Part shown: in pieces, positions 1 through 64,000 of the stretch | Layout: the number at the start of each line of letters is the position of its first letter | Numbering within the stretch: position 1 is the stretch's first letter | Assembly: GCA_030731745.1 (NCBI GenBank) | Contig: JANQTJ010000015.1 | Span: forward strand, 62,001 to 126,000 | Source: Flaviramulus sp. | Lineage (GTDB): Bacteria; Bacteroidota; Bacteroidia; Flavobacteriales; Flavobacteriaceae | Length of the DNA: 64,000 nucleotides | Direction: 5' to 3' | Made by a program: the position numbers and the translations under genes | The notes under the pieces: generated by a model | Told to the model about the DNA's origin: nothing | What the model saw: only the letters and a program-made list of their open reading frames with translations | The model's database searches: none

Positions 1-1
1 G

Positions 2-76
2 GGTGGAAGACCGGGCTCGAACCGGCGACCCTTGGTACCACAAACCAATGCTCTAACCAACTGAGCTACAACCACC
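2..76 (-). tRNA. tRNA-His (GTG anticodon)
   Basis: Reverse complement reads GGTGGTTGTAGCTCAGTTGGTTAGAGCATTGGTTTGTGGTACCAAGGGTCGCCGGTTCGAGCCCGGTCTTCCACC. Anticodon stem TTGGT/ACCAA with loop TTGTGGT gives anticodon GTG. The extra G-1 typical of tRNA-His is present. As I fold it, acceptor pairs 5:68 and 6:67 are U-U. Confidence 0.93.
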
Positions 77-171
77 ATGTAACTCCGCATTTTGTAACGC
101 GTGTGCAAATGTAATTGATTTCAATCTTTTCTACAAAGACTTTTTTAATATTTTATTTAAAGAAATTGTAA

Positions 172-891
172 CTACTTTAAATCAAACAAACTATCCACAG
201 CTACATAGCGTTCTACACTAAATCCTTCGGCATATTCTACTCCTACTAACCGCCCTAAATCTCTAGCTCTATACTTTACACTATCTGTAAAATTTTTAGT
301 TGAAATGAGCGTTTCTGGTTCATTACTGTTTTTTTTATAGAATTGAGTTTCATAAGCAAGAACAGAAGCCATTTTTTCATCGATAAATTCAGAAATATCT
401 ACAACAAAATCTGGTTCTAAATTTTTCCACTGCATGTAATGATATACTTGTTTAGGTCTCCAATGTTTTTGAGATTCACCAGAGTTTGTTTTAGTATCAA
501 TTTTAATTAATCCACTTAAAAAACAAGCATCACTAACTAGCTTACTACCTTTACCATGATCAATATGCCTATCTTCAACGGCATTACAAATAATAATTTC
601 AGGTTGGTATTTTCTAATTACTTTTATAATTTCCAACTGGTGTATTTTATCATTTATAAAAAACCCATCAGCAAATTTCAAATTCTCTCTAACAGAAACT
701 CCTAAAATTTTAGCAGATTCGGCCGCTTCAATATACCTAGTCTCGATAGTGCCTCTTGTTCCTAATTCACCTTGTGTTAAATCTATGATACCAACTTTTT
801 TTCCTTTGGCTACCTCTTTTGCAATAGTACCACCACATCCCAATTCAACATCATCTGGATGAGCGCCAAAAGCAAGAATATCTAATTTCAT
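172..891 (-). CDS. bshB1: Bacillithiol biosynthesis deacetylase BshB1 (PIG-L/LmbE family)
   Basis: MKLDILAFGAHPDDVELGCGGT start, AHPDD motif, 239 aa. Confidence 0.9.
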   Translation of the reverse strand: MKLDILAFGAHPDDVELGCGGTIAKEVAKGKKVGIIDLTQGELGTRGTIETRYIEAAESAKILGVSVRENLKFADGFFINDKIHQLEIIKVIRKYQPEIIICNAVEDRHIDHGKGSKLVSDACFLSGLIKIDTKTNSGESQKHWRPKQVYHYMQWKNLEPDFVVDISEFIDEKMASVLAYETQFYKKNSNEPETLISTKNFTDSVKYRARDLGRLVGVEYAEGFSVERYVAVDSLFDLK

Positions 892-950
892 ACTTAATTT
901 TTATAATTTTTAATCTAGTTTGTATATTTCTTATGTAATAATTTACAATA

Positions 951-985
951 AAAACTCAGAAAAACTCAGAAAATCTCAAAACTCA
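951..985. repeat. Short degenerate tandem repeat (10-bp unit AAAACTCAGA)
   Basis: AAAACTCAGA AAAACTCAGA AAATCTCAAA ACTCA read directly. Confidence 0.6.
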
Positions 986-1186
986 TAATCACGAAAACGT
1001 ATTCGTAATAATAATACTTAATTTTAATACCTTAAAAATACGAATAATTGAAAAGTGTTATTAAAAACCAAAGTATGACAATAGTCATAATTATTGGTCT
1101 TTATCCCTTGTAATTTTACACTAAATAAGGTGTAACAAGCTTTATTTCAATTATGCAAATATAAAGCTAATAAACAATTAGAAAAC

Positions 1187-3028
1187 ATGATTTATTTAAT
1201 GTTACTCATTTTAATTTTAACAATTGGACTTTTTATATGGGGAAAATTCCCTCCTGATGTTATTGCTCTTATTTCTATGATTAGTTTATACTTAACAGGT
1301 ATATTAAATGTAACAGAAACATTGAGCGGATTTAGTAATCCAACTGTTATTATGATTGCCGCACTTTTTATAATTGGAGAAGGTATTGCTCAAACTGGTT
1401 GGACTGCAATGGCTGGCAAGAAATTTATTGAATGGGCTGGTAATAGTGTTCCAAAATTACTAGTAATTGTGACACTTGGAGCTGGTATTTTATCTGGTTT
1501 TGTTAGTAATACAGGTACAGTAGCCACTTTAATGCCTTTAACCATATCGTCTGCTTGGGGTATTGGTACTTTGCCATCTAAAATGTTAATGCCAGTAGCC
1601 TTTGGATCAAATACTGGTGGATTACTTACTTTAACAGGTACACCACCAAACATAATAGCTAGTAATGCTTTATCAAATGCTGGTTTTGAAGGGTTCTCAT
1701 TTTTTGAATTTGCGTTAATTGGTTTTCCGCTTCTAATAATCGCCCTATTGTATTTTAGATACATAGGTTTTAAATTATTACCCAAAAACAAAACTAATAA
1801 CAAACCAGTCAATATCGAATCTACACTTCACAATTGGATTGAAGCATATAAAGTTGATAGTGGATACTATAGATTACGTGTTAGATCGATATCTCCTTTA
1901 TTAAATACCAAAATTGAAGCATGGCAATTTGAAAAAAATTATCATGTATCTATTATTAGAATAAAAAGAAGACATCCAAATTTATTAAAAGGAATACCTG
2001 CTTTTGAGGAATTCCCGAGTCCTAACACAACATTTCTATATCATGATATAATAACAGTAAAAGGTGAAACTGAAGCGATAAATAAAATAATGATAACTTT
2101 TAGACTAGGTCTTTTACCATTAGAACCAATAACAGATGAGCTAAAGCATAATCTTATTAACCAAGAAGTTGGTATGACAGAAGTTATTGTAAACCCAAAC
2201 TCTATTTTAGTTGGCAGAAAATATAAATTAGGAGACTACTTCAAAAGATTTGGTATACAACTTTTAGCAGCCTCTAGAAATAATAAACCATTAGAAGAAA
2301 AAGATATTGTTGTAAAAGTTGGCGACTCTTTTTTAATAAGAGGTACTTGGGAGCATATTGACGATTTAAAAAAACAACATGAAAACTTAGTTATAATTGG
2401 AAGTCCAGAGGGAATGGCTAAAAATGTAGAAAGCCTAAATTTAAAATCATATATAGCATTAGGGGCTTTATTCCTAATGATTATTTTTATGGTTTTTAAT
2501 CTCGTACCTGGCTCAATAGCTGCTTTAATTTCAGCTGGAATTGTTTTATTAACAGGTTGTGTCCCTATAACAAAAGCTTATAAGGGGATTAGTTGGACGA
2601 GTGTTGTAATGATAGCTGCTATGATTCCAATGGGGATTGCATTACAGAAAACGGGAACCGCACAAATTATAGCAAATGGTTTAGTTAGATATTTAGGATC
2701 TATACATCCTATAGCCTTACTAGGTGGAGTGTTTCTACTAACTACAACCTTTAGCCAAGTAATAAATAACTCTGCTACAGCTGTATTAATGGCCCCAATA
2801 GCCATATTAGCTGCAAATTCTTTAAACTTATCACCAGCGCCATTTATGATAGTAGTTGCAATTAGTGCTTCAACTGCATTTTTAACACCCATTGGAACAA
2901 CAACAAACGCCATGGTGATGACAGCAGGAGGTTATAAATTTATAGATTACCTTAAAGTTGGAGCGCCCCTATTATTTATATTTTTTATACTAACGTTAAT
3001 ATTAGTGCCAGTAATTTGGCCATTTTAA
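1187..3028 (+). CDS. SLC13 family permease with TrkA-C (RCK_C) domains
   Basis: Two halves of TM helices with NTGTVATLMP and NNSATAVLMAP motifs flanking two soluble TrkA-C-like segments. Confidence 0.85.
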   Translation: MIYLMLLILILTIGLFIWGKFPPDVIALISMISLYLTGILNVTETLSGFSNPTVIMIAALFIIGEGIAQTGWTAMAGKKFIEWAGNSVPKLLVIVTLGAGILSGFVSNTGTVATLMPLTISSAWGIGTLPSKMLMPVAFGSNTGGLLTLTGTPPNIIASNALSNAGFEGFSFFEFALIGFPLLIIALLYFRYIGFKLLPKNKTNNKPVNIESTLHNWIEAYKVDSGYYRLRVRSISPLLNTKIEAWQFEKNYHVSIIRIKRRHPNLLKGIPAFEEFPSPNTTFLYHDIITVKGETEAINKIMITFRLGLLPLEPITDELKHNLINQEVGMTEVIVNPNSILVGRKYKLGDYFKRFGIQLLAASRNNKPLEEKDIVVKVGDSFLIRGTWEHIDDLKKQHENLVIIGSPEGMAKNVESLNLKSYIALGALFLMIIFMVFNLVPGSIAALISAGIVLLTGCVPITKAYKGISWTSVVMIAAMIPMGIALQKTGTAQIIANGLVRYLGSIHPIALLGGVFLLTTTFSQVINNSATAVLMAPIAILAANSLNLSPAPFMIVVAISASTAFLTPIGTTTNAMVMTAGGYKFIDYLKVGAPLLFIFFILTLILVPVIWPF

Positions 3029-3061
3029 TTAAAATAAATACAAACCTTAAAATTTAATAAA

Positions 3062-4693
3062 ATGAAAGAGTCAGTAACAATCGAAAACTTAGCGAGTTTA
3101 GCTAAATACGGGATAAAAAACGTTGATGTTCATTGGAACTTATCTCCAGAAAAACTTCAAGAAATTACCATTGAAAATAACATGGGTAAAGAAACTGCAG
3201 ATGGAACCTTAGCAATAAATACGGGAAAATTTACAGGACGTTCTCCCCAAGATCGTTTTATTGTAAAAGATGATTATACAACAGAAAAAGTTTGGTGGGG
3301 AAAAACTAATAAAGCTATTACGCCAGAAAACTTTGATAAACTTGAAAAAGAAGTCACTAAATACCTTTCAGGAAAAGAGATTTACGCCAGAGATGGTTAT
3401 GTGTGCGCAGAACCAGAATTTAGAACAAATATTAGAACCGTAACAGAATATCCTTGGTCTAATCTATTTGTTTATAATATGTTTTTAAGACCAAGTTTAA
3501 AAGAACTTGAAAACTTTAAAGAAGACTGGTTGGTTCTTGATGCACCAGGATACGAATGTCCTAATCCTAAAGAATATGGTATTCGTCAAGGAAACTTCTC
3601 TATTATAAACTTCACCAAAAAAATCGCATTAATAGGTGGATCCGCATATACTGGGGAAATGAAAAAAGGTATTTTCTCAGCTTTAAATATGATATTACCT
3701 GTTGAAAAAAATGTATTACCAATGCACTGTTCTGCTAATGTTGGCAAAAGAGGTGATACAGCTATTTTCTTTGGATTATCGGGTACTGGAAAAACAACAC
3801 TTTCTGCCGATCCAGATAGAAAATTAATTGGAGACGATGAACATGGGTGGACAGCCGATAACGTTATTTTTAATTTTGAAGGCGGTTGTTATGCTAAAGT
3901 AATTGATTTAACTGAAGAAAAAGAACCAGATATTTTTAAAGCAATTAAACCCGGTGCTTTATTAGAAAACATTATTTTAAAAGAAAATGGCGAACCTGAC
4001 TATGAAGATAGTAGTATTACACAAAACACTCGTGTAAGTTACCCAATTTATCATATTGATAATTTTCAAGAAACACTGTATGCAAACAATCCAAAAAACA
4101 TTTTCTTTTTAACTTGTGACGCATTTGGTGTTCTGCCTCCAGTATCTAAACTTACACCTGGTCAAGCTGCTTATCATTTTATATCTGGTTACACAGCAAA
4201 AGTAGCAGGAACCGAGGCTGGTGTTACTGAACCTGTACCCTCATTCTCTGCTTGTTTTGGCGAACCATTTATGCCACTTCACCCAACGGTTTATGGAGAA
4301 ATGTTAAGTAAAAAAATGCAAGATGCTGGTGTTAATGTTTGGTTAATTAATACTGGTTGGAGTGCAGGACCATATGGCGTTGGTTCTCGTATAAAATTAA
4401 AATATACAAGAGCTATGATTACAGCTATTCTTAATGGTGATTTAGATGAAGTAGATTACGAACAAAACTTTATTTTTGGTTTGTTTATGCCTAAATATTG
4501 TCCTGGTGTCCCTTCTGAAATTTTAGACCCAATGAATACCTGGTTACAAAAAGGAGCTTATGTTGGAAAAGCTATACAATTAGCACACTCTTTCCATTTA
4601 AACTTTGAGAAATTTGCTCACCAAGCATCTGAACAAATTATTGAAGGTGGACCATTAATTGATGAACATCATCATTTACACGAACACTTTTAA
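3062..4693 (+). CDS. pckA: Phosphoenolpyruvate carboxykinase (ATP)
   Basis: FFGLSGTGKTTLSADPDRKLIGDDEHGW and TGRSPQDRFIV motifs. Confidence 0.97.
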   Translation: MKESVTIENLASLAKYGIKNVDVHWNLSPEKLQEITIENNMGKETADGTLAINTGKFTGRSPQDRFIVKDDYTTEKVWWGKTNKAITPENFDKLEKEVTKYLSGKEIYARDGYVCAEPEFRTNIRTVTEYPWSNLFVYNMFLRPSLKELENFKEDWLVLDAPGYECPNPKEYGIRQGNFSIINFTKKIALIGGSAYTGEMKKGIFSALNMILPVEKNVLPMHCSANVGKRGDTAIFFGLSGTGKTTLSADPDRKLIGDDEHGWTADNVIFNFEGGCYAKVIDLTEEKEPDIFKAIKPGALLENIILKENGEPDYEDSSITQNTRVSYPIYHIDNFQETLYANNPKNIFFLTCDAFGVLPPVSKLTPGQAAYHFISGYTAKVAGTEAGVTEPVPSFSACFGEPFMPLHPTVYGEMLSKKMQDAGVNVWLINTGWSAGPYGVGSRIKLKYTRAMITAILNGDLDEVDYEQNFIFGLFMPKYCPGVPSEILDPMNTWLQKGAYVGKAIQLAHSFHLNFEKFAHQASEQIIEGGPLIDEHHHLHEHF

Positions 4694-4711
4694 TTAGAGT
4701 TATAATTTATC

Positions 4712-4737
4712 AAAAGGAGCTCATATGAGCTCCTTTT
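4712..4737. terminator. Rho-independent terminator-like perfect palindrome after pckA
   Basis: AAAAGGAGCTCATATGAGCTCCTTTT is perfectly self-complementary and ends in T-rich sequence. Confidence 0.85.
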
Positions 4738-4779
4738 ATTCTATTCAAAATAGAAAACACAATACTCCAATAAAACCCA

Positions 4780-5451
4780 ATGAAGTACTTACTTATTACA
4801 ATATTATTTATTTTTACTTTTAAGTTGAGTTATTCTCAAATAACACCTGAAGATAAATTTGGTGCATGGTACACCCTAGATGTTAATCATAAAATCTTTA
4901 ATAAAATCAGCATTAAAACTGGTATTCAACTTCGTTCATTTGAAGTATTTGATAATATTAACCTTTTATTTTATTATACTGGTTTTGATTACCAATTAAA
5001 TAAAAACACGAAACTAACTCTGGTATATTGTTATTTAGACATCGACAGAAGTTTTCTGATTTCGGGTGAAAATCACCTTTATGAAAACAGACCTTATGAA
5101 CAAATTACCTATAAATGCAAATTATTTAAATTACCTGTTTACCAAAGATTTAGATTAGAACATCGCTTTTTGAATTTTAAAAATAATCACTCATTACTCA
5201 ATAGATTTCGTTATCAGTTAGGTGCAAAAATTAACATAAATAAAACCTTTTTTTTAAACATCAATAATGAGGTTTTTGCAAACTTAAAAGGTGAAGTTTT
5301 TAATGAAAATAGATTTTACACCGCAATCGGGATGAATATCTCTAAAAACAATAGTATACAATTAGGATATCTAAACCACGAAATAAATAATCAAAATTTA
5401 AATCGTTTACAAGTTGGTTTATACTTTAAAACAGATTTAAGAAAAAACTAA
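4780..5451 (+). CDS. DUF2490 domain-containing outer-membrane-like protein
   Basis: Signal peptide, then alternating beta-strand pattern (FGAWYTLDVNHKI...RFRLEHRF...NRFRYQLGAKI). Confidence 0.7.
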   Translation: MKYLLITILFIFTFKLSYSQITPEDKFGAWYTLDVNHKIFNKISIKTGIQLRSFEVFDNINLLFYYTGFDYQLNKNTKLTLVYCYLDIDRSFLISGENHLYENRPYEQITYKCKLFKLPVYQRFRLEHRFLNFKNNHSLLNRFRYQLGAKININKTFFLNINNEVFANLKGEVFNENRFYTAIGMNISKNNSIQLGYLNHEINNQNLNRLQVGLYFKTDLRKN

Positions 5452-5464
5452 AACTACTTTGAAA

Positions 5465-6259
5465 TCAGCTAAAAGTCCAAGCAATAATTCTAGATATTTT
5501 ATTACCTTGAACCATATTTATAGTTTTAATATCAGTAGCTTTTAACTTTTTTAGAGAGCTATAAACCCCTTTAATTAGCTCTTTTTTAGATACTAATGTA
5601 GTAAACCATATACATTGATTTTTAAACAATGAACTTTCATATAAATAATTATGTATAAATGCTTTTTCACCACCTTCATACCATAATTCATTTTTTAAAC
5701 CTGAAAAATTTCGAACAAATTTATTATCATCCTTATTCAATCCTCTCAATTTTCTGGTTGTAGCTTCTATAGCTTCAATCTCAGACTTATAAAATGGTGG
5801 ATTACAAATGGAAACTGTAAATCTATCATCTTTATTTAAAATACCTTGAAATATTTTAGAACGCTCCTTTTGATGCTTTAGTTTAACAACATAGTTTAAT
5901 TGATTTTTATTGATAATATTTTGTGCGTACTTTAACGACGCTGTATTTATATCTGTTCCAACAAAAGTCCAATCATACGCTGCATTTCCTAAAATAGGAT
6001 AAATACAAGTAGCCCCTGTTCCAATATCTAAAACCTTAATATTAACTTTAATGTTTGAGGTTTCCAATAAATCAGCAATGTGATGAATATAATCAACTCT
6101 TCCTGGAATTGGCGGACATAAATTAACATCAGGGAATTCCCAAAAACTAATATTATAATAAGTAAATAACAATGCTGTATTCAATGCTTTTACAGCATTT
6201 GGATTTGCAAAATCAATTGTTCTATTTTCAAATTTATTTAGAAAAACAAAAGGTAACAA
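5465..6259 (-). CDS. rlmF: 23S rRNA (adenine(1618)-N(6))-methyltransferase RlmF; true N-terminus extends upstream of 6259
   Basis: SAM fold LDIGTGATCIYPILG and NPPFYKS motif. In-frame codons upstream of 6259 read FHPKNKHKSGYDLDALCKLYPNL, matching the RlmF N-terminus. Confidence 0.87.
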   Translation of the reverse strand: MLPFVFLNKFENRTIDFANPNAVKALNTALLFTYYNISFWEFPDVNLCPPIPGRVDYIHHIADLLETSNIKVNIKVLDIGTGATCIYPILGNAAYDWTFVGTDINTASLKYAQNIINKNQLNYVVKLKHQKERSKIFQGILNKDDRFTVSICNPPFYKSEIEAIEATTRKLRGLNKDDNKFVRNFSGLKNELWYEGGEKAFIHNYLYESSLFKNQCIWFTTLVSKKELIKGVYSSLKKLKATDIKTINMVQGNKISRIIAWTFS

Positions 6260-6453
6260 ATTGGGATATAATTTGCATAACGCATCTAAATCATAGCCTG
6301 ACTTATGCTTATTTTTTGGATGAAAGTTTTGGTTATTAATGATTTCTTTAAAGTTAATTAAATAATTAGTGATGCCAGTAAAATTAATGATTTCAAACTT
6401 AAAATGAGTATCGTGGTTAAATGAAATATTTTATCTTCGTAAAAAAATTATAG

Positions 6454-7113
6454 ATGTTAAGAGCAGTTATTTTTGATATGGATGGCGTTATTATAGATAG
6501 CGAACCAATGCATAACAAAGCCTATAACGATATGTTTAATGAGATTGGAATTGATGTTTCAACCGAACTTTATGAATCTTTTACTGGGCAATCAACCATA
6601 AATATTTGCAAGCGTTTGTGTGACCATTTTAAATTAGTGCATGCACCTGAAACATTAGTATTTATTAAGCGAAAACACTATAACCGTTTTTTTGAAAGTA
6701 ATTCAGACTTAACACTCATTGATGGTGCTCTCGATTTAATAAAAGATTACCATAACAATGGATTAAAATTGGTATTAGCCTCATCGGCAGCTATGATGAG
6801 TATTGAACAAATATTTGATCGATTTGATTTAGATAAGTATTTTATTACAAAATTTAGTGGTGGCGATTTAAAACAAAGTAAACCGCATCCAGAAATTTTT
6901 ATTAAAGCTGCTGAAGCTACAGGTTTTACTAATAAGGAATGTATGGTTATAGAAGACTCTACTAACGGTATAGAAGCTGCAAAAGCAGCACATATATTTT
7001 GTGTAGGTTATGATAGTTTTCACTCAAAAAATCAAGATTACAGTAAAGCAAATATGGTAATTAAAAATTTTGAGGAAATAACTTATTCAAAAATTAATAA
7101 ACTTTTTTTGTAA
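6454..7113 (+). CDS. HAD family phosphatase / beta-phosphoglucomutase-like
   Basis: MLRAVIFDMDGVIIDSEPMH with C-terminal IEDSTNGIEAAKAA. Confidence 0.88.
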   Translation: MLRAVIFDMDGVIIDSEPMHNKAYNDMFNEIGIDVSTELYESFTGQSTINICKRLCDHFKLVHAPETLVFIKRKHYNRFFESNSDLTLIDGALDLIKDYHNNGLKLVLASSAAMMSIEQIFDRFDLDKYFITKFSGGDLKQSKPHPEIFIKAAEATGFTNKECMVIEDSTNGIEAAKAAHIFCVGYDSFHSKNQDYSKANMVIKNFEEITYSKINKLFL

Positions 7114-7119
7114 ACAAAA

Positions 7120-7275
7120 TCACCACTGATTATCTTCTCTAGCTTTTTTAATGATAGCCTTTAATCGTTCTTTTCTAATAAATTCTTCAGCTTTCTTCTT
7201 ATTCTTTTTTTGAGCCATTAATTTTGAATGCTTAGCTTTGTTTTTTGTGTTCTTATCGCGCCCTGTTTTTGCCAT
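7120..7275 (-). CDS. Small basic protein, 51 aa
   Basis: Read on minus strand: MAKTGRDKNTKNKAKHSKLMAQKKNKKKAEEFIRKERLKAIIKKAREDNQW*. Too short for the ORF track. Confidence 0.55.
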   Translation of the reverse strand: MAKTGRDKNTKNKAKHSKLMAQKKNKKKAEEFIRKERLKAIIKKAREDNQW

Positions 7276-7283
7276 ATTTTAGA

Positions 7284-7727
7284 TTATTTCTTGCTTTTTA
7301 ATAGGGTGTTTTGCTCTTCCATTAAACTGGTTAGTTTTGCTAATAACCCAATGGCTTTTGGTGTTGTAACTGTATTATCATTCGCGTCTTGGGCTTTATT
7401 CCTAAGTTTATTCATAAACTTAACAATTATAAAAACAGTAAAACCTATTATGAAAAAGTCTAAAAAAGCCTCACCTAAAGCGCCATAACCAATAGCAACT
7501 TCTTCCCTAAGGATATAACCTTAGGCATTAGTTACAACTTCTTTTAAAATGATTTTTTTATCTTCAAAATTAACACCATCTGTTAAAAGTGATAATGGTG
7601 GCAAAAACACTTTTTTAACTAATACATCGATAACTTTATTGAAGGCAACACCAATAATAATACCAATGGCCATATCCATCATATTACCTTTTACTGCAAA
7701 CTCTTTAAATTCTTTAAATAATTTCAT
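7284..7727 (-). pseudogene. mscL: Large-conductance mechanosensitive channel MscL, interrupted by an in-frame TAA (7521-7523)
   Basis: N-terminal ORF MKLFKEFKEFAVKGNMMDMAIGIIIGVAFNKVIDVLVKKVFLPPLSLLTDG...ILKEVVTNA, then TAA, then the same frame continues GYILREEVAIGYGALGEAFLDFFIIGFTVFIIVKFMNKLRNKAQDANDNTVTTPKAIGLLAKLTSLMEEQNTLLKSKK*. Confidence 0.85.
7506..7525. repeat. Perfect inverted repeat CCTAAGG-ATATAA-CCTTAGG across the mscL in-frame stop
   Basis: 7-bp perfect arms, 6-nt loop. Confidence 0.9.
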
Positions 7728-7812
7728 ACCTAAACTGTTTTTAAAAAAACAGCAAAGATAATTAGATTGAAATTACAAGTAAAATTATTAATTCAAAATA
7801 GCTTTTAAGGTA

Positions 7813-10800
7813 TTACTTAGCAAAATGCTTTTTGAAACCTCTGTAGGCAAAGAAACCAAGTATGGTAACAATACCACACGCTATACCAATAAATTTAACA
7901 CTCACTATTTGGTCTCCGCTAGCATAACTATGCAAGCCTGCTAAATAAAAATTAACACCAAAATACGTCATCATTATACTAGCAAAGGCTATAATTGACA
8001 TGAGATTAAAAAACCAACGACCTCTTAAACCTGGTACTAATCGCATGTGGATTACAAAAGCATAAATCATGATGCTAATAAGTGCCCAAGTTTCTTTTGG
8101 ATCCCAACCCCAGTAGCGTCCCCAACTTTCGTTTGCCCACATACCGCCTAAAAAGTTTCCAATGGTAAGCATGACTAAACCAACTGTTAATGCCATTTCA
8201 TTAATTATGGTAAGCTCTTTAATGTTTAAATCCATTTTAAGTTTATTCTTTTCTGAAGTGAAAATCATTAAAAATAAACATACAACGCCTAAAATCATCC
8301 CTAAAGTAAATGGGCCATAACTTGCAACAATAACAGCCACGTGTATCATGAGCCAATAACTATTCAAAACAGGTTGAAGATTAGCAATAGCAGGATCCAT
8401 CCAATTCCAGTGTGCAATCATTAAAATCATAGCGGTTACGAAAGCTGTAGAAGCTATTGTTAAATCACTTTTTCTTCCAAACGCTAAACCAAAAAACATA
8501 GTTGCCCAAGCTACATAAATCATAGACTCGTATGCATCACTCCAAGGTGCATGACCAGAGATATACCAACGAACTATTAAACCCGAAGTATGCAATAAAA
8601 ACAATCCGAGAATAATCCACTTAAATACGTTTGTAGAAGTATTAAGTATTTTATTTTTATCCTTGAATATTTGAACAATAAGTAGCACGAATAAAAAACT
8701 ACCAGCATATAAATACCAACTAAAAAGTTTTTTAAAAATGTCGTATTTGTTATAAAGTACTTCAGTGTTTATTTTGTCATCAGTAAGCATCACAGAACCA
8801 CCATATTTATGTTGCGTTTTTTTGAACGCCTCTAAAAGTTTTGATGATTGGGAAAAATCTCCTGTTTGTTTTGCTTGGTTTAAGGTATATAAATAGGTTT
8901 TAAAACCATTTTTTACAAAATTACTATAGAGTGAATCTTGAATTTTTGTTGGGTCTTTTATAAACTCAAAAGTTGAAATCCATTTATTATTTTCATCATT
9001 CGGAATAGGAAAAATCTTTAAAGACATACCCTCAATCGTATTATATAATAAATTAACACGCTGATCTGTTTCCTTAAATTCTTTTTGAAAACCGTTAGGT
9101 ACTTGTGCTTTGTAGGCTTCATCTAAATAAGGTGCTAATTTATAAGAGCCTGTTTCAGAGAAAAAATCTGCAAGCGTCACATATTTTTCAGTTTTATCAA
9201 CTCCAATAAGACTTCTTATAGAATCGCCTTTTTTTGGTTTCAAATAGATAATTGGAATATTATACCAAAGCATTGGACTTTCTTGCATCGACAAAAATAC
9301 TTGGTTGGCATCAAAATCTTCATAAATATCACTTTTACTCAATTTACGAAGCATTTCTGAAGCATACGTATTAACTGGCATCATACGCCCGCTAAGATCT
9401 TGTATAACCAGATGACCAAATTCATCAGCTTGTTGCTTTGGAGTTATATTAGCCTTTAAAATAGAATCCATTTGAGCCTTTAGTGGTTTTGTATGATCGT
9501 GACCATCATCAGCTGTATGGGTTTGTGCAAAACTATTTAAGCTAAATAGTAACAATACAATAGAAGTTGCCTTTGCCTTTTTAGATTTTACTTTTTCAAG
9601 AAGTCTTTTTAAATCGCCAAAACGAGAATGTTTGCTAAACAGAATAGCCATTAGTCCAAAATAAAGCATCATGTAACCAATGTAGGTTAATAAAGTTCCC
9701 CAATAATCATGATTTACAGATAGTATAGTGCCTTTTTCATCTGGATCAAAACTAGATTGAAAAAAGCGATAACCACCATGATCTAAAATATTATTCATAT
9801 AAATTTTATAATCATAACTTTCTTTAGGTTCATCAATCACAGTAACTTCACTAGAATAAGCCGAATAACCTCGTTCTGTACCAGGGTAACGTTCAGCCTC
9901 AAAATCATTCAACTTTAATGAAAAAGGTAACTCTAATACTTTAGAGCCATATTTAAAAGCAAAGTCTAATCCGCCTACTGTAATCTGCTCAAAATTTCCA
10001 TTTCTACCCATACCTCCAAGCAACCCAATGCTTTTTGTTTCTCCGTTTGTAGATACTTTTAAAACCACACCATCTTCATCATTTTTAAGTAATTGAGATT
10101 TTTGAACGATATCAAAAACGCCTTTTATAACAGGCTTTGAAAACACCAATTGCATATTACCAATAACGTATCTTGAACGTAAGTAAAGAGGTTGTAAACT
10201 ATCTTTTACAAGTTTCCCTTGAGCCATAGTTGCCATGGTCATGTATTCACCTTCAAAAGGCGACAAAATACTTAACGAACTACCATCATAGGTAATATTT
10301 ACAGCGCCTTCAGTAGGTTTATTAAGTGCGAAAAGGATGTTATGCATACTTTGTACTTCACCTAATTTCAAGAAATGGTTATGAGGTCCGTTCTCTCCAG
10401 CTTCAACAACTTTTAAATAGGATTCACCATTTTCATCAGGAATAATATCTTCTTCAGCACCAATAATAAATTTTTCTAATTTGATGGTTACTGGTTGTTG
10501 ATCATATTTTGTTACAATTTCAAAATCATTATCCAAACGTCCTGAAAAATCAACTTTCTTCTCGAATGCTAAACGCTGTGGTAATCCATCAATCTCATAA
10601 TCCCCATCAATGTATGCAGTAATGTAAGTTTCTCTTGATAAAAAGGTATTTTCTGTTTCTCCTTCTCTAATAGCCATCATGCCTTCAAAACTCACATAAC
10701 GAGTAATAAAAGCACCTAAAAGAATAAATATGAACGCAATATGCAAGATAAATGTGGCCCACTTTTCTTTTTTGTAAAGTCTAAATCTCACAATATTACC

Positions 10801-11004
10801 TGCAAAATTGATGATAAAAAACACCATTATAGCTTCGAACCACCAAGCATTATAAATAAGATTCCGGGTGTAAGGCGTTGGGGATGTTTCTTGTCCTGCA
10901 TCTAAAAAGGTACCAGCAGCCATAGCAACTGCAAACACAATAAACAAAATAGCAGTAAGTCTTGTAGAAAAAAGAATTTTGGCGAGTTTTTCTTGCATAA
11001 TCAT
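7813..11004 (-). CDS. ccsA: Cytochrome c biogenesis protein CcsBA (ResB-CcsA fusion)
   Basis: 1063 aa: N-terminal ResB-like part, C-terminal CcsA with [29 protein letters not shown] tryptophan-rich haem motif. Confidence 0.92.
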   Translation of the reverse strand: [1063 protein letters not shown]

Positions 11005-11195
11005 AGCCCTTTTAAAGGTCTTGCAAATTTAAGGATTAAAGTTTATTTTCAAGTGTTAAAGTATTCAAAAAAAGCATGATCTACTGCGGTACTTTTCTAA
11101 AAAGTAAAACCAATAATAGATTATTAAAAGAGATATCTGCAATAAAAAATTTAGATTCATAATTTTTATTCATAATTCGTTAGTATTTTAGCACT

Positions 11196-11963
11196 ATGAT
11201 TTCTGTAGTAATTCTTGGCGCAGGCAATGTAGCAACTCATCTGTTTAAAGCTTTTAATAAAGCTGAAAACATATCTGTTATTCAATGGTTTAACAGACAT
11301 TTAGATCCAATTATTCAATACAATAAAACGGTTGACGTTACTGATGATTTAAATACACTTAAAGATGCAGATATTTACATCATTGCTGTTAGTGATGATG
11401 CTGTTGGCAAACTTTCTGAACAACTTCCTTTTGAAAATAGATTGGTAGTTCACACCTCAGGAAGTGTCAATGTTTACGATTTGGATAAAAAACACAAACG
11501 TGGTGTTTTATATCCTTTACAAACCTTTAGTAAAACTACCGAAATGGATTTTGCTTATGTACCAATTTGCATAGAAACTTTAGACAAAAAGAGTTATCCG
11601 ATTTTAAAAAAATTGGCAGTAAGCATTGGCAGTCCAACTAAAAGAGTGAATAGTGACCAAAGAAGTGTGTTACATTTAGCAGCTGTTTTTGTAAATAATT
11701 TTACAAATCAGTTGTATCGAATTGGACATGAAATTACCGAGAGTGAAGGTGCAGAATTTGATTTACTCAAACCCCTAATTCTTGAAACTGCAAAAAAAAT
11801 TCAAGATTTGTCGCCTTATATGGCCCAAACAGGACCTGCTAAAAGAAACGACAAAAAAACAATAAACAGGCATTTGAAACTTTTAACAAACGAACATCAT
11901 AAAGAAACATACAAACTCTTAACCAAATCAATACAAATTACACATGGAAGAAAAAAGTTATAA
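11196..11963 (+). CDS. Rossmann-like/DUF2520 domain-containing protein (NADP-dependent oxidoreductase-like)
   Basis: MISVVILGAGNVATHL dinucleotide-binding start; HTSGSV...GVLYPLQTFSK typical of the family. Confidence 0.85.
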   Translation: MISVVILGAGNVATHLFKAFNKAENISVIQWFNRHLDPIIQYNKTVDVTDDLNTLKDADIYIIAVSDDAVGKLSEQLPFENRLVVHTSGSVNVYDLDKKHKRGVLYPLQTFSKTTEMDFAYVPICIETLDKKSYPILKKLAVSIGSPTKRVNSDQRSVLHLAAVFVNNFTNQLYRIGHEITESEGAEFDLLKPLILETAKKIQDLSPYMAQTGPAKRNDKKTINRHLKLLTNEHHKETYKLLTKSIQITHGRKKL

Positions 11964-12471
11964 AGAATATTTAGAACACATTACTACTTTTATTTTTGAT
12001 GTAGATGGGGTTTTTACAGATGGATCTGTGATGGTTACTACCTCAGGGGAGTTAATTAGAACTATGAATGTAAAAGACGGTTATGCCCTTAAAGCAGCTC
12101 TAAATATGGGTTTTAACTTATGTATAATTTCTGCAGGAACAAATGAAGGTGTTAGAATTCGATTAAATGGTTTAGGAGTAAGTGATGTGTATTTAAACTC
12201 TCAAAATAAAATTGAACAATTACATGATTACTTAAATAAAAAGAATATCAAAACGGAAAATGTACTTTACATGGGAGATGATATTCCAGATTATCAGGTT
12301 ATGAAAATTATTGGATTACCATGTTGCCCTCAAGATGCGGTACCTGAAATAAAAAATGTTTCAAAATATATTTCTCATAAAAAAGGAGGTAAAGGTGCTG
12401 TTCGCGATGTGATTGAACAAGTACTTAAAGTACAAGGAAAATGGCATACAGATATTCAAGCTAAAAATTGA
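11944..12471 (+). CDS. KdsC family HAD phosphatase (3-deoxy-D-manno-octulosonate 8-phosphate phosphatase-like)
   Basis: TFIFDVDGVFTDGSV and LYMGDDIPDYQVMK motifs. Confidence 0.88.
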   Translation: MEEKSYKEYLEHITTFIFDVDGVFTDGSVMVTTSGELIRTMNVKDGYALKAALNMGFNLCIISAGTNEGVRIRLNGLGVSDVYLNSQNKIEQLHDYLNKKNIKTENVLYMGDDIPDYQVMKIIGLPCCPQDAVPEIKNVSKYISHKKGGKGAVRDVIEQVLKVQGKWHTDIQAKN

Positions 12472-12484
12472 TTAATCTTTAAAA

Positions 12485-12802
12485 TTGGAAAGAAAAAGCA
12501 GAAGACATAGCCCAGGTTTTGGATACATTGGTTTTGGTAATAGCCAGAGTGTATTTAATCAAAATTCTAAAAAAGCTTTTTCTGAGATTAAAGAAAAATT
12601 AAACAATGAAACTCATTTACATTATCAATTAGATTTTCTTCATAAAACACTTTCAAAAGAAGACAAAGAAAAAATAAAAAACAAAATAAGAAAATCACAA
12701 AAACGTAAAGCTAATAAAGCTTTGATTCTTACAATTATCTTATTATTTGCTGTGGTTTTTATAATTAAAATTTTTATTGACAGCCTCATGTCTAAACTAT
12801 AA
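12485..12802 (+). CDS. Hypothetical small protein with C-terminal TM helix
   Basis: 105-aa ORF in operon context, C-terminal hydrophobic segment. Confidence 0.6.
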   Translation: MERKSRRHSPGFGYIGFGNSQSVFNQNSKKAFSEIKEKLNNETHLHYQLDFLHKTLSKEDKEKIKNKIRKSQKRKANKALILTIILLFAVVFIIKIFIDSLMSKL

Positions 12803-12812
12803 ACCGCAACTT

Positions 12813-13730
12813 ATGTTATCTTTTTTTAAGCTCATCCGTTGGAAAAACTTATTAATGATTGCATTAGTTCAATTACTCATAAAATATGGACTTTTAGAAC
12901 CATTTGGGGCTGAAGTAAGTTTAAGTGAATTAGGTATCGCACTTTTAATTTTAGCAACGATATGTATAGCAGCAGCTGGTTATATAATTAACGATATTAA
13001 TGATATAGAAACAGACTTTATAAACAAACCAAATAGTATTATTATTGGCAAAGAAATTTCGGAAAAGACAGCTTACACTTTTTTTATAGCACTAAATGTA
13101 GTTGGTGTTGGTATTGGCTTTTATTTGTCAAATACAGTAAACAGAGCGCCTTTTTTCTCTTTATTTGTTATTATTTCTGTTTTACTTTACATCTACGCTA
13201 CCTACCTAAAAAGCACGCCTTTAATAGGAAATATTGTTATTTCAATACTCGTGGCATTAAGTATTATTATTGTTGGAATTTTTGAATTACTACCAGCTAC
13301 AAATCCTATAAATCAAAAAATTCAGTTTACTTTTTTTAGAGTTATTTTTGATTATGCGCTGTTTGCTTTTTCAATAAATTTACTTCGAGAAATAACTAAA
13401 GACATTGAGGATATTGAGGGGGATACTGAGGCTAATTTAAATACTTTACCTATTGCCATTGGTAAAAATAGAACTATAACAATGTTAGCTATTTTAAATT
13501 TTATTCCTTTAATAGGAACTGTATTTTATGTCATCTCAACTCTTTACAAACAACCCATAGTTGTTGGCTATTTTTTAATTTTTATTGTGGCGCCTCTTCT
13601 CTATATCACCATAAAAACATTCAGTTCAGAAACAAAAAAAGACTACAATCTTTTAAGTAAAATGTATAAATTAGTTATGCTATTTGGCATGTTTTCATTA
13701 CTTTTATACAAGTATGTTATACTTAATTAA
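12813..13730 (+). CDS. UbiA-like prenyltransferase (geranylgeranylglycerol-phosphate geranylgeranyltransferase-like)
   Basis: NDINDIETDFINKP and REITKDIEDIEGD Asp-rich motifs, multiple TMs. ATG at 12813 preferred over the track start at 12777. Confidence 0.87.
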   Translation: MLSFFKLIRWKNLLMIALVQLLIKYGLLEPFGAEVSLSELGIALLILATICIAAAGYIINDINDIETDFINKPNSIIIGKEISEKTAYTFFIALNVVGVGIGFYLSNTVNRAPFFSLFVIISVLLYIYATYLKSTPLIGNIVISILVALSIIIVGIFELLPATNPINQKIQFTFFRVIFDYALFAFSINLLREITKDIEDIEGDTEANLNTLPIAIGKNRTITMLAILNFIPLIGTVFYVISTLYKQPIVVGYFLIFIVAPLLYITIKTFSSETKKDYNLLSKMYKLVMLFGMFSLLLYKYVILN

Positions 13731-14323
13731 TGCTGTACGAAAAACTTAAAAACCATCACATCATATTAGCATCTGGTTCGCCAAGGCGACAGGCATTTTT
13801 TAAAGATTTGGGTTTAGATTTTGAAGTAAGATTAAAACCGGTAATTGAAGAATATCCCGAGCGTTTAAAACATTTTGAAATCAGTGATTATCTAGCTCAA
13901 CTAAAAGCATTGCCTTACAAAAACGACTTAAGACCTATTGATATTTTAATAACCAGTGATACTATTGTTTGGAACGAAGGTAAAGCCTTAGGTAAACCCA
14001 TTGATGAGTCCGATGCTTTTAAAATTTTAAAATCATTAAGTAATAAAACCCATGAGGTAATCACATCTGTTTGTTTTACAACTACAACCTTCGAAAAAAC
14101 TTTATCTGACATTACAAAAGTGACCTTTAAAACTTTAAGTGACGAGGAAATTTTATACTACATAAACACTTGTAAACCTTTTGATAAAGCTGGGGCTTAT
14201 GGTATTCAAGAATGGATTGGGCAAATAGGTGTGACAAAAATTGAAGGCTCTTATTTTAACGTTATGGGGTTGCCTGTGCATCTTGTTTACAAAACGTTAA
14301 ATGCAATAGCAGCAACGCTTTAA
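13730..14323 (+). CDS. maf: Maf family nucleotide pyrophosphatase
   Basis: ILASGSPRRQAFFKDLGL and DKAGAYGIQEWIGQIGVTKIEGSYFNVMGLP. Confidence 0.93.
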   Translation: MLYEKLKNHHIILASGSPRRQAFFKDLGLDFEVRLKPVIEEYPERLKHFEISDYLAQLKALPYKNDLRPIDILITSDTIVWNEGKALGKPIDESDAFKILKSLSNKTHEVITSVCFTTTTFEKTLSDITKVTFKTLSDEEILYYINTCKPFDKAGAYGIQEWIGQIGVTKIEGSYFNVMGLPVHLVYKTLNAIAATL

Positions 14324-14350
14324 GTTCGTAACTTTATAAAAAAAACCATC

Positions 14351-15298
14351 ATGTTAAAAAAAGTTACTAAAATCAAACTTTCATTTTATACTATCCTAGT
14401 ATTATTAACAGTGCTTTCTTCTTGTAAAAAACAAAATAAAGAAGTTGGTTATAACATAGAAAGCAAAATAGAGCATGAAACAGAACCAAAAAAAACTAAA
14501 GTAAAACTTACACCTGAATTTAAAGCCTATTGGTATGCTGGTGAAGCTGAAATTTCTTCTTATAAATTACAACAAGCACGTTATGGCGAAATGAGAGTGG
14601 GTTACGCTGTTTTAGTTTATGTTACCGAGGAGTTTTTACCAGAAAAACAAGTTAAAGCTGATTATAGAAGTTCTGAAAATATACCGGTTTTAAAACTAAA
14701 TGCTACAAAAAATTTTCTAACTGGCATTTATCCGTACTCAATTATGCAGAGTACGTTTTATCCAATAGCTAATAATTACCATGCTTTAAAAGTATCGGCT
14801 TCTGTACAGGAATGGTGCGGACATGTATATACGCAACTTAATAATAAAGATCAATTTGAAATAACTTCTCATTCGTATTTCGGGAATGAAGGCGATCAAA
14901 ATTTCACTTTAAAGAAAAGTATTTTAGAAAATGAATTATGGGTTCAGATAAGAATCAATCCAAAATCTTTGCCCGTAGGCGATTTAGAAATTATCCCCGC
15001 ATTTGAATATACAAGATTAAGACACATTGATATAAAACCATATAAAGCTTTAGCTTCACTAAATAATAACACCTATTCCATTTCCTATCCTGAATTAAAT
15101 AGAACCATCTCAATACAATTCAATCCTAAGTTCCCCTATGATATTTTTGAATGGTCAGAAACTTCTACAAGCAGTTTTGGTGACAATTCTGAAATGATGA
15201 CTACAAAAGCCACCTTGTTAAAAACCATAAAATCTCCCTACTGGCAAAAAAATCATAATGAAGACGAAAAACTCAGAGAAACACTACTTTTAAATTAA
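14351..15298 (+). CDS. Putative lipoprotein of unknown function
   Basis: Lipobox-like LTVLSSCKK, 315 aa. Confidence 0.65.
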   Translation: MLKKVTKIKLSFYTILVLLTVLSSCKKQNKEVGYNIESKIEHETEPKKTKVKLTPEFKAYWYAGEAEISSYKLQQARYGEMRVGYAVLVYVTEEFLPEKQVKADYRSSENIPVLKLNATKNFLTGIYPYSIMQSTFYPIANNYHALKVSASVQEWCGHVYTQLNNKDQFEITSHSYFGNEGDQNFTLKKSILENELWVQIRINPKSLPVGDLEIIPAFEYTRLRHIDIKPYKALASLNNNTYSISYPELNRTISIQFNPKFPYDIFEWSETSTSSFGDNSEMMTTKATLLKTIKSPYWQKNHNEDEKLRETLLLN

Positions 15299-15323
15299 AC
15301 TGATTTAATTATGATATGTATAT

Positions 15324-15890
15324 TTGTATAAACCTCAAACCATATTTATGTTTATAAACGACTACAAAAATGAATTAATTATTAGTCTAATAGTCATAAT
15401 TTCATTGTTGATTTTAAGATTTATAACACAATTTACAGTAACAAAAATTGCTAAAAGAAACGATATTAATGATGCCAGAATAAGACTCATCAGACGTTAC
15501 ATAACGGTAACCATTTTTTTTATAGGCATATTAATTGAAGCTTTAGTTTTCGGGACAGAATTTCATGATTTAGCCGTTATTTTCTCTTCTGTATTTGCTG
15601 TAATAGGGATTGGTTTATTTGCAATATGGTCTATTTTAAGTAACATAACTTCTGGTATTATCATGTTTTTTAACTTTCCTTATAAAGTAGGAGATAAAAT
15701 AGAAATACATGATAAAGATTTCCCCATAACCGCAATTATTGAAGATATTAGAGCGTTTCAAATACACTTACGACTTGAAAATGGTGATTTGGTAACCTAT
15801 CCAAACAATCTTATGTTACAAAAAGCAGTTACACTAATCAAAAAAGATGCGATTGATGATATCTTGGATGATGGTAGTGATGCTGTATAA
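15324..15890 (+). CDS. Mechanosensitive ion channel (MscS family, small)
   Basis: TMs followed by WSILSNITSGIIMFFNFPYKVGDKIEI, MscS beta-domain signature. Confidence 0.85.
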   Translation: MYKPQTIFMFINDYKNELIISLIVIISLLILRFITQFTVTKIAKRNDINDARIRLIRRYITVTIFFIGILIEALVFGTEFHDLAVIFSSVFAVIGIGLFAIWSILSNITSGIIMFFNFPYKVGDKIEIHDKDFPITAIIEDIRAFQIHLRLENGDLVTYPNNLMLQKAVTLIKKDAIDDILDDGSDAV

Positions 15891-15913
15891 ATATTACATA
15901 TATTTATATAATA

Positions 15914-16990
15914 ATGCTACAAATGTCTAAAAAAATAAGAAGCCAAAAATCCAAAAAAAAAGTAGGTCAAATACCTGGCAGCGTTATATATACTGGAGAA
16001 AAATCTAATCAAAAATTATTTATAGAAGCATTCGATTACACGAAAGATTACGTTGTTGAAAAAGAACTTACCAACGTTGAAGAATGTTTTGATTTTGAAG
16101 AAGGCTCTATTACTTGGATTAACATAAATGGTTTAAACCACGTAAAAGCCATCGAAAAAATTGGAGAACATTACGAGTTACACCCTTTAGTACTTGAAGA
16201 TATAGTTAACATCTCACAGCGTCCAAAAATTGATGAGTACGATGATTATCTTTTTGTAGTCTTAAAAATGTTGTATTATGATGCTAACGAAAAAATAGTC
16301 TCAGAACAAGTAAGTTTTATATTAGGTAAAGATTACGTTTTATCGTTTCAAGAATCTGAAGGGGATGTATTTGATTCTGTTAGAGAGCGCATTAGGCATG
16401 CCAAAGGGCGTGTACGCTCCATGAAGTCCGATTATTTACTTTACGTTTTAATTGATGCCGTTGTAGACCATTATTTTAGCGTTATAGAAATTTTAGGTGA
16501 CAAAATTGAAGACTTCGAAACCGAAATATTTTCAGGCAATGTTAAAGAAGATATCAGCAAAGAAATTCAAGATTTAAAACGCGAAATATTACGCGTACGT
16601 CGCGCCATTTTTCCACTACGCGAAGTGCTAAACCGGATAGAAAAAAACGAAAGTGCGCTTGTCGATCCAAAAACACACACCTACTACCGGGATATTTACG
16701 ACCATTTAATACAAGTCTCAGAAAACATTGACATATACCGTGAAATGATTTGGAGTTTAATGGATATGTACATGACAACCATTAGCAATAAAATGAACGA
16801 AGTCATGAAAGTACTTACCATAATGGCATCCATTTTTATCCCGTTAACCTTTATTGCAGGTGTATATGGCATGAATTTCGAATACATCCCAGAACTAAAA
16901 TACAAAAACGCCTATTTCGTCCTTTGGGGCGTTATGATTGTGATATTTTTAGGGATGCTACTCTATTTTAAAAGAAAAAAGTGGTTATAA
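15914..16990 (+). CDS. corA: Magnesium/cobalt transporter CorA
   Basis: C-terminal GVYGMNFEYIPEL (GMN motif) and two TMs. Confidence 0.95.
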   Translation: MLQMSKKIRSQKSKKKVGQIPGSVIYTGEKSNQKLFIEAFDYTKDYVVEKELTNVEECFDFEEGSITWININGLNHVKAIEKIGEHYELHPLVLEDIVNISQRPKIDEYDDYLFVVLKMLYYDANEKIVSEQVSFILGKDYVLSFQESEGDVFDSVRERIRHAKGRVRSMKSDYLLYVLIDAVVDHYFSVIEILGDKIEDFETEIFSGNVKEDISKEIQDLKREILRVRRAIFPLREVLNRIEKNESALVDPKTHTYYRDIYDHLIQVSENIDIYREMIWSLMDMYMTTISNKMNEVMKVLTIMASIFIPLTFIAGVYGMNFEYIPELKYKNAYFVLWGVMIVIFLGMLLYFKRKKWL

Positions 16991-16995
16991 ACAAT

Positions 16996-17094
16996 CATTT
17001 TTTTGCGTTACCTTAAGGTCAGGCTATCCGATGCATCTTTTTTTCGTACCTCAAAAAAGGATGCCGCTACTATCCTTAACGCAAACAAAAAAAA
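16996..17094. repeat. Complex palindromic intergenic element (nested inverted repeats)
   Basis: Outer arms GCGTTA (17005-17010)/TAACGC (17077-17082) flanked by T and A runs; inner arms GCATCTTTTTTT (17033-17044)/AAAAAAGGATGC (17053-17064). Confidence 0.7.
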
Positions 17095-17354
17095 CAAACT
17101 TGCAAACTTACAAAACCATTAGTAAGCAAACAGGTTGCAAATTTGTAACCGCTAAGCTATTTATCAATTGATTTAGTCAGAAAAAACAACTAAATTCGTT
17201 TATTATTAGATATAAAACAATAAAACGATTTCATATCTTGACGTTAAACGAGCTAAAAAACAAATAGCATTCAACATCAAGCGTTAAATAAAAACTAAAA
17301 CCAAGATAATCGTTGGTTTCTTTTTTATATTTGGTTTTTAGCTAAACCAAAAAC

Positions 17355-19880
17355 ATGAATAAACGTTTATTTTTAATATTTATAGGTCTTTTAACTACAT
17401 CATTTTCACAAGCACAAAAACCAAAAACCCCTGCATCTTCAGAGATTTACGAATCTATTCAAAAACTAAATTTTTTAGGTTCAGTACTGTATGTAGCTGC
17501 ACATCCAGATGATGAAAACACGAGGTTAATCTCCTACATGGCTAACCAAGAAAAAGCAAGAACTGCTTATTTATCATTAACTCGAGGTGATGGCGGTCAA
17601 AATCTTATTGGTCCAGAAATTAGAGAACTTTTAGGAGTTATTAGAACGCAAGAATTATTGGCTGCAAGAGGTGTTGATGGTGGCGAACAGCTATTTACTA
17701 GAGCCAACGATTTTGGTTATTCTAAACATCCTGATGAAACCTTAAGTATTTGGAATAAAGAGCAAGTTTTAAGCGATGTGGTTTTAGCCATTAGAAAGTT
17801 TAAACCAGATGTGATTATTAATAGATTTGATCACAGAACACCTGGCTCTACACACGGACATCACACAAGTTCTGCCATGTTAAGTATGGAGGCTTTTGAT
17901 TTAGTTAATAATAAAGAGGCGTATCAAGAGCAACTAAAAAAAGTGAATGTATGGCAGCCTAAACGTATTTTTTTTAACACAGGTTGGTGGTTTTTTGGAA
18001 GTGAAGAAAATTTTGAAAAAGCTGATAAAAGTAATTTAATAAGTTTTGATGTTGGCGTGTATTATCCTATAAAAGGATTATCAAACAACGAGGTAGCATC
18101 CTTAGCCAGTAGCCAGCATTTATGCCAAGGTTTTGGAAGGTTAGCACAACGTGGCTCTCAAAACGAATACATCGAATTTTTAAAAGGAGCACCTTTATTA
18201 GGTGATAATGATGTTTTTGCAGGAATCGATACCAGCTGGAACCGTGTAAAAGGCGGTAAAGCTATTGGAGATATTTTATATGAATTAGAAAACAATTTTA
18301 ATTTTAAAAATCCTTCGTCACACATGTCACAACTTCTTGAGGCTTATAAATTAATTGATAAGCTAGAAGATGAACATTGGAAAACACAAAAAATAAATCA
18401 GTTAAAATCCATCATGGAAATGTGTGCTGGTTTGTACTTAGAAGCTTCAGCAGAAACGAATTGGGCAACTCCTGGTGAGTTAATAAAACTAAATGTTGAA
18501 GTTTTAAACCGTAGTAATAAAAATATAACGTTGGAGAGTTTTGAGAGTTCGAATGGGTTAAAAGTTATCAAACAAATCCCGCTAAAAGAAAACACAAAAT
18601 ATGGCTTCAACGAAAGTTTAATTATTGATAAAAATCAAAATATTACAACACCTTATTGGTTAAGCGAAAAAGGCTCTTTGGGCATGTACAAAGTATTAAA
18701 TGATGCTTTAATTGGCTTACCTGAAACGCCTAGAGATTTAAAAATTGATTTCAATCTTTTAATTAATAATGTGCCTATAACGTTTACTAAAGTTATCATT
18801 CAGCGTTACTCAAAACCAGATAAAGGTGAATTGTATCGCCCTTTTGAAATCATACCTGCGGCATCAGCAAAAATAAACGAAAAAGTAATCATTTTTGATA
18901 ACGATAAACAACGTGAGATTAAAGTGGTTGTGAAATCTGGCCGCAATAATATACAAGGTTTTATTGATATTGCACATCCTAAAGAATGGAGTGTGTATCC
19001 TGAAAAACAAAAAATTGAGATTAAAAATAAAGGAGAAGAACAAACACTCGTTTTCACGATTATTCCTCCCAAAAATCAAAGTGAAGGATTGATAACGCCT
19101 ATGGTGCATATTGACGATAGCGTTTATACCAAAGAACTTATTGAGATTGGTTATGAGCACATTCCTTTCCAAACAGTTTTATTACCAAGTGAGTCTAAAA
19201 TTGTACGTTTAGATATTAAAAAGAAAGGTGATAACATTGGTTATATACAAGGTGCTGGCGATGTGGTACCTGAAAGTTTAGAGCAAATTGGATATAACGT
19301 AAGAATTTTAGAACCCGAAGAAATTAACGGTGAAAATTTAAGTAATTTAGATGCTATTGTAGTTGGTATTAGAGCATTCAACACACTAGAAACTTTAAAG
19401 TTTAAGCAACAACAATTGTTTGATTTTGTTGCCAATGGCGGTAATATGATTGTGCAATATAATACAAGTCGTGGTTTACAGGTTGATAATTTAGCACCTT
19501 ACGATTTGAAATTATCGAGAGATCGTGTAACTGATGAGAATTCGGAAGTACGTTTTTTAAATCCTAATCACGAGATATTAAACTCCCCAAATACCATTAC
19601 CAAAAAAGATTTTGAAGGCTGGACGCAAGAACGTGGTTTATATTTTCCAGATAGTTGGTCTGAGGCGTTTACCCCTATTCTTTCAATGAATGATAAAGAT
19701 GAAACCCCAAAAGATGGTAGTCTTTTGGTTGCAAAACATGGTAAAGGTTATTATATTTATACAGGTTTGAGCTTTTTTAGAGAGTTCCCAGAAGGTGTAT
19801 CTGGCGCTTACCGCTTATTTGCAAATATGCTTTCTATTGGTAAAGAAAATCTTAAACTAGAAGCTAAACTAAACGATTAA
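17355..19880 (+). CDS. PIG-L family deacetylase, multidomain (C-terminal GATase-like fold)
   Basis: VAAHPDDENTRLISYM and HHTSSAM motifs; C-terminal YNVRILEPEEINGENLSNLDAIVVGIRAFNT region resembles a class I GATase-like domain. Confidence 0.85.
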   Translation: MNKRLFLIFIGLLTTSFSQAQKPKTPASSEIYESIQKLNFLGSVLYVAAHPDDENTRLISYMANQEKARTAYLSLTRGDGGQNLIGPEIRELLGVIRTQELLAARGVDGGEQLFTRANDFGYSKHPDETLSIWNKEQVLSDVVLAIRKFKPDVIINRFDHRTPGSTHGHHTSSAMLSMEAFDLVNNKEAYQEQLKKVNVWQPKRIFFNTGWWFFGSEENFEKADKSNLISFDVGVYYPIKGLSNNEVASLASSQHLCQGFGRLAQRGSQNEYIEFLKGAPLLGDNDVFAGIDTSWNRVKGGKAIGDILYELENNFNFKNPSSHMSQLLEAYKLIDKLEDEHWKTQKINQLKSIMEMCAGLYLEASAETNWATPGELIKLNVEVLNRSNKNITLESFESSNGLKVIKQIPLKENTKYGFNESLIIDKNQNITTPYWLSEKGSLGMYKVLNDALIGLPETPRDLKIDFNLLINNVPITFTKVIIQRYSKPDKGELYRPFEIIPAASAKINEKVIIFDNDKQREIKVVVKSGRNNIQGFIDIAHPKEWSVYPEKQKIEIKNKGEEQTLVFTIIPPKNQSEGLITPMVHIDDSVYTKELIEIGYEHIPFQTVLLPSESKIVRLDIKKKGDNIGYIQGAGDVVPESLEQIGYNVRILEPEEINGENLSNLDAIVVGIRAFNTLETLKFKQQQLFDFVANGGNMIVQYNTSRGLQVDNLAPYDLKLSRDRVTDENSEVRFLNPNHEILNSPNTITKKDFEGWTQERGLYFPDSWSEAFTPILSMNDKDETPKDGSLLVAKHGKGYYIYTGLSFFREFPEGVSGAYRLFANMLSIGKENLKLEAKLND

Positions 19881-19882
19881 AG

Positions 19883-19993
19883 ATGACTGAAGACCATGAA
19901 AAAAAACAACCTTGGTTAAAACTCTACTCCATAGTTTTAATTACAAATGCCATTTATATCATTATATTTTATCTAATCATGCAAGCCTTTTAA
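19883..19993 (+). CDS. Small single-TM protein (36 aa)
   Basis: MTEDHEKKQPWLKLYSIVLITNAIYIIIFYLIMQAF*, between the deacetylase and symporter genes; too short for the track. Confidence 0.55.
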   Translation: MTEDHEKKQPWLKLYSIVLITNAIYIIIFYLIMQAF

Positions 19994-19996
19994 ATC

Positions 19997-21802
19997 ATGC
20001 AAACTTTAGATTGGATAGATTGGGCAGTACTTATAGCCACCTTATTAACAATTGTTGGCTATGGTACTTGGAAAACCAGGAATAGCACAAGCGTGCAAGA
20101 TTATCTAAAAGGTGGCAATACCTCAAAATGGTGGACTATAGGTTTATCGGTTATGGCAACTCAAGCCAGCGCTATAACTTTTTTATCTACTACAGGACAA
20201 GCTTTTTCTGATGGCATGGGATTTGTTCAATTTTACTTTGGCTTACCTATAGCCATGGTAGTTATTTGTATGGTTTTTATTCCGCTCTATCATCGCTTAA
20301 AAGTTTATACAGCTTATGAGTTTTTAGAAAATCGTTTCGATTTAAAAACCAGAAGTCTTACTGCCATTTTATTTTTAATTCAACGAGGGTTATCTGCAGG
20401 CATCACCATTTTTGCACCTGCCATAATTTTATCAATTGTTTTAGGTTGGAATATTATAACCCTAAACATTATTATTGGTTTACTCGTCATTGTCTACACC
20501 GTTTCTGGAGGTACGAAAGCAGTAACCGTAACTCAAAAACAACAAATGTTCGTCATTTTTGCTGGTATGTTAGCAGCTTTAGTTGTGATTTTAACTTTAA
20601 TTCCTGAAGATGTTTCTTTTACAAAAGCTTTAGATATTGCAGGTGCTAATGGCCGTATGGAAGTTTTAGATTTTTCATTTGATTTGGAAAACAGATATAC
20701 GGTTTGGTCTGGATTAATAGGAGGTACTTTTTTGGCTTTAGCTTATTTTGGTACTGATCAAAGTCAGGTACAGCGCTATCTTTCAGGGAAATCAAAAAAA
20801 GAGATGCAAATGGGATTAATTTTTAATGGTTTATTAAAAGTGCCCATGCAATTTTTTATTTTAATAGTAGGTGTTATGGTTTTTGTATTTTATCAATTTA
20901 ATCCAGCACCATTAAATTTTATAGATGCTTCAACTAATAAGGTCTTAGCCTCAGAGTATTCTAAACAATATCAAGAACTTCAAGAAGAACAAAATAAGTT
21001 ATTCAACAGAAAAAAAGAATTAAGTATTCAACTTTCAAATAGTGAAAACGAAAGTTTACGTAAAGATTTATTTGTTTTAGATAGTATTGATAAATCTCAC
21101 CGCTTACAATCAAAATATTTAATCAAAAGAGCTATTGACACCTCTTATGCAAACTCCTATGATAAACTAAATGCTGAATTAAATACATTTGAGGTATATA
21201 GTGCAGTTTACAAAGAAAAAAAGGAAGCGCTGAATACCTTATACAAAGCAGCTGCTAAAGACACCGAAACGAATGACAGAGATTATATGTTTATTTCGTT
21301 TATACTAAAATATTTACCAAAAGGCCTTATTGGACTCCTACTTGCTGTTATTTTAAGTGCAGCCATGTCTTCAACAGCCTCTGAAATTAATGCTTTAGCT
21401 ACCATAACTTCGATTGATTTATATGGTCGAAATTTAAAGGAAGAAAAGGATGATGATCATATGGTAAAGGCTACTAAAATATTTACATTTATTTGGGGGT
21501 TAATTGCTATTGTTATTGCTTGTTTTGCAAATCTTGCTGAAAATTTAATTCAACTAGTAAACATAATCGGATCTATATTTTACGGGAATGTTTTAGGTAT
21601 ATTCCTTTTAGCATTCTTCATAAAATTTGTAAAAGGAAATGCTGTTTTTTTGGCTGCTATCATTACTCAAATTATAGTAATTGTTGGTTGGTGGTTTAAT
21701 TGGATGCCTTATTTATGGCTAAATTTATTTGGCTGTATTTTAGTAATAGTTACTGCGCTTTTAATACAATTAATACAAAAAGAAAATGTCAAAATATCAT
21801 AA
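19997..21802 (+). CDS. Sodium:solute symporter (SSS/SLC5 family)
   Basis: DWAVLIATLLTIVGYGTWKTR...DYLKGGNTSKWWTIGLSVMATQASAITFLSTTGQ; DQSQVQRYLS. Confidence 0.9.
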   Translation: MQTLDWIDWAVLIATLLTIVGYGTWKTRNSTSVQDYLKGGNTSKWWTIGLSVMATQASAITFLSTTGQAFSDGMGFVQFYFGLPIAMVVICMVFIPLYHRLKVYTAYEFLENRFDLKTRSLTAILFLIQRGLSAGITIFAPAIILSIVLGWNIITLNIIIGLLVIVYTVSGGTKAVTVTQKQQMFVIFAGMLAALVVILTLIPEDVSFTKALDIAGANGRMEVLDFSFDLENRYTVWSGLIGGTFLALAYFGTDQSQVQRYLSGKSKKEMQMGLIFNGLLKVPMQFFILIVGVMVFVFYQFNPAPLNFIDASTNKVLASEYSKQYQELQEEQNKLFNRKKELSIQLSNSENESLRKDLFVLDSIDKSHRLQSKYLIKRAIDTSYANSYDKLNAELNTFEVYSAVYKEKKEALNTLYKAAAKDTETNDRDYMFISFILKYLPKGLIGLLLAVILSAAMSSTASEINALATITSIDLYGRNLKEEKDDDHMVKATKIFTFIWGLIAIVIACFANLAENLIQLVNIIGSIFYGNVLGIFLLAFFIKFVKGNAVFLAAIITQIIVIVGWWFNWMPYLWLNLFGCILVIVTALLIQLIQKENVKIS

Positions 21803-22766
21803 AGTAATCAATTGGGGTATTATTGGGTTAGGTTCTATTGCTCATAAATTTGCACAAGATTTAATAAAGCTAGAGCATACTAAATTGTATGCTGTAGCTT
21901 CAAGAACGCAAGAAAAAGCAACTGATTTTGCCAATAAATATGATGCAACAAAGGCCTATTCTAGTTATGAAGATTTAGTAAACGATCCCTTTATTGAGGC
22001 TGTTTATATAGCAACTCCGCATATTTTACATAAAGAAAACACCATACTTTGCCTAAATAAAGGTAAAGCTGTTTTATGTGAAAAACCTTTTGCAATGAAT
22101 GCTATTGAGGTAAAAGACATGATAGCTTCTGCAAAAAAGAATAACACCTTATTGATTGAAGCCTTGTGGACTTATTTTTTACCACATTATCAATTTGTAG
22201 TTGATGCTTTAAAACATAAAACCTATGGTGACCTGTTAAATATGGAAGCCAGTTTTGGGTTTTACAGAGATTTTGATGGTGAAGCTAGACTATTTAAAAA
22301 AGAACTTGGCGGTGGTAGTTTATTAGATATAGGTATTTACCCGATATTTGCAGCACTTTCAACCATAGGTAAGCCACAAAGTATAGAGGCAAATGCCACA
22401 TTTTTTGATAATGGTGCAGACTCTTCTTGTGAAATGGTTTTTAATTATGATAACAATATCAAGGCAAAATTGACTGCTTCACTCCTTGAAAATTTACCCT
22501 GCGAGGCTATTTTTAAGTGTGAATTAGCAACTATTAAAATTAATAGAATGTTTCACAGTCCTGCTACTTTGTCAATCATAAAAGATGGAAAAGAAGATAT
22601 CAAAGATTTCAATTACAAAACCATTGGGTATAACTACGAAATACTTCATTTTAATAAGCTTCTTCGAGAGGGCAAAAAAGAAAGCGATATCATGACTTTC
22701 GATTTTAGTAAAAATCTTATCAGTCTATTAGATGATGTTAGAAACCTTATTAACCTTCATTACTAA
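21786..22766 (+). CDS. Gfo/Idh/MocA family oxidoreductase
   Basis: INWGIIGLGSIAHKFAQDL and VLCEKPFAMN motifs. Confidence 0.92.
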   Translation: MSKYHKVINWGIIGLGSIAHKFAQDLIKLEHTKLYAVASRTQEKATDFANKYDATKAYSSYEDLVNDPFIEAVYIATPHILHKENTILCLNKGKAVLCEKPFAMNAIEVKDMIASAKKNNTLLIEALWTYFLPHYQFVVDALKHKTYGDLLNMEASFGFYRDFDGEARLFKKELGGGSLLDIGIYPIFAALSTIGKPQSIEANATFFDNGADSSCEMVFNYDNNIKAKLTASLLENLPCEAIFKCELATIKINRMFHSPATLSIIKDGKEDIKDFNYKTIGYNYEILHFNKLLREGKKESDIMTFDFSKNLISLLDDVRNLINLHY

Positions 22767-22875
22767 ATCTTAAAAGTATAGTTTTTGAGTCTTTAAGTTA
22801 ATTTTATTTGTCTATATGTAAAGTTTGTTTTACTTTTGAAAAATCAATCATATTAATCAATTATAAAACGAACAA

Positions 22876-23304
22876 ATGAAAACACATTATTTATTACCAA
22901 ACAAGTACAAAAAAATTGGATGGGTACTTTTTATTTTAGGCATACTATTAGGTCTGGTATTACAAATTTTTGATTTTGAAGAAGACGCTTTATTCGATTT
23001 TAATTTTATTGATAATTTAGGGTTTGAATTTTTAGATGAAATTATATGTATTCTCATCATATTTGGTGGTCTTTTGGTAGGATTCACTAAAGAAAAAATT
23101 GAAGATGAGTTTATTTACAAACTCCGAAGCGATTCCTTGGTTTGGGCTATTATACTAAACTATGTAGTTTTATTACTCACAGTGATATTTATTTACGAAG
23201 ACAACTTTTTTACCGTTTTAGTTTACAATATGTTTACGCCATTAATTTTCTTCATCATTCGATTTAATTTTTTAAAACTAAAATCTGATAGCGATGAAGA
23301 ATAA
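22876..23304 (+). CDS. Small integral membrane protein of unknown function
   Basis: About four TM segments; overlaps the downstream HTH gene. Confidence 0.7.
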   Translation: MKTHYLLPNKYKKIGWVLFILGILLGLVLQIFDFEEDALFDFNFIDNLGFEFLDEIICILIIFGGLLVGFTKEKIEDEFIYKLRSDSLVWAIILNYVVLLLTVIFIYEDNFFTVLVYNMFTPLIFFIIRFNFLKLKSDSDEE

Positions 23305-23494
23305 TATTAAAGTACAACGTGCCATATTTGATATGACACAAGCAGATTTAGCTAATAAAATAGGTGTTAGTAGGCAAACAATCAATGCCATGGAAAAAAA
23401 TAAATATGTACCATCTACAGTTCTATCACTTAAAATCTCCAAACTCTTTAAAAAGCCAGTAGAAGAAATTTTCTTTTTAGATGATGAAGATTAA
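23294..23494 (+). CDS. Short Xre-family HTH transcriptional regulator
   Basis: MKNNIKVQRAIFDMTQADLANKIGVSRQTINAMEKNKYVPSTVLSLKISKLFKKPVEEIFFLDD. Confidence 0.92.
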   Translation: MKNNIKVQRAIFDMTQADLANKIGVSRQTINAMEKNKYVPSTVLSLKISKLFKKPVEEIFFLDDED

Positions 23495-23500
23495 CTCCAT

Positions 23501-23535
23501 AAAAAAACGCAACTAAAATTGGTTGCGTTTTTTTT
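23501..23535. terminator. Bidirectional terminator between convergent genes
   Basis: AAAAAAACGCAAC-TAAAATTG-GTTGCGTTTTTTT. Confidence 0.88.
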
Positions 23536-23552
23536 ATTTAGTAATCCAGAAA

Positions 23553-24398
23553 CTACATAGCTCCCCACTCTTTCAAGGAATCTTTATTCATTTTAACATA
23601 ATCAGCATTTCCAGCTGTTTCAGCACCAGCTAAAGATTTTTTAGCAGTTTCAATAGCTGCTTTTTTATCACCAGCTTTAGCATAAATTAACGATTGTTGT
23701 CTTAATTGCCAATAAGCAGGTTTTTCAACCATAGACATAGCTTTATCCATCCATTCTTTTGCTTGCTTAATATCTTTATCTGTAGTAGCATAATAAACAG
23801 CAGCACTGTAATAATCATTTGCAGTTGGTCCATTCATTACTTTTTTAAGACTAGCCAAAACAATATCATCTGTAGGCACAGTAAATGGCACTCCAACAGC
23901 TGTTTTCTCCCAAACTATATCTAAAGTAGCACCGTTGGTAGTTATATTATTAATATCAATTGTAAAAGTTTCTACATCAAAAGGAAACTTATTTACTTCA
24001 GCTTTAACTCTAGCAGCCACTTTAGTTTCATCTAAGTTAGCTGGAGCACCTCCACCTTCAAATTCAGTGTAAAAAATAATATCCCAAGTATCAACTGCAG
24101 GAACAGAAAATATGGCATACGTTCCAGCTTTAAGAGTAGTTCCATCTACTACCACATCGGTACTAAAAGTTACTTTTGTTCTTGCATTAGCACCAGTTCT
24201 CCATAATTTTCCAAAAGGCACTAAATCACCAAAAATAGTTCGCCCTTTCATACTTGGGCGCGAGTAATCTAAACTCACAGTAGTTAAACCTACCATTTGT
24301 TCCATTTTAGAAGCAGGACTTGGTGCAGGTGTTAAAATCTGAGCATTTACAGTACCCATCGTACCAAATGCTAATAATAGTAATAGTAGTTTTTTCAT
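23553..24398 (-). CDS. DUF2911 domain-containing protein
   Basis: Signal peptide, then SPASKMEQMVGLTTVSLDYSRPSMKGRTIFGDLVPFGKLWRTGANARTKVTFS. Confidence 0.9.
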   Translation of the reverse strand: MKKLLLLLLAFGTMGTVNAQILTPAPSPASKMEQMVGLTTVSLDYSRPSMKGRTIFGDLVPFGKLWRTGANARTKVTFSTDVVVDGTTLKAGTYAIFSVPAVDTWDIIFYTEFEGGGAPANLDETKVAARVKAEVNKFPFDVETFTIDINNITTNGATLDIVWEKTAVGVPFTVPTDDIVLASLKKVMNGPTANDYYSAAVYYATTDKDIKQAKEWMDKAMSMVEKPAYWQLRQQSLIYAKAGDKKAAIETAKKSLAGAETAGNADYVKMNKDSLKEWGAM

Positions 24399-24611
24399 TT
24401 TAAAAAGTGTTAAATAATTTAAGTTTTATGTTTGCATAAAATTACGGATACAAATTTCTTTAAATGTTAACAAAACCATAAAATAAGGTATTGTATATTT
24501 GTTCAAAATATTTTTTTTAACGTTACTAAAATGGTCGGACTTTACACTATATATTTTGCAAAAAAAAGCAAAATGATACCACTCAAATCCTTAACGAAAA
24601 CAAGTTAAAAT

Positions 24612-25268
24612 ATGAAACAATTTTACTCCGAAACCTTAGGAACATTTGCTATGATATTTTGTGGTTGTGGTGCCATGACTATTAACGAAATAACCAATAA
24701 TAGCATTTCACATGTTGGGGTAGCAATCACCTGGGGTCTTATAGTAATGGCGATGATTTATGCCTTTGGAGAAGTTTCTGGAGCACATTTTAACCCTGCA
24801 GTAACTATAGGTTTTGCTTTTGCAAAAAAATTCTCATGGAAAAAAGTGCCATCATATATTTTAGCGCAAGCCATTGGAGCGATTTTAGCCATTTTTGTTT
24901 TATGTATTTTATTTCCCGAAAGCCAATTTTTAGGAGAAACTACACCTAAAGATGGTTTTCCTTCATACAAAGCAGCTATTTTAGAATTTATACTTACCTT
25001 TTTTTTGATGGTAGTTATTATTAATGTATCAACAGGTAGTAAAGAAATTGGATCAATGGCTGCTGTAGCAGTTGGTGGTGTTATACTTTTAGAGGCTATG
25101 TTTGCTGGTCCCATAACAAAAGCTTCAATGAATCCTATTCGCTCTATCGCCCCTGCCCTTTTTACAGGTAATTTCCAATATTTATGGCTTTATATTACCG
25201 CTCCTATATTAGGTGCTATTAGTGCTGTGTCAAGCTGCAAATTAGTTAAAGACAACCAGTGTTGTTAA
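24612..25268 (+). CDS. MIP family channel (aquaporin)
   Basis: Two NPA-type motifs: GAHFNPAVTIG and SMNPIRSIAPAL. Confidence 0.92.
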   Translation: MKQFYSETLGTFAMIFCGCGAMTINEITNNSISHVGVAITWGLIVMAMIYAFGEVSGAHFNPAVTIGFAFAKKFSWKKVPSYILAQAIGAILAIFVLCILFPESQFLGETTPKDGFPSYKAAILEFILTFFLMVVIINVSTGSKEIGSMAAVAVGGVILLEAMFAGPITKASMNPIRSIAPALFTGNFQYLWLYITAPILGAISAVSSCKLVKDNQCC

Positions 25269-25295
25269 ATTTAACTTAAAGTTTAAATTTATTTT

Positions 25296-25336
25296 GTTTA
25301 ACAATTATAGTAATTAGTTAAACGTTTTGTATCTTT
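25296..25336 (+). promoter_or_regulatory. Shared operator/promoter copy 1: GTTTAAC-N14-GTTAAAC-GTTTTGTATCTTT
   Basis: Read directly. Half-sites at 25296-25302 and 25317-25323; TATCTTT resembles a Bacteroidetes -7 box. Same arrangement at 33846-33886. Confidence 0.65.
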
Positions 25337-25354
25337 ACCGTAAATTTAAAACTT

Positions 25355-26011
25355 ATGGCAAAGAAAAAAACAATTACCAAAAATGACATCATTTCATTTT
25401 ACATGGAATATGTTTTAGAATATGACCAAAACCCAAAATCTGTATTTGTTTTTTCTAAAATAAGTAATTTTGAGGAAGTTAAATTTTACGAACACTTCTC
25501 ATCATTCGAAGCTGTTGAGAAAGGTATTTTTGAAGCATTTCTAACAAACTCAATAAAAACACTTCACAAAAGCGAAGATTACAAAATTTTTGATTCAAGA
25601 AATAAACTATTAAGCTTTTATTTCACTTTTTTTGAGAATTTAACAGCCAATAGAAGTTATGTTAAACATGTGCTTTATAAATATAAAAACAATTTAAAGG
25701 GTTTGCAAACACTATCTGGTTTAAAACAACATTTCACCAATTACATTGGAGATTTAGAAATACAAATGTTAGATGTTAAGCAAGCACAAATTGAAAAAAT
25801 TCAAGAAAAAACTTTAAAAGAAACTGCTTGGTTTCAATTGTTATTAACTATAAAATTCTGGTTAGACGATACCTCTTCATCATTTGAGAAAACAGACATA
25901 TTTATTGAGAAGTCTGTTAATACAAGTTTTGATGTTTTAGATATTGCACCTCTTAAAAGTGTCATAGATCTTGGGAAATTCTTATTCAAAGAAAAATTTC
26001 AAATGAACTAA
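25355..26011 (+). CDS. TetR-like transcriptional regulator
   Basis: N-terminal TetR-like helical region (ITKNDIISFYMEYVLEYDQNPKSVFVFSKISNFEEVKFYEHFSSFEAVEKGIFEAF), all-helical C-terminus. Confidence 0.75.
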   Translation: MAKKKTITKNDIISFYMEYVLEYDQNPKSVFVFSKISNFEEVKFYEHFSSFEAVEKGIFEAFLTNSIKTLHKSEDYKIFDSRNKLLSFYFTFFENLTANRSYVKHVLYKYKNNLKGLQTLSGLKQHFTNYIGDLEIQMLDVKQAQIEKIQEKTLKETAWFQLLLTIKFWLDDTSSSFEKTDIFIEKSVNTSFDVLDIAPLKSVIDLGKFLFKEKFQMN

Positions 26012-26020
26012 TATATATTA

Positions 26021-27331
26021 ATGAAAACCATAGATAAAATACCTACTTCAAAAATTCAACGTGCTAGTAAATTAGTTTCTACAGGAGCTAAAGTTGGTGT
26101 GAATTATTTAAAATATTATGGCGACAAAATAATAAATACAGAAATAGAGGCAAAGGAACGTCTAAATAAAAGTAACGCTTCTGATATTTATGATGGTTTA
26201 AAGCAACTAAAAGGAAGTGCTTTAAAAGTAGCACAAATGCTAAGTATGGAAAAAAGCATTTTGCCACAAGCATATGTAGAGAAATTTTCGTTAGCACAAT
26301 TTTCTGTACCACCATTATCACCACCACTAGTTATAAAAACATTTAAAAAATATTTTGGAGAACACCCAAATGAATTATTCGATACTTTCAACGCAACTTC
26401 TGTAAACGCTGCCAGCATCGGTCAGGTGCATATAGCAGAAAAGAATGGGAAAAAACTTGCTGTGAAAATCCAATACCCAGGAGTTGCGGAAAGTATTGCT
26501 TCAGATTTAGCTATGGTAAAACCTATTGCAATGAGTATGTTTAATATAAAAGGTAAAGATTCTGATAAATATTTTAAAGAGGTTGAAAACAAATTAGTTG
26601 AAGAAACAAATTATATTTTAGAAGTTGAACAAAGTAAAGAAATTGCTTTAGCTTGTAAACACATTCCTAACTTAAAATTTCCAATTTATTACGAAGATTT
26701 ATCATCAGAAAGAATAATTACTATGGATTATATGGAAGGTGAGCATCTTTCAGAATTTACAGCTTATAATACAAATCAGGAAAAATCAAATAAATTAGGG
26801 CAAGCACTTTGGGACTTTTATATGTTTCAAATTCATACACTTAAAAAAGTACATGCAGACCCACATCCTGGAAACTTTTTAATATCAGAAGAAGGAGAAT
26901 TAATAGCTTTAGATTTTGGATGTATGAAATCCATTCCTATGGAATTTTACACACCTTATTTTGAGTTAGCTAAGAAGGAGATTATTAATGATAGTAATCA
27001 TTTTACATCTAAGTTATATGAGCTTGAAATATTAAGAAATGATGACAGTAAAGAAGAATTAGAGTTTTTCACCAACATGTTCCACGAAATGTTAAGCTTA
27101 TTTACACAACCTTTTCATTCAGAAGTTTTTGATTTTTCAAATGTTGATTTTTTTGGAAAAATAGCTGAATTGGGTGAGCGATACTCAAAAAGTACAGATT
27201 TAAAAAAGATGAATGCCAATAGAGGTTCTAAACATTTTATCTATATAAATAGAACCTTCTTCGGGCTATACAATTTAATGTTTGATTTAAAAGCTCAACA
27301 TATTAAAATTAATAATTTCAAAAGCTTATAA
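26021..27331 (+). CDS. AarF/ABC1/UbiB kinase family protein
   Basis: KGSALKVAQMLSME, NAASIGQVHIAEKNGKKLAVKIQYPGV, HADPHPGNFLI. Confidence 0.93.
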   Translation: MKTIDKIPTSKIQRASKLVSTGAKVGVNYLKYYGDKIINTEIEAKERLNKSNASDIYDGLKQLKGSALKVAQMLSMEKSILPQAYVEKFSLAQFSVPPLSPPLVIKTFKKYFGEHPNELFDTFNATSVNAASIGQVHIAEKNGKKLAVKIQYPGVAESIASDLAMVKPIAMSMFNIKGKDSDKYFKEVENKLVEETNYILEVEQSKEIALACKHIPNLKFPIYYEDLSSERIITMDYMEGEHLSEFTAYNTNQEKSNKLGQALWDFYMFQIHTLKKVHADPHPGNFLISEEGELIALDFGCMKSIPMEFYTPYFELAKKEIINDSNHFTSKLYELEILRNDDSKEELEFFTNMFHEMLSLFTQPFHSEVFDFSNVDFFGKIAELGERYSKSTDLKKMNANRGSKHFIYINRTFFGLYNLMFDLKAQHIKINNFKSL

Positions 27332-27948
27332 TGACTTATTTTAGTGAAGAAGCTATACAAAACCTTGAACATATTTATAAAATTAACCTTATAAATTGTT
27401 GTTCCGGTTATAAATCAGCAAATTTGATTGGCACAAAATCTGCTAACGGTATTGAAAATGTGGCTGTATTTAGTTCTGTTACTCACATAGGTTCCAGTCC
27501 AGCAATGTTAGGTTTTTTTTTACGGCCAAATACGGTTATAAGAAATACCTACGAAAACCTTAAAGAAACAGGTTTTTATACAATTAATCACATCCACAAA
27601 AGTATTCTTGAAGATGCTCACCACACATCTGCAAAATATGATAGTTCTATTTCAGAATTTGATGTCACAAATTTAATTTCAGAATACATAAATGATTTTT
27701 ATGCGCCATTTGTAAAAGATACTCCAATTAAAATGGCAATGCAATTTGTTGAAGAATATGACATTAAGGCAAATAATACCATCCTAGTTATTGGTAAAAT
27801 AATAGGTTTATATATTAATGATGAATTAATAGAAAATGATGGATTTGTAAATCTTCCTAAGGCTGAAATAGCAGCAATAAATGGATTAGACGGTTATTCG
27901 ATTCCGGAAAATAAAATTCGTTTTGGTTATCAAAGACCGAAATCTTAA
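27331..27948 (+). CDS. Flavin reductase family protein
   Basis: FMN-binding split-barrel pattern: NLIGTKSANGIENVAVFSSVTHIGSSPAMLGFFLRP. Confidence 0.82.
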   Translation: MTYFSEEAIQNLEHIYKINLINCCSGYKSANLIGTKSANGIENVAVFSSVTHIGSSPAMLGFFLRPNTVIRNTYENLKETGFYTINHIHKSILEDAHHTSAKYDSSISEFDVTNLISEYINDFYAPFVKDTPIKMAMQFVEEYDIKANNTILVIGKIIGLYINDELIENDGFVNLPKAEIAAINGLDGYSIPENKIRFGYQRPKS

Positions 27949-27957
27949 TTCTTAAAA

Positions 27958-29388
27958 ATGACTATTCTTGTTACAGGAGCTACTGGTTACATTGGTAAAC
28001 GGCTTATACCGTATCTTGTCAATGAAGGTAATCATGTAGTTTGTGCTATTAGAGATAAATTGCGTGCTGATAAAAGTTACTTAGAAGAAGAATTAATTGA
28101 GGTGGTTGAAGTTGATTTTTTAAAACCTGAAACACTAAATAATATTCCAAAAAATATTGATGTTGCTTATTATTTAATTCACTCAATGTCTAATTCTTCA
28201 AATAATTTTGAATCACTTGAAGAAGCATGTGCTATAAATTTTAAAAATTATATTGAAACTACCAATACGAAACAGGTAATTTATTTAAGTGGCATTACTA
28301 ACGAAAAGGAGCTATCTAAACATTTACGCTCTAGAAAAAATGTTGAAGATATTTTAGCTTCAAAAAAATATGCAACTACAATCTTTAAAGCAGGAATTAT
28401 TGTAGGTTCAGGAAGTTCTTCATTTGAAATTATTAGAGATTTAGTTGAAAAACTTCCTTTTATGATAGCTCCAAAATGGTTAAATACAAAAACACAACCA
28501 CTAGCTGTAAGAGATGTTTTATCCTTTCTATATGGAGCAGTTGGAAACGAGAATTTATTTAACAAAAAATATGATGTTTTTGGTCCAGAAATTTTAACCT
28601 ACAAAGAGTTACTCCTTCAATTTGCAGAAGTTCGAAATTTAAAACGTTACATTTTAACAGTTCCTGTAATGACACCAAAATTATCGTCATATTGGTTGTA
28701 TTTTGTAACATCTACTTCATACAAACTAGCGTCTTCTTTAGTTGATAGCATGGGAATTCAGATTATTGGAAAACCAAGTGATATCAATAAAAAACTTGGT
28801 GTGAATCCATTAACATATAAACAAGCTGTTAAACTAGCCTTTGAGAAAATAGAACAAAATAGTATAATTTCTAGTTGGAAAGATTCCATGATTAGTAGTG
28901 GTACATTACGTAATAATTTACATAAATACATTAATGTACCTAAATACGGTTGCTTTAAAGATTATAAAACTAAAGAGGTTAAAGATGCTAATAAAACTAT
29001 TGATAAAATTTGGAGAATTGGCGGTTCTACTGGCTGGTATTATGGTACATTTTTATGGAAACTAAGAGGTTACATAGATAAACTTTTTGGTGGAATTGGT
29101 TTAAGAAGAGGGAGAACAAGTCCAACCGAACTACACACAGGAGATGCTTTAGATTTTTGGAGGGTAATTTTTGCAGATAAAAAGGAAAAAAAACTACTTC
29201 TTTATGCAGAAATGCGATTACCCGGTGAAGCTTGGTTAGAGTTTAAAATTGAAGATAATATGCTTAAGCAAACGGCTACTTTTAGACCTCGTGGTCTTTG
29301 GGGACGCATATATTGGTATAGTGTATTACCGTTTCATGGGTTTATTTTTAAAGGCATGATTAATAAATTAGTAGATGTCAAAAATTAA
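27958..29388 (+). CDS. SDR family oxidoreductase with DUF2867
   Basis: [21 protein letters not shown]-terminal DUF2867-like [29 protein letters not shown]. Confidence 0.88.
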
Positions 29389-29524
29389 AAAACAGCATTT
29401 ACCTCAAAAAATATGTATAACATGCAACTTACCATTTAGCTGGAGAAAAAAATGGGGAAAAAATTGGGAAAATGTAAAATATTGTAGTGAAAAATGCAGG
29501 AGAAACAAAACACCACAGGATTAG
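29375..29524 (+). CDS. DUF2256 domain-containing protein
   Basis: [49 protein letters not shown], four-Cys zinc-ribbon-like; too short for the track. Confidence 0.88.
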
Positions 29525-30804
29525 TTTGGTTTAGAAACGATTTGAGAGTACAAGATAATAGAGTGTTAAATAATGCTATCACAAGTCATAAATCAGTTAT
29601 TTCGTGTTATTTTTTTGATCCTAGACATTTTGAAAATTCAGCTTTTGGTTTTAAAAAAACCGAAAAATACAGAGCAAAGTTTTTAATTGAAACTATTCAT
29701 GATTTAAGAAAAAATCTACAAGAACTTAATATTGAACTTTTTGTATACTTCGATAAACCAGAAGACCTTCTTTTTAAATTGACTGAAGCGTATAACATAC
29801 AATCCATTTATTTTCAAAAAGAATGGACTAGCGAAGAAACAGATGTTTATAAAAACGCAAAATCTTATTTACCAGAAAATGTAAAATTTATCGAGATTTT
29901 CGATCAATTTCTATATCATCCAGAAGATATCAACATGTCGGTTTCGGAAATTCCACAAGTATTTACAAACTTTAGGAAAATCGTAGAGAAAAACACTATG
30001 ATTAGGCCTTCCATAAAAAATGATTCATCCGAAAAAATAAAAAGTATTCAAAATAAAACCACAATCCCAACCTTAAAAGATTTAGGTTTTGAGAATTTTG
30101 AAATACATGTAAAAACAGCGTTCCCATTTAAAGGTGGTGAAACGGATGCTTTAAAAAGGCTGAAACATTACTTTTTTGAAACCAAAAAACTTGGAGTTTA
30201 TAAAAAAACAAGAAACGGATTACTTGGTATTGATTATAGCTCGAAATTCTCAGCTTGGTTAGCAAATGGTAGTATTTCTGCTAGAACTATTTATTGGGAA
30301 ATCGTAAATTTTGAAAATGAATATCATAAAAATGATTCTACTTATTGGCTCATTTTTGAATTGATTTGGCGTGACTATTTTAAATATATTTCACTTAAAC
30401 ATCAAAATAATATTTTTAAAATTGGCGGTATACTAAATGAAAAATATCACTGGAAATTGGATGAATCCCAAATTCAAAAATGGATAAACGGAGAAACCAA
30501 ATCCACGTTTGTTAACGCCAATATGATAGAACTTAAAAAAACAGGATGGATGAGTAACCGAGGTAGGCAAAATGTGGCTTCGTTTTTTGCCAAAGATATG
30601 TTACTTGATTGGAGAGTTGGCGCTGCTTATTTTGAATCTATGCTTATTGATTATGATGTACATAGCAATTATGGGAATTGGATGTATGTGTCTGGTGTAG
30701 GAAACGACCCTAGAGATAGAAAATTTAATGTGGACTTACAAGCTAAAAACTATGATAGCCTTGGTAAGTTTCAAAAAACATGGTTACAAGAAACACTTTT
30801 TTAA
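29494..30804 (+). CDS. DASH family cryptochrome (Cry-DASH)
   Basis: [76 protein letters not shown]. Confidence 0.93.
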
Positions 30805-32337
30805 ATGAAAACATTGAGGCTCATATTAGGCGACCAACTAAACATCAAACATTCTTGGTTTAAACAAACTAATGATGATGTGGTGTATTGCCTTTTTGAA
30901 ATGAAACAAGAAACCGATTATGTAAAACATCACATTCAAAAAGTTATTAGTTTTTTTGCTGCAATGCGTCAGTTTTCTCAAGATTTAAAAAATAAAGGAC
31001 ATCAAGTAATTTATTTGAAAATTAATGATAAAAAAAATACTCAAAAATTAACAAATAATCTTTCAGTATTAATTAAAGACAACCACATCGAATGTTTTGA
31101 ATACATATTCCCTGATGAATATCGATTAGACAAACAATTAGTTGATTTTTGTAAATCATTACAAATTAAAACAGACGTTGTTTCTGCTGAGCATTTTTAT
31201 ACCAATCGCAATGATTTAGGTACATTTTTCAAAGGCAAAAAGCAATACCTCATGGAAAATTTCTATCGAGATATGCGAAAAAAACATGATATTTTAATGA
31301 TTGGCGATCAGCCTGAGGGCGGAAAATGGAATTTTGATAAAAGCAACAGAAATAAATGGAAAGGAGATATTAAAATACCAGCTTTTAAGTCTTTTAAAAA
31401 TGACACTACACAAGTATTAAAGGATATTGAAAAAGCAGAAATTGAAACCATTGGGATAATCAAAACTAAAAACTTTGAATACCCCATAACGAGAGTTCAG
31501 GCATTAGAACAGCTAAAATATTTTTGCGAGTATTTACTTATTCATTTTGGCGATTATCAAGATGCCATGCATACAGATGAAAACTATCTATTTCATTCAA
31601 GATTATCATTTGCAATGAATTTGAAATTGATTTCACCAAAAGATATTGTAATTTCTGTAATGAACTACTATAAAAAACAAAATGATAACATCGACATTTC
31701 TCAAGTTGAAGGTTTTATAAGACAAATTATAGGATGGCGTGAATATATGCGAGGTATGTATTGGGCTTTGATGCCCGAATACAAAGAAAAAAATGAACTA
31801 AAAAACCATAATAAGCTTCCTGATTTTTACTGGACAGGAAAAACAAAAATGAATTGTTTAAAACATGCCATAACCAATTCTATTGAGAATAGCTATGCGC
31901 ATCATATACAGCGTTTAATGGTTACCGGAAATTATGCGTTACTAACTCAAACAAATCCAGAGGAAGTTGATGCTTGGTATTTAGGTATTTATATTGATGC
32001 TATTGAGTGGGTACAACTTACCAATACTAGAGGGATGAGCCAATTTGCAGATGGTGGAAAAATAGCCACGAAACCTTATGTATCATCAGGCTCTTACATC
32101 AATAAAATGAGTAACTATTGTTCTAATTGCCACTATAATAAAAACACAAAAACAGAAAAAGATGCTTGCCCCTTTAATAGCCTATATTGGAATTTTCTTG
32201 ATGATAAACGAGAACAATTAGGTACTAATTTTAGAATGGGCATAATGTATAACTTGCTTGATAAAATTGACAAAAAAGAGCTGCAAAACATAAAAGAAAA
32301 AGCAAAACATATTATAGAGAATCCTAATGAATATTAA
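30805..32337 (+). CDS. Cryptochrome/photolyase family protein, FeS-BCP type ((6-4) photolyase PhrB-like)
   Basis: LRLILGDQLN start; C-terminal Cys-rich CSNCHYNKNTKTEKDACPFNSLYWNF. Confidence 0.92.
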   Translation: MKTLRLILGDQLNIKHSWFKQTNDDVVYCLFEMKQETDYVKHHIQKVISFFAAMRQFSQDLKNKGHQVIYLKINDKKNTQKLTNNLSVLIKDNHIECFEYIFPDEYRLDKQLVDFCKSLQIKTDVVSAEHFYTNRNDLGTFFKGKKQYLMENFYRDMRKKHDILMIGDQPEGGKWNFDKSNRNKWKGDIKIPAFKSFKNDTTQVLKDIEKAEIETIGIIKTKNFEYPITRVQALEQLKYFCEYLLIHFGDYQDAMHTDENYLFHSRLSFAMNLKLISPKDIVISVMNYYKKQNDNIDISQVEGFIRQIIGWREYMRGMYWALMPEYKEKNELKNHNKLPDFYWTGKTKMNCLKHAITNSIENSYAHHIQRLMVTGNYALLTQTNPEEVDAWYLGIYIDAIEWVQLTNTRGMSQFADGGKIATKPYVSSGSYINKMSNYCSNCHYNKNTKTEKDACPFNSLYWNFLDDKREQLGTNFRMGIMYNLLDKIDKKELQNIKEKAKHIIENPNEY

Positions 32338-33808
32338 ACCTAATGTACATATTGTTTGGCTAAAGCGTGATTTACGTTTGCAGGATAATGAAGCTATTCA
32401 CAAGGCATTATCATCAGGTAAACCTGTATTGTTACTTTACGTGTTTGAACAGCTATTAATTAACGATTCGCATTACAGTAAAAGACACTGGGATTTTATT
32501 AAGCAATCTATTAAAGATTTAAATAAGGAGTTATTGCCTTATAATTCAAAAATTTTAGCTGTAAACTCAGATATAATAGCAACAATAAATCAATTATTAA
32601 CTAAGTATCACATAAAAGATGTTTATTCACATCAAGAAACGGGAGTTTTAATAACTTTTGATAGAGATAAATCTTTTAAAAGGTTCTGTAAAAATAATCT
32701 TATTAATTGGCATGAAAACATAAACAATGGCGTACATCGAGGTTTAAAAAATCGAGAAAAGTGGATGGAATTATGTGATGCTTTTTTTGAAATTGAACCA
32801 CTACCCTTTTTACCAGCAGAAAATCAATTACTCTCTATTCAAGACATAGAAAAACTAGAACAAAATTTTAAAGTAACAGATTTAAAAACTGATTTAAATA
32901 CGCCATTTCAAAAAGGCGGAAGAACAATGGGTTTAAAGTACTTAGCTTCATTTTTTAAAGAACGCTATGTCGATTATATGTTTAATATTTCTAAACCAGA
33001 ATTAGCTAGAACCAGTTGCAGCAGAATATCTCCTTATTTAGCTTGGGGAAATTTATCTATAAGAGAAGTTTACCATGAAGCTTATCATTTAAAAAAAACA
33101 TCTAAAAATAAAAAAGCTTTAGAAGCTTTCATGTCCCGTTTACGATGGCAATCTCATTTTGTTCAAAAATTTGAAATGGAGCACAGCATGGAAGAGGTTA
33201 GTTTAAATAAAGGGTTCCATAAACTAAAAAAAAGCATCTCAAAAAATTATCAAAAAGCTTGGGAAACTGGTAATACCGGCTATCCTTTAGTTGATGCTTG
33301 TATGCGCTGCCTAAACGAAACTGGTTACTTAAATTTTAGAATGCGAGCTTTAGTAGTTTCATTCTTTACCCATAATTTATGGCAACCTTGGCAAGAAGCC
33401 ACTACACATTTATCTAAGATGTTTTTAGATTTTGAACCAGGCATTCACTTCCCGCAATTACAAATGCAGGCAGGTGAAACTGGAATAAATATGTTACGAA
33501 TTTATAACCCCATAAAAAATAGTTTAGAGCATGACCCCGAAGCAACTTTTATAAAAAAATGGCTACCAGAACTAAAAGATTTGGAGATACCATTTGCGCA
33601 TCAACCCTATTTAATGACTGATTTAGAGCAACAATTTTACAATTTTAAATTAGGTATTGATTATCCTTATCCAATTGTTGAACTCGAGGCAACTAGAAAA
33701 AAAGCATCCGATATTCTTTGGAATATGAGGAATAATTCACTAGTTAAATCTGAGAGTATACGCATATTAAAAAAGCACACTGCTAGAAAAAATAGCAGTC
33801 AATTTTAG
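32327..33808 (+). CDS. FAD-binding cryptochrome/deoxyribodipyrimidine photolyase family protein
   Basis: VHIVWLKRDLRLQDNEAIHKAL; NTGYPLVDACMRCLNETGYLNFRMRALVVSFFTHNLWQPWQ. Confidence 0.9.
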   Translation: MNIKPNVHIVWLKRDLRLQDNEAIHKALSSGKPVLLLYVFEQLLINDSHYSKRHWDFIKQSIKDLNKELLPYNSKILAVNSDIIATINQLLTKYHIKDVYSHQETGVLITFDRDKSFKRFCKNNLINWHENINNGVHRGLKNREKWMELCDAFFEIEPLPFLPAENQLLSIQDIEKLEQNFKVTDLKTDLNTPFQKGGRTMGLKYLASFFKERYVDYMFNISKPELARTSCSRISPYLAWGNLSIREVYHEAYHLKKTSKNKKALEAFMSRLRWQSHFVQKFEMEHSMEEVSLNKGFHKLKKSISKNYQKAWETGNTGYPLVDACMRCLNETGYLNFRMRALVVSFFTHNLWQPWQEATTHLSKMFLDFEPGIHFPQLQMQAGETGINMLRIYNPIKNSLEHDPEATFIKKWLPELKDLEIPFAHQPYLMTDLEQQFYNFKLGIDYPYPIVELEATRKKASDILWNMRNNSLVKSESIRILKKHTARKNSSQF

Positions 33809-33845
33809 CACAATAAATAAATCTTATACTTTAATAAAATATTAT

Positions 33846-33886
33846 GTTTAACTTTTACTTTTAAAAGTTAAACATTTTGTATCTTT
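33846..33886 (+). promoter_or_regulatory. Shared operator/promoter copy 2: GTTTAACTTTTA-CTTT-TAAAAGTTAAAC then ATTTTGTATCTTT
   Basis: 12-bp perfect arms with 4-nt centre; conserved outer half-sites and spacing identical to copy 1. Confidence 0.7.
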
Positions 33887-33901
33887 GAAAAAGATAAGAT
33901 T

Positions 33902-34330
33902 ATGATACTAGATTCTACATACACTAATAAAGAAAATGAATCTTTAATTTCAGATTTAGTTGGAAAACCTTTTTCAATTATTCATTCATTTAAAATGAAA
34001 GGTATTGGTAGTAAACGAATGATTATTGAAGATGTGAGCACAAATTTAAAGAATATAATAAATTTAGTTTCTGATATAAATTATGCAAATATTGAATTAA
34101 GAACTGGCGGCATTTTAGTTTATATAAACAAAGGCTTAAAAAATTTTACTTGGGTTATACCCTATTATCAATTAGTAATCTATAAAACTAATGGTGCTAG
34201 TATCCATGCTCAAGGAAAATATATTCGTTTTAAAAACAATAAAACATTCAAAGAGAATAAAGCTTTTTTCAATAAACTACTAGATCAGAAAATAAAGCAT
34301 GACGAACAATATGATTTTCAATATCTATGA
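33902..34330 (+). CDS. Hypothetical protein
   Basis: 142-aa ORF directly downstream of the shared operator; no family recognised. Confidence 0.75.
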   Translation: MILDSTYTNKENESLISDLVGKPFSIIHSFKMKGIGSKRMIIEDVSTNLKNIINLVSDINYANIELRTGGILVYINKGLKNFTWVIPYYQLVIYKTNGASIHAQGKYIRFKNNKTFKENKAFFNKLLDQKIKHDEQYDFQYL

Positions 34331-34599
34331 ATTTAACTTTTGAAGAAAAAGACAGGGTTATTGAAATGGCTTGGGAAGATAGAACCACTTTTGAAGCTAT
34401 ACACCTTCAATTTGGTTTAAAAGAACAGGAGGTTATTAACTTAATGCGAAGAGAAATGAAACCTAGTAGTTTCAAAATGTGGCGCAAAAGGGTTCAAGGA
34501 AGAAAAACTAAACATGAAAAATTAAGAGTCTTTGAAAAAGGACGCTTTAAATGCAGTAGACAAAAACAGATTACTCATAATAAAATTTCTAAACGATAA
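34327..34599 (+). CDS. TIGR03643 family protein
   Basis: FEEKDRVIEMAWEDRTTFEAIHLQFGLKEQEVINLMRREMKPSSFKMWRKRVQGRKTKH. Confidence 0.87.
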   Translation: MNLTFEEKDRVIEMAWEDRTTFEAIHLQFGLKEQEVINLMRREMKPSSFKMWRKRVQGRKTKHEKLRVFEKGRFKCSRQKQITHNKISKR

Positions 34600-34645
34600 C
34601 AAGTGCTTTGATTAGCTAACTAAAACAGCACATAAAAAAGACAAA

Positions 34646-35341
34646 ATGAACACAGAAACTCTAAATGCAAAAAAAAATAGTACAAAGCTAAATGAATTTA
34701 CAATTGATGACATAGGTGACGACCATTTATACACAGGAATTGAAACACCTATGAAAAAAGATGCATTCAAAATTACTGATTCTGAGAAAAAGGAGCGTAT
34801 AGCTATTTTATTCGAAGAAATAATGGATGTTATGGGTTTAGATTTAACTGACGATTCTTTAAAAGGAACACCACAGCGTGTAGCAAAAATGTATATTGAC
34901 GAAATTTTTTCAGGATTAAATCCAGCTAATAAACCAAAAGTTGCTTTGTTCGATAACAAGTATAAATATAACCAAATGTTGGTTGAAAAAAACATTACTT
35001 TTTACTCAAACTGCGAGCATCATTTTGTTCCAATTATTGGTAAAGCTCATGTAGCATATATTTCTTCTGGAAAGGTAATAGGTCTTTCAAAACTTAACCG
35101 AATTGTTCAGTACTATGCAAAAAGACCTCAAGTCCAAGAGCGTTTAACAAACCAAATAGCCAACGATTTAAAAGGTATTTTAGAAACTGAGAATATCGCT
35201 GTTATTATAGATGCTAAACATTTGTGTGTGTCATCAAGAGGGATCAAAGATGATACATCAGCAACAGTAACTGCTTTTTATGGAGGCGAATTTAATACTC
35301 CAGAAAAAATAAGAGAATTGCAAAACTATATAAATAATTAA
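34646..35341 (+). CDS. folE: GTP cyclohydrolase I
   Basis: GTPQRVAKMY, FYSNCEHHFVPIIGKAHVAYI, GLSKLNRIV, HLCVSSRGI. Confidence 0.96.
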   Translation: MNTETLNAKKNSTKLNEFTIDDIGDDHLYTGIETPMKKDAFKITDSEKKERIAILFEEIMDVMGLDLTDDSLKGTPQRVAKMYIDEIFSGLNPANKPKVALFDNKYKYNQMLVEKNITFYSNCEHHFVPIIGKAHVAYISSGKVIGLSKLNRIVQYYAKRPQVQERLTNQIANDLKGILETENIAVIIDAKHLCVSSRGIKDDTSATVTAFYGGEFNTPEKIRELQNYINN

Positions 35342-35344
35342 GCT

Positions 35345-35578
35345 ATGGATTTAATTAAAAAAGCCTTAGAATTTGAAAAAAGAAAATTAAAATCTTTATC
35401 AACTAGTGATCGTGTAGAAATATCTCGTGAAGCTAAATCTCTTATTTTAGATTTAAACCAAATCTACAAACAAAAAAAAGATGATAAAATTATGGAAATC
35501 ATGAAACGACTTACAGCTATAAAACGCAAAGTTGAAAAACGTTTAAAAGGTATTCCCAGCAGTGCTGAACTAATTTAA
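35345..35578 (+). CDS. Hypothetical small helical protein (paralogue A)
   Basis: KALEFEKRKLKSLSTSDRVEISREAKSLILDLNQIYKQKKDDKIMEIMKRLTAIKRKVEKRLKG. Confidence 0.65.
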   Translation: MDLIKKALEFEKRKLKSLSTSDRVEISREAKSLILDLNQIYKQKKDDKIMEIMKRLTAIKRKVEKRLKGIPSSAELI

Positions 35579-35712
35579 TTCGTTAAAAAAAAGACTTAAA
35601 TATTAAATTTTACTTAAAATTATATTTAAAAATCAAAAGCTACATAGTTTTCATTATATTGTGAAAATGTGGAGAATTTATATCCGCTAATCATGAATAA
35701 AGGTTAAAAATT

Positions 35713-35928
35713 ATGAAAATTATTGATAAAGCTCTAGAATTCGAACAACGTAAACATACTTTTAAAACAACTAGTGAGCGGATTGAATCTTCGAGAGAAG
35801 TTAAAGATTTAATATTAGGTTTAAATTCTCTATATAAAGAAGAAAAAGATCCCGAAATAATGGATCTAATGAAAAGACTAACCGTTATTAAACAAAAAAT
35901 AGAAAAAAGGCTTAAGGGCAGGCCATAA
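35713..35928 (+). CDS. Hypothetical small helical protein (paralogue B)
   Basis: KALEFEQRKHTFKTTSERIESSREVKDLILGLNSLYKEEKDPEIMDLMKRLTVIKQKIEKRLKG; clear paralogue of the preceding gene. Confidence 0.65.
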   Translation: MKIIDKALEFEQRKHTFKTTSERIESSREVKDLILGLNSLYKEEKDPEIMDLMKRLTVIKQKIEKRLKGRP

Positions 35929-35950
35929 ATATAAATTGCCCTAAAACCAT

Positions 35951-36634
35951 ATGAAAACAATTATTTTAATAGGTGGAAGTAAGGGTATTGGAAATGCCAT
36001 ATTAAAAAATCTCCTTAAACATAGCAAAGTAATTAATATTAGTAGAACTTCACCAGAAGAAACACATACTAACTTAACACACTATTCATGCGATGCTGTT
36101 AAAGAAAAATTACCAGAAATTGATGCTGCAGATGGCTTAATTTATTGCCCAGGAAGTATCAACTTAAAACCTATATCGAGACTAAGTATTGATGATTTTA
36201 AGGACGACTTCGACATTAACGTTTTAGGGGCTGTTAAAGCCATCCAAAAATACCTAACTATTCTTAAAAGTGGCAATAAACCTGCCATTCTTTTATTTAG
36301 CACGGTTGCTGCAAAATTAGGTATGCCCTTTCACGCAAGTATAGCGACATCAAAAGCAGGTGTCGAAGGTTTAGTAAAATCTTTAGGTGCAGAATTAGCT
36401 CCAATTGTTCGAATTAATGCAATTGCTCCAACGGTTACAGATACAGCACTAGCTTCGAAACTTCTTAGAAATGAGAAAATGATTGAAAATATTACAGAAC
36501 GTCATCCTTTAAAAAAGTTTCTAAATCCTGAAGAAGTAGCCCATATGGCAGAGTTTCTAATATCTGATAAAGCAGCCTCATTATCTGGTCAAATCTTTGA
36601 AATGGATTGTGGTATTGTTAGTTTTAAAATATAA
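35951..36634 (+). CDS. SDR family oxidoreductase
   Basis: TIILIGGSKGIGNAI; C-terminal LISDKAASLSGQIFEMDCGI. Confidence 0.9.
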   Translation: MKTIILIGGSKGIGNAILKNLLKHSKVINISRTSPEETHTNLTHYSCDAVKEKLPEIDAADGLIYCPGSINLKPISRLSIDDFKDDFDINVLGAVKAIQKYLTILKSGNKPAILLFSTVAAKLGMPFHASIATSKAGVEGLVKSLGAELAPIVRINAIAPTVTDTALASKLLRNEKMIENITERHPLKKFLNPEEVAHMAEFLISDKAASLSGQIFEMDCGIVSFKI

Positions 36635-36637
36635 TTT

Positions 36638-37180
36638 ATGAATCCATTTATAGCATTTTTAGCTACGCTGTTTTCTATACAAAGCAACCCTAAAGAAAAA
36701 ATGAATATAGAATCAATTTATGATATCACCATTAATTCTATTAATGGGCAACACATTAATTTATCTGATTTCAGAGGTAAATACTTGCTATTTGTAAATG
36801 TTGCCTCTAAGTGTGGTTTTACACCTCAATACAAAGAGCTTCAAGAACTTCATGAAAATTATAAAGATAAACTTCAAATTATTGGCATTCCTTGTAATCA
36901 ATTTGGAAATCAAGAACCAGGAAATTCAAATGAAATTGTATCATTTTGTGAAGTGAATTATGGTGTTACTTTTTTAATCAGCGAAAAAATTGATGTTAAA
37001 GGAAAAAACCAACATCCTTTATATAGCTGGTTAACTCAAAAAATAAATAATGGCAAAACTGACTCTTCTGTTAAATGGAACTTTCAAAAATACTTAGTTG
37101 ATACGAATGGACAATTAATTGATTATTATTTATCTGTAACAAGCCCATTAAATTCTAAAATAACTAAACACCTAAAATAA
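36638..37180 (+). CDS. Glutathione peroxidase family protein
   Basis: LLFVNVASKCGFTPQYKELQ, IPCNQFGNQEPG, VKWNFQKYLVD. Confidence 0.95.
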   Translation: MNPFIAFLATLFSIQSNPKEKMNIESIYDITINSINGQHINLSDFRGKYLLFVNVASKCGFTPQYKELQELHENYKDKLQIIGIPCNQFGNQEPGNSNEIVSFCEVNYGVTFLISEKIDVKGKNQHPLYSWLTQKINNGKTDSSVKWNFQKYLVDTNGQLIDYYLSVTSPLNSKITKHLK

Positions 37181-37183
37181 AAC

Positions 37184-37351
37184 ATGTTCGGTTTATTCAA
37201 AAAAAAATCAGAAGTTGATAAACTTCAAAATAAATACAAATCTTTAATGAAAGAATGGCATGCGCTATCTAGTATAAATAGATCTGAAAGTGATAAAAAA
37301 TATGCTGAAGCTGAAGAAATAGCTAAACAAATTGAAAAATTAAAACTTTGA
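37184..37351 (+). CDS. Small protein (Lacal_2735-like), 55 aa
   Basis: MFGLFKKKSEVDKLQNKYKSLMKEWHALSSINRSESDKKYAEAEEIAKQIEKLKL*; too short for the track. Confidence 0.75.
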   Translation: MFGLFKKKSEVDKLQNKYKSLMKEWHALSSINRSESDKKYAEAEEIAKQIEKLKL

Positions 37352-37809
37352 AATTATTTAAATATATTTTCGTTTTTTTAATTATAAACTTTAGCGCTTT
37401 AGCTATAGGAACTTGGTTGATGAATGATGGTCCGCAAACAGATTGGTATATCAATTTAAACCAAGCGCCATGGACACCACCTGGTTGGGTTTTTGGTGCA
37501 GTATGGACAACTATAATGATATGTTTTTCAGTATATATGGGTTATCTGTACAAAATTCTACCAGCAAAAAATATATTATTATTATTTACTGTCCAATTTA
37601 TCCTTAACGTGCTTTGGAATTATGTTTTCTTTAACCAACACATGGTTGGTTTAGGACTTACCTTTATATTAATGTTAACTTTAATTATTGGGGTTTTTAT
37701 GTTTTCGCATTACAAAACATTAAAAACTAAAAATTTATTAATAGCGCCCTATTTTATTTGGTTATGTATAGCCACCTCACTTAATGCTTATATTTTATTT
37801 TATAACTAA
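37348..37809 (+). CDS. TspO/MBR family protein
   Basis: WYINLNQAPWTPPGWVFGAVWTTIM, LNVLWNYVFF, IATSLNAYI; TTG start overlaps the previous stop. Confidence 0.93.
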   Translation: MKLFKYIFVFLIINFSALAIGTWLMNDGPQTDWYINLNQAPWTPPGWVFGAVWTTIMICFSVYMGYLYKILPAKNILLLFTVQFILNVLWNYVFFNQHMVGLGLTFILMLTLIIGVFMFSHYKTLKTKNLLIAPYFIWLCIATSLNAYILFYN

Positions 37810-38270
37810 TGAAAATTTACACACTACATAAAAAACAAAACCTACCTATTTCTATAGATAAAGCTTGGGATTTTTTATCAGATCCCAAAAATCTTAAAAC
37901 TATAACACCAGAATATATGGGATTCCATATATTATCAGGAGCAGACAGACCAATGTTTGCAGGACAAATAATTCAATACATCGTAACACCAGTATTCGGA
38001 ATTAAAACAAAATGGGTAACTGAAATTACACATAGCATTGATAAACACTATTTTGTTGATGAACAGCGTTTTGGACCATACGCCTTATGGCATCATAAAC
38101 ATTTTATAAAAGAAATTGATGGCGGTGTTGAAATGGAAGATATAATTGACTACAAAGTACCTTTTGGGATACTCGGACAATTAGTTCATCCTATTCTAGT
38201 AAAGCCAAAACTAGAAGAGATTTTTAACTATAGAACAAAAAAATTAGAAGAATTATTCGGGGTTTACTAA
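37809..38270 (+). CDS. SRPBCC family protein
   Basis: AWDFLSDPKNLKTITPEYMGFHIL...FVDEQRFGPYALWHHKHFIKEIDGGVEMEDIIDYKVPFG. Confidence 0.85.
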   Translation: MKIYTLHKKQNLPISIDKAWDFLSDPKNLKTITPEYMGFHILSGADRPMFAGQIIQYIVTPVFGIKTKWVTEITHSIDKHYFVDEQRFGPYALWHHKHFIKEIDGGVEMEDIIDYKVPFGILGQLVHPILVKPKLEEIFNYRTKKLEELFGVY

Positions 38271-38287
38271 AAGTAAAAAACTTATTA

Positions 38288-39595
38288 ATGAAACAACCCA
38301 TTGCTATTTTCTGGTTTCGACGTGATTTAAGATTAGAAGACAATCATGGACTATTTGAAGCTTTATCTGGAAATGAAAAAGTACTTCCTATTTTTATTTT
38401 TGATTCCGATATTTTAGAAAAATTACCAAAAGAAGATGCTAGGGTTACCTTTATTCATCAAATACTGCAAAACATAAATACAAAGCTTAAAAATGAATAT
38501 AATAGTGGTATTTCTATATCACATGGTAAACCTCTAGATGTTTTTAAAGATCTTATCGTAAATTTTAACATTAAAAGTGTTTATACTAATCATGATTACG
38601 AACCATATGCAAGAAAACGAGATTCTGAAATTGAAACTTTTTTAAATGAAAATGGAGTTGTTTTTTCCTCATTTAAAGATCAAGTAATATTTGAAAAGCA
38701 TGATGTCATTAAAAGTGACGGGACTCCTTATTTGGTTTACACACCTTACATGAAGCAATGGAAAAAAATATTTGAAGGTAATCCTTTAAATACATATACT
38801 TCAGAAGAAAAACTTCATAATTTAGTTACTAATATAGAACCACAAAATGTAAATTTAAGTGAGATAGGCTTTGTAAAATCAAATGAAGTCATTAAAGATT
38901 TTACAGTAACACCAAAATTAATACAAACATACGAAGCTACCAGAAACTTTCCTTCCCAAGATAGCACCTCAAGACTAGGACCTCATTTACGTTTTGGTAC
39001 AGTAAGCATAAGGGCTATGGTAAAAAAAGCAATTGCAGAAAAAAATGAAATTTTTTGGAATGAATTAATTTGGAGAGAGTTTTTTACAAATATTTTATGG
39101 CATTTTCCTAATACAAAAAATAAATCTTTTAAACCTCAATATGACCGTATTGAATGGCGAAATGATGAAAAAGAATTTAAGGCTTGGTGTGAAGGCAAAA
39201 CCGGCTATCCTTTAGTAGATGCGGGAATGCGACAATTAAACCAATCAGGATTTATGCATAACCGTGTACGGATGTTAGTTGGAAGTTTTTTATGTAAACA
39301 TTTACTTATTGATTGGCGATGGGGTGAAGCTTATTTTGCTAAAAAACTCCATGATTATGAAATGGCTAGTAATATAGGAAATTGGCAATGGGTAGCAGGC
39401 TGTGGTGTTGATGCAGTACCTTATTTCAGAATTTTTAACCCAACAAGTCAAATTGAAAAATTTGATAAAAATTTAGAATATATCAAAAAGTGGGTTCCAG
39501 ATTTTCAAGAGCTAACATACCCCTCACACATAGTAGACCATAAAATGGCTAGAGAACGTTGTTTAAAGGTCTATAAAAGTGCTTTAAATAGTTGA
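38288..39595 (+). CDS. Deoxyribodipyrimidine photolyase (class I-like)
   Basis: IFWFRRDLRLEDNHGL; GKTGYPLVDAGMRQLNQSGFMHNRVRMLVGSFLCKHLLIDWRWGEAYFAKKLHDYEMASNIGNWQWVAGCGVD. Confidence 0.94.
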   Translation: MKQPIAIFWFRRDLRLEDNHGLFEALSGNEKVLPIFIFDSDILEKLPKEDARVTFIHQILQNINTKLKNEYNSGISISHGKPLDVFKDLIVNFNIKSVYTNHDYEPYARKRDSEIETFLNENGVVFSSFKDQVIFEKHDVIKSDGTPYLVYTPYMKQWKKIFEGNPLNTYTSEEKLHNLVTNIEPQNVNLSEIGFVKSNEVIKDFTVTPKLIQTYEATRNFPSQDSTSRLGPHLRFGTVSIRAMVKKAIAEKNEIFWNELIWREFFTNILWHFPNTKNKSFKPQYDRIEWRNDEKEFKAWCEGKTGYPLVDAGMRQLNQSGFMHNRVRMLVGSFLCKHLLIDWRWGEAYFAKKLHDYEMASNIGNWQWVAGCGVDAVPYFRIFNPTSQIEKFDKNLEYIKKWVPDFQELTYPSHIVDHKMARERCLKVYKSALNS

Positions 39596-39711
39596 AAACA
39601 AAACTTTATCGAAAATACACCTAGTTATACGTATTGCTTATTTAGACAAAAAAAGATTAAATTTAAAAATGACTAAACTTTGAAAACTATTTAAGTAAGA
39701 AAAACGTAATT

Positions 39712-39952
39712 ATGATTATAAATTACGTTTTTCAATTAGTTTCTTCTCACAAAAAAATAACTTGTTCAGAATTTAAAACTGGAAAATTCAAACACACAAA
39801 TCCTGAATTTAAAGATTGGCTAATTACAAGAAATGATACCATTCAAATAAAAAAACAAGACTTCTGATATAGAAATATATAGTTTAATTAACTGGAAAAC
39901 TGATTGCTAATTTGTTTTAACTTATAATAAAGTATCAAACTCTAATAACTGA
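39712..39952 (+). pseudogene. Remnant of a small conserved flavobacterial protein (frameshift plus nonsense)
   Basis: Frame 1: MIINYVFQLVSSHKKITCSEFKTGKFKHTNPEFKDWLITRNDTIQIKKQDF*; then a second frame: DIEIYSLINWKTDC*FVLTYNKVSNSNN*. Confidence 0.65.
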
Positions 39953-40194
39953 AATTATATTTGTAAAGTGTTCATTATTAATATTATAAAAATTATTATG
40001 AAAAAATATGTTTGTATTAAAAAATGAATCAATGAGTTATATGAGATCATAAATGATAAAAATTCAATAACCTATTTAATTAATTAATAGTTGAAAACAT
40101 AACATATATAAATATAAAGAAAAACAAAATTATTGCTAACTTTATGACATTCGATAATTCCTAGAAAGTTTAAACTAACCTTAATTAAATCTTT

Positions 40195-43100
40195 ATGAAA
40201 AAAATCTATTATTTCCTTTTAGTTTTTCTTATTAGCTTACCAACTCAAGTACTCGCTCAACAATCTACAGACAAAAAAAAAGAAGACCCTTTTGATGGGT
40301 TGAAGTTTAGAAGTATAGGGCCTGCTTTTATGAGCGGACGAATAGCAGATATTAAAATTCATCCAAAAAACGAAAACATATGGTACGTAGCTGTTGGGTC
40401 TGGAGGTGTTTGGAAAACCTTAAATGCAGGAACAACATGGACACCAATTTTTGATGAACAAACTTCATATTCTATTGGGACTGTAACTATAGATCCAAAT
40501 AATTCAGAAACTATTTGGGTTGGTACAGGAGAAGATATTGGTGGTAGACACGTTGGTTATGGTGATGGCGTTTATAAAAGTGAAGATGGAGGTACTACGT
40601 GGAAAAATATGGGCCTTAAAAACTCACAACACATTTCAAGAATATTAATTCATCCAGAAAATAGCAATATCATTTGGGTAACAGCTCAAGGTCCACTTTG
40701 GAATAAAGGTGGTGAGCGTGGTTTATATAAATCAATTGATGGCGGAAATACTTGGAAAAAAACATTAGGTGATAATGAATGGACGGGAGCTACTGATTTG
40801 GTTATAGATCCAAATAAACCAGATATTATGTATGCTGCAACTTGGCAAAGACACAGAACTGTTGCTGCATATATAGGAGGAGGACCTGGAACTGCTCTTT
40901 ATAAAAGCAAGGATGGTGGAGATACGTGGGATAAATTGACAAATGGACTACCTAAATCATGGATGGGAAAAATAGGTTTAGCTATGTCTCACTTTGATTC
41001 AAACATACTTTATGCTGCCATAGAACTAGATAGAAGAACTGGTGGTTTATATAGGTCTGAAGATGGGGGTGCTTCTTGGAAAAAAATGTCGGATGCTGTT
41101 TCAGGAGGTACAGGACCACATTATTATCAAGAACTTTATGCATCACCACATCAAAAAGATAGGTTATACCTAATGGATAATAATTTGCAAATTTCTGAAG
41201 ATGGAGGTAAGACTTTTTATCGTATGAATGAAAAAAACAAACATGGTGATAACCATGCTATAGCCTTTAAAAAAAGCGACCCTAATTACTTAATTGTTGG
41301 TTCAGATGGTGGCATGTATGAATCCTTCGACCTAACAAAAACATGGAAATATATTGAAAACTTACCCTTAACACAATTCTACAAAGTAGCCGTTGATGAT
41401 GCGAAACCTTTTTATAATATCTATGGAGGCACACAGGATAATAGTACTGAAGGAGGTCCTTCTAGAACAGATAATATTCAAGGCATTCAGAATAGTGATT
41501 GGAGAGTTGTTTTAAATTGGGATGGACACCAGCCAGCTACAGAACCGGGTAATCCTGATATTATTTACGGGGAACGACAAGAAGGAACTTTATCAAGAAT
41601 TGACATGAGCACTGGTGAAGTTGTTGATATTCAACCACAACCATCAGAGAATGAAAATTTTGAACGATTTAATTGGGATGCTCCAATACTAGTGAGTCCA
41701 CATTCGCCTACTACCATTTATTTTGCATCACAACGTGTATGGAAATCAGAAAACCGTGGTGATAACTGGACTGCTATTTCAGAAGATCTTACAAGAAATG
41801 AAGAACGATTAGCATTACCAATTATGGGTAAAAATCAATCTTGGGATGCACCTTGGGATGTTTCAGCAATGTCTAACTATAATACGATTACATCATTAGC
41901 AGAATCTCCAAAACAAAAAGGTTTAATTTATGCTGGAACAGATGATGGACGAATAAACATAACAGAAAACGGAGGTCTAAATTGGACAACTATAGAGTTA
42001 AGTAAAATAACTGGAGTTCCTGCAACAGCATTTATAAATGATATAAAAGCAGATTTATTTGATGCCAATGTGGTTTACATGGCTTTAGATAATCACAAAT
42101 ATGGCGATTTTAACCCTTATCTTCTAAAAAGTAATAATAGAGGTAAATCATGGACTTCTATTTCCAGTAGTATCCCAGACCGAAATTTAGTTTGGAGAAT
42201 AGTTCAAGATCATGTAAATAAAAACTTATTATTTATAGCTACAGAATTTGGTATATATTTTTCAGTAAGTAGTGGTCAAAAATGGACGCAAATTAAGGGA
42301 GGCATTCCAACGATATCATTTAGAGATTTAGCGATTCAAAAAAGAGAAAACGACTTAGTAGCTGCTTCATTTGGTAGAGGTTTTTATGTACTTGATGATT
42401 ATTCCGCCTTGAGAGATATATCTGAATCTATAATAGATCAAAAAACCACATTATTCCCGGTTCGTGATGCTTGGTGGTACATACCACGTTCTCATCTTGG
42501 TTTTGAAGAAGGAAAAGGAAGTCAAGGTGATTCTCATTTTATTGCACCAAACCCTGATTTTGGAGCTACATTTACTTATTATTTAAAAGAGGTTAAAACA
42601 CCTAAAAAGAAATCTAGAAAGGAGAAAGAAAAAACAATGATAAGTGTTGATATCCCTTTTCCTGGTTGGGATACGCTTGAAAATGAGAAGTTGGAGACTG
42701 AAGCAAAACTTCTTTTCTCAATAACTAATAGTGAGGGTGAAGTTATAAGAAGAATAGAAACACTAGCAAAAGTTGGAATGCATAGAATTACATGGGATTT
42801 ATCTTATCCAAATATGAATCCAATTACATTAAACCAAAATTCTGAAAATCAAGTGACTCCAAAAGGTTTTTTAGCACCAACAGGAATATACACAGTTAGA
42901 ATGTACCTTGTGGAGAATGGTAATGTAGAAACACTGTCAGAACCTATTTCATTTAATGTTAAACCTTTACGGGAATCAGCTTTAGAAGGTTCTAGTATAG
43001 AAAAAACATCAGAATTCTGGCGCTCATTTGAAAATGCTAATAGGAATGCATCACAATTCAATATTCAAATTAATAAAGCTACTAAAAGAGCTAAAGCATT

Positions 43101-43443
43101 ACACATAGCTATTCAAAGAAGTACTATATCTCCAGGTGGTATTGATAAAGATTTAGCCGAAATAACTAATAATATAGAAAGATTGAGATCATCATATTAT
43201 GGAAATCAAGCTAAAGTGGAAGTTGGTGAAAAAGCCGCTCCTACAGTAGACACAAGAATGTTTGCGATATTAAGAGGTATCGAATCATCAACCTATGGTC
43301 CAACTTCAATTCATAAAGAGCAACTAAGTATTATTGAAAAACAGTTATCTATCTCACTAGCTAAATTGAATGAAATAAAATCACTATTAGATACAATAAC
43401 TAGCAAACTTCAAGAAGCTGGATCTCCCTATATTGAAGATTAA
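40195..43443 (+). CDS. WD40/YVTN/BNR-like (sortilin-type) propeller protein, secreted
   Basis: Signal peptide; repeated KSEDGGTTWKNMG / KSIDGGNTWKKTL / RSEDGGASWKKMS Asp-box repeats. Confidence 0.9.
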   Translation: MKKIYYFLLVFLISLPTQVLAQQSTDKKKEDPFDGLKFRSIGPAFMSGRIADIKIHPKNENIWYVAVGSGGVWKTLNAGTTWTPIFDEQTSYSIGTVTIDPNNSETIWVGTGEDIGGRHVGYGDGVYKSEDGGTTWKNMGLKNSQHISRILIHPENSNIIWVTAQGPLWNKGGERGLYKSIDGGNTWKKTLGDNEWTGATDLVIDPNKPDIMYAATWQRHRTVAAYIGGGPGTALYKSKDGGDTWDKLTNGLPKSWMGKIGLAMSHFDSNILYAAIELDRRTGGLYRSEDGGASWKKMSDAVSGGTGPHYYQELYASPHQKDRLYLMDNNLQISEDGGKTFYRMNEKNKHGDNHAIAFKKSDPNYLIVGSDGGMYESFDLTKTWKYIENLPLTQFYKVAVDDAKPFYNIYGGTQDNSTEGGPSRTDNIQGIQNSDWRVVLNWDGHQPATEPGNPDIIYGERQEGTLSRIDMSTGEVVDIQPQPSENENFERFNWDAPILVSPHSPTTIYFASQRVWKSENRGDNWTAISEDLTRNEERLALPIMGKNQSWDAPWDVSAMSNYNTITSLAESPKQKGLIYAGTDDGRINITENGGLNWTTIELSKITGVPATAFINDIKADLFDANVVYMALDNHKYGDFNPYLLKSNNRGKSWTSISSSIPDRNLVWRIVQDHVNKNLLFIATEFGIYFSVSSGQKWTQIKGGIPTISFRDLAIQKRENDLVAASFGRGFYVLDDYSALRDISESIIDQKTTLFPVRDAWWYIPRSHLGFEEGKGSQGDSHFIAPNPDFGATFTYYLKEVKTPKKKSRKEKEKTMISVDIPFPGWDTLENEKLETEAKLLFSITNSEGEVIRRIETLAKVGMHRITWDLSYPNMNPITLNQNSENQVTPKGFLAPTGIYTVRMYLVENGNVETLSEPISFNVKPLRESALEGSSIEKTSEFWRSFENANRNASQFNIQINKATKRAKALHIAIQRSTISPGGIDKDLAEITNNIERLRSSYYGNQAKVEVGEKAAPTVDTRMFAILRGIESSTYGPTSIHKEQLSIIEKQLSISLAKLNEIKSLLDTITSKLQEAGSPYIED

Positions 43444-43465
43444 AAAGAGTATGTTTTAGGAAACA

Positions 43466-43496
43466 AAAAACCCCACAATTCATAATAGTGGGGTTT
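43466..43496. terminator. Terminator hairpin
   Basis: AAAAACCCCAC...GTGGGGTTTT. Confidence 0.82.
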
Positions 43497-43508
43497 TAAT
43501 TTATTAAG

Positions 43509-43582
43509 TGAGCCCTAAAGGATTCGAACCTTTGACCGCCTCCTTAGAAGGGAGGTGCTCTATCCAGCTGAGCTAAGAGCCC
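43509..43582 (-). tRNA. tRNA-Arg (TCT anticodon)
   Basis: Reverse complement GGGCTCTTAGCTCAGCTGGATAGAGCACCTCCCTTCTAAGGAGGCGGTCAAAGGTTCGAATCCTTTAGGGCTCA; anticodon loop CTTCTAA. Confidence 0.95.
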
Positions 43583-43827
43583 TCATCACGGAAACATTTA
43601 TTTATGTAAATTTCCGGAGAGCAAATATAAAATTAACTATATATCTAACCAAAAGAAATGTTTATTATTTTTTGTGAAAATTATTTTTAAAATCAGTATT
43701 AAAAATCAGGGTATTAGCTCTGTAAATATTTATTTAAAATTTCTTTTTGCCTAAAAAAAACTATACAAGTATTCTGGAAGTAGTTATTTTCATTATATTA
43801 GTAACACTACAACTAAAATAAATAATT

Positions 43828-46638
43828 TTGAAACCGACTAAAAACTCATTACAAGTATATATTCTTTTTTTATTTACTAGCATACTAATTTCTCAAGAAC
43901 GCCCACCAATTGAGATTTTTTCACCTAAAGATTATGGAGGAGAAACCCAAAATTGGTCTATTACTCAATCAAAAGAAAAATACATCTATGTTGCAAATAA
44001 TAAAGGTCTATTGGAATATAATGGCTCTAATTGGCAACTGTATTTATCTCCAAATGAAACAATAATTCGATCTGTTAAAGAGATTGATGATCTAATTTAT
44101 ACTGGTGCCAATAGTGAATTTGGATATTGGAAACGTAATGATCAAGGCATATTATTTTACACATCCCTATCTAAAACTCTTGATATTGAATTTCTTGAAG
44201 ATGAAGAATTTTGGAATATTGTTAATATTGATGATTATATATTATTTCAATCACTAAAAAGAATATACATCTACAATAAATCAAATAATTCTTATTCTAA
44301 AATAGATTCTGAAACTATAATCTATAAAATATTTAAAGTTGATGAAATTATCTATTTCCAAAAAACTAAGGATGGTGTTTATAAAATAGAAAATGGAGAA
44401 GCAAAATTAGTTTCAAACAACCTCATTTTACAAAATAACAGACTTGTTAATGTTTTTAATAAAGGTGATAATCTTTTAATTGAAACCGAAAATAATGGTT
44501 TTTACATATTAGAAAATGATTTACTTAAAAAATGGGAAATAAGTGCCAATGAAAAACTTTCTGAAATAAGTGTTTTTAGAAGTATTCAATTAAAAGATAG
44601 AAGTTTTATTTTAGGAACAAGGTCTAATGGTGTATTTCATTTAACAGAAGATGGCGTTATAGATTACAATTTAGATATTATTCATGGCTTGAGTAACAAC
44701 ACAGTTCATGGTGTTTTTGAAGATGCAGAAAACAATATTTGGCTAGCTTTAGAAAACGGTATTAACTGTATAAATATTAAGTCGCCTTTTAGAATATATA
44801 CTGATAAAGAGGGTAAAATAGGCACCGTTTACGCTTCAATAGTTCATAATAACAATTTATACTTAGGAACAAATCAAGGCTTATTCTATAAAGAGCTAGG
44901 CTTAAATGAAGACTTTAAAATAGTTGAAAATATTCAAGAAGCAGTTTGGTGTTTAGTTAATATAGAAGGTGAATTGTTTTGCGGTCATGACACTGGAACA
45001 TCTATAGTGAAAAATAATAAATCTGAAAAAATTGCAGGTACACAGCAAGGCACTTGGTCTATAAAACCAATAGAAGGGAGAAAAGATTTGCTTTTGCAAG
45101 GAAGCTATAATGGGTTATATGTTTTACAAAAAACAAATGATAAATGGCTATTTAGAAATAAAATTAAAGGATTTGATAGATCTAGTAAATTTTTTGAGTT
45201 TTTCAATAATTACATTTTTGTAAGCCATGAGTATAAAGGGGTTTTTAAAATTAAAATGGATAAAGATTTTAATACAGCTATAACTGTTGAAAAAAATTCA
45301 TCAATCAATAATGAAATTAATTCTAGTATAATTAAATATAATGATCAATTACTTTATGCTTATAAAGAAGGAATTTACAAATATGATAGTATCAAAAATG
45401 ATTTTTTAAGAGACACGTTTTTAAGTCAACTATTTAAAAAAGAAGAATACACCTCTGGTAAACTTTTATTCAATGAAAAAGCAAATACACTCTGGAGTTT
45501 TTCTGAAAAAGAGCTAAATTATTTATCTCTAGGAAAACTTAGCAATACACCAAAAATTAATAAAATACCTTTTTCTAAATCTTTACCTAGAGGGCTTACT
45601 GGTTATGAAAACATCTCAAATATTACAAATAAAAAATATTTAATAGGAACATCTAATGGTTTCATTCTTTTAGACTTAGACAAACAACAAAATAAAAACT
45701 ATAATATAAAAATAAATTCAATACTGACTCATAGCATAAGTTCACCTACACATATCATAAATAAAACAAGTAAAGGCTACTTTGAGAATAAAGAAAATAA
45801 TATTGAATTCTATTTTAGTGTACCAGAATTTGAAAAATATTTAGATACAGAATTTCAATATAAATTAGAAGGCATTTACGATAATTGGAGCGATTGGTCT
45901 GCAAATTCTTCAACATTATTTGAAAATCTACCATATGGAGACTATGAGTTTAAAATAAGAGCTAAAATTGGAAATACTATTTCAAATAATATAGCATCTT
46001 ATAATTTTAATATTAAAAGACCTTGGTATTTATCAAATTTGATGATAATAATTTATATTCTATCAATTTTACTTTTCTCATTATTAATGCACAATATTTA
46101 TAAAAGATATTATAAGAAACAACGTGAAAAATTATTGCAAAAAACTGTAAGAGAGTTAGAATTGAAAGAATTAGAAAACAAACAGCAACTTATGCGATTT
46201 AACAATGATAAACTCAGACAGGATATTGAAAGCAAAAATAGAGAATTAGGCATTTCAACAATGAGCTTAATAAAAAAGAATGAGTTTCTAAATACCATAA
46301 AAAAAGAATTGCAAAATATAGAAGATGGAAAAAACATCAAAAAGGTTATTAAAATTATTGATAAAAATTTAAACAATAATGATGACTGGTATTTATTTGA
46401 AGAAGCATTTAACAATGCTGATAAAGATTTCCTCAAAAAGATAAAAAGCTTTCATCCTACCCTAACATCAAACGATCTAAGACTTTGCGCCTATTTAAGA
46501 CTCAATTTATCATCTAAAGAAATAGCACCATTACTTAATATTTCACCAAGAAGTGTCGAGGTTAAACGTTATAGATTAAGAAAAAAGATGGATTTAGCTC
46601 ATGAAGCTAGCTTAACAGATTATATTTTAAAAATATAA
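43828..46638 (+). CDS. Two-component-regulator propeller / triple-tyrosine-motif regulator with C-terminal LuxR-type HTH (no kinase domain)
   Basis: N-terminal propeller repeats (IYVANNKGLLEYNGSNW), YYY-like domain (YKLEGIYDNWSDWS), TM (LMIIIYILSILLFSLLMH), coiled coil, C-terminal LRLNLSSKEIAPLLNISPRSVEVKRYRLRKKM. Confidence 0.88.
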   Translation: MKPTKNSLQVYILFLFTSILISQERPPIEIFSPKDYGGETQNWSITQSKEKYIYVANNKGLLEYNGSNWQLYLSPNETIIRSVKEIDDLIYTGANSEFGYWKRNDQGILFYTSLSKTLDIEFLEDEEFWNIVNIDDYILFQSLKRIYIYNKSNNSYSKIDSETIIYKIFKVDEIIYFQKTKDGVYKIENGEAKLVSNNLILQNNRLVNVFNKGDNLLIETENNGFYILENDLLKKWEISANEKLSEISVFRSIQLKDRSFILGTRSNGVFHLTEDGVIDYNLDIIHGLSNNTVHGVFEDAENNIWLALENGINCINIKSPFRIYTDKEGKIGTVYASIVHNNNLYLGTNQGLFYKELGLNEDFKIVENIQEAVWCLVNIEGELFCGHDTGTSIVKNNKSEKIAGTQQGTWSIKPIEGRKDLLLQGSYNGLYVLQKTNDKWLFRNKIKGFDRSSKFFEFFNNYIFVSHEYKGVFKIKMDKDFNTAITVEKNSSINNEINSSIIKYNDQLLYAYKEGIYKYDSIKNDFLRDTFLSQLFKKEEYTSGKLLFNEKANTLWSFSEKELNYLSLGKLSNTPKINKIPFSKSLPRGLTGYENISNITNKKYLIGTSNGFILLDLDKQQNKNYNIKINSILTHSISSPTHIINKTSKGYFENKENNIEFYFSVPEFEKYLDTEFQYKLEGIYDNWSDWSANSSTLFENLPYGDYEFKIRAKIGNTISNNIASYNFNIKRPWYLSNLMIIIYILSILLFSLLMHNIYKRYYKKQREKLLQKTVRELELKELENKQQLMRFNNDKLRQDIESKNRELGISTMSLIKKNEFLNTIKKELQNIEDGKNIKKVIKIIDKNLNNNDDWYLFEEAFNNADKDFLKKIKSFHPTLTSNDLRLCAYLRLNLSSKEIAPLLNISPRSVEVKRYRLRKKMDLAHEASLTDYILKI

Positions 46639-46948
46639 CAATACAACAAACTAGAAAATTACCTATACATTAACACAACAAATAACGTATTTTTAGTAAA
46701 TCTGTTAAATTTGAATAATTAATTAAAATTTAAAAAGGAATAGGCTTTATTGCTTAATTACCAATTAAATCAATAAATTATTGCTGTGTATGTTTTTTGT
46801 TGAGGTGTTTTTTAAACAGATGATAATCTATTTGCTAAATTTATAAAATTAAGATTGACCAACAAAACCAAAACTTTATATAGTTAACCTTATTTGGTTC
46901 AATGCATAAAAATTATTTTAATGACCAACTTTTAAATTAAATAAAACT

Positions 46949-49900
46949 ATGAAAAACAATTTTCTAAGATTAGTACTCTTCTTATTTACTTCACTGGCCT
47001 TTGCTCAGACTGCAAAAGTATCTGTAGTAAATAGTGATGATGGGATGAAATTAGCAGTGAATGGAAAAGATTTTATGATTAATGGTATGAATTGGGATTA
47101 CATTCCAATCGGCACCAATACCATTAATGCTGAATTCTGGAAAAAATCTGATGATATAATCAAAGCAGGGCTTGATTCTGAAATGTCACTTCTTAAAAAC
47201 ATGAATGTAAATGTAATACGCCAGTACACTGGAGTACCAGCAAGATGGATTAAATACATTTACGAAAACTATGGTATTTACACCATGTTAAATCACTCAT
47301 TTGGACGATATGGGTTAACCATAGATGGTGTTTGGACTCCAATAACGTTGTATGACGATCCTAGAACTGCAGAATTTTTAATGACTGAAGTTGAAAACTT
47401 AGTTAAAGAATACAAAAACACGCCTGGACTACTTATGTACCTGTTAGGTAATGAAAATAACTACGGTCTTTTTTGGCAAGGAGCAGAAACTGAAGATTTT
47501 CCAGATGATGAACAAGAAAAAATCTTCATAGGCGAATCGCGTGGAAGACCTATGTATAAGTTAATGAATGAGGCTGCATTAAAAATAAAATCTATTGATG
47601 GGTCTCATCCAGTAGCAATTTGTAATGGTGATACTTTATTTATTGACATCATAGCAGAAGAATGTAAAGATGTTGATATATATGGTACCAACATGTATCG
47701 TGGAGTGTCATTTGGAAATGCATTTCAAGAGGTAAAAGAAAAATTAAATAAACCAATAATGTTTACTGAATTTGGTTCTGATGCTTTTAACGCTATTTCT
47801 AATCAAGAAGACCAAAAAATGCAGGCTTATTATATGGTTAATAACTGGAAAGAGATATACGAAAATGCTGCTGGTTTAGGGAAATCTGACAACTCTATCG
47901 GAGGTTTTACATTTCAGTTTTCTGATGGTTGGTGGAAAGCTGGATTTGATGACAGAAAAGATGCTGATACACAACAAACAGAATCAACTTGGAATGCTGG
48001 TGGTTATACATTAGATGAAGCATACCCTGGGGCTAATAACATGAATGAAGAGTGGTTTGGAATTTGTGCAAAAGGACCAACTAACGAAAGAGGTTTGTAC
48101 GATTTATTCCCAAGAGCAGCTTATTATGCTCTAAAAGAAGCTCATCAATTAAATCCATATGCTGAGGGTATTGATGGTGATTTTGTTAGAAATTATTTTA
48201 AAAACATCTCCTTAATGGAAGCTGTTTTAAAAGGACGAGGTGATAAAGCGGCTTTAATAGGAGAAAGTTCCGGAAAAATTAAACTTAGTAATTTAAGAGC
48301 TGAATTTACAACTTTTAATACAGGAGGGACTTTAATTACTACTCCAGACGCAGTGGATCCTACTAGTCAAACTTATCCAAATGAATTAGGTTTTGATCAT
48401 ATGCAATCTTATTTTATCGGCGTAGAAGGAGCTCCTTCTCCAAATATGAAAGCTAATGTGAATTTTAATATTTTAGGCAATGTTGCAGAAAATCCTATTG
48501 ACGAAATATTTTATGAAAACAGAGGAAGGCGATTTGCTGTAAACACTGATGAAGGTAATGTTGATGTTTTTGATCAAAATAGAGTTCAAATTTATAATGC
48601 AGAATATGAATGGAATACAAAAGAATTTGATTTAAGAGGATTTTACAGAACAGGTCATTATCACTGGGGTTATGAAGGAGATTTCTTTGGATTATATCCA
48701 GAGGCTAATTATGGCCCTAATTTAGATATTTACAATGGTGAGATATTAGGAGCTGAGATAGATGGTAAAGGCGCTTTAGATGGGTTAAAAGCCGCTTTTG
48801 GTCCACAGTTATGGTGGGGAGCTAATCCAGCTATTTTATTAAAATACCGAACAAAAATCGGCAAATATGATGTGACTGGTGTATTCCATGAAGATATCGA
48901 TGATATTGGTGCTGTTGTTACTTCTATCGCTATACCTATGCCAAGAACAAGAAGAGCAACCATACACATCGAAAGAGATTTTGGAAATGTGAATTTTGAA
49001 ATTGGTGGTATTTGGGGTGGTCAACCATTAAACGGAAGAGATTTTCAAATTGCCGAAGGTGGTCCTGGAAATTATGTGATTCTTGAAGATAAAATTCAAT
49101 CAAGAGATAATTGGGGAGCTAAAGCTAAAATCGAATTTTCAAAAGGAAGATTTAACTGGTATGCTCAAGGTGCGGCGATGGGACTTGTTGCTAATGGTGG
49201 TGCAGATGCAACTAGAACATTTACAGGTTGGCATTTAAAAGATAGCGGAAGCGGAAATCAAACAAATTTCTTAACAGGTTTCACATACTTAATAGGAGAT
49301 TTACAAATAGCTCCAAACTTTTTATGGCAAAAACCAATTGTTGGCGCTATACCAAATGATGTACAATCACCAGGAAGACTGAGAAATGTATTTGATGATC
49401 CATTTGCCGTAAGAGCAAATAGAGAAACAACTGCTGGTGAAATTTTATTTAGTTACGACCCAACTCCTGGTACTTGGATGTACGAATGGGATAATGATAG
49501 AGCTGAAGACGCGAAATTTGCAATGAATTTTGGTTTCGTCTTCCGTCATCATCCTACAGCGCAAGATGCTGCGATAGGTTTTTTAAGTAATCGTACGTTG
49601 TTTGCGTTCCCTAATTCAGCGCCAGCTAGAGATTTATGGGAAGCCCATACTAGGATAGTATCTAAAGTACATCCAGATTTAGGTGTTATAGCTAATTTTT
49701 ATGCTGGAAATGGACAGGCTAATGGTAGTGATCCTAGAATGATTCAACGTGTTGGAGGTGATATTAGATTAATTTATAATAAAATCAAACTAACTCATAC
49801 ATTTAAAATTAATGATTGGGGACCATTCGATTATCATAGAGATTTCAACTTAACATATCCAGTGCAATTAATGTTAGATTTATCAACAACACTTGGAAAA

Positions 49901-50098
49901 CCAGATTGGTTTATTTTACCTGGCACTCAAGTTGGTATTCGTGGTACTTGGCGTTCTATGGATCAAAATTCTCCAAGGTTTTCTCCAAATCAAACACCAT
50001 CTGAATTCGCTACATCTCCAACAATTAGTCCAGTAGGATTTCCTAATGGAAGCGAATGGGAAATTAGAACATATGTACATATTAATATTGGAAAATAA
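46949..50098 (+). CDS. GH clan-A (GH2-like TIM barrel) glycosidase with putative C-terminal outer-membrane beta-barrel
   Basis: Signal peptide; LLGNENNYGLFW acid/base-type and MFTEFGSDAF nucleophile-type motifs; about 550 residues of amphipathic beta-strand pattern after the TIM barrel. Confidence 0.78.
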   Translation: MKNNFLRLVLFLFTSLAFAQTAKVSVVNSDDGMKLAVNGKDFMINGMNWDYIPIGTNTINAEFWKKSDDIIKAGLDSEMSLLKNMNVNVIRQYTGVPARWIKYIYENYGIYTMLNHSFGRYGLTIDGVWTPITLYDDPRTAEFLMTEVENLVKEYKNTPGLLMYLLGNENNYGLFWQGAETEDFPDDEQEKIFIGESRGRPMYKLMNEAALKIKSIDGSHPVAICNGDTLFIDIIAEECKDVDIYGTNMYRGVSFGNAFQEVKEKLNKPIMFTEFGSDAFNAISNQEDQKMQAYYMVNNWKEIYENAAGLGKSDNSIGGFTFQFSDGWWKAGFDDRKDADTQQTESTWNAGGYTLDEAYPGANNMNEEWFGICAKGPTNERGLYDLFPRAAYYALKEAHQLNPYAEGIDGDFVRNYFKNISLMEAVLKGRGDKAALIGESSGKIKLSNLRAEFTTFNTGGTLITTPDAVDPTSQTYPNELGFDHMQSYFIGVEGAPSPNMKANVNFNILGNVAENPIDEIFYENRGRRFAVNTDEGNVDVFDQNRVQIYNAEYEWNTKEFDLRGFYRTGHYHWGYEGDFFGLYPEANYGPNLDIYNGEILGAEIDGKGALDGLKAAFGPQLWWGANPAILLKYRTKIGKYDVTGVFHEDIDDIGAVVTSIAIPMPRTRRATIHIERDFGNVNFEIGGIWGGQPLNGRDFQIAEGGPGNYVILEDKIQSRDNWGAKAKIEFSKGRFNWYAQGAAMGLVANGGADATRTFTGWHLKDSGSGNQTNFLTGFTYLIGDLQIAPNFLWQKPIVGAIPNDVQSPGRLRNVFDDPFAVRANRETTAGEILFSYDPTPGTWMYEWDNDRAEDAKFAMNFGFVFRHHPTAQDAAIGFLSNRTLFAFPNSAPARDLWEAHTRIVSKVHPDLGVIANFYAGNGQANGSDPRMIQRVGGDIRLIYNKIKLTHTFKINDWGPFDYHRDFNLTYPVQLMLDLSTTLGKPDWFILPGTQVGIRGTWRSMDQNSPRFSPNQTPSEFATSPTISPVGFPNGSEWEIRTYVHINIGK

Positions 50099-50110
50099 AA
50101 AATTAGAAAA

Positions 50111-51508
50111 ATGAAAAATAGAAAATTAATTTATTCGAAAATCACACTTCTTTTTGGTTTGCTTTTCATAGCGAATACAAGTTGTGAAAGAGAATTATCT
50201 CCACAATCGGGATTAGCAGGTAACTCTACATCAGGAGATGTTTTTATAGATGGCTTTACAGGCGGTTTAGATTATTTCCCGTTTGGCGGATCATACTTAG
50301 ATGCTTTTTCAGTAGATACTGATAATAAATATAGTGGAAGTTCTTCCATGAGATTTGATGTTCCTAATGTTGGAGATCCTGCAGGAGCTTATGCAGGTGC
50401 CATCTTTCGTTTAGAATCTGGTAGAGATTTAACAGGTTATGATGCTTTAACATTTTGGGCTAAAGGCACCAAAGCTGGTTTGATAAATGAAATTGGATTT
50501 GGAACTGATTTTGGAGAAAACAAATATCAAGTTAGTATGTCTCTTCAATTAACTACTAATTGGAGAAAATATGTGATTCCAATTCCAGACGCAACCAAAT
50601 TAATACAAGAAAGAGGTTTGTTTTGGTATGCTGAAGGACCAGAAAACGGAATAGGCTATAGTTTTTGGATTGATGAACTAAAGTTTGAAAAACTAGGAAC
50701 TATTGCACAACCACAACCTGCTATTTCGGATGGTGCTGATAAATCAGAAACAGCTTTTACTGGTGTAGATATAGCAATAACTGGATTAACTCAGACATTT
50801 AATCTGGAATCTGGTGAAAATGTAACTGTAAATGCAGCACCTTCATATTTTAATTTTAAATCTTCAAATGAAGAAGTTGGATTTATAAACGAATCTGGTG
50901 TTGTTACAATTATAGGAGAAGGTACAACAACCATAACAGCATCGTTAGGTGGGGTTTTAGCAAAAGGATCATTAGAACTTTCTTCAAGAGGAGGTTTTGA
51001 TTTAGCACCAATACCGACAAGAGATCCTAGTAAGGTTATTTCTATTTACAGTGATACCTATACAAATGTTCCTGTTGACTTCTTTAATGGATTCTGGGAA
51101 CCTTTTCAAACAACTCAATCTTCTGAGTTTGCGATCGGAGGTAATAACATGATAAATTATACCAATTTCAACTTTGTTGGTAATCAGTTTGCTAATCCTA
51201 CTGTAGATGCAACTCAAAAATCTAATGTACACGTTAATATGTACATTCCAAATAGTGTACCTGCAAACATGGATTTCTTAATAACTCTTGTAGATTTTGG
51301 TCCAGACCAAGCAGATGGTGGTGGTGATGATACTAGACAGCAAGTGTTTTTTGATAAATCTCTTTGGGTTCCTGATACATGGATTACATTAGAATTTCCT
51401 GTCACGATGGATAACAAAAACAATATTGGACTTATTATTTATGAAAACATTAATTTTTCATCACTAAGTAATTGGTATTTAGATAATGTATATTTCTATG
51501 AAGATTAA
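50111..51508 (+). CDS. Carbohydrate-binding lipoprotein with Ig-like (BIG2) segment
   Basis: Lipobox-like IANTSCERE; CBM-like beta sandwich (DALTFWAKGTKAG); ITGLTQTFNLESGENVTVNAAP...GEGTTTITASLGG. Confidence 0.7.
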   Translation: MKNRKLIYSKITLLFGLLFIANTSCERELSPQSGLAGNSTSGDVFIDGFTGGLDYFPFGGSYLDAFSVDTDNKYSGSSSMRFDVPNVGDPAGAYAGAIFRLESGRDLTGYDALTFWAKGTKAGLINEIGFGTDFGENKYQVSMSLQLTTNWRKYVIPIPDATKLIQERGLFWYAEGPENGIGYSFWIDELKFEKLGTIAQPQPAISDGADKSETAFTGVDIAITGLTQTFNLESGENVTVNAAPSYFNFKSSNEEVGFINESGVVTIIGEGTTTITASLGGVLAKGSLELSSRGGFDLAPIPTRDPSKVISIYSDTYTNVPVDFFNGFWEPFQTTQSSEFAIGGNNMINYTNFNFVGNQFANPTVDATQKSNVHVNMYIPNSVPANMDFLITLVDFGPDQADGGGDDTRQQVFFDKSLWVPDTWITLEFPVTMDNKNNIGLIIYENINFSSLSNWYLDNVYFYED

Positions 51509-51538
51509 TTCTGCATTTAGATTTTAAAAATTAATAAA

Positions 51539-52435
51539 ATGAATTTAAAAAACACAATGATAATGAAAACAAAAATCTTTAAGCAGAACCTATTACATAG
51601 AAATGTAAACTTAATATTTGGGGTTCTTAGTCTTACATTTTTGGTCTTTTTTACCGTTACTAGCTGTTCAACTAGCGAAACACAAACGGTAACTAATTTC
51701 AATACTATTACCATGCAAGATGAATTTGATGTTGAAGGTGCTCCAAATAGTGAAATTTGGACATATGATATTGGTAGAGGTAATAATGGATGGGGTAATA
51801 ATGAATTACAATACTACACTGATAGTTCTGAAAATGTTTCGGTACAAAACGGATACTTAATAATAACTGCACAAAAGGAAGATTTCCAAGGAGCTTCATA
51901 TACGTCGGCAAGAATATTAACTAAAGACTTATTCGAACAGAAATATGGTCGTTTTGAAGCCCGTATTAGATTGCCATGGGGACAAGGTATGTGGCCTGCT
52001 TTCTGGTTATTAGGTGCGAATTCTGATGAAGTTACCTGGCCTGCATGTGGAGAAATAGATATTATGGAAAACCGCGGGCAAGAACCTACATTAATTAATG
52101 GTAGTTTACATGGACCAGGTTATTCAGCTGGAGAAGCTATTACAAAGGCTTATACCTTACAGAATTCTCGTTTTGATACAGATTTCCACATTTTTGGAAT
52201 AGAATGGGGCCCAGGATATATAAACTATTATGTTGATGATGTATTATATAACCAAATTACACCAGAAGATGTAACTGGAGAATGGATTTTTGATGATCAA
52301 CCATTCTATATAATAATGAATGTTGCTGTAGGTGGAAATTATGTGGGTTCACCTAATAACGAAACCGTATTCCCACAAACCATGCTTGTAGATTATGTTC
52401 GTGTTTACAAAGCAGAAATATTTAATAATAACTAA
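51539..52435 (+). CDS. GH16 family glycoside hydrolase (laminarinase-like), lipoprotein
   Basis: Catalytic CGEIDIMENRG; QYYTDSSENVSVQNGYLIITAQKE; C-terminal VDYVRVYK. Confidence 0.93.
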   Translation: MNLKNTMIMKTKIFKQNLLHRNVNLIFGVLSLTFLVFFTVTSCSTSETQTVTNFNTITMQDEFDVEGAPNSEIWTYDIGRGNNGWGNNELQYYTDSSENVSVQNGYLIITAQKEDFQGASYTSARILTKDLFEQKYGRFEARIRLPWGQGMWPAFWLLGANSDEVTWPACGEIDIMENRGQEPTLINGSLHGPGYSAGEAITKAYTLQNSRFDTDFHIFGIEWGPGYINYYVDDVLYNQITPEDVTGEWIFDDQPFYIIMNVAVGGNYVGSPNNETVFPQTMLVDYVRVYKAEIFNNN

Positions 52436-52451
52436 ACAAAAAAATAAGATT

Positions 52452-54413
52452 ATGAAACAATTACTAAAAACAATAAAAATTGTATTCGTTGTTTTTTTAT
52501 CCTTTACCTTTTTAGGGTGTGAGGATGAACAAAATGAATTCCCAAAAGCATTTGCTGAATTTACGTATACAATATCTTACCCAGAAAATCAACAATATGG
52601 TGTGGTGAAATTTATTAACACATCTAGGAACGCATCTCTTTTTGCTTGGTCTTTTGGAGACCAAACAACTTCAACTGAAGTAAATCCTACACACATATAT
52701 CAACCTGGAACTTATTTAGTTTCGCTAGTAGCAAGAAATGTTGCTGGTTCTTTCAGAACATATCAAGACACTATTGTAATTGGAGAAAACAATACTGACG
52801 GTGGCGGTGGAGGTTCTTCTGATTGTACTGCTGAAACATCAGAAAATATAGATCCAGCAAATGGTGATATAAATTGGACTTTCTTAACAAATGCTGTTAC
52901 ACATACATTTGAAGCTTTTGGAAATACTGGAGGCGGAATTGTTGCTAACCCTGTAATTGATGATGTAAATGGAAGTTGTAATGTTCAACAATTTGTAAAA
53001 GCATCAGGATGTGAAACATGGTCTGGTTTAGGTGCAGAATTAGCAACAGCATTAGATTTTACAGCTTCTACAACTAATAAAGTGTTTACTATGAAAGTTT
53101 TAGCCGAAGATCAAGTAGCTGATGTTACTTTAAGATTAGAACGTTTACCTTTCCCAGATACAGATCCCGCAGTTGATAAAGTTGCTAGTATTACGCAAGT
53201 TGGAGCTTGGCAAGAATTAACATTTGATTTCTCAGATGTTACAACAGGAACTTATAAAAGTATGATTCTTTACTTTGAAAGAAATGCTTCTTGTGATGGA
53301 GATATTTATTATTTTGATGATATTAAGCAAGTTGCCGATACCGGAGGTTCTGGTGGCGGAGGTGGAACTACTGTTTGTGTTCCTGAAACTGCTGAATCTA
53401 TTGCAGCTGCAAATTTAAATATTACATTTCAAACAAATACACCAGCAGTTATTGATGATAATGCCTTGTTTACATGGGTAGATAACCCAGATTTTGATAA
53501 TGCAGTAAATACTTCATGTAAAGTTGGTCAAGTAGTAAGAGTAAACAACTCTCCTTATGACAACATTCAAATCGATTTAACTGATAAATTGGATTTTAGT
53601 GTTTCTGAAGGTGTAAAAATTAAAGTTTGGTCGCCAACAGCTAACACTCCTGTGTTATTAAAACTTGAAGAAATTGGAACGCCTGGTAATTTTGTTGAAA
53701 TTCTGCAAACTACTGGTGCTGCAAATACTTGGACAGAATTAACATATAATTTTGAAGCTACAGCTACCCCACAATTCAATAAAATGGTTATTTTCTTTAA
53801 CTTTAATGTAGGAGATGCGAGTACTTATTATTTTGATGATGTTATGGTTTATGGAACACCAAGCGGCGGTGGCGGCGGCGGTGGCGGTACCGGTGGAGGT
53901 TGTACTGGAACTGCAGTAGCAGCAACAGCATTCCCTGTTAATTTTGAAAGTTGTGAATCTTTCTTAGGCACTTTTACAGATAGTGGAAGTATAACAACTT
54001 CGTTAGATAATAACCCGTCAAAAACAGGTATCAACACTTCTGATTTCGTATTAAGAGTAGATAAAGCAGCAGGTTCAAACAGATGGGCTGGTTTTCAAAA
54101 TCCATTCCCAAGTAATTTTGATGCAACTAAAACCTTTAAAGTAAAAATATACTCTACTAAAGCAAATGTTGTGATGAGATTTGAGGTAAATAGTGATCCT
54201 CAACCAAATAGTTCTGGAAACCCAGGGCCACAGTTTGCAACTATTACGCAAGCCAATACTTGGACTGAAGTACAAATTGTATTTACTGGAATACCTGGGA
54301 ACAATACAGGTCTTAATCAGTTTGTAATAAAACCTGACAACCCTGATGGAACGGATGGTCAAACAACACCAACTAGTGAAACCTACTATTTTGATGATAT
54401 CAGACTTGAATAA
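52452..54413 (+). CDS. PKD-domain surface glycan-binding lipoprotein with three CBM-like modules
   Basis: Lipobox FTFLGCEDE; PKD FAWSFGDQTTSTEVNPTHIY; three modules separated by poly-Gly linkers, each ending YYFDD(I/V). Start at 52452 preferred over 52395. Confidence 0.8.
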   Translation: MKQLLKTIKIVFVVFLSFTFLGCEDEQNEFPKAFAEFTYTISYPENQQYGVVKFINTSRNASLFAWSFGDQTTSTEVNPTHIYQPGTYLVSLVARNVAGSFRTYQDTIVIGENNTDGGGGGSSDCTAETSENIDPANGDINWTFLTNAVTHTFEAFGNTGGGIVANPVIDDVNGSCNVQQFVKASGCETWSGLGAELATALDFTASTTNKVFTMKVLAEDQVADVTLRLERLPFPDTDPAVDKVASITQVGAWQELTFDFSDVTTGTYKSMILYFERNASCDGDIYYFDDIKQVADTGGSGGGGGTTVCVPETAESIAAANLNITFQTNTPAVIDDNALFTWVDNPDFDNAVNTSCKVGQVVRVNNSPYDNIQIDLTDKLDFSVSEGVKIKVWSPTANTPVLLKLEEIGTPGNFVEILQTTGAANTWTELTYNFEATATPQFNKMVIFFNFNVGDASTYYFDDVMVYGTPSGGGGGGGGTGGGCTGTAVAATAFPVNFESCESFLGTFTDSGSITTSLDNNPSKTGINTSDFVLRVDKAAGSNRWAGFQNPFPSNFDATKTFKVKIYSTKANVVMRFEVNSDPQPNSSGNPGPQFATITQANTWTEVQIVFTGIPGNNTGLNQFVIKPDNPDGTDGQTTPTSETYYFDDIRLE

Positions 54414-54445
54414 TTAATTAAAATAAAAATATATATTTATTAAAT

Positions 54446-54484
54446 AAAAAGGCTAGCTAAGTTTTAGACTAGCTAGCCTTTTTT
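54446..54484. terminator. Strong terminator hairpin
   Basis: AAAAAGGCTAGCTA...TAGCTAGCCTTTTTT. Confidence 0.92.
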
Positions 54485-54510
54485 CATAAATAATCTGAAC
54501 AATATAGTTG

Positions 54511-57500
54511 ATGAGCAATAAAATTTATAAAGAAGAATCTAAAAACTCAACCAAAGTGAATAATTCTATAAAAGGAGAATTAGTGTCTATAGAAAATGAA
54601 ACCTACTACAAGATTTCTAACTGTGATGAAATGCGTCCGTTTTTCATGAGTATCGTAAGCGACTCTAATCATTGGATGTTTATTTCTAGTAACGGAGGTT
54701 TAACAGCAGGCAGAAAAAATGCAGGGTTTTCATTATTCCCTTATTATACAGATGATAAAATAACAGAGTCTGCTGAAATAACAGGTAGTAAAACGATTTT
54801 CCAAATTCATTACAACGATGAAATTTTAATTTGGGAACCTTTTTCAATTCGTCAAATGGGAATATATGAAGTTAAAAGAAATCTTTATAAAAACACTTAT
54901 GGCAACAAAATCATTTTTGAAGAAATCAATAAAGATTTAGGATTAACTTTTCAATACGAGTGGAACTCAAGTGATCAGTTTGGCTTTGTTAAAAAATCTA
55001 AATTAATAAATAGCTCAAAAGATGTTAAAATCATTACTGTTTTAGATGGTTTACAAAATATAATACCTAATGGCGTTCCAGCAGATACACAAGCTACACA
55101 TAGTAATTTAGTTGATGCTTATAAGCGAAATGAATTAATACCAGCAGTTGGTTTGGGTATATATGCATTAAGTGCTATTATAGTTGATAAAGCAGAACCT
55201 AGTGAGGCTTTAAAAGCCAACACAGTTTGGTCTGCAGGTTTGAAAAACCCTATTTACTTATTATCTTCAATACAATTAGATAACTTCAGAAAGGGTAAAT
55301 CAGTAAAGCAAGAGGTAGATGTTAAGGCTGAAAAAGGTGCTTATTTTATTTCTTCTGAGATTGAACTTAAATCAGATTCTGAAAAAAATTGGATGTTTGT
55401 AGCCAATGTAAATAAATCTATCACTGGCGTAAACGAAGTAGCTGAAATAATTAAAAACACAAATAACATTACTGAAGCTGTTCAAAAAGATATCAATGCT
55501 GGCACAAAAAAATTAATAGAACTAACAGCTGCATCTGATGGTTTACAATTAACTGCTGACGCCTTAATTAATACCCGTCATTTTTCTAACACACTCTTTA
55601 ATATTATGCGTGGTGGTATTTTTGATGATGGATACAATATTGAAAAACAAGACTTTATACAATACATTTCTAAAGCAAATAAATCGTTCTTCTCTAAAAA
55701 AGAGCAACAGCTAAATACGCTCCCCGAAATTTTCACACTTGATTATTTAAAAAACCTTGCGGAAGACGATGTTGATACAAACTTTAAACGTTTATGTTTT
55801 GAATATTTACCTTTAAAATTTAGTAGAAGACATGGGGATCCTAGTAGACCTTGGAATAAATTTTCAATAAATACAAGAAGTGAAATAGATGGCTCTAAGA
55901 TTCTAGATTATGAAGGAAACTGGCGCGATATATTTCAAAACTGGGAAGCATTAGCGCATTCCTATCCAGAATATATTGAAAGTATGATTCATAAGTTTTT
56001 AAATGCTACAACATTTGAAGGCTACAACCCATATAGAGTTACAAAAGATGGTTTTGATTGGGAAATTATCGAAGAAAATGATCCGTGGTCTTACATCGGT
56101 TATTGGGGAGATCATCAAATTATTTACTTATTAAAATTCTTAGAATTTATTGAAAACCACTACCCTAAGCTACTAGAAAAACGTTTCTCTGAAGATATTT
56201 TTGTTTATGCCAATGTCCCTTATAAAATTAAAAGTTACTCTGATACATTAATTAATCCAAAAGACACAATTGATTTTGATTATAAGTTAGATGAAAAAAT
56301 CAATGAGGCTAAACAATTTTTAGGTGCTGATGGTGCTTTATTAACTGATAAGAATTCAGAAATATATAAAGTAAACTTAATAGAAAAATTATTAGCTACG
56401 GTACTTGCAAAAGTATCTAATTTTATTCCTGAAGGTGGTATTTGGTTAAATACACAAAGACCTGAATGGAACGATGCAAACAACGCATTAGTTGGTAACG
56501 GTGTGTCTATGGTTACGTTATGTTACCTAAATCGTTTTTTAAATTTCTTTTACAATGTAGTATCTAAATCTAAAACTAATTCTGTGCAAATTTCTGATGA
56601 GTTAGTGACCTTTTTTAATGAAGTTGTAAAAACATTACAAACCAATAAACATATCCTTTCTGGGCAAGTTTCTAACAAAGACAGAAAAACAGTGCTAGAT
56701 GGCTTAGGCATTGCAGGAAGCAACTACAGAATGACCATTTATAAAGAAGGTTTTACTGCAAAAAAATCTATAATAACAAAGGCTAATATTTTAGATTTCA
56801 TTAAAACCACTAAAGATTATCTACAACATACCATCGATTCAAATAAGCGATCTGATAATATGTACCATGCTTATAATTTAATGACAGTTGAAAATGATAC
56901 TGAGGTATCAATATCTTATTTATCGGAAATGTTGGAGGGCCAAGTAGCAGCATTAAGTGCTGGTTATTTATCTACTAAAGAAGCTCTAGATTTATTAGAT
57001 GGATTAAAAGGTAGCTCGTTATTCAGAGAAGATCAATACAGCTATATTTTATACCCCAATAAAGAATTACCAAGCTTTGAAAAAAAGAACAATATACCTT
57101 CTGAAAAAGTAGAAAAATCAGAATTACTAAAACTATTGGTAAATAACGGAAATGCTCAAATTATAGAAAAAGATGTATTGGGTAATTATCATTTTAATGG
57201 TACGTTTAACAATGCTAATAGTTTAAAACAAGCATTGACTAACCTACCAGAGAAGTACCAATTGTTAGTCGCTAAAGATAAAAATTTATTATTAAATACT
57301 TTTGAAGAAATTTTTGATCATAAATCATTTACAGGTCGTTCTGGAACTTTCTTTGGCTATGAAGGATTAGGTTCTATTTATTGGCACATGGTTTCAAAAT
57401 TATTATTAGCCGTTCAAGAAAATTGTTTGTTAGCAGTAAATAATAATGAAAGTGAGGTAGTAATTGGTAAACTACTAGATCATTATTACGAAATTAGTGC

Positions 57501-57969
57501 AGGAATTGGCGTACATAAATCACCTGAATTGTATGGTGCCTTCCCAACGGATCCTTATTCACATACACCTGCCACAAAAGGAGCTCAACAACCAGGAATG
57601 ACAGGACAAGTAAAAGAAGATTTATTAAGTAGATACGGTGAACTTGGAGTATTTGTTAAAAATGGGATTTTATTTTTCAATCCAAGATTATTAAGAATAC
57701 AAGAGTTTTTGAAAGAAACTACTGTTTTTAATTACACAAACACTAAAAACGAAGTTACTGAAATTGAGTTGGATAAAAACTCATTATGTTTTAGTTATTG
57801 TCAAATTCCGGTCATCTATAAACTTACTGAATCTAATCAAATTCAAGTAGTTTATAATAATGATGATACTAAAACTTTTGATAGTCTAAGTTTAGATGAA
57901 AAAACATCGAAATCAATTTTTGAAAGAAGAGGACAAATAAATAAACTAATCGTTTCTATTAAGAAATAG
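54511..57969 (+). CDS. GH94/GH149-like beta-glucan phosphorylase (cytoplasmic)
   Basis: No signal peptide; NDPWSYIGYWGDHQIIYLLKFLE, GLGIAGSNYRMTIYKEGF, GAFPTDPYSHTPATKGAQQPGMTGQVKED; about 1150 aa. ATG 54511 preferred over TTG 54508. Confidence 0.78.
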   Translation: MSNKIYKEESKNSTKVNNSIKGELVSIENETYYKISNCDEMRPFFMSIVSDSNHWMFISSNGGLTAGRKNAGFSLFPYYTDDKITESAEITGSKTIFQIHYNDEILIWEPFSIRQMGIYEVKRNLYKNTYGNKIIFEEINKDLGLTFQYEWNSSDQFGFVKKSKLINSSKDVKIITVLDGLQNIIPNGVPADTQATHSNLVDAYKRNELIPAVGLGIYALSAIIVDKAEPSEALKANTVWSAGLKNPIYLLSSIQLDNFRKGKSVKQEVDVKAEKGAYFISSEIELKSDSEKNWMFVANVNKSITGVNEVAEIIKNTNNITEAVQKDINAGTKKLIELTAASDGLQLTADALINTRHFSNTLFNIMRGGIFDDGYNIEKQDFIQYISKANKSFFSKKEQQLNTLPEIFTLDYLKNLAEDDVDTNFKRLCFEYLPLKFSRRHGDPSRPWNKFSINTRSEIDGSKILDYEGNWRDIFQNWEALAHSYPEYIESMIHKFLNATTFEGYNPYRVTKDGFDWEIIEENDPWSYIGYWGDHQIIYLLKFLEFIENHYPKLLEKRFSEDIFVYANVPYKIKSYSDTLINPKDTIDFDYKLDEKINEAKQFLGADGALLTDKNSEIYKVNLIEKLLATVLAKVSNFIPEGGIWLNTQRPEWNDANNALVGNGVSMVTLCYLNRFLNFFYNVVSKSKTNSVQISDELVTFFNEVVKTLQTNKHILSGQVSNKDRKTVLDGLGIAGSNYRMTIYKEGFTAKKSIITKANILDFIKTTKDYLQHTIDSNKRSDNMYHAYNLMTVENDTEVSISYLSEMLEGQVAALSAGYLSTKEALDLLDGLKGSSLFREDQYSYILYPNKELPSFEKKNNIPSEKVEKSELLKLLVNNGNAQIIEKDVLGNYHFNGTFNNANSLKQALTNLPEKYQLLVAKDKNLLLNTFEEIFDHKSFTGRSGTFFGYEGLGSIYWHMVSKLLLAVQENCLLAVNNNESEVVIGKLLDHYYEISAGIGVHKSPELYGAFPTDPYSHTPATKGAQQPGMTGQVKEDLLSRYGELGVFVKNGILFFNPRLLRIQEFLKETTVFNYTNTKNEVTEIELDKNSLCFSYCQIPVIYKLTESNQIQVVYNNDDTKTFDSLSLDEKTSKSIFERRGQINKLIVSIKK

Positions 57970-58051
57970 GATCAAGATATTCGTTTACACAACTAAAAAA
58001 AATATCCTATAAATTTTAAAGGTTTAATTAGTTGAAAAAAGAAAGGAAAAA

Positions 58052-59257
58052 GTGAAAACGTTAAAAAATAAAACTGCTCAAGAAATTTTAAATAATCCGG
58101 ATTATTTGGCTATTTCTTATGGTGGATACAGACAAAATTCTAGAAATATCCAACCGACTATTCAAGAGTTAAAAGAGGATATGAAGATTTTATCTGCTAT
58201 GGGCGTTAAAATTTTAAGAACTTATAATGTTCAAGTTCCACTTCCACATGCTTCTAATGTACTGAAGGCTATAAAAGAATTAAAAAATGAAGATCCTAGC
58301 TTTGAAATGTATGTGATGCTGGGCGCATGGATTGATTGCCAAAACGCATGGACAGGACACGTTCCTAATCATGATGTTGAAAGCGAAAACAATGCAGGTG
58401 AGATTGATAGGGCTATTTCATTAGCTAAAGCCCATCCAGATATAGTTAAGATTATTGCTGTAGGAAACGAAGCTATGGTACGTTGGGCTACAAGCTATTT
58501 TGTGCGTCCTAATGTTATTCTTAAATGGGTAAATCATTTACAAAATTTAAAAAAAACTGGTGATCTACCTAAAGATTTATGGATTACTAGCTCTGATGAT
58601 TTTTCATCATGGGGTGCAGGAGATCCAAGTTATCATTGTGAAGATTTAACTAATCTTATTAAGGCAGTAGATTATATATCTATGCATACCTACCCTATGC
58701 ACAACTCTCACTATAATCCTGCCTTTTGGTTAGTTCCTGAAAATGAATATGAACTATCAGATTCTGAAAAAATTGAATCTGTAATGCAAAGAGCTTTAAA
58801 TTTTGCCAAAGACCAATACGAAGCCGTTGTAAAATATGTACAAAGCTTAGGTGTTAATAAACCTGTTCATATTGGTGAAAGTGGTTGGGCATCAATTTCT
58901 AACGAGCATTATGGTGCAAGTGGATCGAAAGCAGCTGATGAATATAAATCAGGAAGGTATTATCAATTGATGAGAGCATGGACTTACAAAGAAAAAATTT
59001 CATGTTTCTATTTTGAAGCCTTTGATGAGCAATGGAAAGATGCTAATAACCCAGAAGGATCTGAAAATCATTTTGGTCTAATTAACCTTATAGGTCAAGC
59101 AAAATATGCTATTTGGGATTTAGTAGATAATGGTGTATTTAATGGTTTAACTAGAAATGGTATAAAAATCACCAAAACTTATAAAGGAGAAAAAAAGAAA
59201 TTACTCTCTGATGTTCTAGTTCCGCCATTACAAAAAGAAGCAACTTTTAATTATTAA
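58052..59257 (+). CDS. GH17-like glycoside hydrolase, predicted cytoplasmic
   Basis: LSAMGVKILRTYNVQ, IIAVGNEAMVRW, KPVHIGESGWAS; GTG start; no signal sequence. Confidence 0.82.
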   Translation: MKTLKNKTAQEILNNPDYLAISYGGYRQNSRNIQPTIQELKEDMKILSAMGVKILRTYNVQVPLPHASNVLKAIKELKNEDPSFEMYVMLGAWIDCQNAWTGHVPNHDVESENNAGEIDRAISLAKAHPDIVKIIAVGNEAMVRWATSYFVRPNVILKWVNHLQNLKKTGDLPKDLWITSSDDFSSWGAGDPSYHCEDLTNLIKAVDYISMHTYPMHNSHYNPAFWLVPENEYELSDSEKIESVMQRALNFAKDQYEAVVKYVQSLGVNKPVHIGESGWASISNEHYGASGSKAADEYKSGRYYQLMRAWTYKEKISCFYFEAFDEQWKDANNPEGSENHFGLINLIGQAKYAIWDLVDNGVFNGLTRNGIKITKTYKGEKKKLLSDVLVPPLQKEATFNY

Positions 59258-59259
59258 TT

Positions 59260-60555
59260 ATGAAAATTTTTTTAAACATTATGAGAAATTGTTTCCTGAT
59301 TTTTTTAATCGGTTTCATTTTTTCTTGTAGTAAAATTAAAAGCAATAATGTGACACCTATTGAAGAAAAAAAAGAAATAACAGCAAAAGATATTTTAGGT
59401 AACTCTAATTACTTAGCCATGTCTTATGGTGGCTACCGAAACGCAAATCATGATATTGAGCCAACTGTAGATGAACTCAAAGACGATATGAGAATTTTAT
59501 CTGCCATTGGTGTAAAAGTACTTCGAACTTACAAAGTACATTTACCTCATGCTTCAAATGTACTTAAGGCAATTTCTGAAATAAAAAAAGAAGATACATC
59601 TTTTGAAATGTACGTGATGTTAGGCGCCTGGATAAATTGTAAAGATGCCTTTACTGATAAAGTACCAGATCATTCACAAGACAATGAATTAAACGCTATA
59701 GAGATTGGTAAAGCTGTATCATTAGCAAACCAATACCCAGATATTGTTAAGGTTATTGCTGTTGGCAATGAAGCTATGGTAACATGGCAAGCACAATACT
59801 ATGTGCAACCATGGATAATTTTAAAATGGGTAAACCATTTACAAAAATTAAAAATGCATAACGAACTACCTAAAGATTTATGGATTACAAGTTCTGATAA
59901 TTTTGCTTCTTGGGGTGGTGGTGATGGCAGTTATCACGTTGAAGATTTAACTAAATTAATAAAAGCTGTAGATTTTATTTCCATGCACACCTACCCTATG
60001 CATGATACCCATTACAATTCTAATTTTTGGGGCGTTTTAAAAGATGAAAATACACTAACTGATATTGAAAAAATTGATGCAGCTATGGTGCGTTCCCTAA
60101 ATTATGCCATATCCCAATATAAATCAGTTTCTAATTACATAAAAAGTATTGGAGTTGATAAACCAATTCATATAGGTGAAACAGGATGGGCTTCTTTTTG
60201 TAATAATTTTTATGGTGCGAATGGCTCCAAAGCTACAGATGAATATAAAGAAGCTAAATTTCATGATTTGATTAGAGACTGGACAAATAAAAATAACATC
60301 TCTTGTTTTTATTTTGAAGGCTTTGATGAACCATGGAAAGGTGGAAATGATCCTGGAGATTCTGAAAAACATTTTGGTCTATTTACTGTTGAAGGTAAAG
60401 CAAAATATGCTTTATGGAATATGGTTGATAGAGGTGTTTTTAATGGATTAACAAGAAATGGAAATCCAATTATAAAAACCTATAATGGAGATAAAAACAC
60501 ATTAATGAATGATGCTTTAGTTCCTTTAACAAAGAAAGAAATAATACTACATTAA
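59260..60555 (+). CDS. GH17-like glycoside hydrolase, lipoprotein
   Basis: Lipobox-like FLIGFIFSCSKI; otherwise a close paralogue of the 58052 protein (VIAVGNEAMVTW, KPIHIGETGWAS). Confidence 0.84.
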   Translation: MKIFLNIMRNCFLIFLIGFIFSCSKIKSNNVTPIEEKKEITAKDILGNSNYLAMSYGGYRNANHDIEPTVDELKDDMRILSAIGVKVLRTYKVHLPHASNVLKAISEIKKEDTSFEMYVMLGAWINCKDAFTDKVPDHSQDNELNAIEIGKAVSLANQYPDIVKVIAVGNEAMVTWQAQYYVQPWIILKWVNHLQKLKMHNELPKDLWITSSDNFASWGGGDGSYHVEDLTKLIKAVDFISMHTYPMHDTHYNSNFWGVLKDENTLTDIEKIDAAMVRSLNYAISQYKSVSNYIKSIGVDKPIHIGETGWASFCNNFYGANGSKATDEYKEAKFHDLIRDWTNKNNISCFYFEGFDEPWKGGNDPGDSEKHFGLFTVEGKAKYALWNMVDRGVFNGLTRNGNPIIKTYNGDKNTLMNDALVPLTKKEIILH

Positions 60556-60574
60556 GTAGCATTAAAATAAACCA

Positions 60575-62062
60575 ATGAAAATAATTAAACCTTTTTTTTA
60601 CATTTTTTTAGTTTTCGTGATTATGAATTGTTCTGACAAACAAAACCAATTGAGCGTTGAAATATATGAAACATCTGAAAGCGGAAATAAATTAACAAAA
60701 ATATCAGCTTTCAATATTTCAGAAAATCCAGTTACTATAAAACTAAAACCTGAACAAAAACTTCAAACAATAACAGGTTTTGGAGGTGCTTTTACTGAAT
60801 CATCCGCATTTTTGTTGAATAAATTAAGTAAAGAAAATCGTAAAAAAATTATTAATGCCTATTTTAGTAAAGAAGGTGCACACTACTCTTTAACAAGAAC
60901 ACACATGAATTCCTGTGACTTTTCTTTAAGTAATTATTCTTACACACCTGTAGAAGACGATAAAACTCTTGAGCACTTTAGTATTCACGAGGATAAAGAT
61001 GATTTAATTCCATTTATAAAAGACGCTATGGCAGCCTCTACAGATGGATTTAAAATTTTCGGCTCACCTTGGACAGCTGCTCCATGGATGAAAGATAACA
61101 ATAATTGGGTTGGTGGTAAACTACTACCTGAATATTATGATACTTGGGCCTTGTTTTTCTCAAAATTTGCAGATGCCTACAAAGAAGAAGGTATTAATAT
61201 CTGGGGCTTTACTGTTGAAAATGAACCTTTAGGTAATGGTAATAACTGGGAAAGTATGCATTACACTCCTGATGAAATGACCAATTTTGTTCAAAATTAT
61301 TTAGGCCCAAAATTGGAAGCTGATGGAAAAGGAGATTTAAAAATTTTAGGCTATGATCAAAACAGAGAACACTTAAAAGAATGGGTAGATTCTCAATTTA
61401 AAAATGAAGAAACTTCTAAATATTTTGATGGAACGGCTATTCATTGGTATGCAAGTACTTATGATTATTTTCCTGAAGAATTACAATATGCACATAACAA
61501 AGCGCCTTCTAAACTTTTAATACAATCAGAAGCTTGTATAGATGCAGAAATTCCTGTTTGGCTAGATGATTCTTGGTATTGGAAAAAAGAAGCTACAGAC
61601 TGGGGATGGGACTGGGCACCTGAGGAGGATAAATATTTACACCCTAAGTATGCGCCAGTTAATCGGTATGCGAGAGATATCATTGGGTGTCTTAATAATT
61701 GGGTAGACGGCTGGGTAGACTGGAATATGGTGCTCGATAAAAAAGGTGGTCCAAACTGGTTTAAAAATTGGTGTATTGCACCTGTAATAGTTGATCCTGA
61801 AAATGATGAAGTATATTTTACACCAATTTACTTCACCATGGCACATTTTAGTAAATATATTAGACCAAATGCTAAAGTTATTGGAGTTGAAAATTCAGAT
61901 AAAAATTTAATGGTGACAGCAGCTGAAAATCCTGATGGAAGTACCATTGTTGTGATTTTTAACGAAACCGAAAATAGAAGTAGCATTAATTTGTTACTAA
62001 ATAATAAATCAGTTGAATTTTCTATTAATGCAAAGGCTATTCAAACCGTCATAATTAAATAA
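60575..62062 (+). CDS. GH30 family glycoside hydrolase, lipoprotein
   Basis: TGFGGAFTESSAFLLNKL, GFTVENEPLGNGNNWESM, KLLIQSEACIDAE; lipobox-like FVIMNCSDK. Confidence 0.92.
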   Translation: MKIIKPFFYIFLVFVIMNCSDKQNQLSVEIYETSESGNKLTKISAFNISENPVTIKLKPEQKLQTITGFGGAFTESSAFLLNKLSKENRKKIINAYFSKEGAHYSLTRTHMNSCDFSLSNYSYTPVEDDKTLEHFSIHEDKDDLIPFIKDAMAASTDGFKIFGSPWTAAPWMKDNNNWVGGKLLPEYYDTWALFFSKFADAYKEEGINIWGFTVENEPLGNGNNWESMHYTPDEMTNFVQNYLGPKLEADGKGDLKILGYDQNREHLKEWVDSQFKNEETSKYFDGTAIHWYASTYDYFPEELQYAHNKAPSKLLIQSEACIDAEIPVWLDDSWYWKKEATDWGWDWAPEEDKYLHPKYAPVNRYARDIIGCLNNWVDGWVDWNMVLDKKGGPNWFKNWCIAPVIVDPENDEVYFTPIYFTMAHFSKYIRPNAKVIGVENSDKNLMVTAAENPDGSTIVVIFNETENRSSINLLLNNKSVEFSINAKAIQTVIIK

Positions 62063-62101
62063 ATTATCAACTAACCACTAACTAACTAAAACCAATTAAA
62101 T

Positions 62102-64000
62102 ATGTCATCAAAAACTAATAAAGTCCCCATTGGAAAAAAAATAGCGTTCGGATTAGGAATGCTAGCAAATCAAATGTTTCCTGCTGCGTTAGGAATTTTT
62201 ATGGTTGTATTAGTACAAGATTTAGGATTCCCAACATGGATGTGGGGTGTTTTATTTTTCTTGCCTAGAGTTTTTGATTCTATAACAGACCCAATAATGG
62301 GCTTTATCTCTGATAATACAAAATCTAAATGGGGAAGACGCCGCCACTATGTTATGATTGGAGCTATAATTATGGGTATTTCATTTACTTTGATGTGGCA
62401 ACTTTATCGTGACGATGGCATCAATTATAATTTTACATATTTCTTAATCTGGTCTCTTATTTTTTATTTAGGCCTTACCATTTTTAGTGTGCCATTCGTT
62501 GCTATGGGTTATGAAATGAGCGATGATTTCCATGAACGTACAAATATTATGGCTGTAGCACAATGGATTGGACAGTGGGCTTGGGTAATTGCACCTTGGT
62601 TTTGGGTGGTTATGTATGATCAAGGTTGGTTTGAATCTGCTGATGTAGCTACAAGAACTTTGGCACTATGGGTAGGTATTGGTTGTGGTATATTAGCAGC
62701 AATTCCTGCTATATTTCTTAAAGACAAATCAACTTTAGATGATGATAGTTTAGAGCCTTTGACAATGGGAAACATTGGGGGAAGTTTAAAAGGAATTGTA
62801 AAAGGTTTTAAAGAAGCTTTTAAATTAGTGCCTTTTAAAAAATTATGTATCGCTACTTTCTTTATTTTTAATGCATTTAATACCATTGCAGGTTTTTCTT
62901 TTTTTATCATAGTTTACTATTTATTTAATGGGGTTACTGGTGATGAAGGCGCTTGGATATGGCCAACACTTTTTGGTAGTGTAGGCGCTTTAGTTACTAC
63001 GTTTATTGTAATTCCTATTGTTGCGAAAATGTCTAAAATAGTAGGCAAAAAAAATGCGTTTTTAGCTTCTCAAGGAATTTCTATTATTGGTTACATAATG
63101 CTTTGGTTTCTTTTTATTCCTGGTAAACCATATATGTTTTTAATTGCTATGCCTTTCTTTTCTTTTGGAATTGGTGGGCTTTTTACATTAATGATGTCAA
63201 TGACAGCTGATGTATGTGATTTAGATGAATTAAATTTTGGACAACGAAGAGAAGGAATTTTTGGGGCTATTTACTGGTGGATGGTTAAATTTGGTTTAGC
63301 TATAGCTGGTTTATTAAGTGGGCTTATAATGTCTATGTTAGACTTTACGCCTGGTGCAGCTACCCAACCTGAAGGAGCTGTTACTGGATTAAGAATTTTC
63401 TTTTCTGCATTCCCTATATTAGGAACTGCAATTGCTATGTATGTTATGCGTGATTATGATCTAACTGAAGAGCGTGCATTAGAAATAAGTGCAGAATTAT
63501 CAAAAAGAAAAGAAAAGAAAAAAACTAAACAAGTTTCTTCTTCATATGGAGGAGGTAAACTACTCTCAGCGTTAAATAATAATGTAACTTTAGGTGAGTT
63601 TAAGGAAATAGATTTTAGTAATAAAAATGTAGAAGACTTAAAAGAATTATTCTCAGAAAATCTATCAAATGGCTTACATGGTTTGTGTTTTAGTCCATAT
63701 TTAGAAGGTCAAAAAGCGGGAGATATCTTATCAGAAAAACAAATCAGAAGACGTATGGAAATTATTTCTCCCTACACCAAATGGGTGCGCTCTTTCTCAT
63801 GTACAGAGGGTAATGAATTAATACCTGAAATAGCACATAATAAAGGATTAAAAACTATTGTTGGTGCTTGGATTAGTGATGATAAAAATAGAAACAAAAA
63901 GGAAATTGATACATTAATAAAATTGGCTAAATCTGGATATGTTGATGTTGCTGCTGTTGGTAACGAAGTATTATTGAGAGGTGAAATCACTGAAAATGAA
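62102..64000 (+). CDS. MFS (GPH/MelB-like) sugar transporter fused to a C-terminal GH17-like domain; 3' end beyond window
   Basis: ATG at 62102, 633 codons open to the window end. Transporter: MSSKTNKVPIGKKIAFGLGMLANQMFPAALG...DPIMGFISDNTKSKWGRRRHYVMIG...DLDELNFGQRREGIFGAIYWWMVKFG. Then in the same frame: NGLHGLCFSPYLEGQKAGDILSEKQIRRRMEIISPYTKWVRSFSC...AAVGNEVLLRGEITENE. Confidence 0.85.
   Translation, partial: MSSKTNKVPIGKKIAFGLGMLANQMFPAALGIFMVVLVQDLGFPTWMWGVLFFLPRVFDSITDPIMGFISDNTKSKWGRRRHYVMIGAIIMGISFTLMWQLYRDDGINYNFTYFLIWSLIFYLGLTIFSVPFVAMGYEMSDDFHERTNIMAVAQWIGQWAWVIAPWFWVVMYDQGWFESADVATRTLALWVGIGCGILAAIPAIFLKDKSTLDDDSLEPLTMGNIGGSLKGIVKGFKEAFKLVPFKKLCIATFFIFNAFNTIAGFSFFIIVYYLFNGVTGDEGAWIWPTLFGSVGALVTTFIVIPIVAKMSKIVGKKNAFLASQGISIIGYIMLWFLFIPGKPYMFLIAMPFFSFGIGGLFTLMMSMTADVCDLDELNFGQRREGIFGAIYWWMVKFGLAIAGLLSGLIMSMLDFTPGAATQPEGAVTGLRIFFSAFPILGTAIAMYVMRDYDLTEERALEISAELSKRKEKKKTKQVSSSYGGGKLLSALNNNVTLGEFKEIDFSNKNVEDLKELFSENLSNGLHGLCFSPYLEGQKAGDILSEKQIRRRMEIISPYTKWVRSFSCTEGNELIPEIAHNKGLKTIVGAWISDDKNRNKKEIDTLIKLAKSGYVDVAAVGNEVLLRGEITENE

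Follow-up and report, generated by a model that had tools for sequence, protein, structure and literature searches.

Laminarin is among the largest marine algal carbon flows, and SusC/SusD are usually invoked to explain how Bacteroidota take it up. Clan GH-A enzymes, outer membrane barrels and transporter-enzyme fusions (MFS-GH17, PMC6246565) are all known, each separately. The closest solved structures to the enzyme domain analyzed here are those of GH158 (BuGH158, PDB 6PAL, and GH158(Pro), 9ORO), with which the laminarin context is also shared. Residues E137 and E220 of BuGH158 are essential, as determined by mutation, and that enzyme carries an Ig-like domain and no membrane barrel (PMC7157763), whereas the protein described here has a barrel. 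In the open-access literature, to which the search was limited, no report was found of an enzyme-barrel fusion in polysaccharide loci, i.e. of a GH joined to a large outer membrane barrel.

The gene itself appears to have been listed before under other labels. Its locus matches the laminarin locus "variant B" (PMC6298971) and the GH149-GH0-GH17-GH16_3-GH30_1 locus that was expressed in a North Sea bloom (PMC10108472), and in a study of Muricauda (M. lutaonensis) the gene upstream of GH16/GH149 is labeled "GH2" (PMC13188888). From gene order it is inferred that the published "GH2" and "GH0" genes are the same gene as the fusion. In the passages of these sources that were consulted, no barrel is mentioned.

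The window is the whole stretch of 64,000 nucleotides of Flaviramulus sp. DNA that was analyzed. The fusion is encoded by one open reading frame without interruption, which spans exactly positions 46949–50098 (Table 1). It occurs only once in this assembly. The full-length fusion is present in approximately 40 of 201 sampled Flavobacteriaceae genomes (about 20%) and in approximately 33 of 396 Bacteroidota genomes drawn from many families. When the 121 unique C-terminal halves are aligned, all others show 54–84% identity to the query. The fusion and the neighboring lipoprotein gene, termed h50, constitute a conserved module seen in dozens of genera and are not a one-off. The GH-barrel fusion is thus genuine and conserved, since full-length homologues occur across Flavobacteriaceae and in other Bacteroidota families. 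A chance fusion of open reading frames or a missed stop codon can be ruled out, as the frame is unbroken in about 120 unique homologues. One copy (genome G062, C1:1624682–1627827) lies in overlapping frames that encode residues 1–287 and 285–1049; this may represent a frameshift, an assembly error or a true split. The signal peptide was assigned by eye from the sequence and the homologue alignment and not by a predictor. Homologues display a hydrophobic N-terminus with an FAQ or FSQ end, which meets the criterion for a Sec signal of outer membrane proteins.

Table 1. Coordinates of the fusion gene, its parts and the neighboring genes in the window. Residue numbers are those of the fusion protein.
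Feature	Position	Strand	Basis or remark
Reg_prop/Y_Y_Y/LuxR-type regulator	43828..46638	+	Pfam
Whole GH-barrel fusion gene	46949..50098	+	1049 aa; 121 unique full-length sequences
Sec signal peptide, residues 1–19, FAQ end, without lipobox Cys	46949..47005	+	Sequence reading and alignment
Clan GH-A TIM-barrel catalytic domain, residues 20–405	47006..48163	+	Pfam GH2_C 1e-9; Foldseek; profile match 6pal
Glu169 codon, predicted catalytic acid/base (GNENN)	47453..47455	+	Invariant; aligns with BuGH158 E137
Glu274 codon, predicted nucleophile (TEFG)	47768..47770	+	Invariant; aligns with BuGH158 E220
Two helices, residues 409–441, from enzyme to first strand	48173..48271	+	AlphaFold2; region also in enzyme-only homologues
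Predicted 22-stranded outer membrane beta-barrel, residues 444–1048	48278..50092	+	AlphaFold2, topology, Foldseek
h50 lipoprotein, predicted surface glycan-binding protein	50111..51508	+	Lipobox Cys, Ig-like and CBM11/CBM30-like domains
GH16 lipoprotein (beta-glucanase)	51539..52435	+	Pfam 3.5e-25
PKD-domain lipoprotein, repeated CBM-like modules	52395..54413	+	Pfam; sequence reading
GH149 beta-1,3-glucan phosphorylase, without signal peptide	54508..57969	+	NCBIfam GH149_beta_1_3, 1798 bits
GH17 gene without lipoprotein signal	58052..59257	+	Pfam GH17 below cut-off, E 3.8e-5
GH17 gene with lipoprotein signal	59260..60555	+	Pfam GH17 above cut-off
GH30 lipoprotein	60575..62062	+	Pfam 6.4e-73
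MFS (GPH-type) sugar transporter, GH17-like tail, open at window end	62102..64000	+	TIGR00792 6.7e-55

The original prediction had described the N-terminal region as a clan-A TIM barrel with GNENN and TEFGSDAF motifs and with no GH2 jelly roll ahead of it. AlphaFold2 and Foldseek agree with this, the motifs being found at residues 167–171 and 273–280. The only Pfam match above cut-off in the whole fusion protein is GH2_C (PF02836) at residues 34–292. The N-terminal jelly-roll and Ig-like domains of GH2 were found neither by Pfam nor in the AlphaFold2 model, where the TIM barrel begins directly after the signal peptide. GH2 TIM-barrel enzymes such as beta-galactosidase and beta-glucuronidase share the PF02836 match, but the fusion is without their N-terminal sandwich domains, and membership in GH2 is rejected on account of the missing accessory domains.

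Closest to the enzyme half by Foldseek are the GH158 endo-beta-1,3-glucanases (9oro, E-value = 9.6e-12; BuGH158 6pal, E-value = 3.2e-11). A profile built from 33 relatives and compared with PDB sequences gives the same two proteins (6pal, E-value = 5.2e-8; 9oro, E-value = 4.7e-5). The relationship is not significant in pairwise comparison (phmmer E-value = 0.61, 12–15% identity) and emerges only with the profile, at 5.2e-8, and with structure, at about 1e-11. The criteria for clan GH-A are met: a (beta/alpha)8 fold, a Glu pair following strands 4 and 7, and an Asn preceding the acid/base. Loss of the catalytic Glu pair in alignment would have counted against the proposed enzyme, however Glu169 and Glu274 are unchanged in 46 homologues and also in homologues that consist of the enzyme only. 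Because of the GH158 structure and profile matches, the Glu pair and the absence of GH2 accessory domains, the enzyme half is a GH158-like member of clan GH-A and not of GH2; its activity is inferred.

The C-terminal region, previously proposed to be a porin-type barrel of about 550 residues, is predicted to start near residue 444 and to comprise approximately 605 residues. AlphaFold2 was run on the whole protein (mean pLDDT 73, pTM 0.49) and on residues 400–1049 with 121 sequences (pLDDT 80.9, pTM 0.77), and both runs display a porin-like pattern of strands, turns and loops. How the enzyme is placed with respect to the barrel is undetermined because the pTM of the full-length model is only 0.49. 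The model of the barrel region has 22 long antiparallel strands at residues 444–1047. Loops that follow the odd-numbered strands are 19, 36, 58, 18, 29, 26, 30, 28, 7, 11 and 29 residues long, and the turns after even-numbered strands are 2, 3, 2, 2, 2, 2, 21, 2, 2 and 10 residues. An even number of amphipathic antiparallel strands, joined by mostly short turns on one side and long loops on the other, is the layout of outer membrane barrels. With the short turns on the periplasmic side and the long loops outside, the N- and C-termini of the predicted barrel are both periplasmic, and on this topology the enzyme domain should sit in the periplasm.

There is no Pfam match in the last 600 residues and no sequence relative of the barrel region in the PDB. 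Glycosidases often bear C-terminal beta-sandwich modules, and with Pfam silent either way the region could be read as a chain of soluble beta-sandwich or CBM domains and not as a membrane barrel, a result that would have overturned the original prediction. This reading is hardly tenable and is rejected on topology and Foldseek matches. Short turns and long loops alternate over all 22 strands, and the strands are amphipathic: the hydrophobic fraction is 0.68 on one face and 0.28 on the other, a difference of 0.40 compared with 0.19 (SD 0.14) for random windows of the GH domain. With the barrel domain alone as query, all 50 of the Foldseek matches listed are outer membrane barrels (best E-value = 8.7e-9). 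The best among those listed are BtuB3G3 (BtuB3 together with the lipoprotein BtuG3), MOMP, PirA, ZnuD and a BenF-like protein, and OprD-type porins, LptD and the Mtr barrel are also included. The TM-scores are at most about 0.4 with an rmsd of 12–19 Å; because these scores are low the strand number is taken as 22 plus or minus 2 (perhaps 20–24), and the pore diameter is uncertain. The fusion, its conservation and the membrane-barrel topology are well supported by prediction and conservation.

The domain order of the fusion agrees with that of type V secretion, i.e. signal peptide, enzyme, helices and C-terminal barrel, and there are two helices ahead of strand 1. The barrel may thus secrete the enzyme or anchor it on the cell surface in the manner of EstA (type Va) instead of serving as a sugar channel. 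However classical autotransporter barrels have 12 strands and the present one about 22, so that the type Va criterion is not met and such display is less likely. Among the Foldseek matches listed there are TonB transporters, porins and LptD but no autotransporter. The helical stretch cannot be regarded as a barrel-specific linker since enzyme-only homologues have it too. In addition, Bacteroidota can show enzymes on the surface as lipoproteins, and several of the enzyme-only forms appear to be displayed in this way. Autotransporter-like display is therefore given only a small chance, and an outer membrane channel with a periplasmic enzyme remains the preferred reading.

Other properties of the barrel bear on how such a channel might work. 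No Pfam match to a TonB plug (PF07715) or to SusC is found in the fusion protein and the criterion for a TonB-dependent transporter, an N-terminal plug with a TonB box, is not met; without a plug domain an open 22-strand pore would need another gate. Conservation in the barrel alignment is 0.75 for the outer loops and 0.76 for the strands. That the loops are conserved as much as the strands suggests a specific ligand or partner. The C-terminus reads HINIGK or QIDIRN and does not have the terminal aromatic residue of the beta-signal. This aromatic signal is a proteobacterial consensus that is not strictly required in Bacteroidota, and its absence is for this reason not treated as defining.

The gene order in the window is regulator, fusion, h50, GH16, PKD protein, GH149, two GH17, GH30 and MFS. 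The presence of GH16, GH17, GH30 and GH149 together with an MFS transporter meets the criterion for a laminarin utilization locus, and the beta-1,3-glucan setting that had been suggested for the enzyme is substantiated by these neighbors. GH149 is found in 90 and GH16 in 99 of 102 fused loci. In a MAG named Formosa sp. Hel1_33_131 the fusion adjoins GH16. Laminarin induces the laminarin loci of Formosa sp. Hel1_33_131 (PMC6246565). The open reading frame at the end of the window resembles the Formosa FbGH17b MFS-GH17 protein and would be a second transporter-enzyme fusion of the same locus; its GH17-like tail was recognized by sequence reading and by cross-matches between MFS and GH17. Elsewhere in the window, at 30805–39595, three photolyase/cryptochrome-type genes (30805, 32327 and 38288) are located within 9 kb.

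The h50 protein displays an invariant lipobox Cys followed by an acidic stretch, and has Ig-like (Big_2) and CBM11/CBM30-like matches. Its gene is directly downstream of the fusion, on the same strand and less than 200 bases away, in 112 of the 113 fused loci that are non-identical and extend far enough downstream. The exception is the locus of genome G336, which has no h50 but encodes, upstream, a CBM-like protein bearing a T9SS sorting tail. None of ten enzyme-only loci contains h50 (two of these, L067 and L069, run up to a contig edge or nearly so). A search with the barrel profile in 396 Bacteroidota genomes never detected the barrel without the enzyme, apart from broken fragments or fragments at contig edges. 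By analogy with SusC and SusD, to which they are unrelated in sequence, the barrel and h50 appear to be gained and lost jointly.

Several loci (L059, L061–L067) encode the same enzyme without a fusion partner, either as a lipoprotein or as a secreted protein. In the GH-domain tree the fused proteins do not form one clade; enzyme-only forms are nested among them and at least four label changes are forced. The tree thus does not back one clean origin of the fusion. Because of the nesting, repeated loss of the barrel and h50 fits better than repeated gain, although this rests on a rough tree of sequences with long branches. In addition, the GH-A domain is fused to GH16 in a 685 aa protein (L060:4382–6436, minus strand), near which GH149, a GH17-type gene and a further GH16 gene are located. 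Distant lipoprotein relatives of the enzyme of approximately 340 aa are present in GH149/GH17/GH30 loci (L190–L194, L197), which suggests an unclassified clan GH-A laminarin family.

SusC had been reported missing from the locus, and this is correct for the entire window: no TonB plug is found, and elsewhere on the contig the closest matches to a plug domain lie about 75 kb and 137 kb from the fusion gene. With no tandem susC/susD at the locus the criterion for a canonical SusCD-type PUL is not met. Of 99 fused loci for which 5 kb or more of upstream DNA was covered, 17 have SusC/D as detected by an iterated profile, and the majority are without SusC/SusD nearby. The Pfam SusD model gave no match within 15 kb of the fusion in 16 genomes scored as negative. 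In genome G336, whose completeness is given as 100%, the fusion is part of a GH149/GH30/MFS locus, and the model has no match anywhere in the genome. The 17 loci show that the barrel is not a simple SusC replacement in every species, and in these loci it cannot be the sole path of uptake. A simple replacement of SusC/D is further weakened by enzyme-only loci (L061, L062 and L063) that have neither barrel nor SusC/D within the DNA fetched.

These loci also bear on the possibility that the barrel is mainly an anchor, which keeps the glucanase on the periplasmic side of the outer membrane beside a separate SusC/D importer and conducts little sugar. SusD is present elsewhere in many of the other genomes, and the enzyme occurs without a barrel in loci that contain SusC/D (L059 and L064), both of which agree with an anchor, as do the 17 fused loci. 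However a lipid anchor is much cheaper, and several enzyme-only forms appear to have one. The conservation of the outer loops is unexpected for a mere anchor, h50 is a near-obligate neighbor, and in G336 SusD is not matched. In loci that contain SusC/D as well, the barrel could serve purely as an anchor, but as a general explanation this is considered unlikely.

It seems somewhat probable that the fusion is an outer membrane channel for laminarin oligosaccharides to which a periplasmic glucanase is tethered, and that h50 is its glycan-binding partner on the surface, the pore and the hydrolysis being inferred. The enzyme-porin of the original prediction, which would trim oligosaccharides and let them in, is likewise an inference. 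The protein would be a barrel of approximately 22 strands in the outer membrane whose N-terminal extension is a periplasmic, GH158-related clan GH-A beta-glucanase. From its family, the GH16 lipoprotein would cleave laminarin outside the cell. The h50 protein, judging from its conserved adjacency and CBM-like domains, may hold the glucan above the long conserved loops of the barrel, which would pass oligosaccharides over the outer membrane. At the periplasmic mouth the tethered enzyme would trim or rearrange the oligosaccharides on exit and in this way block back-diffusion. GH30 and GH17 would then complete debranching and cleavage, the MFS protein would import short sugars and the cytoplasmic GH149 would phosphorolyse them (inferred from the families; PMC6246565, PMC5827456).

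Computation supports the fusion and its conservation, a barrel topology in which both ends are periplasmic, the catalytic pair, the gene context and the near-obligate lipoprotein neighbor. There are no experimental data for sugar conduction by the barrel, for action of the enzyme at its periplasmic mouth, for glucan binding by h50 or for hydrolysis, and these are inferred. A more far-reaching proposal, which is put forward as doubtful, is that of a new importer class: a plug-less barrel of approximately 22 strands with its own Ig/CBM surface lipoprotein, where an enzyme at the periplasmic mouth acts as a gate in place of the TonB plug, chain cutting makes uptake one-way, and the whole is able to substitute for SusC/SusD.

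A widespread enzyme-barrel with a near-obligate lipoprotein, in loci that are mostly without SusC/SusD, points to a second route of laminarin uptake. PUL finders keyed to susCD would miss loci of the fusion type. The barrel belongs to a family without a sequence relative in Pfam or the PDB, and its gene carries just a GH2 or GH0 label in the published loci. If the pore function, which has not been shown, is true, this would be a new way to couple glycan uptake and digestion.

Compared with known systems, SusC/SusD and BtuB/BtuG of Bacteroidota likewise pair a barrel of about 22 strands with a surface lipoprotein from the adjacent gene, and the best Foldseek match is BtuB3G3. The fusion differs in having an N-terminal enzyme and no TonB plug, and its partner is an Ig/CBM lipoprotein and not SusD or BtuG. 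Porins of the OprD/Occ type, the sugar porin ScrY and MOMP share the barrel fold, but they have 16–18 strands, no enzyme and no detectable sequence relationship. The MFS-GH17 protein FbGH17b of Formosa is also a transporter-enzyme fusion of laminarin loci (PMC6246565). However FbGH17b is a helical carrier of the inner membrane with the enzyme at its C-terminal end, whereas the present fusion is predicted to be an outer membrane barrel with the enzyme at its N-terminal end.

Follow-up and report, generated by a model that had tools for sequence, protein, structure and literature searches.

The closest described relative of the gene analysed here is FbGH17b (also FbGH17B; FORMB_24740, AOR29491.1) of Formosa sp. 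Hel1_33_131, a GH17 exo-β-1,3-glucosidase with an N-terminal 12-TM MFS domain, for which glucose release was reported and a coupling of hydrolysis and uptake was suggested (Unfried et al. 2018, PMC6246565). According to BLAST searches in the same study, this MFS-GH17 fusion is common among marine Flavobacteriia. In the later literature, searched also under other names for the fusion, we found no further paper on it and none testing channelling. A second point of comparison is MlGH17B of Muricauda lutaonensis (PMC11005184, PMC13188888), which belongs to the same GH17 subgroup and the same PUL type, is predicted to be cytoplasmic and is 53% identical to FbGH17B. MlGH17B adjoins an MFS gene, the two being separate genes in Muricauda, and it is a stand-alone transglycosylase that carries Tyr136 and performs poorly below DP5. 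The third is RmBgt17A of the fungus Rhizomucor miehei (PDB 4WTP/4WTR), which has no transporter fusion and in which the exchange Tyr102Ala abolished transfer, as cited in PMC11005184. Laminarin is a major marine carbon pool. Nature offers few tests of whether physical attachment speeds uptake, a question raised in 2018, and a transporter that carries a glycosidase is among them. Beyond that description, the present comparison adds two GH17 clades that usually travel together, a contrast between them at one tyrosine position, their joint occurrence in further families of Bacteroidota as well as in Burkholderiales, and apparent losses of the fused domain in some lineages.

The window, a stretch of 64,000 nt from Flaviramulus sp. 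(contig JANQTJ010000015.1), lies within a draft genome of 2.36 Mb in 46 contigs that is 75% complete. A preliminary description, made from the letters of this stretch, had proposed that the frame starting at ATG 62102 runs without a stop to the window end and joins a GPH/MelB-like transporter through a basic linker (KRKEKKKTKQ) to a GH17-like domain on the cytoplasmic side. The frame is indeed open over the 633 codons inside the window, the linker and every quoted GH17-like motif are present, and in the contig sequence past the window end the stop follows a complete GH17 domain at window-equivalent position 64465, giving 787 aa in total. The gene thus encodes one protein composed of a GPH/MelB-type transporter with 12 helices (62102-63469, + strand; residues 1-456), a basic linker (63470-63613, + strand; about residues 457-504), whose length and sequence vary among homologues according to a comparison of the translated linkers, and a complete GH17 barrel (residues 505-787), of which the first 129 residues are encoded at 63614-64000 (+ strand). 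Neither a stop nor a frameshift occurs between 63480 and 63700. Like FbGH17b, this is a single frame with 12 TM helices followed by GH17, located in a laminarin PUL with GH30, GH17A and GH16. The fusion is therefore genuine but already known; the novelty implied in the preliminary description was mistaken, since both the architecture and the coupling idea were published in 2018.

In the N-terminal half, Pfam assigned MFS_2 to residues 16-456 (199 bits, over the cut-off), and a hydropathy scan with a 19-residue window yielded exactly 12 non-overlapping helices. Lysine and arginine numbered 4, 5, 1, 8, 4 and 2 in the inside loops (1, 3, 5, 7, 9 and 11) and 0, 1, 1, 0, 1 and 0 in the outside loops (2, 4, 6, 8, 10 and 12); this alternation predicts an N-in/C-in topology with the N-terminus and the GH17 domain in the cytoplasm, as had been proposed, and on the same count we rejected a periplasmic GH17 domain. 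An Asp pair (D59 and D63), invariant in an alignment of 49 sequences, occupies what we take to be the cation site of MelB. The Asp in the MelB motif DIPFWSL, presumably part of the sugar site, is not conserved, the window protein having SVPFVAM there, so the sugar specificity of MelB is not transferable to the fusion. In fold, length and cation-site Asp pair the transporter half otherwise resembles MelB/GPH symporters (PDB 4M64, 9OLD), which have no enzyme domain. With its MFS_2 profile, MelB-like sequence and fold and Asp pair it is a GPH (MelB-like) symporter, although its score against the NCBIfam GPH model (185.6 bits) lies below the strict cut-off of 231.

For the three-dimensional arrangement we used an AlphaFold model of the homologue L037, which is 83% identical to the window protein and heads the 49-sequence alignment (mean pLDDT 82.4, pTM 0.60). 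Foldseek matched one half to MelB (TMt 0.85) and the other to the GH17 transferase 4WTP (TMt 0.86). How the two domains are oriented relative to each other is uncertain, because linker residues 476-491 have pLDDT below 50 and because of the pTM of the model.

The C-terminal domain is a GH17 enzyme domain (clan GH-A, retaining), matching Pfam Glyco_hydro_17 at residues 679-785 (48.7 bits, over the cut-off) and possessing both catalytic glutamates: the acid/base E622 in GNEVLL (codon 63965-63967) and the nucleophile E714 in TETGWP, past the window end. This pair was found in 89 of 89 fused domains.

The genes around the fusion, all on the + strand within the window, begin with a Y_Y_Y/LuxR-type regulator (43828-46638), which heads the cluster and is followed by a GH2-like gene (46949-50098), an ORF of 465 aa with no Pfam match (50111-51508) and a GH16 gene (51539-52435). 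A protein of 672 aa whose start resembles that of a lipoprotein is encoded between the latter and a GH149-type β-1,3-oligoglucan phosphorylase (54508-57969), in which no signal peptide was seen; this phosphorylase matched PDB 6HQ6 with 1637 bits and received no recognition at all in the Pfam search. The two GH17 genes that the preliminary description had placed upstream are at 58052-59257, related to the endo-laminarinase FbGH17A, whose structure has been solved (PDB 6FCG, 600 bits), and at 59260-60555, an FbGH17A-like paralogue over the Pfam GH17 cut-off with a lipoprotein-type signal (FIFSC) read from the sequence. The pair is separated from the fusion by a GH30 gene of 495 aa (60575-62062; Pfam GH30, 246 bits, plus GH30C). 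Downstream, past the window end, a stand-alone GH17 of 302 aa with the transglycosylase Tyr/Trp/Glu triad follows directly (window-equivalent 64499-65407), and an FG-GAP/UnbV_ASPIC protein is also encoded downstream. By its gene content and layout, this cluster is a laminarin PUL as published for Formosa (PMC6246565) and Muricauda, sharing GH16, GH17A, GH30 and GH149 with the PUL of FbGH17b; both the cluster and the published assays of the Formosa homologue speak for laminari-oligosaccharides as the substrate. The FbGH17A-like gene at 58052-59257 has a GTG start and, in contrast to the adjacent lipoprotein gene at 59260, lacks an evident signal peptide; both a wrong start and a cytoplasmic copy are possible.

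Taken with the published system, the window gene is very probably a homologue of FbGH17b (FORMB_24740) that serves the inner-membrane step of the laminarin utilisation locus, combining import with cytoplasmic cleavage. Periplasmic GH30 and GH17A would cut laminarin down to short β-1,3-oligosaccharides, which the GPH-type half would bring in together with a cation, both substrate and cation coupling being predicted. The GH17 half, attached to the last helix on the predicted cytoplasmic side, would hydrolyse them near the exit point, its exo-hydrolysis to glucose being carried over from the Formosa homologue. The neighbouring separate cytoplasmic GH17 probably transglycosylates, and the GH149 phosphorylase would convert chains to glucose-1-phosphate. 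Against this reading, cleavage of short endo-GH17A products has been published for FbGH17b only, the related MlGH17B acts poorly below DP5, and the domain orientation in the L037 model is uncertain.

Coupled import and cleavage, as proposed in 2018 (PMC6246565), is plausible; the substrate might also be physically channelled, and the tether might bring a kinetic benefit. With respect to channelling alone, it is a serious possibility, if somewhat short of probable, that the tether does not channel substrate but mainly fixes a 1:1 expression and holds the enzyme at the membrane while the product mixes freely with the bulk cytoplasm. The variable and probably disordered linker would fit such an arrangement, as would the separate MFS and GH17B genes of Muricauda and the unfused transporters, found in 4 of 80 loci and as 11 same-clade proteins. 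The fused domains nevertheless fall on one side of a single supported branch and have persisted in many families, suggesting some importance of being attached.

Among the 80 loci closest to the window protein, cultured isolates included, 76 carried the fusion, a share that is not a population frequency since the loci were picked by similarity to the fused protein. This confirms the architecture in other Bacteroidota, as the fusion loci belonged to Flavobacteriaceae, Saprospiraceae, Lewinellaceae, Cyclobacteriaceae and Cytophagaceae, in addition to Burkholderiales/betaproteobacteria. The probability that an assembly or frameshift artefact joined two genes is practically nil: the draft state of the genome might invite the suspicion, but 76 independent loci with the same fusion, cultured isolates among them, and the junction without stop or frameshift refute it. 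A stand-alone GH17 was nearby in 66 of the 76 fused loci and GH149 in at least 52. In 400 Flavobacteriaceae genomes, a GH17 of the group considered here was present in 116 and a frame open over the length of the fusion in at least 21 (among the matches listed and with the genome studied here included); the fusion was also seen in other families of the phylum. The 18 Burkholderiales/betaproteobacterial fusion loci form one clade; two of the genomes represented in it, AAP51 and AAP65, carry no MAG label. In the trees of both domains this clade lies inside Bacteroidota, which points to transfer, and the Burkholderiales probably acquired the cassette in this way.

In a carefully built tree of 60 GH17 domains, one branch (support 100/98) separates fused from stand-alone domains, so the stand-alone GH17 downstream of the fusion did not arise recently by copying of the fused domain. 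In a quick tree of 198 domains, rooted on a distant third class, the fused label needs two changes and four fused rows fall outside, but the root of this tree is very long and we did not rely on it. A C-terminal KLKF/KLKY, considered for telling fused and free GH17 apart, was not diagnostic. On the transporter side, 11 unfused proteins lie within the fused-transporter clade, requiring at least five label changes on well-supported branches. Repeated loss of the fused GH17 is the simplest reading of this pattern in the tree, and repeated gain is possible as an alternative. Such same-clade transporters indicate that the fusion is not essential, and they provide a natural comparison with the fused lineages.

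The two GH17 clades differ at the acceptor site, where Tyr136 of MlGH17B corresponds to Tyr102 of RmBgt17A and to Leu625 of the window protein. At this position 85 of 89 fused domains have a residue other than Tyr, whereas 81 of 103 stand-alone domains have Tyr (both counts including near-duplicates); Burkholderiales account for 13 of the 22 stand-alone domains without it. A Met at this position was noted in PMC11005184 for FbGH17B, that one protein, and it is from the description there that we took the residue. The fused domain resembles RmBgt17A in its GH17 barrel, Glu pair and acceptor-site Trp-Glu (Trp682 and Glu683); of the three residues at the acceptor site, these two are present in all fused domains. 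It departs from the glucanosyltransferase triad of the MlGH17B/RmBgt17A type through Leu625. It is improbable that the fused GH17 is itself a transglycosylase that lengthens imported oligosaccharides, traps them and improves the substrates of GH149, as a β-1,3 counterpart of MalQ/MalP. Its nearest solved GH17 structure is a β-1,3-glucanosyltransferase, and the retained Trp-Glu and frequent GH149 neighbour would suit this role. The scarcity of Tyr among fused domains argues against it, as do the loss of transfer in the cited RmBgt17A Tyr-to-Ala variant and the glucose release reported for FbGH17b (PMC6246565) with Met in place of Tyr. Hydrolysis by the fused domain remains our preferred reading, and the difference between fused and free copies yields a one-residue prediction about activity.

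The tree requires only 3-4 changes of the Tyr trait, and the distribution of the trait is therefore a phylogenetic pattern reflecting one or few events instead of repeated independent losses; a test of independent contrasts between fusion and Tyr loss found one independent pair, too few for significance. A scenario joining these observations, which we consider rather doubtful, is that after one old fusion the tethered GH17 lost its Tyr and became a hydrolase at the exit, that the free copy with Tyr stayed a transglycosylase, both forming with GH149 a maltodextrin-like system for β-1,3-glucan, and that the cassette then moved to Burkholderiales. PMC13188888 regards MlGH17B, which is outside the trees built here, as equivalent in position to FbGH17B. 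Loss of the fused GH17 in some lineages would imply that MlGH17B may correspond to the stand-alone paralogue instead. Tyr136, the lack of a fusion and an identity of 53% to FbGH17B, as found between the fused and stand-alone clades, suggest the same for MlGH17B, and it resembles the downstream stand-alone GH17 of the present genome and not the fused domain.

A third GH17-like gene of ~310 aa and ~25% identity often lies beside the pair (L040:9278-10231, L053:9316-10257 and 27 more loci), and is absent there in the window genome. It has both catalytic Glu residues and Val at the Tyr136 position. The order of the three genes is fusion, stand-alone and third class in Bacteroidota, and stand-alone, third class and fusion in Burkholderiales (L072, L082, L083, L088, L091, L094, L096, L099, L106 and others).
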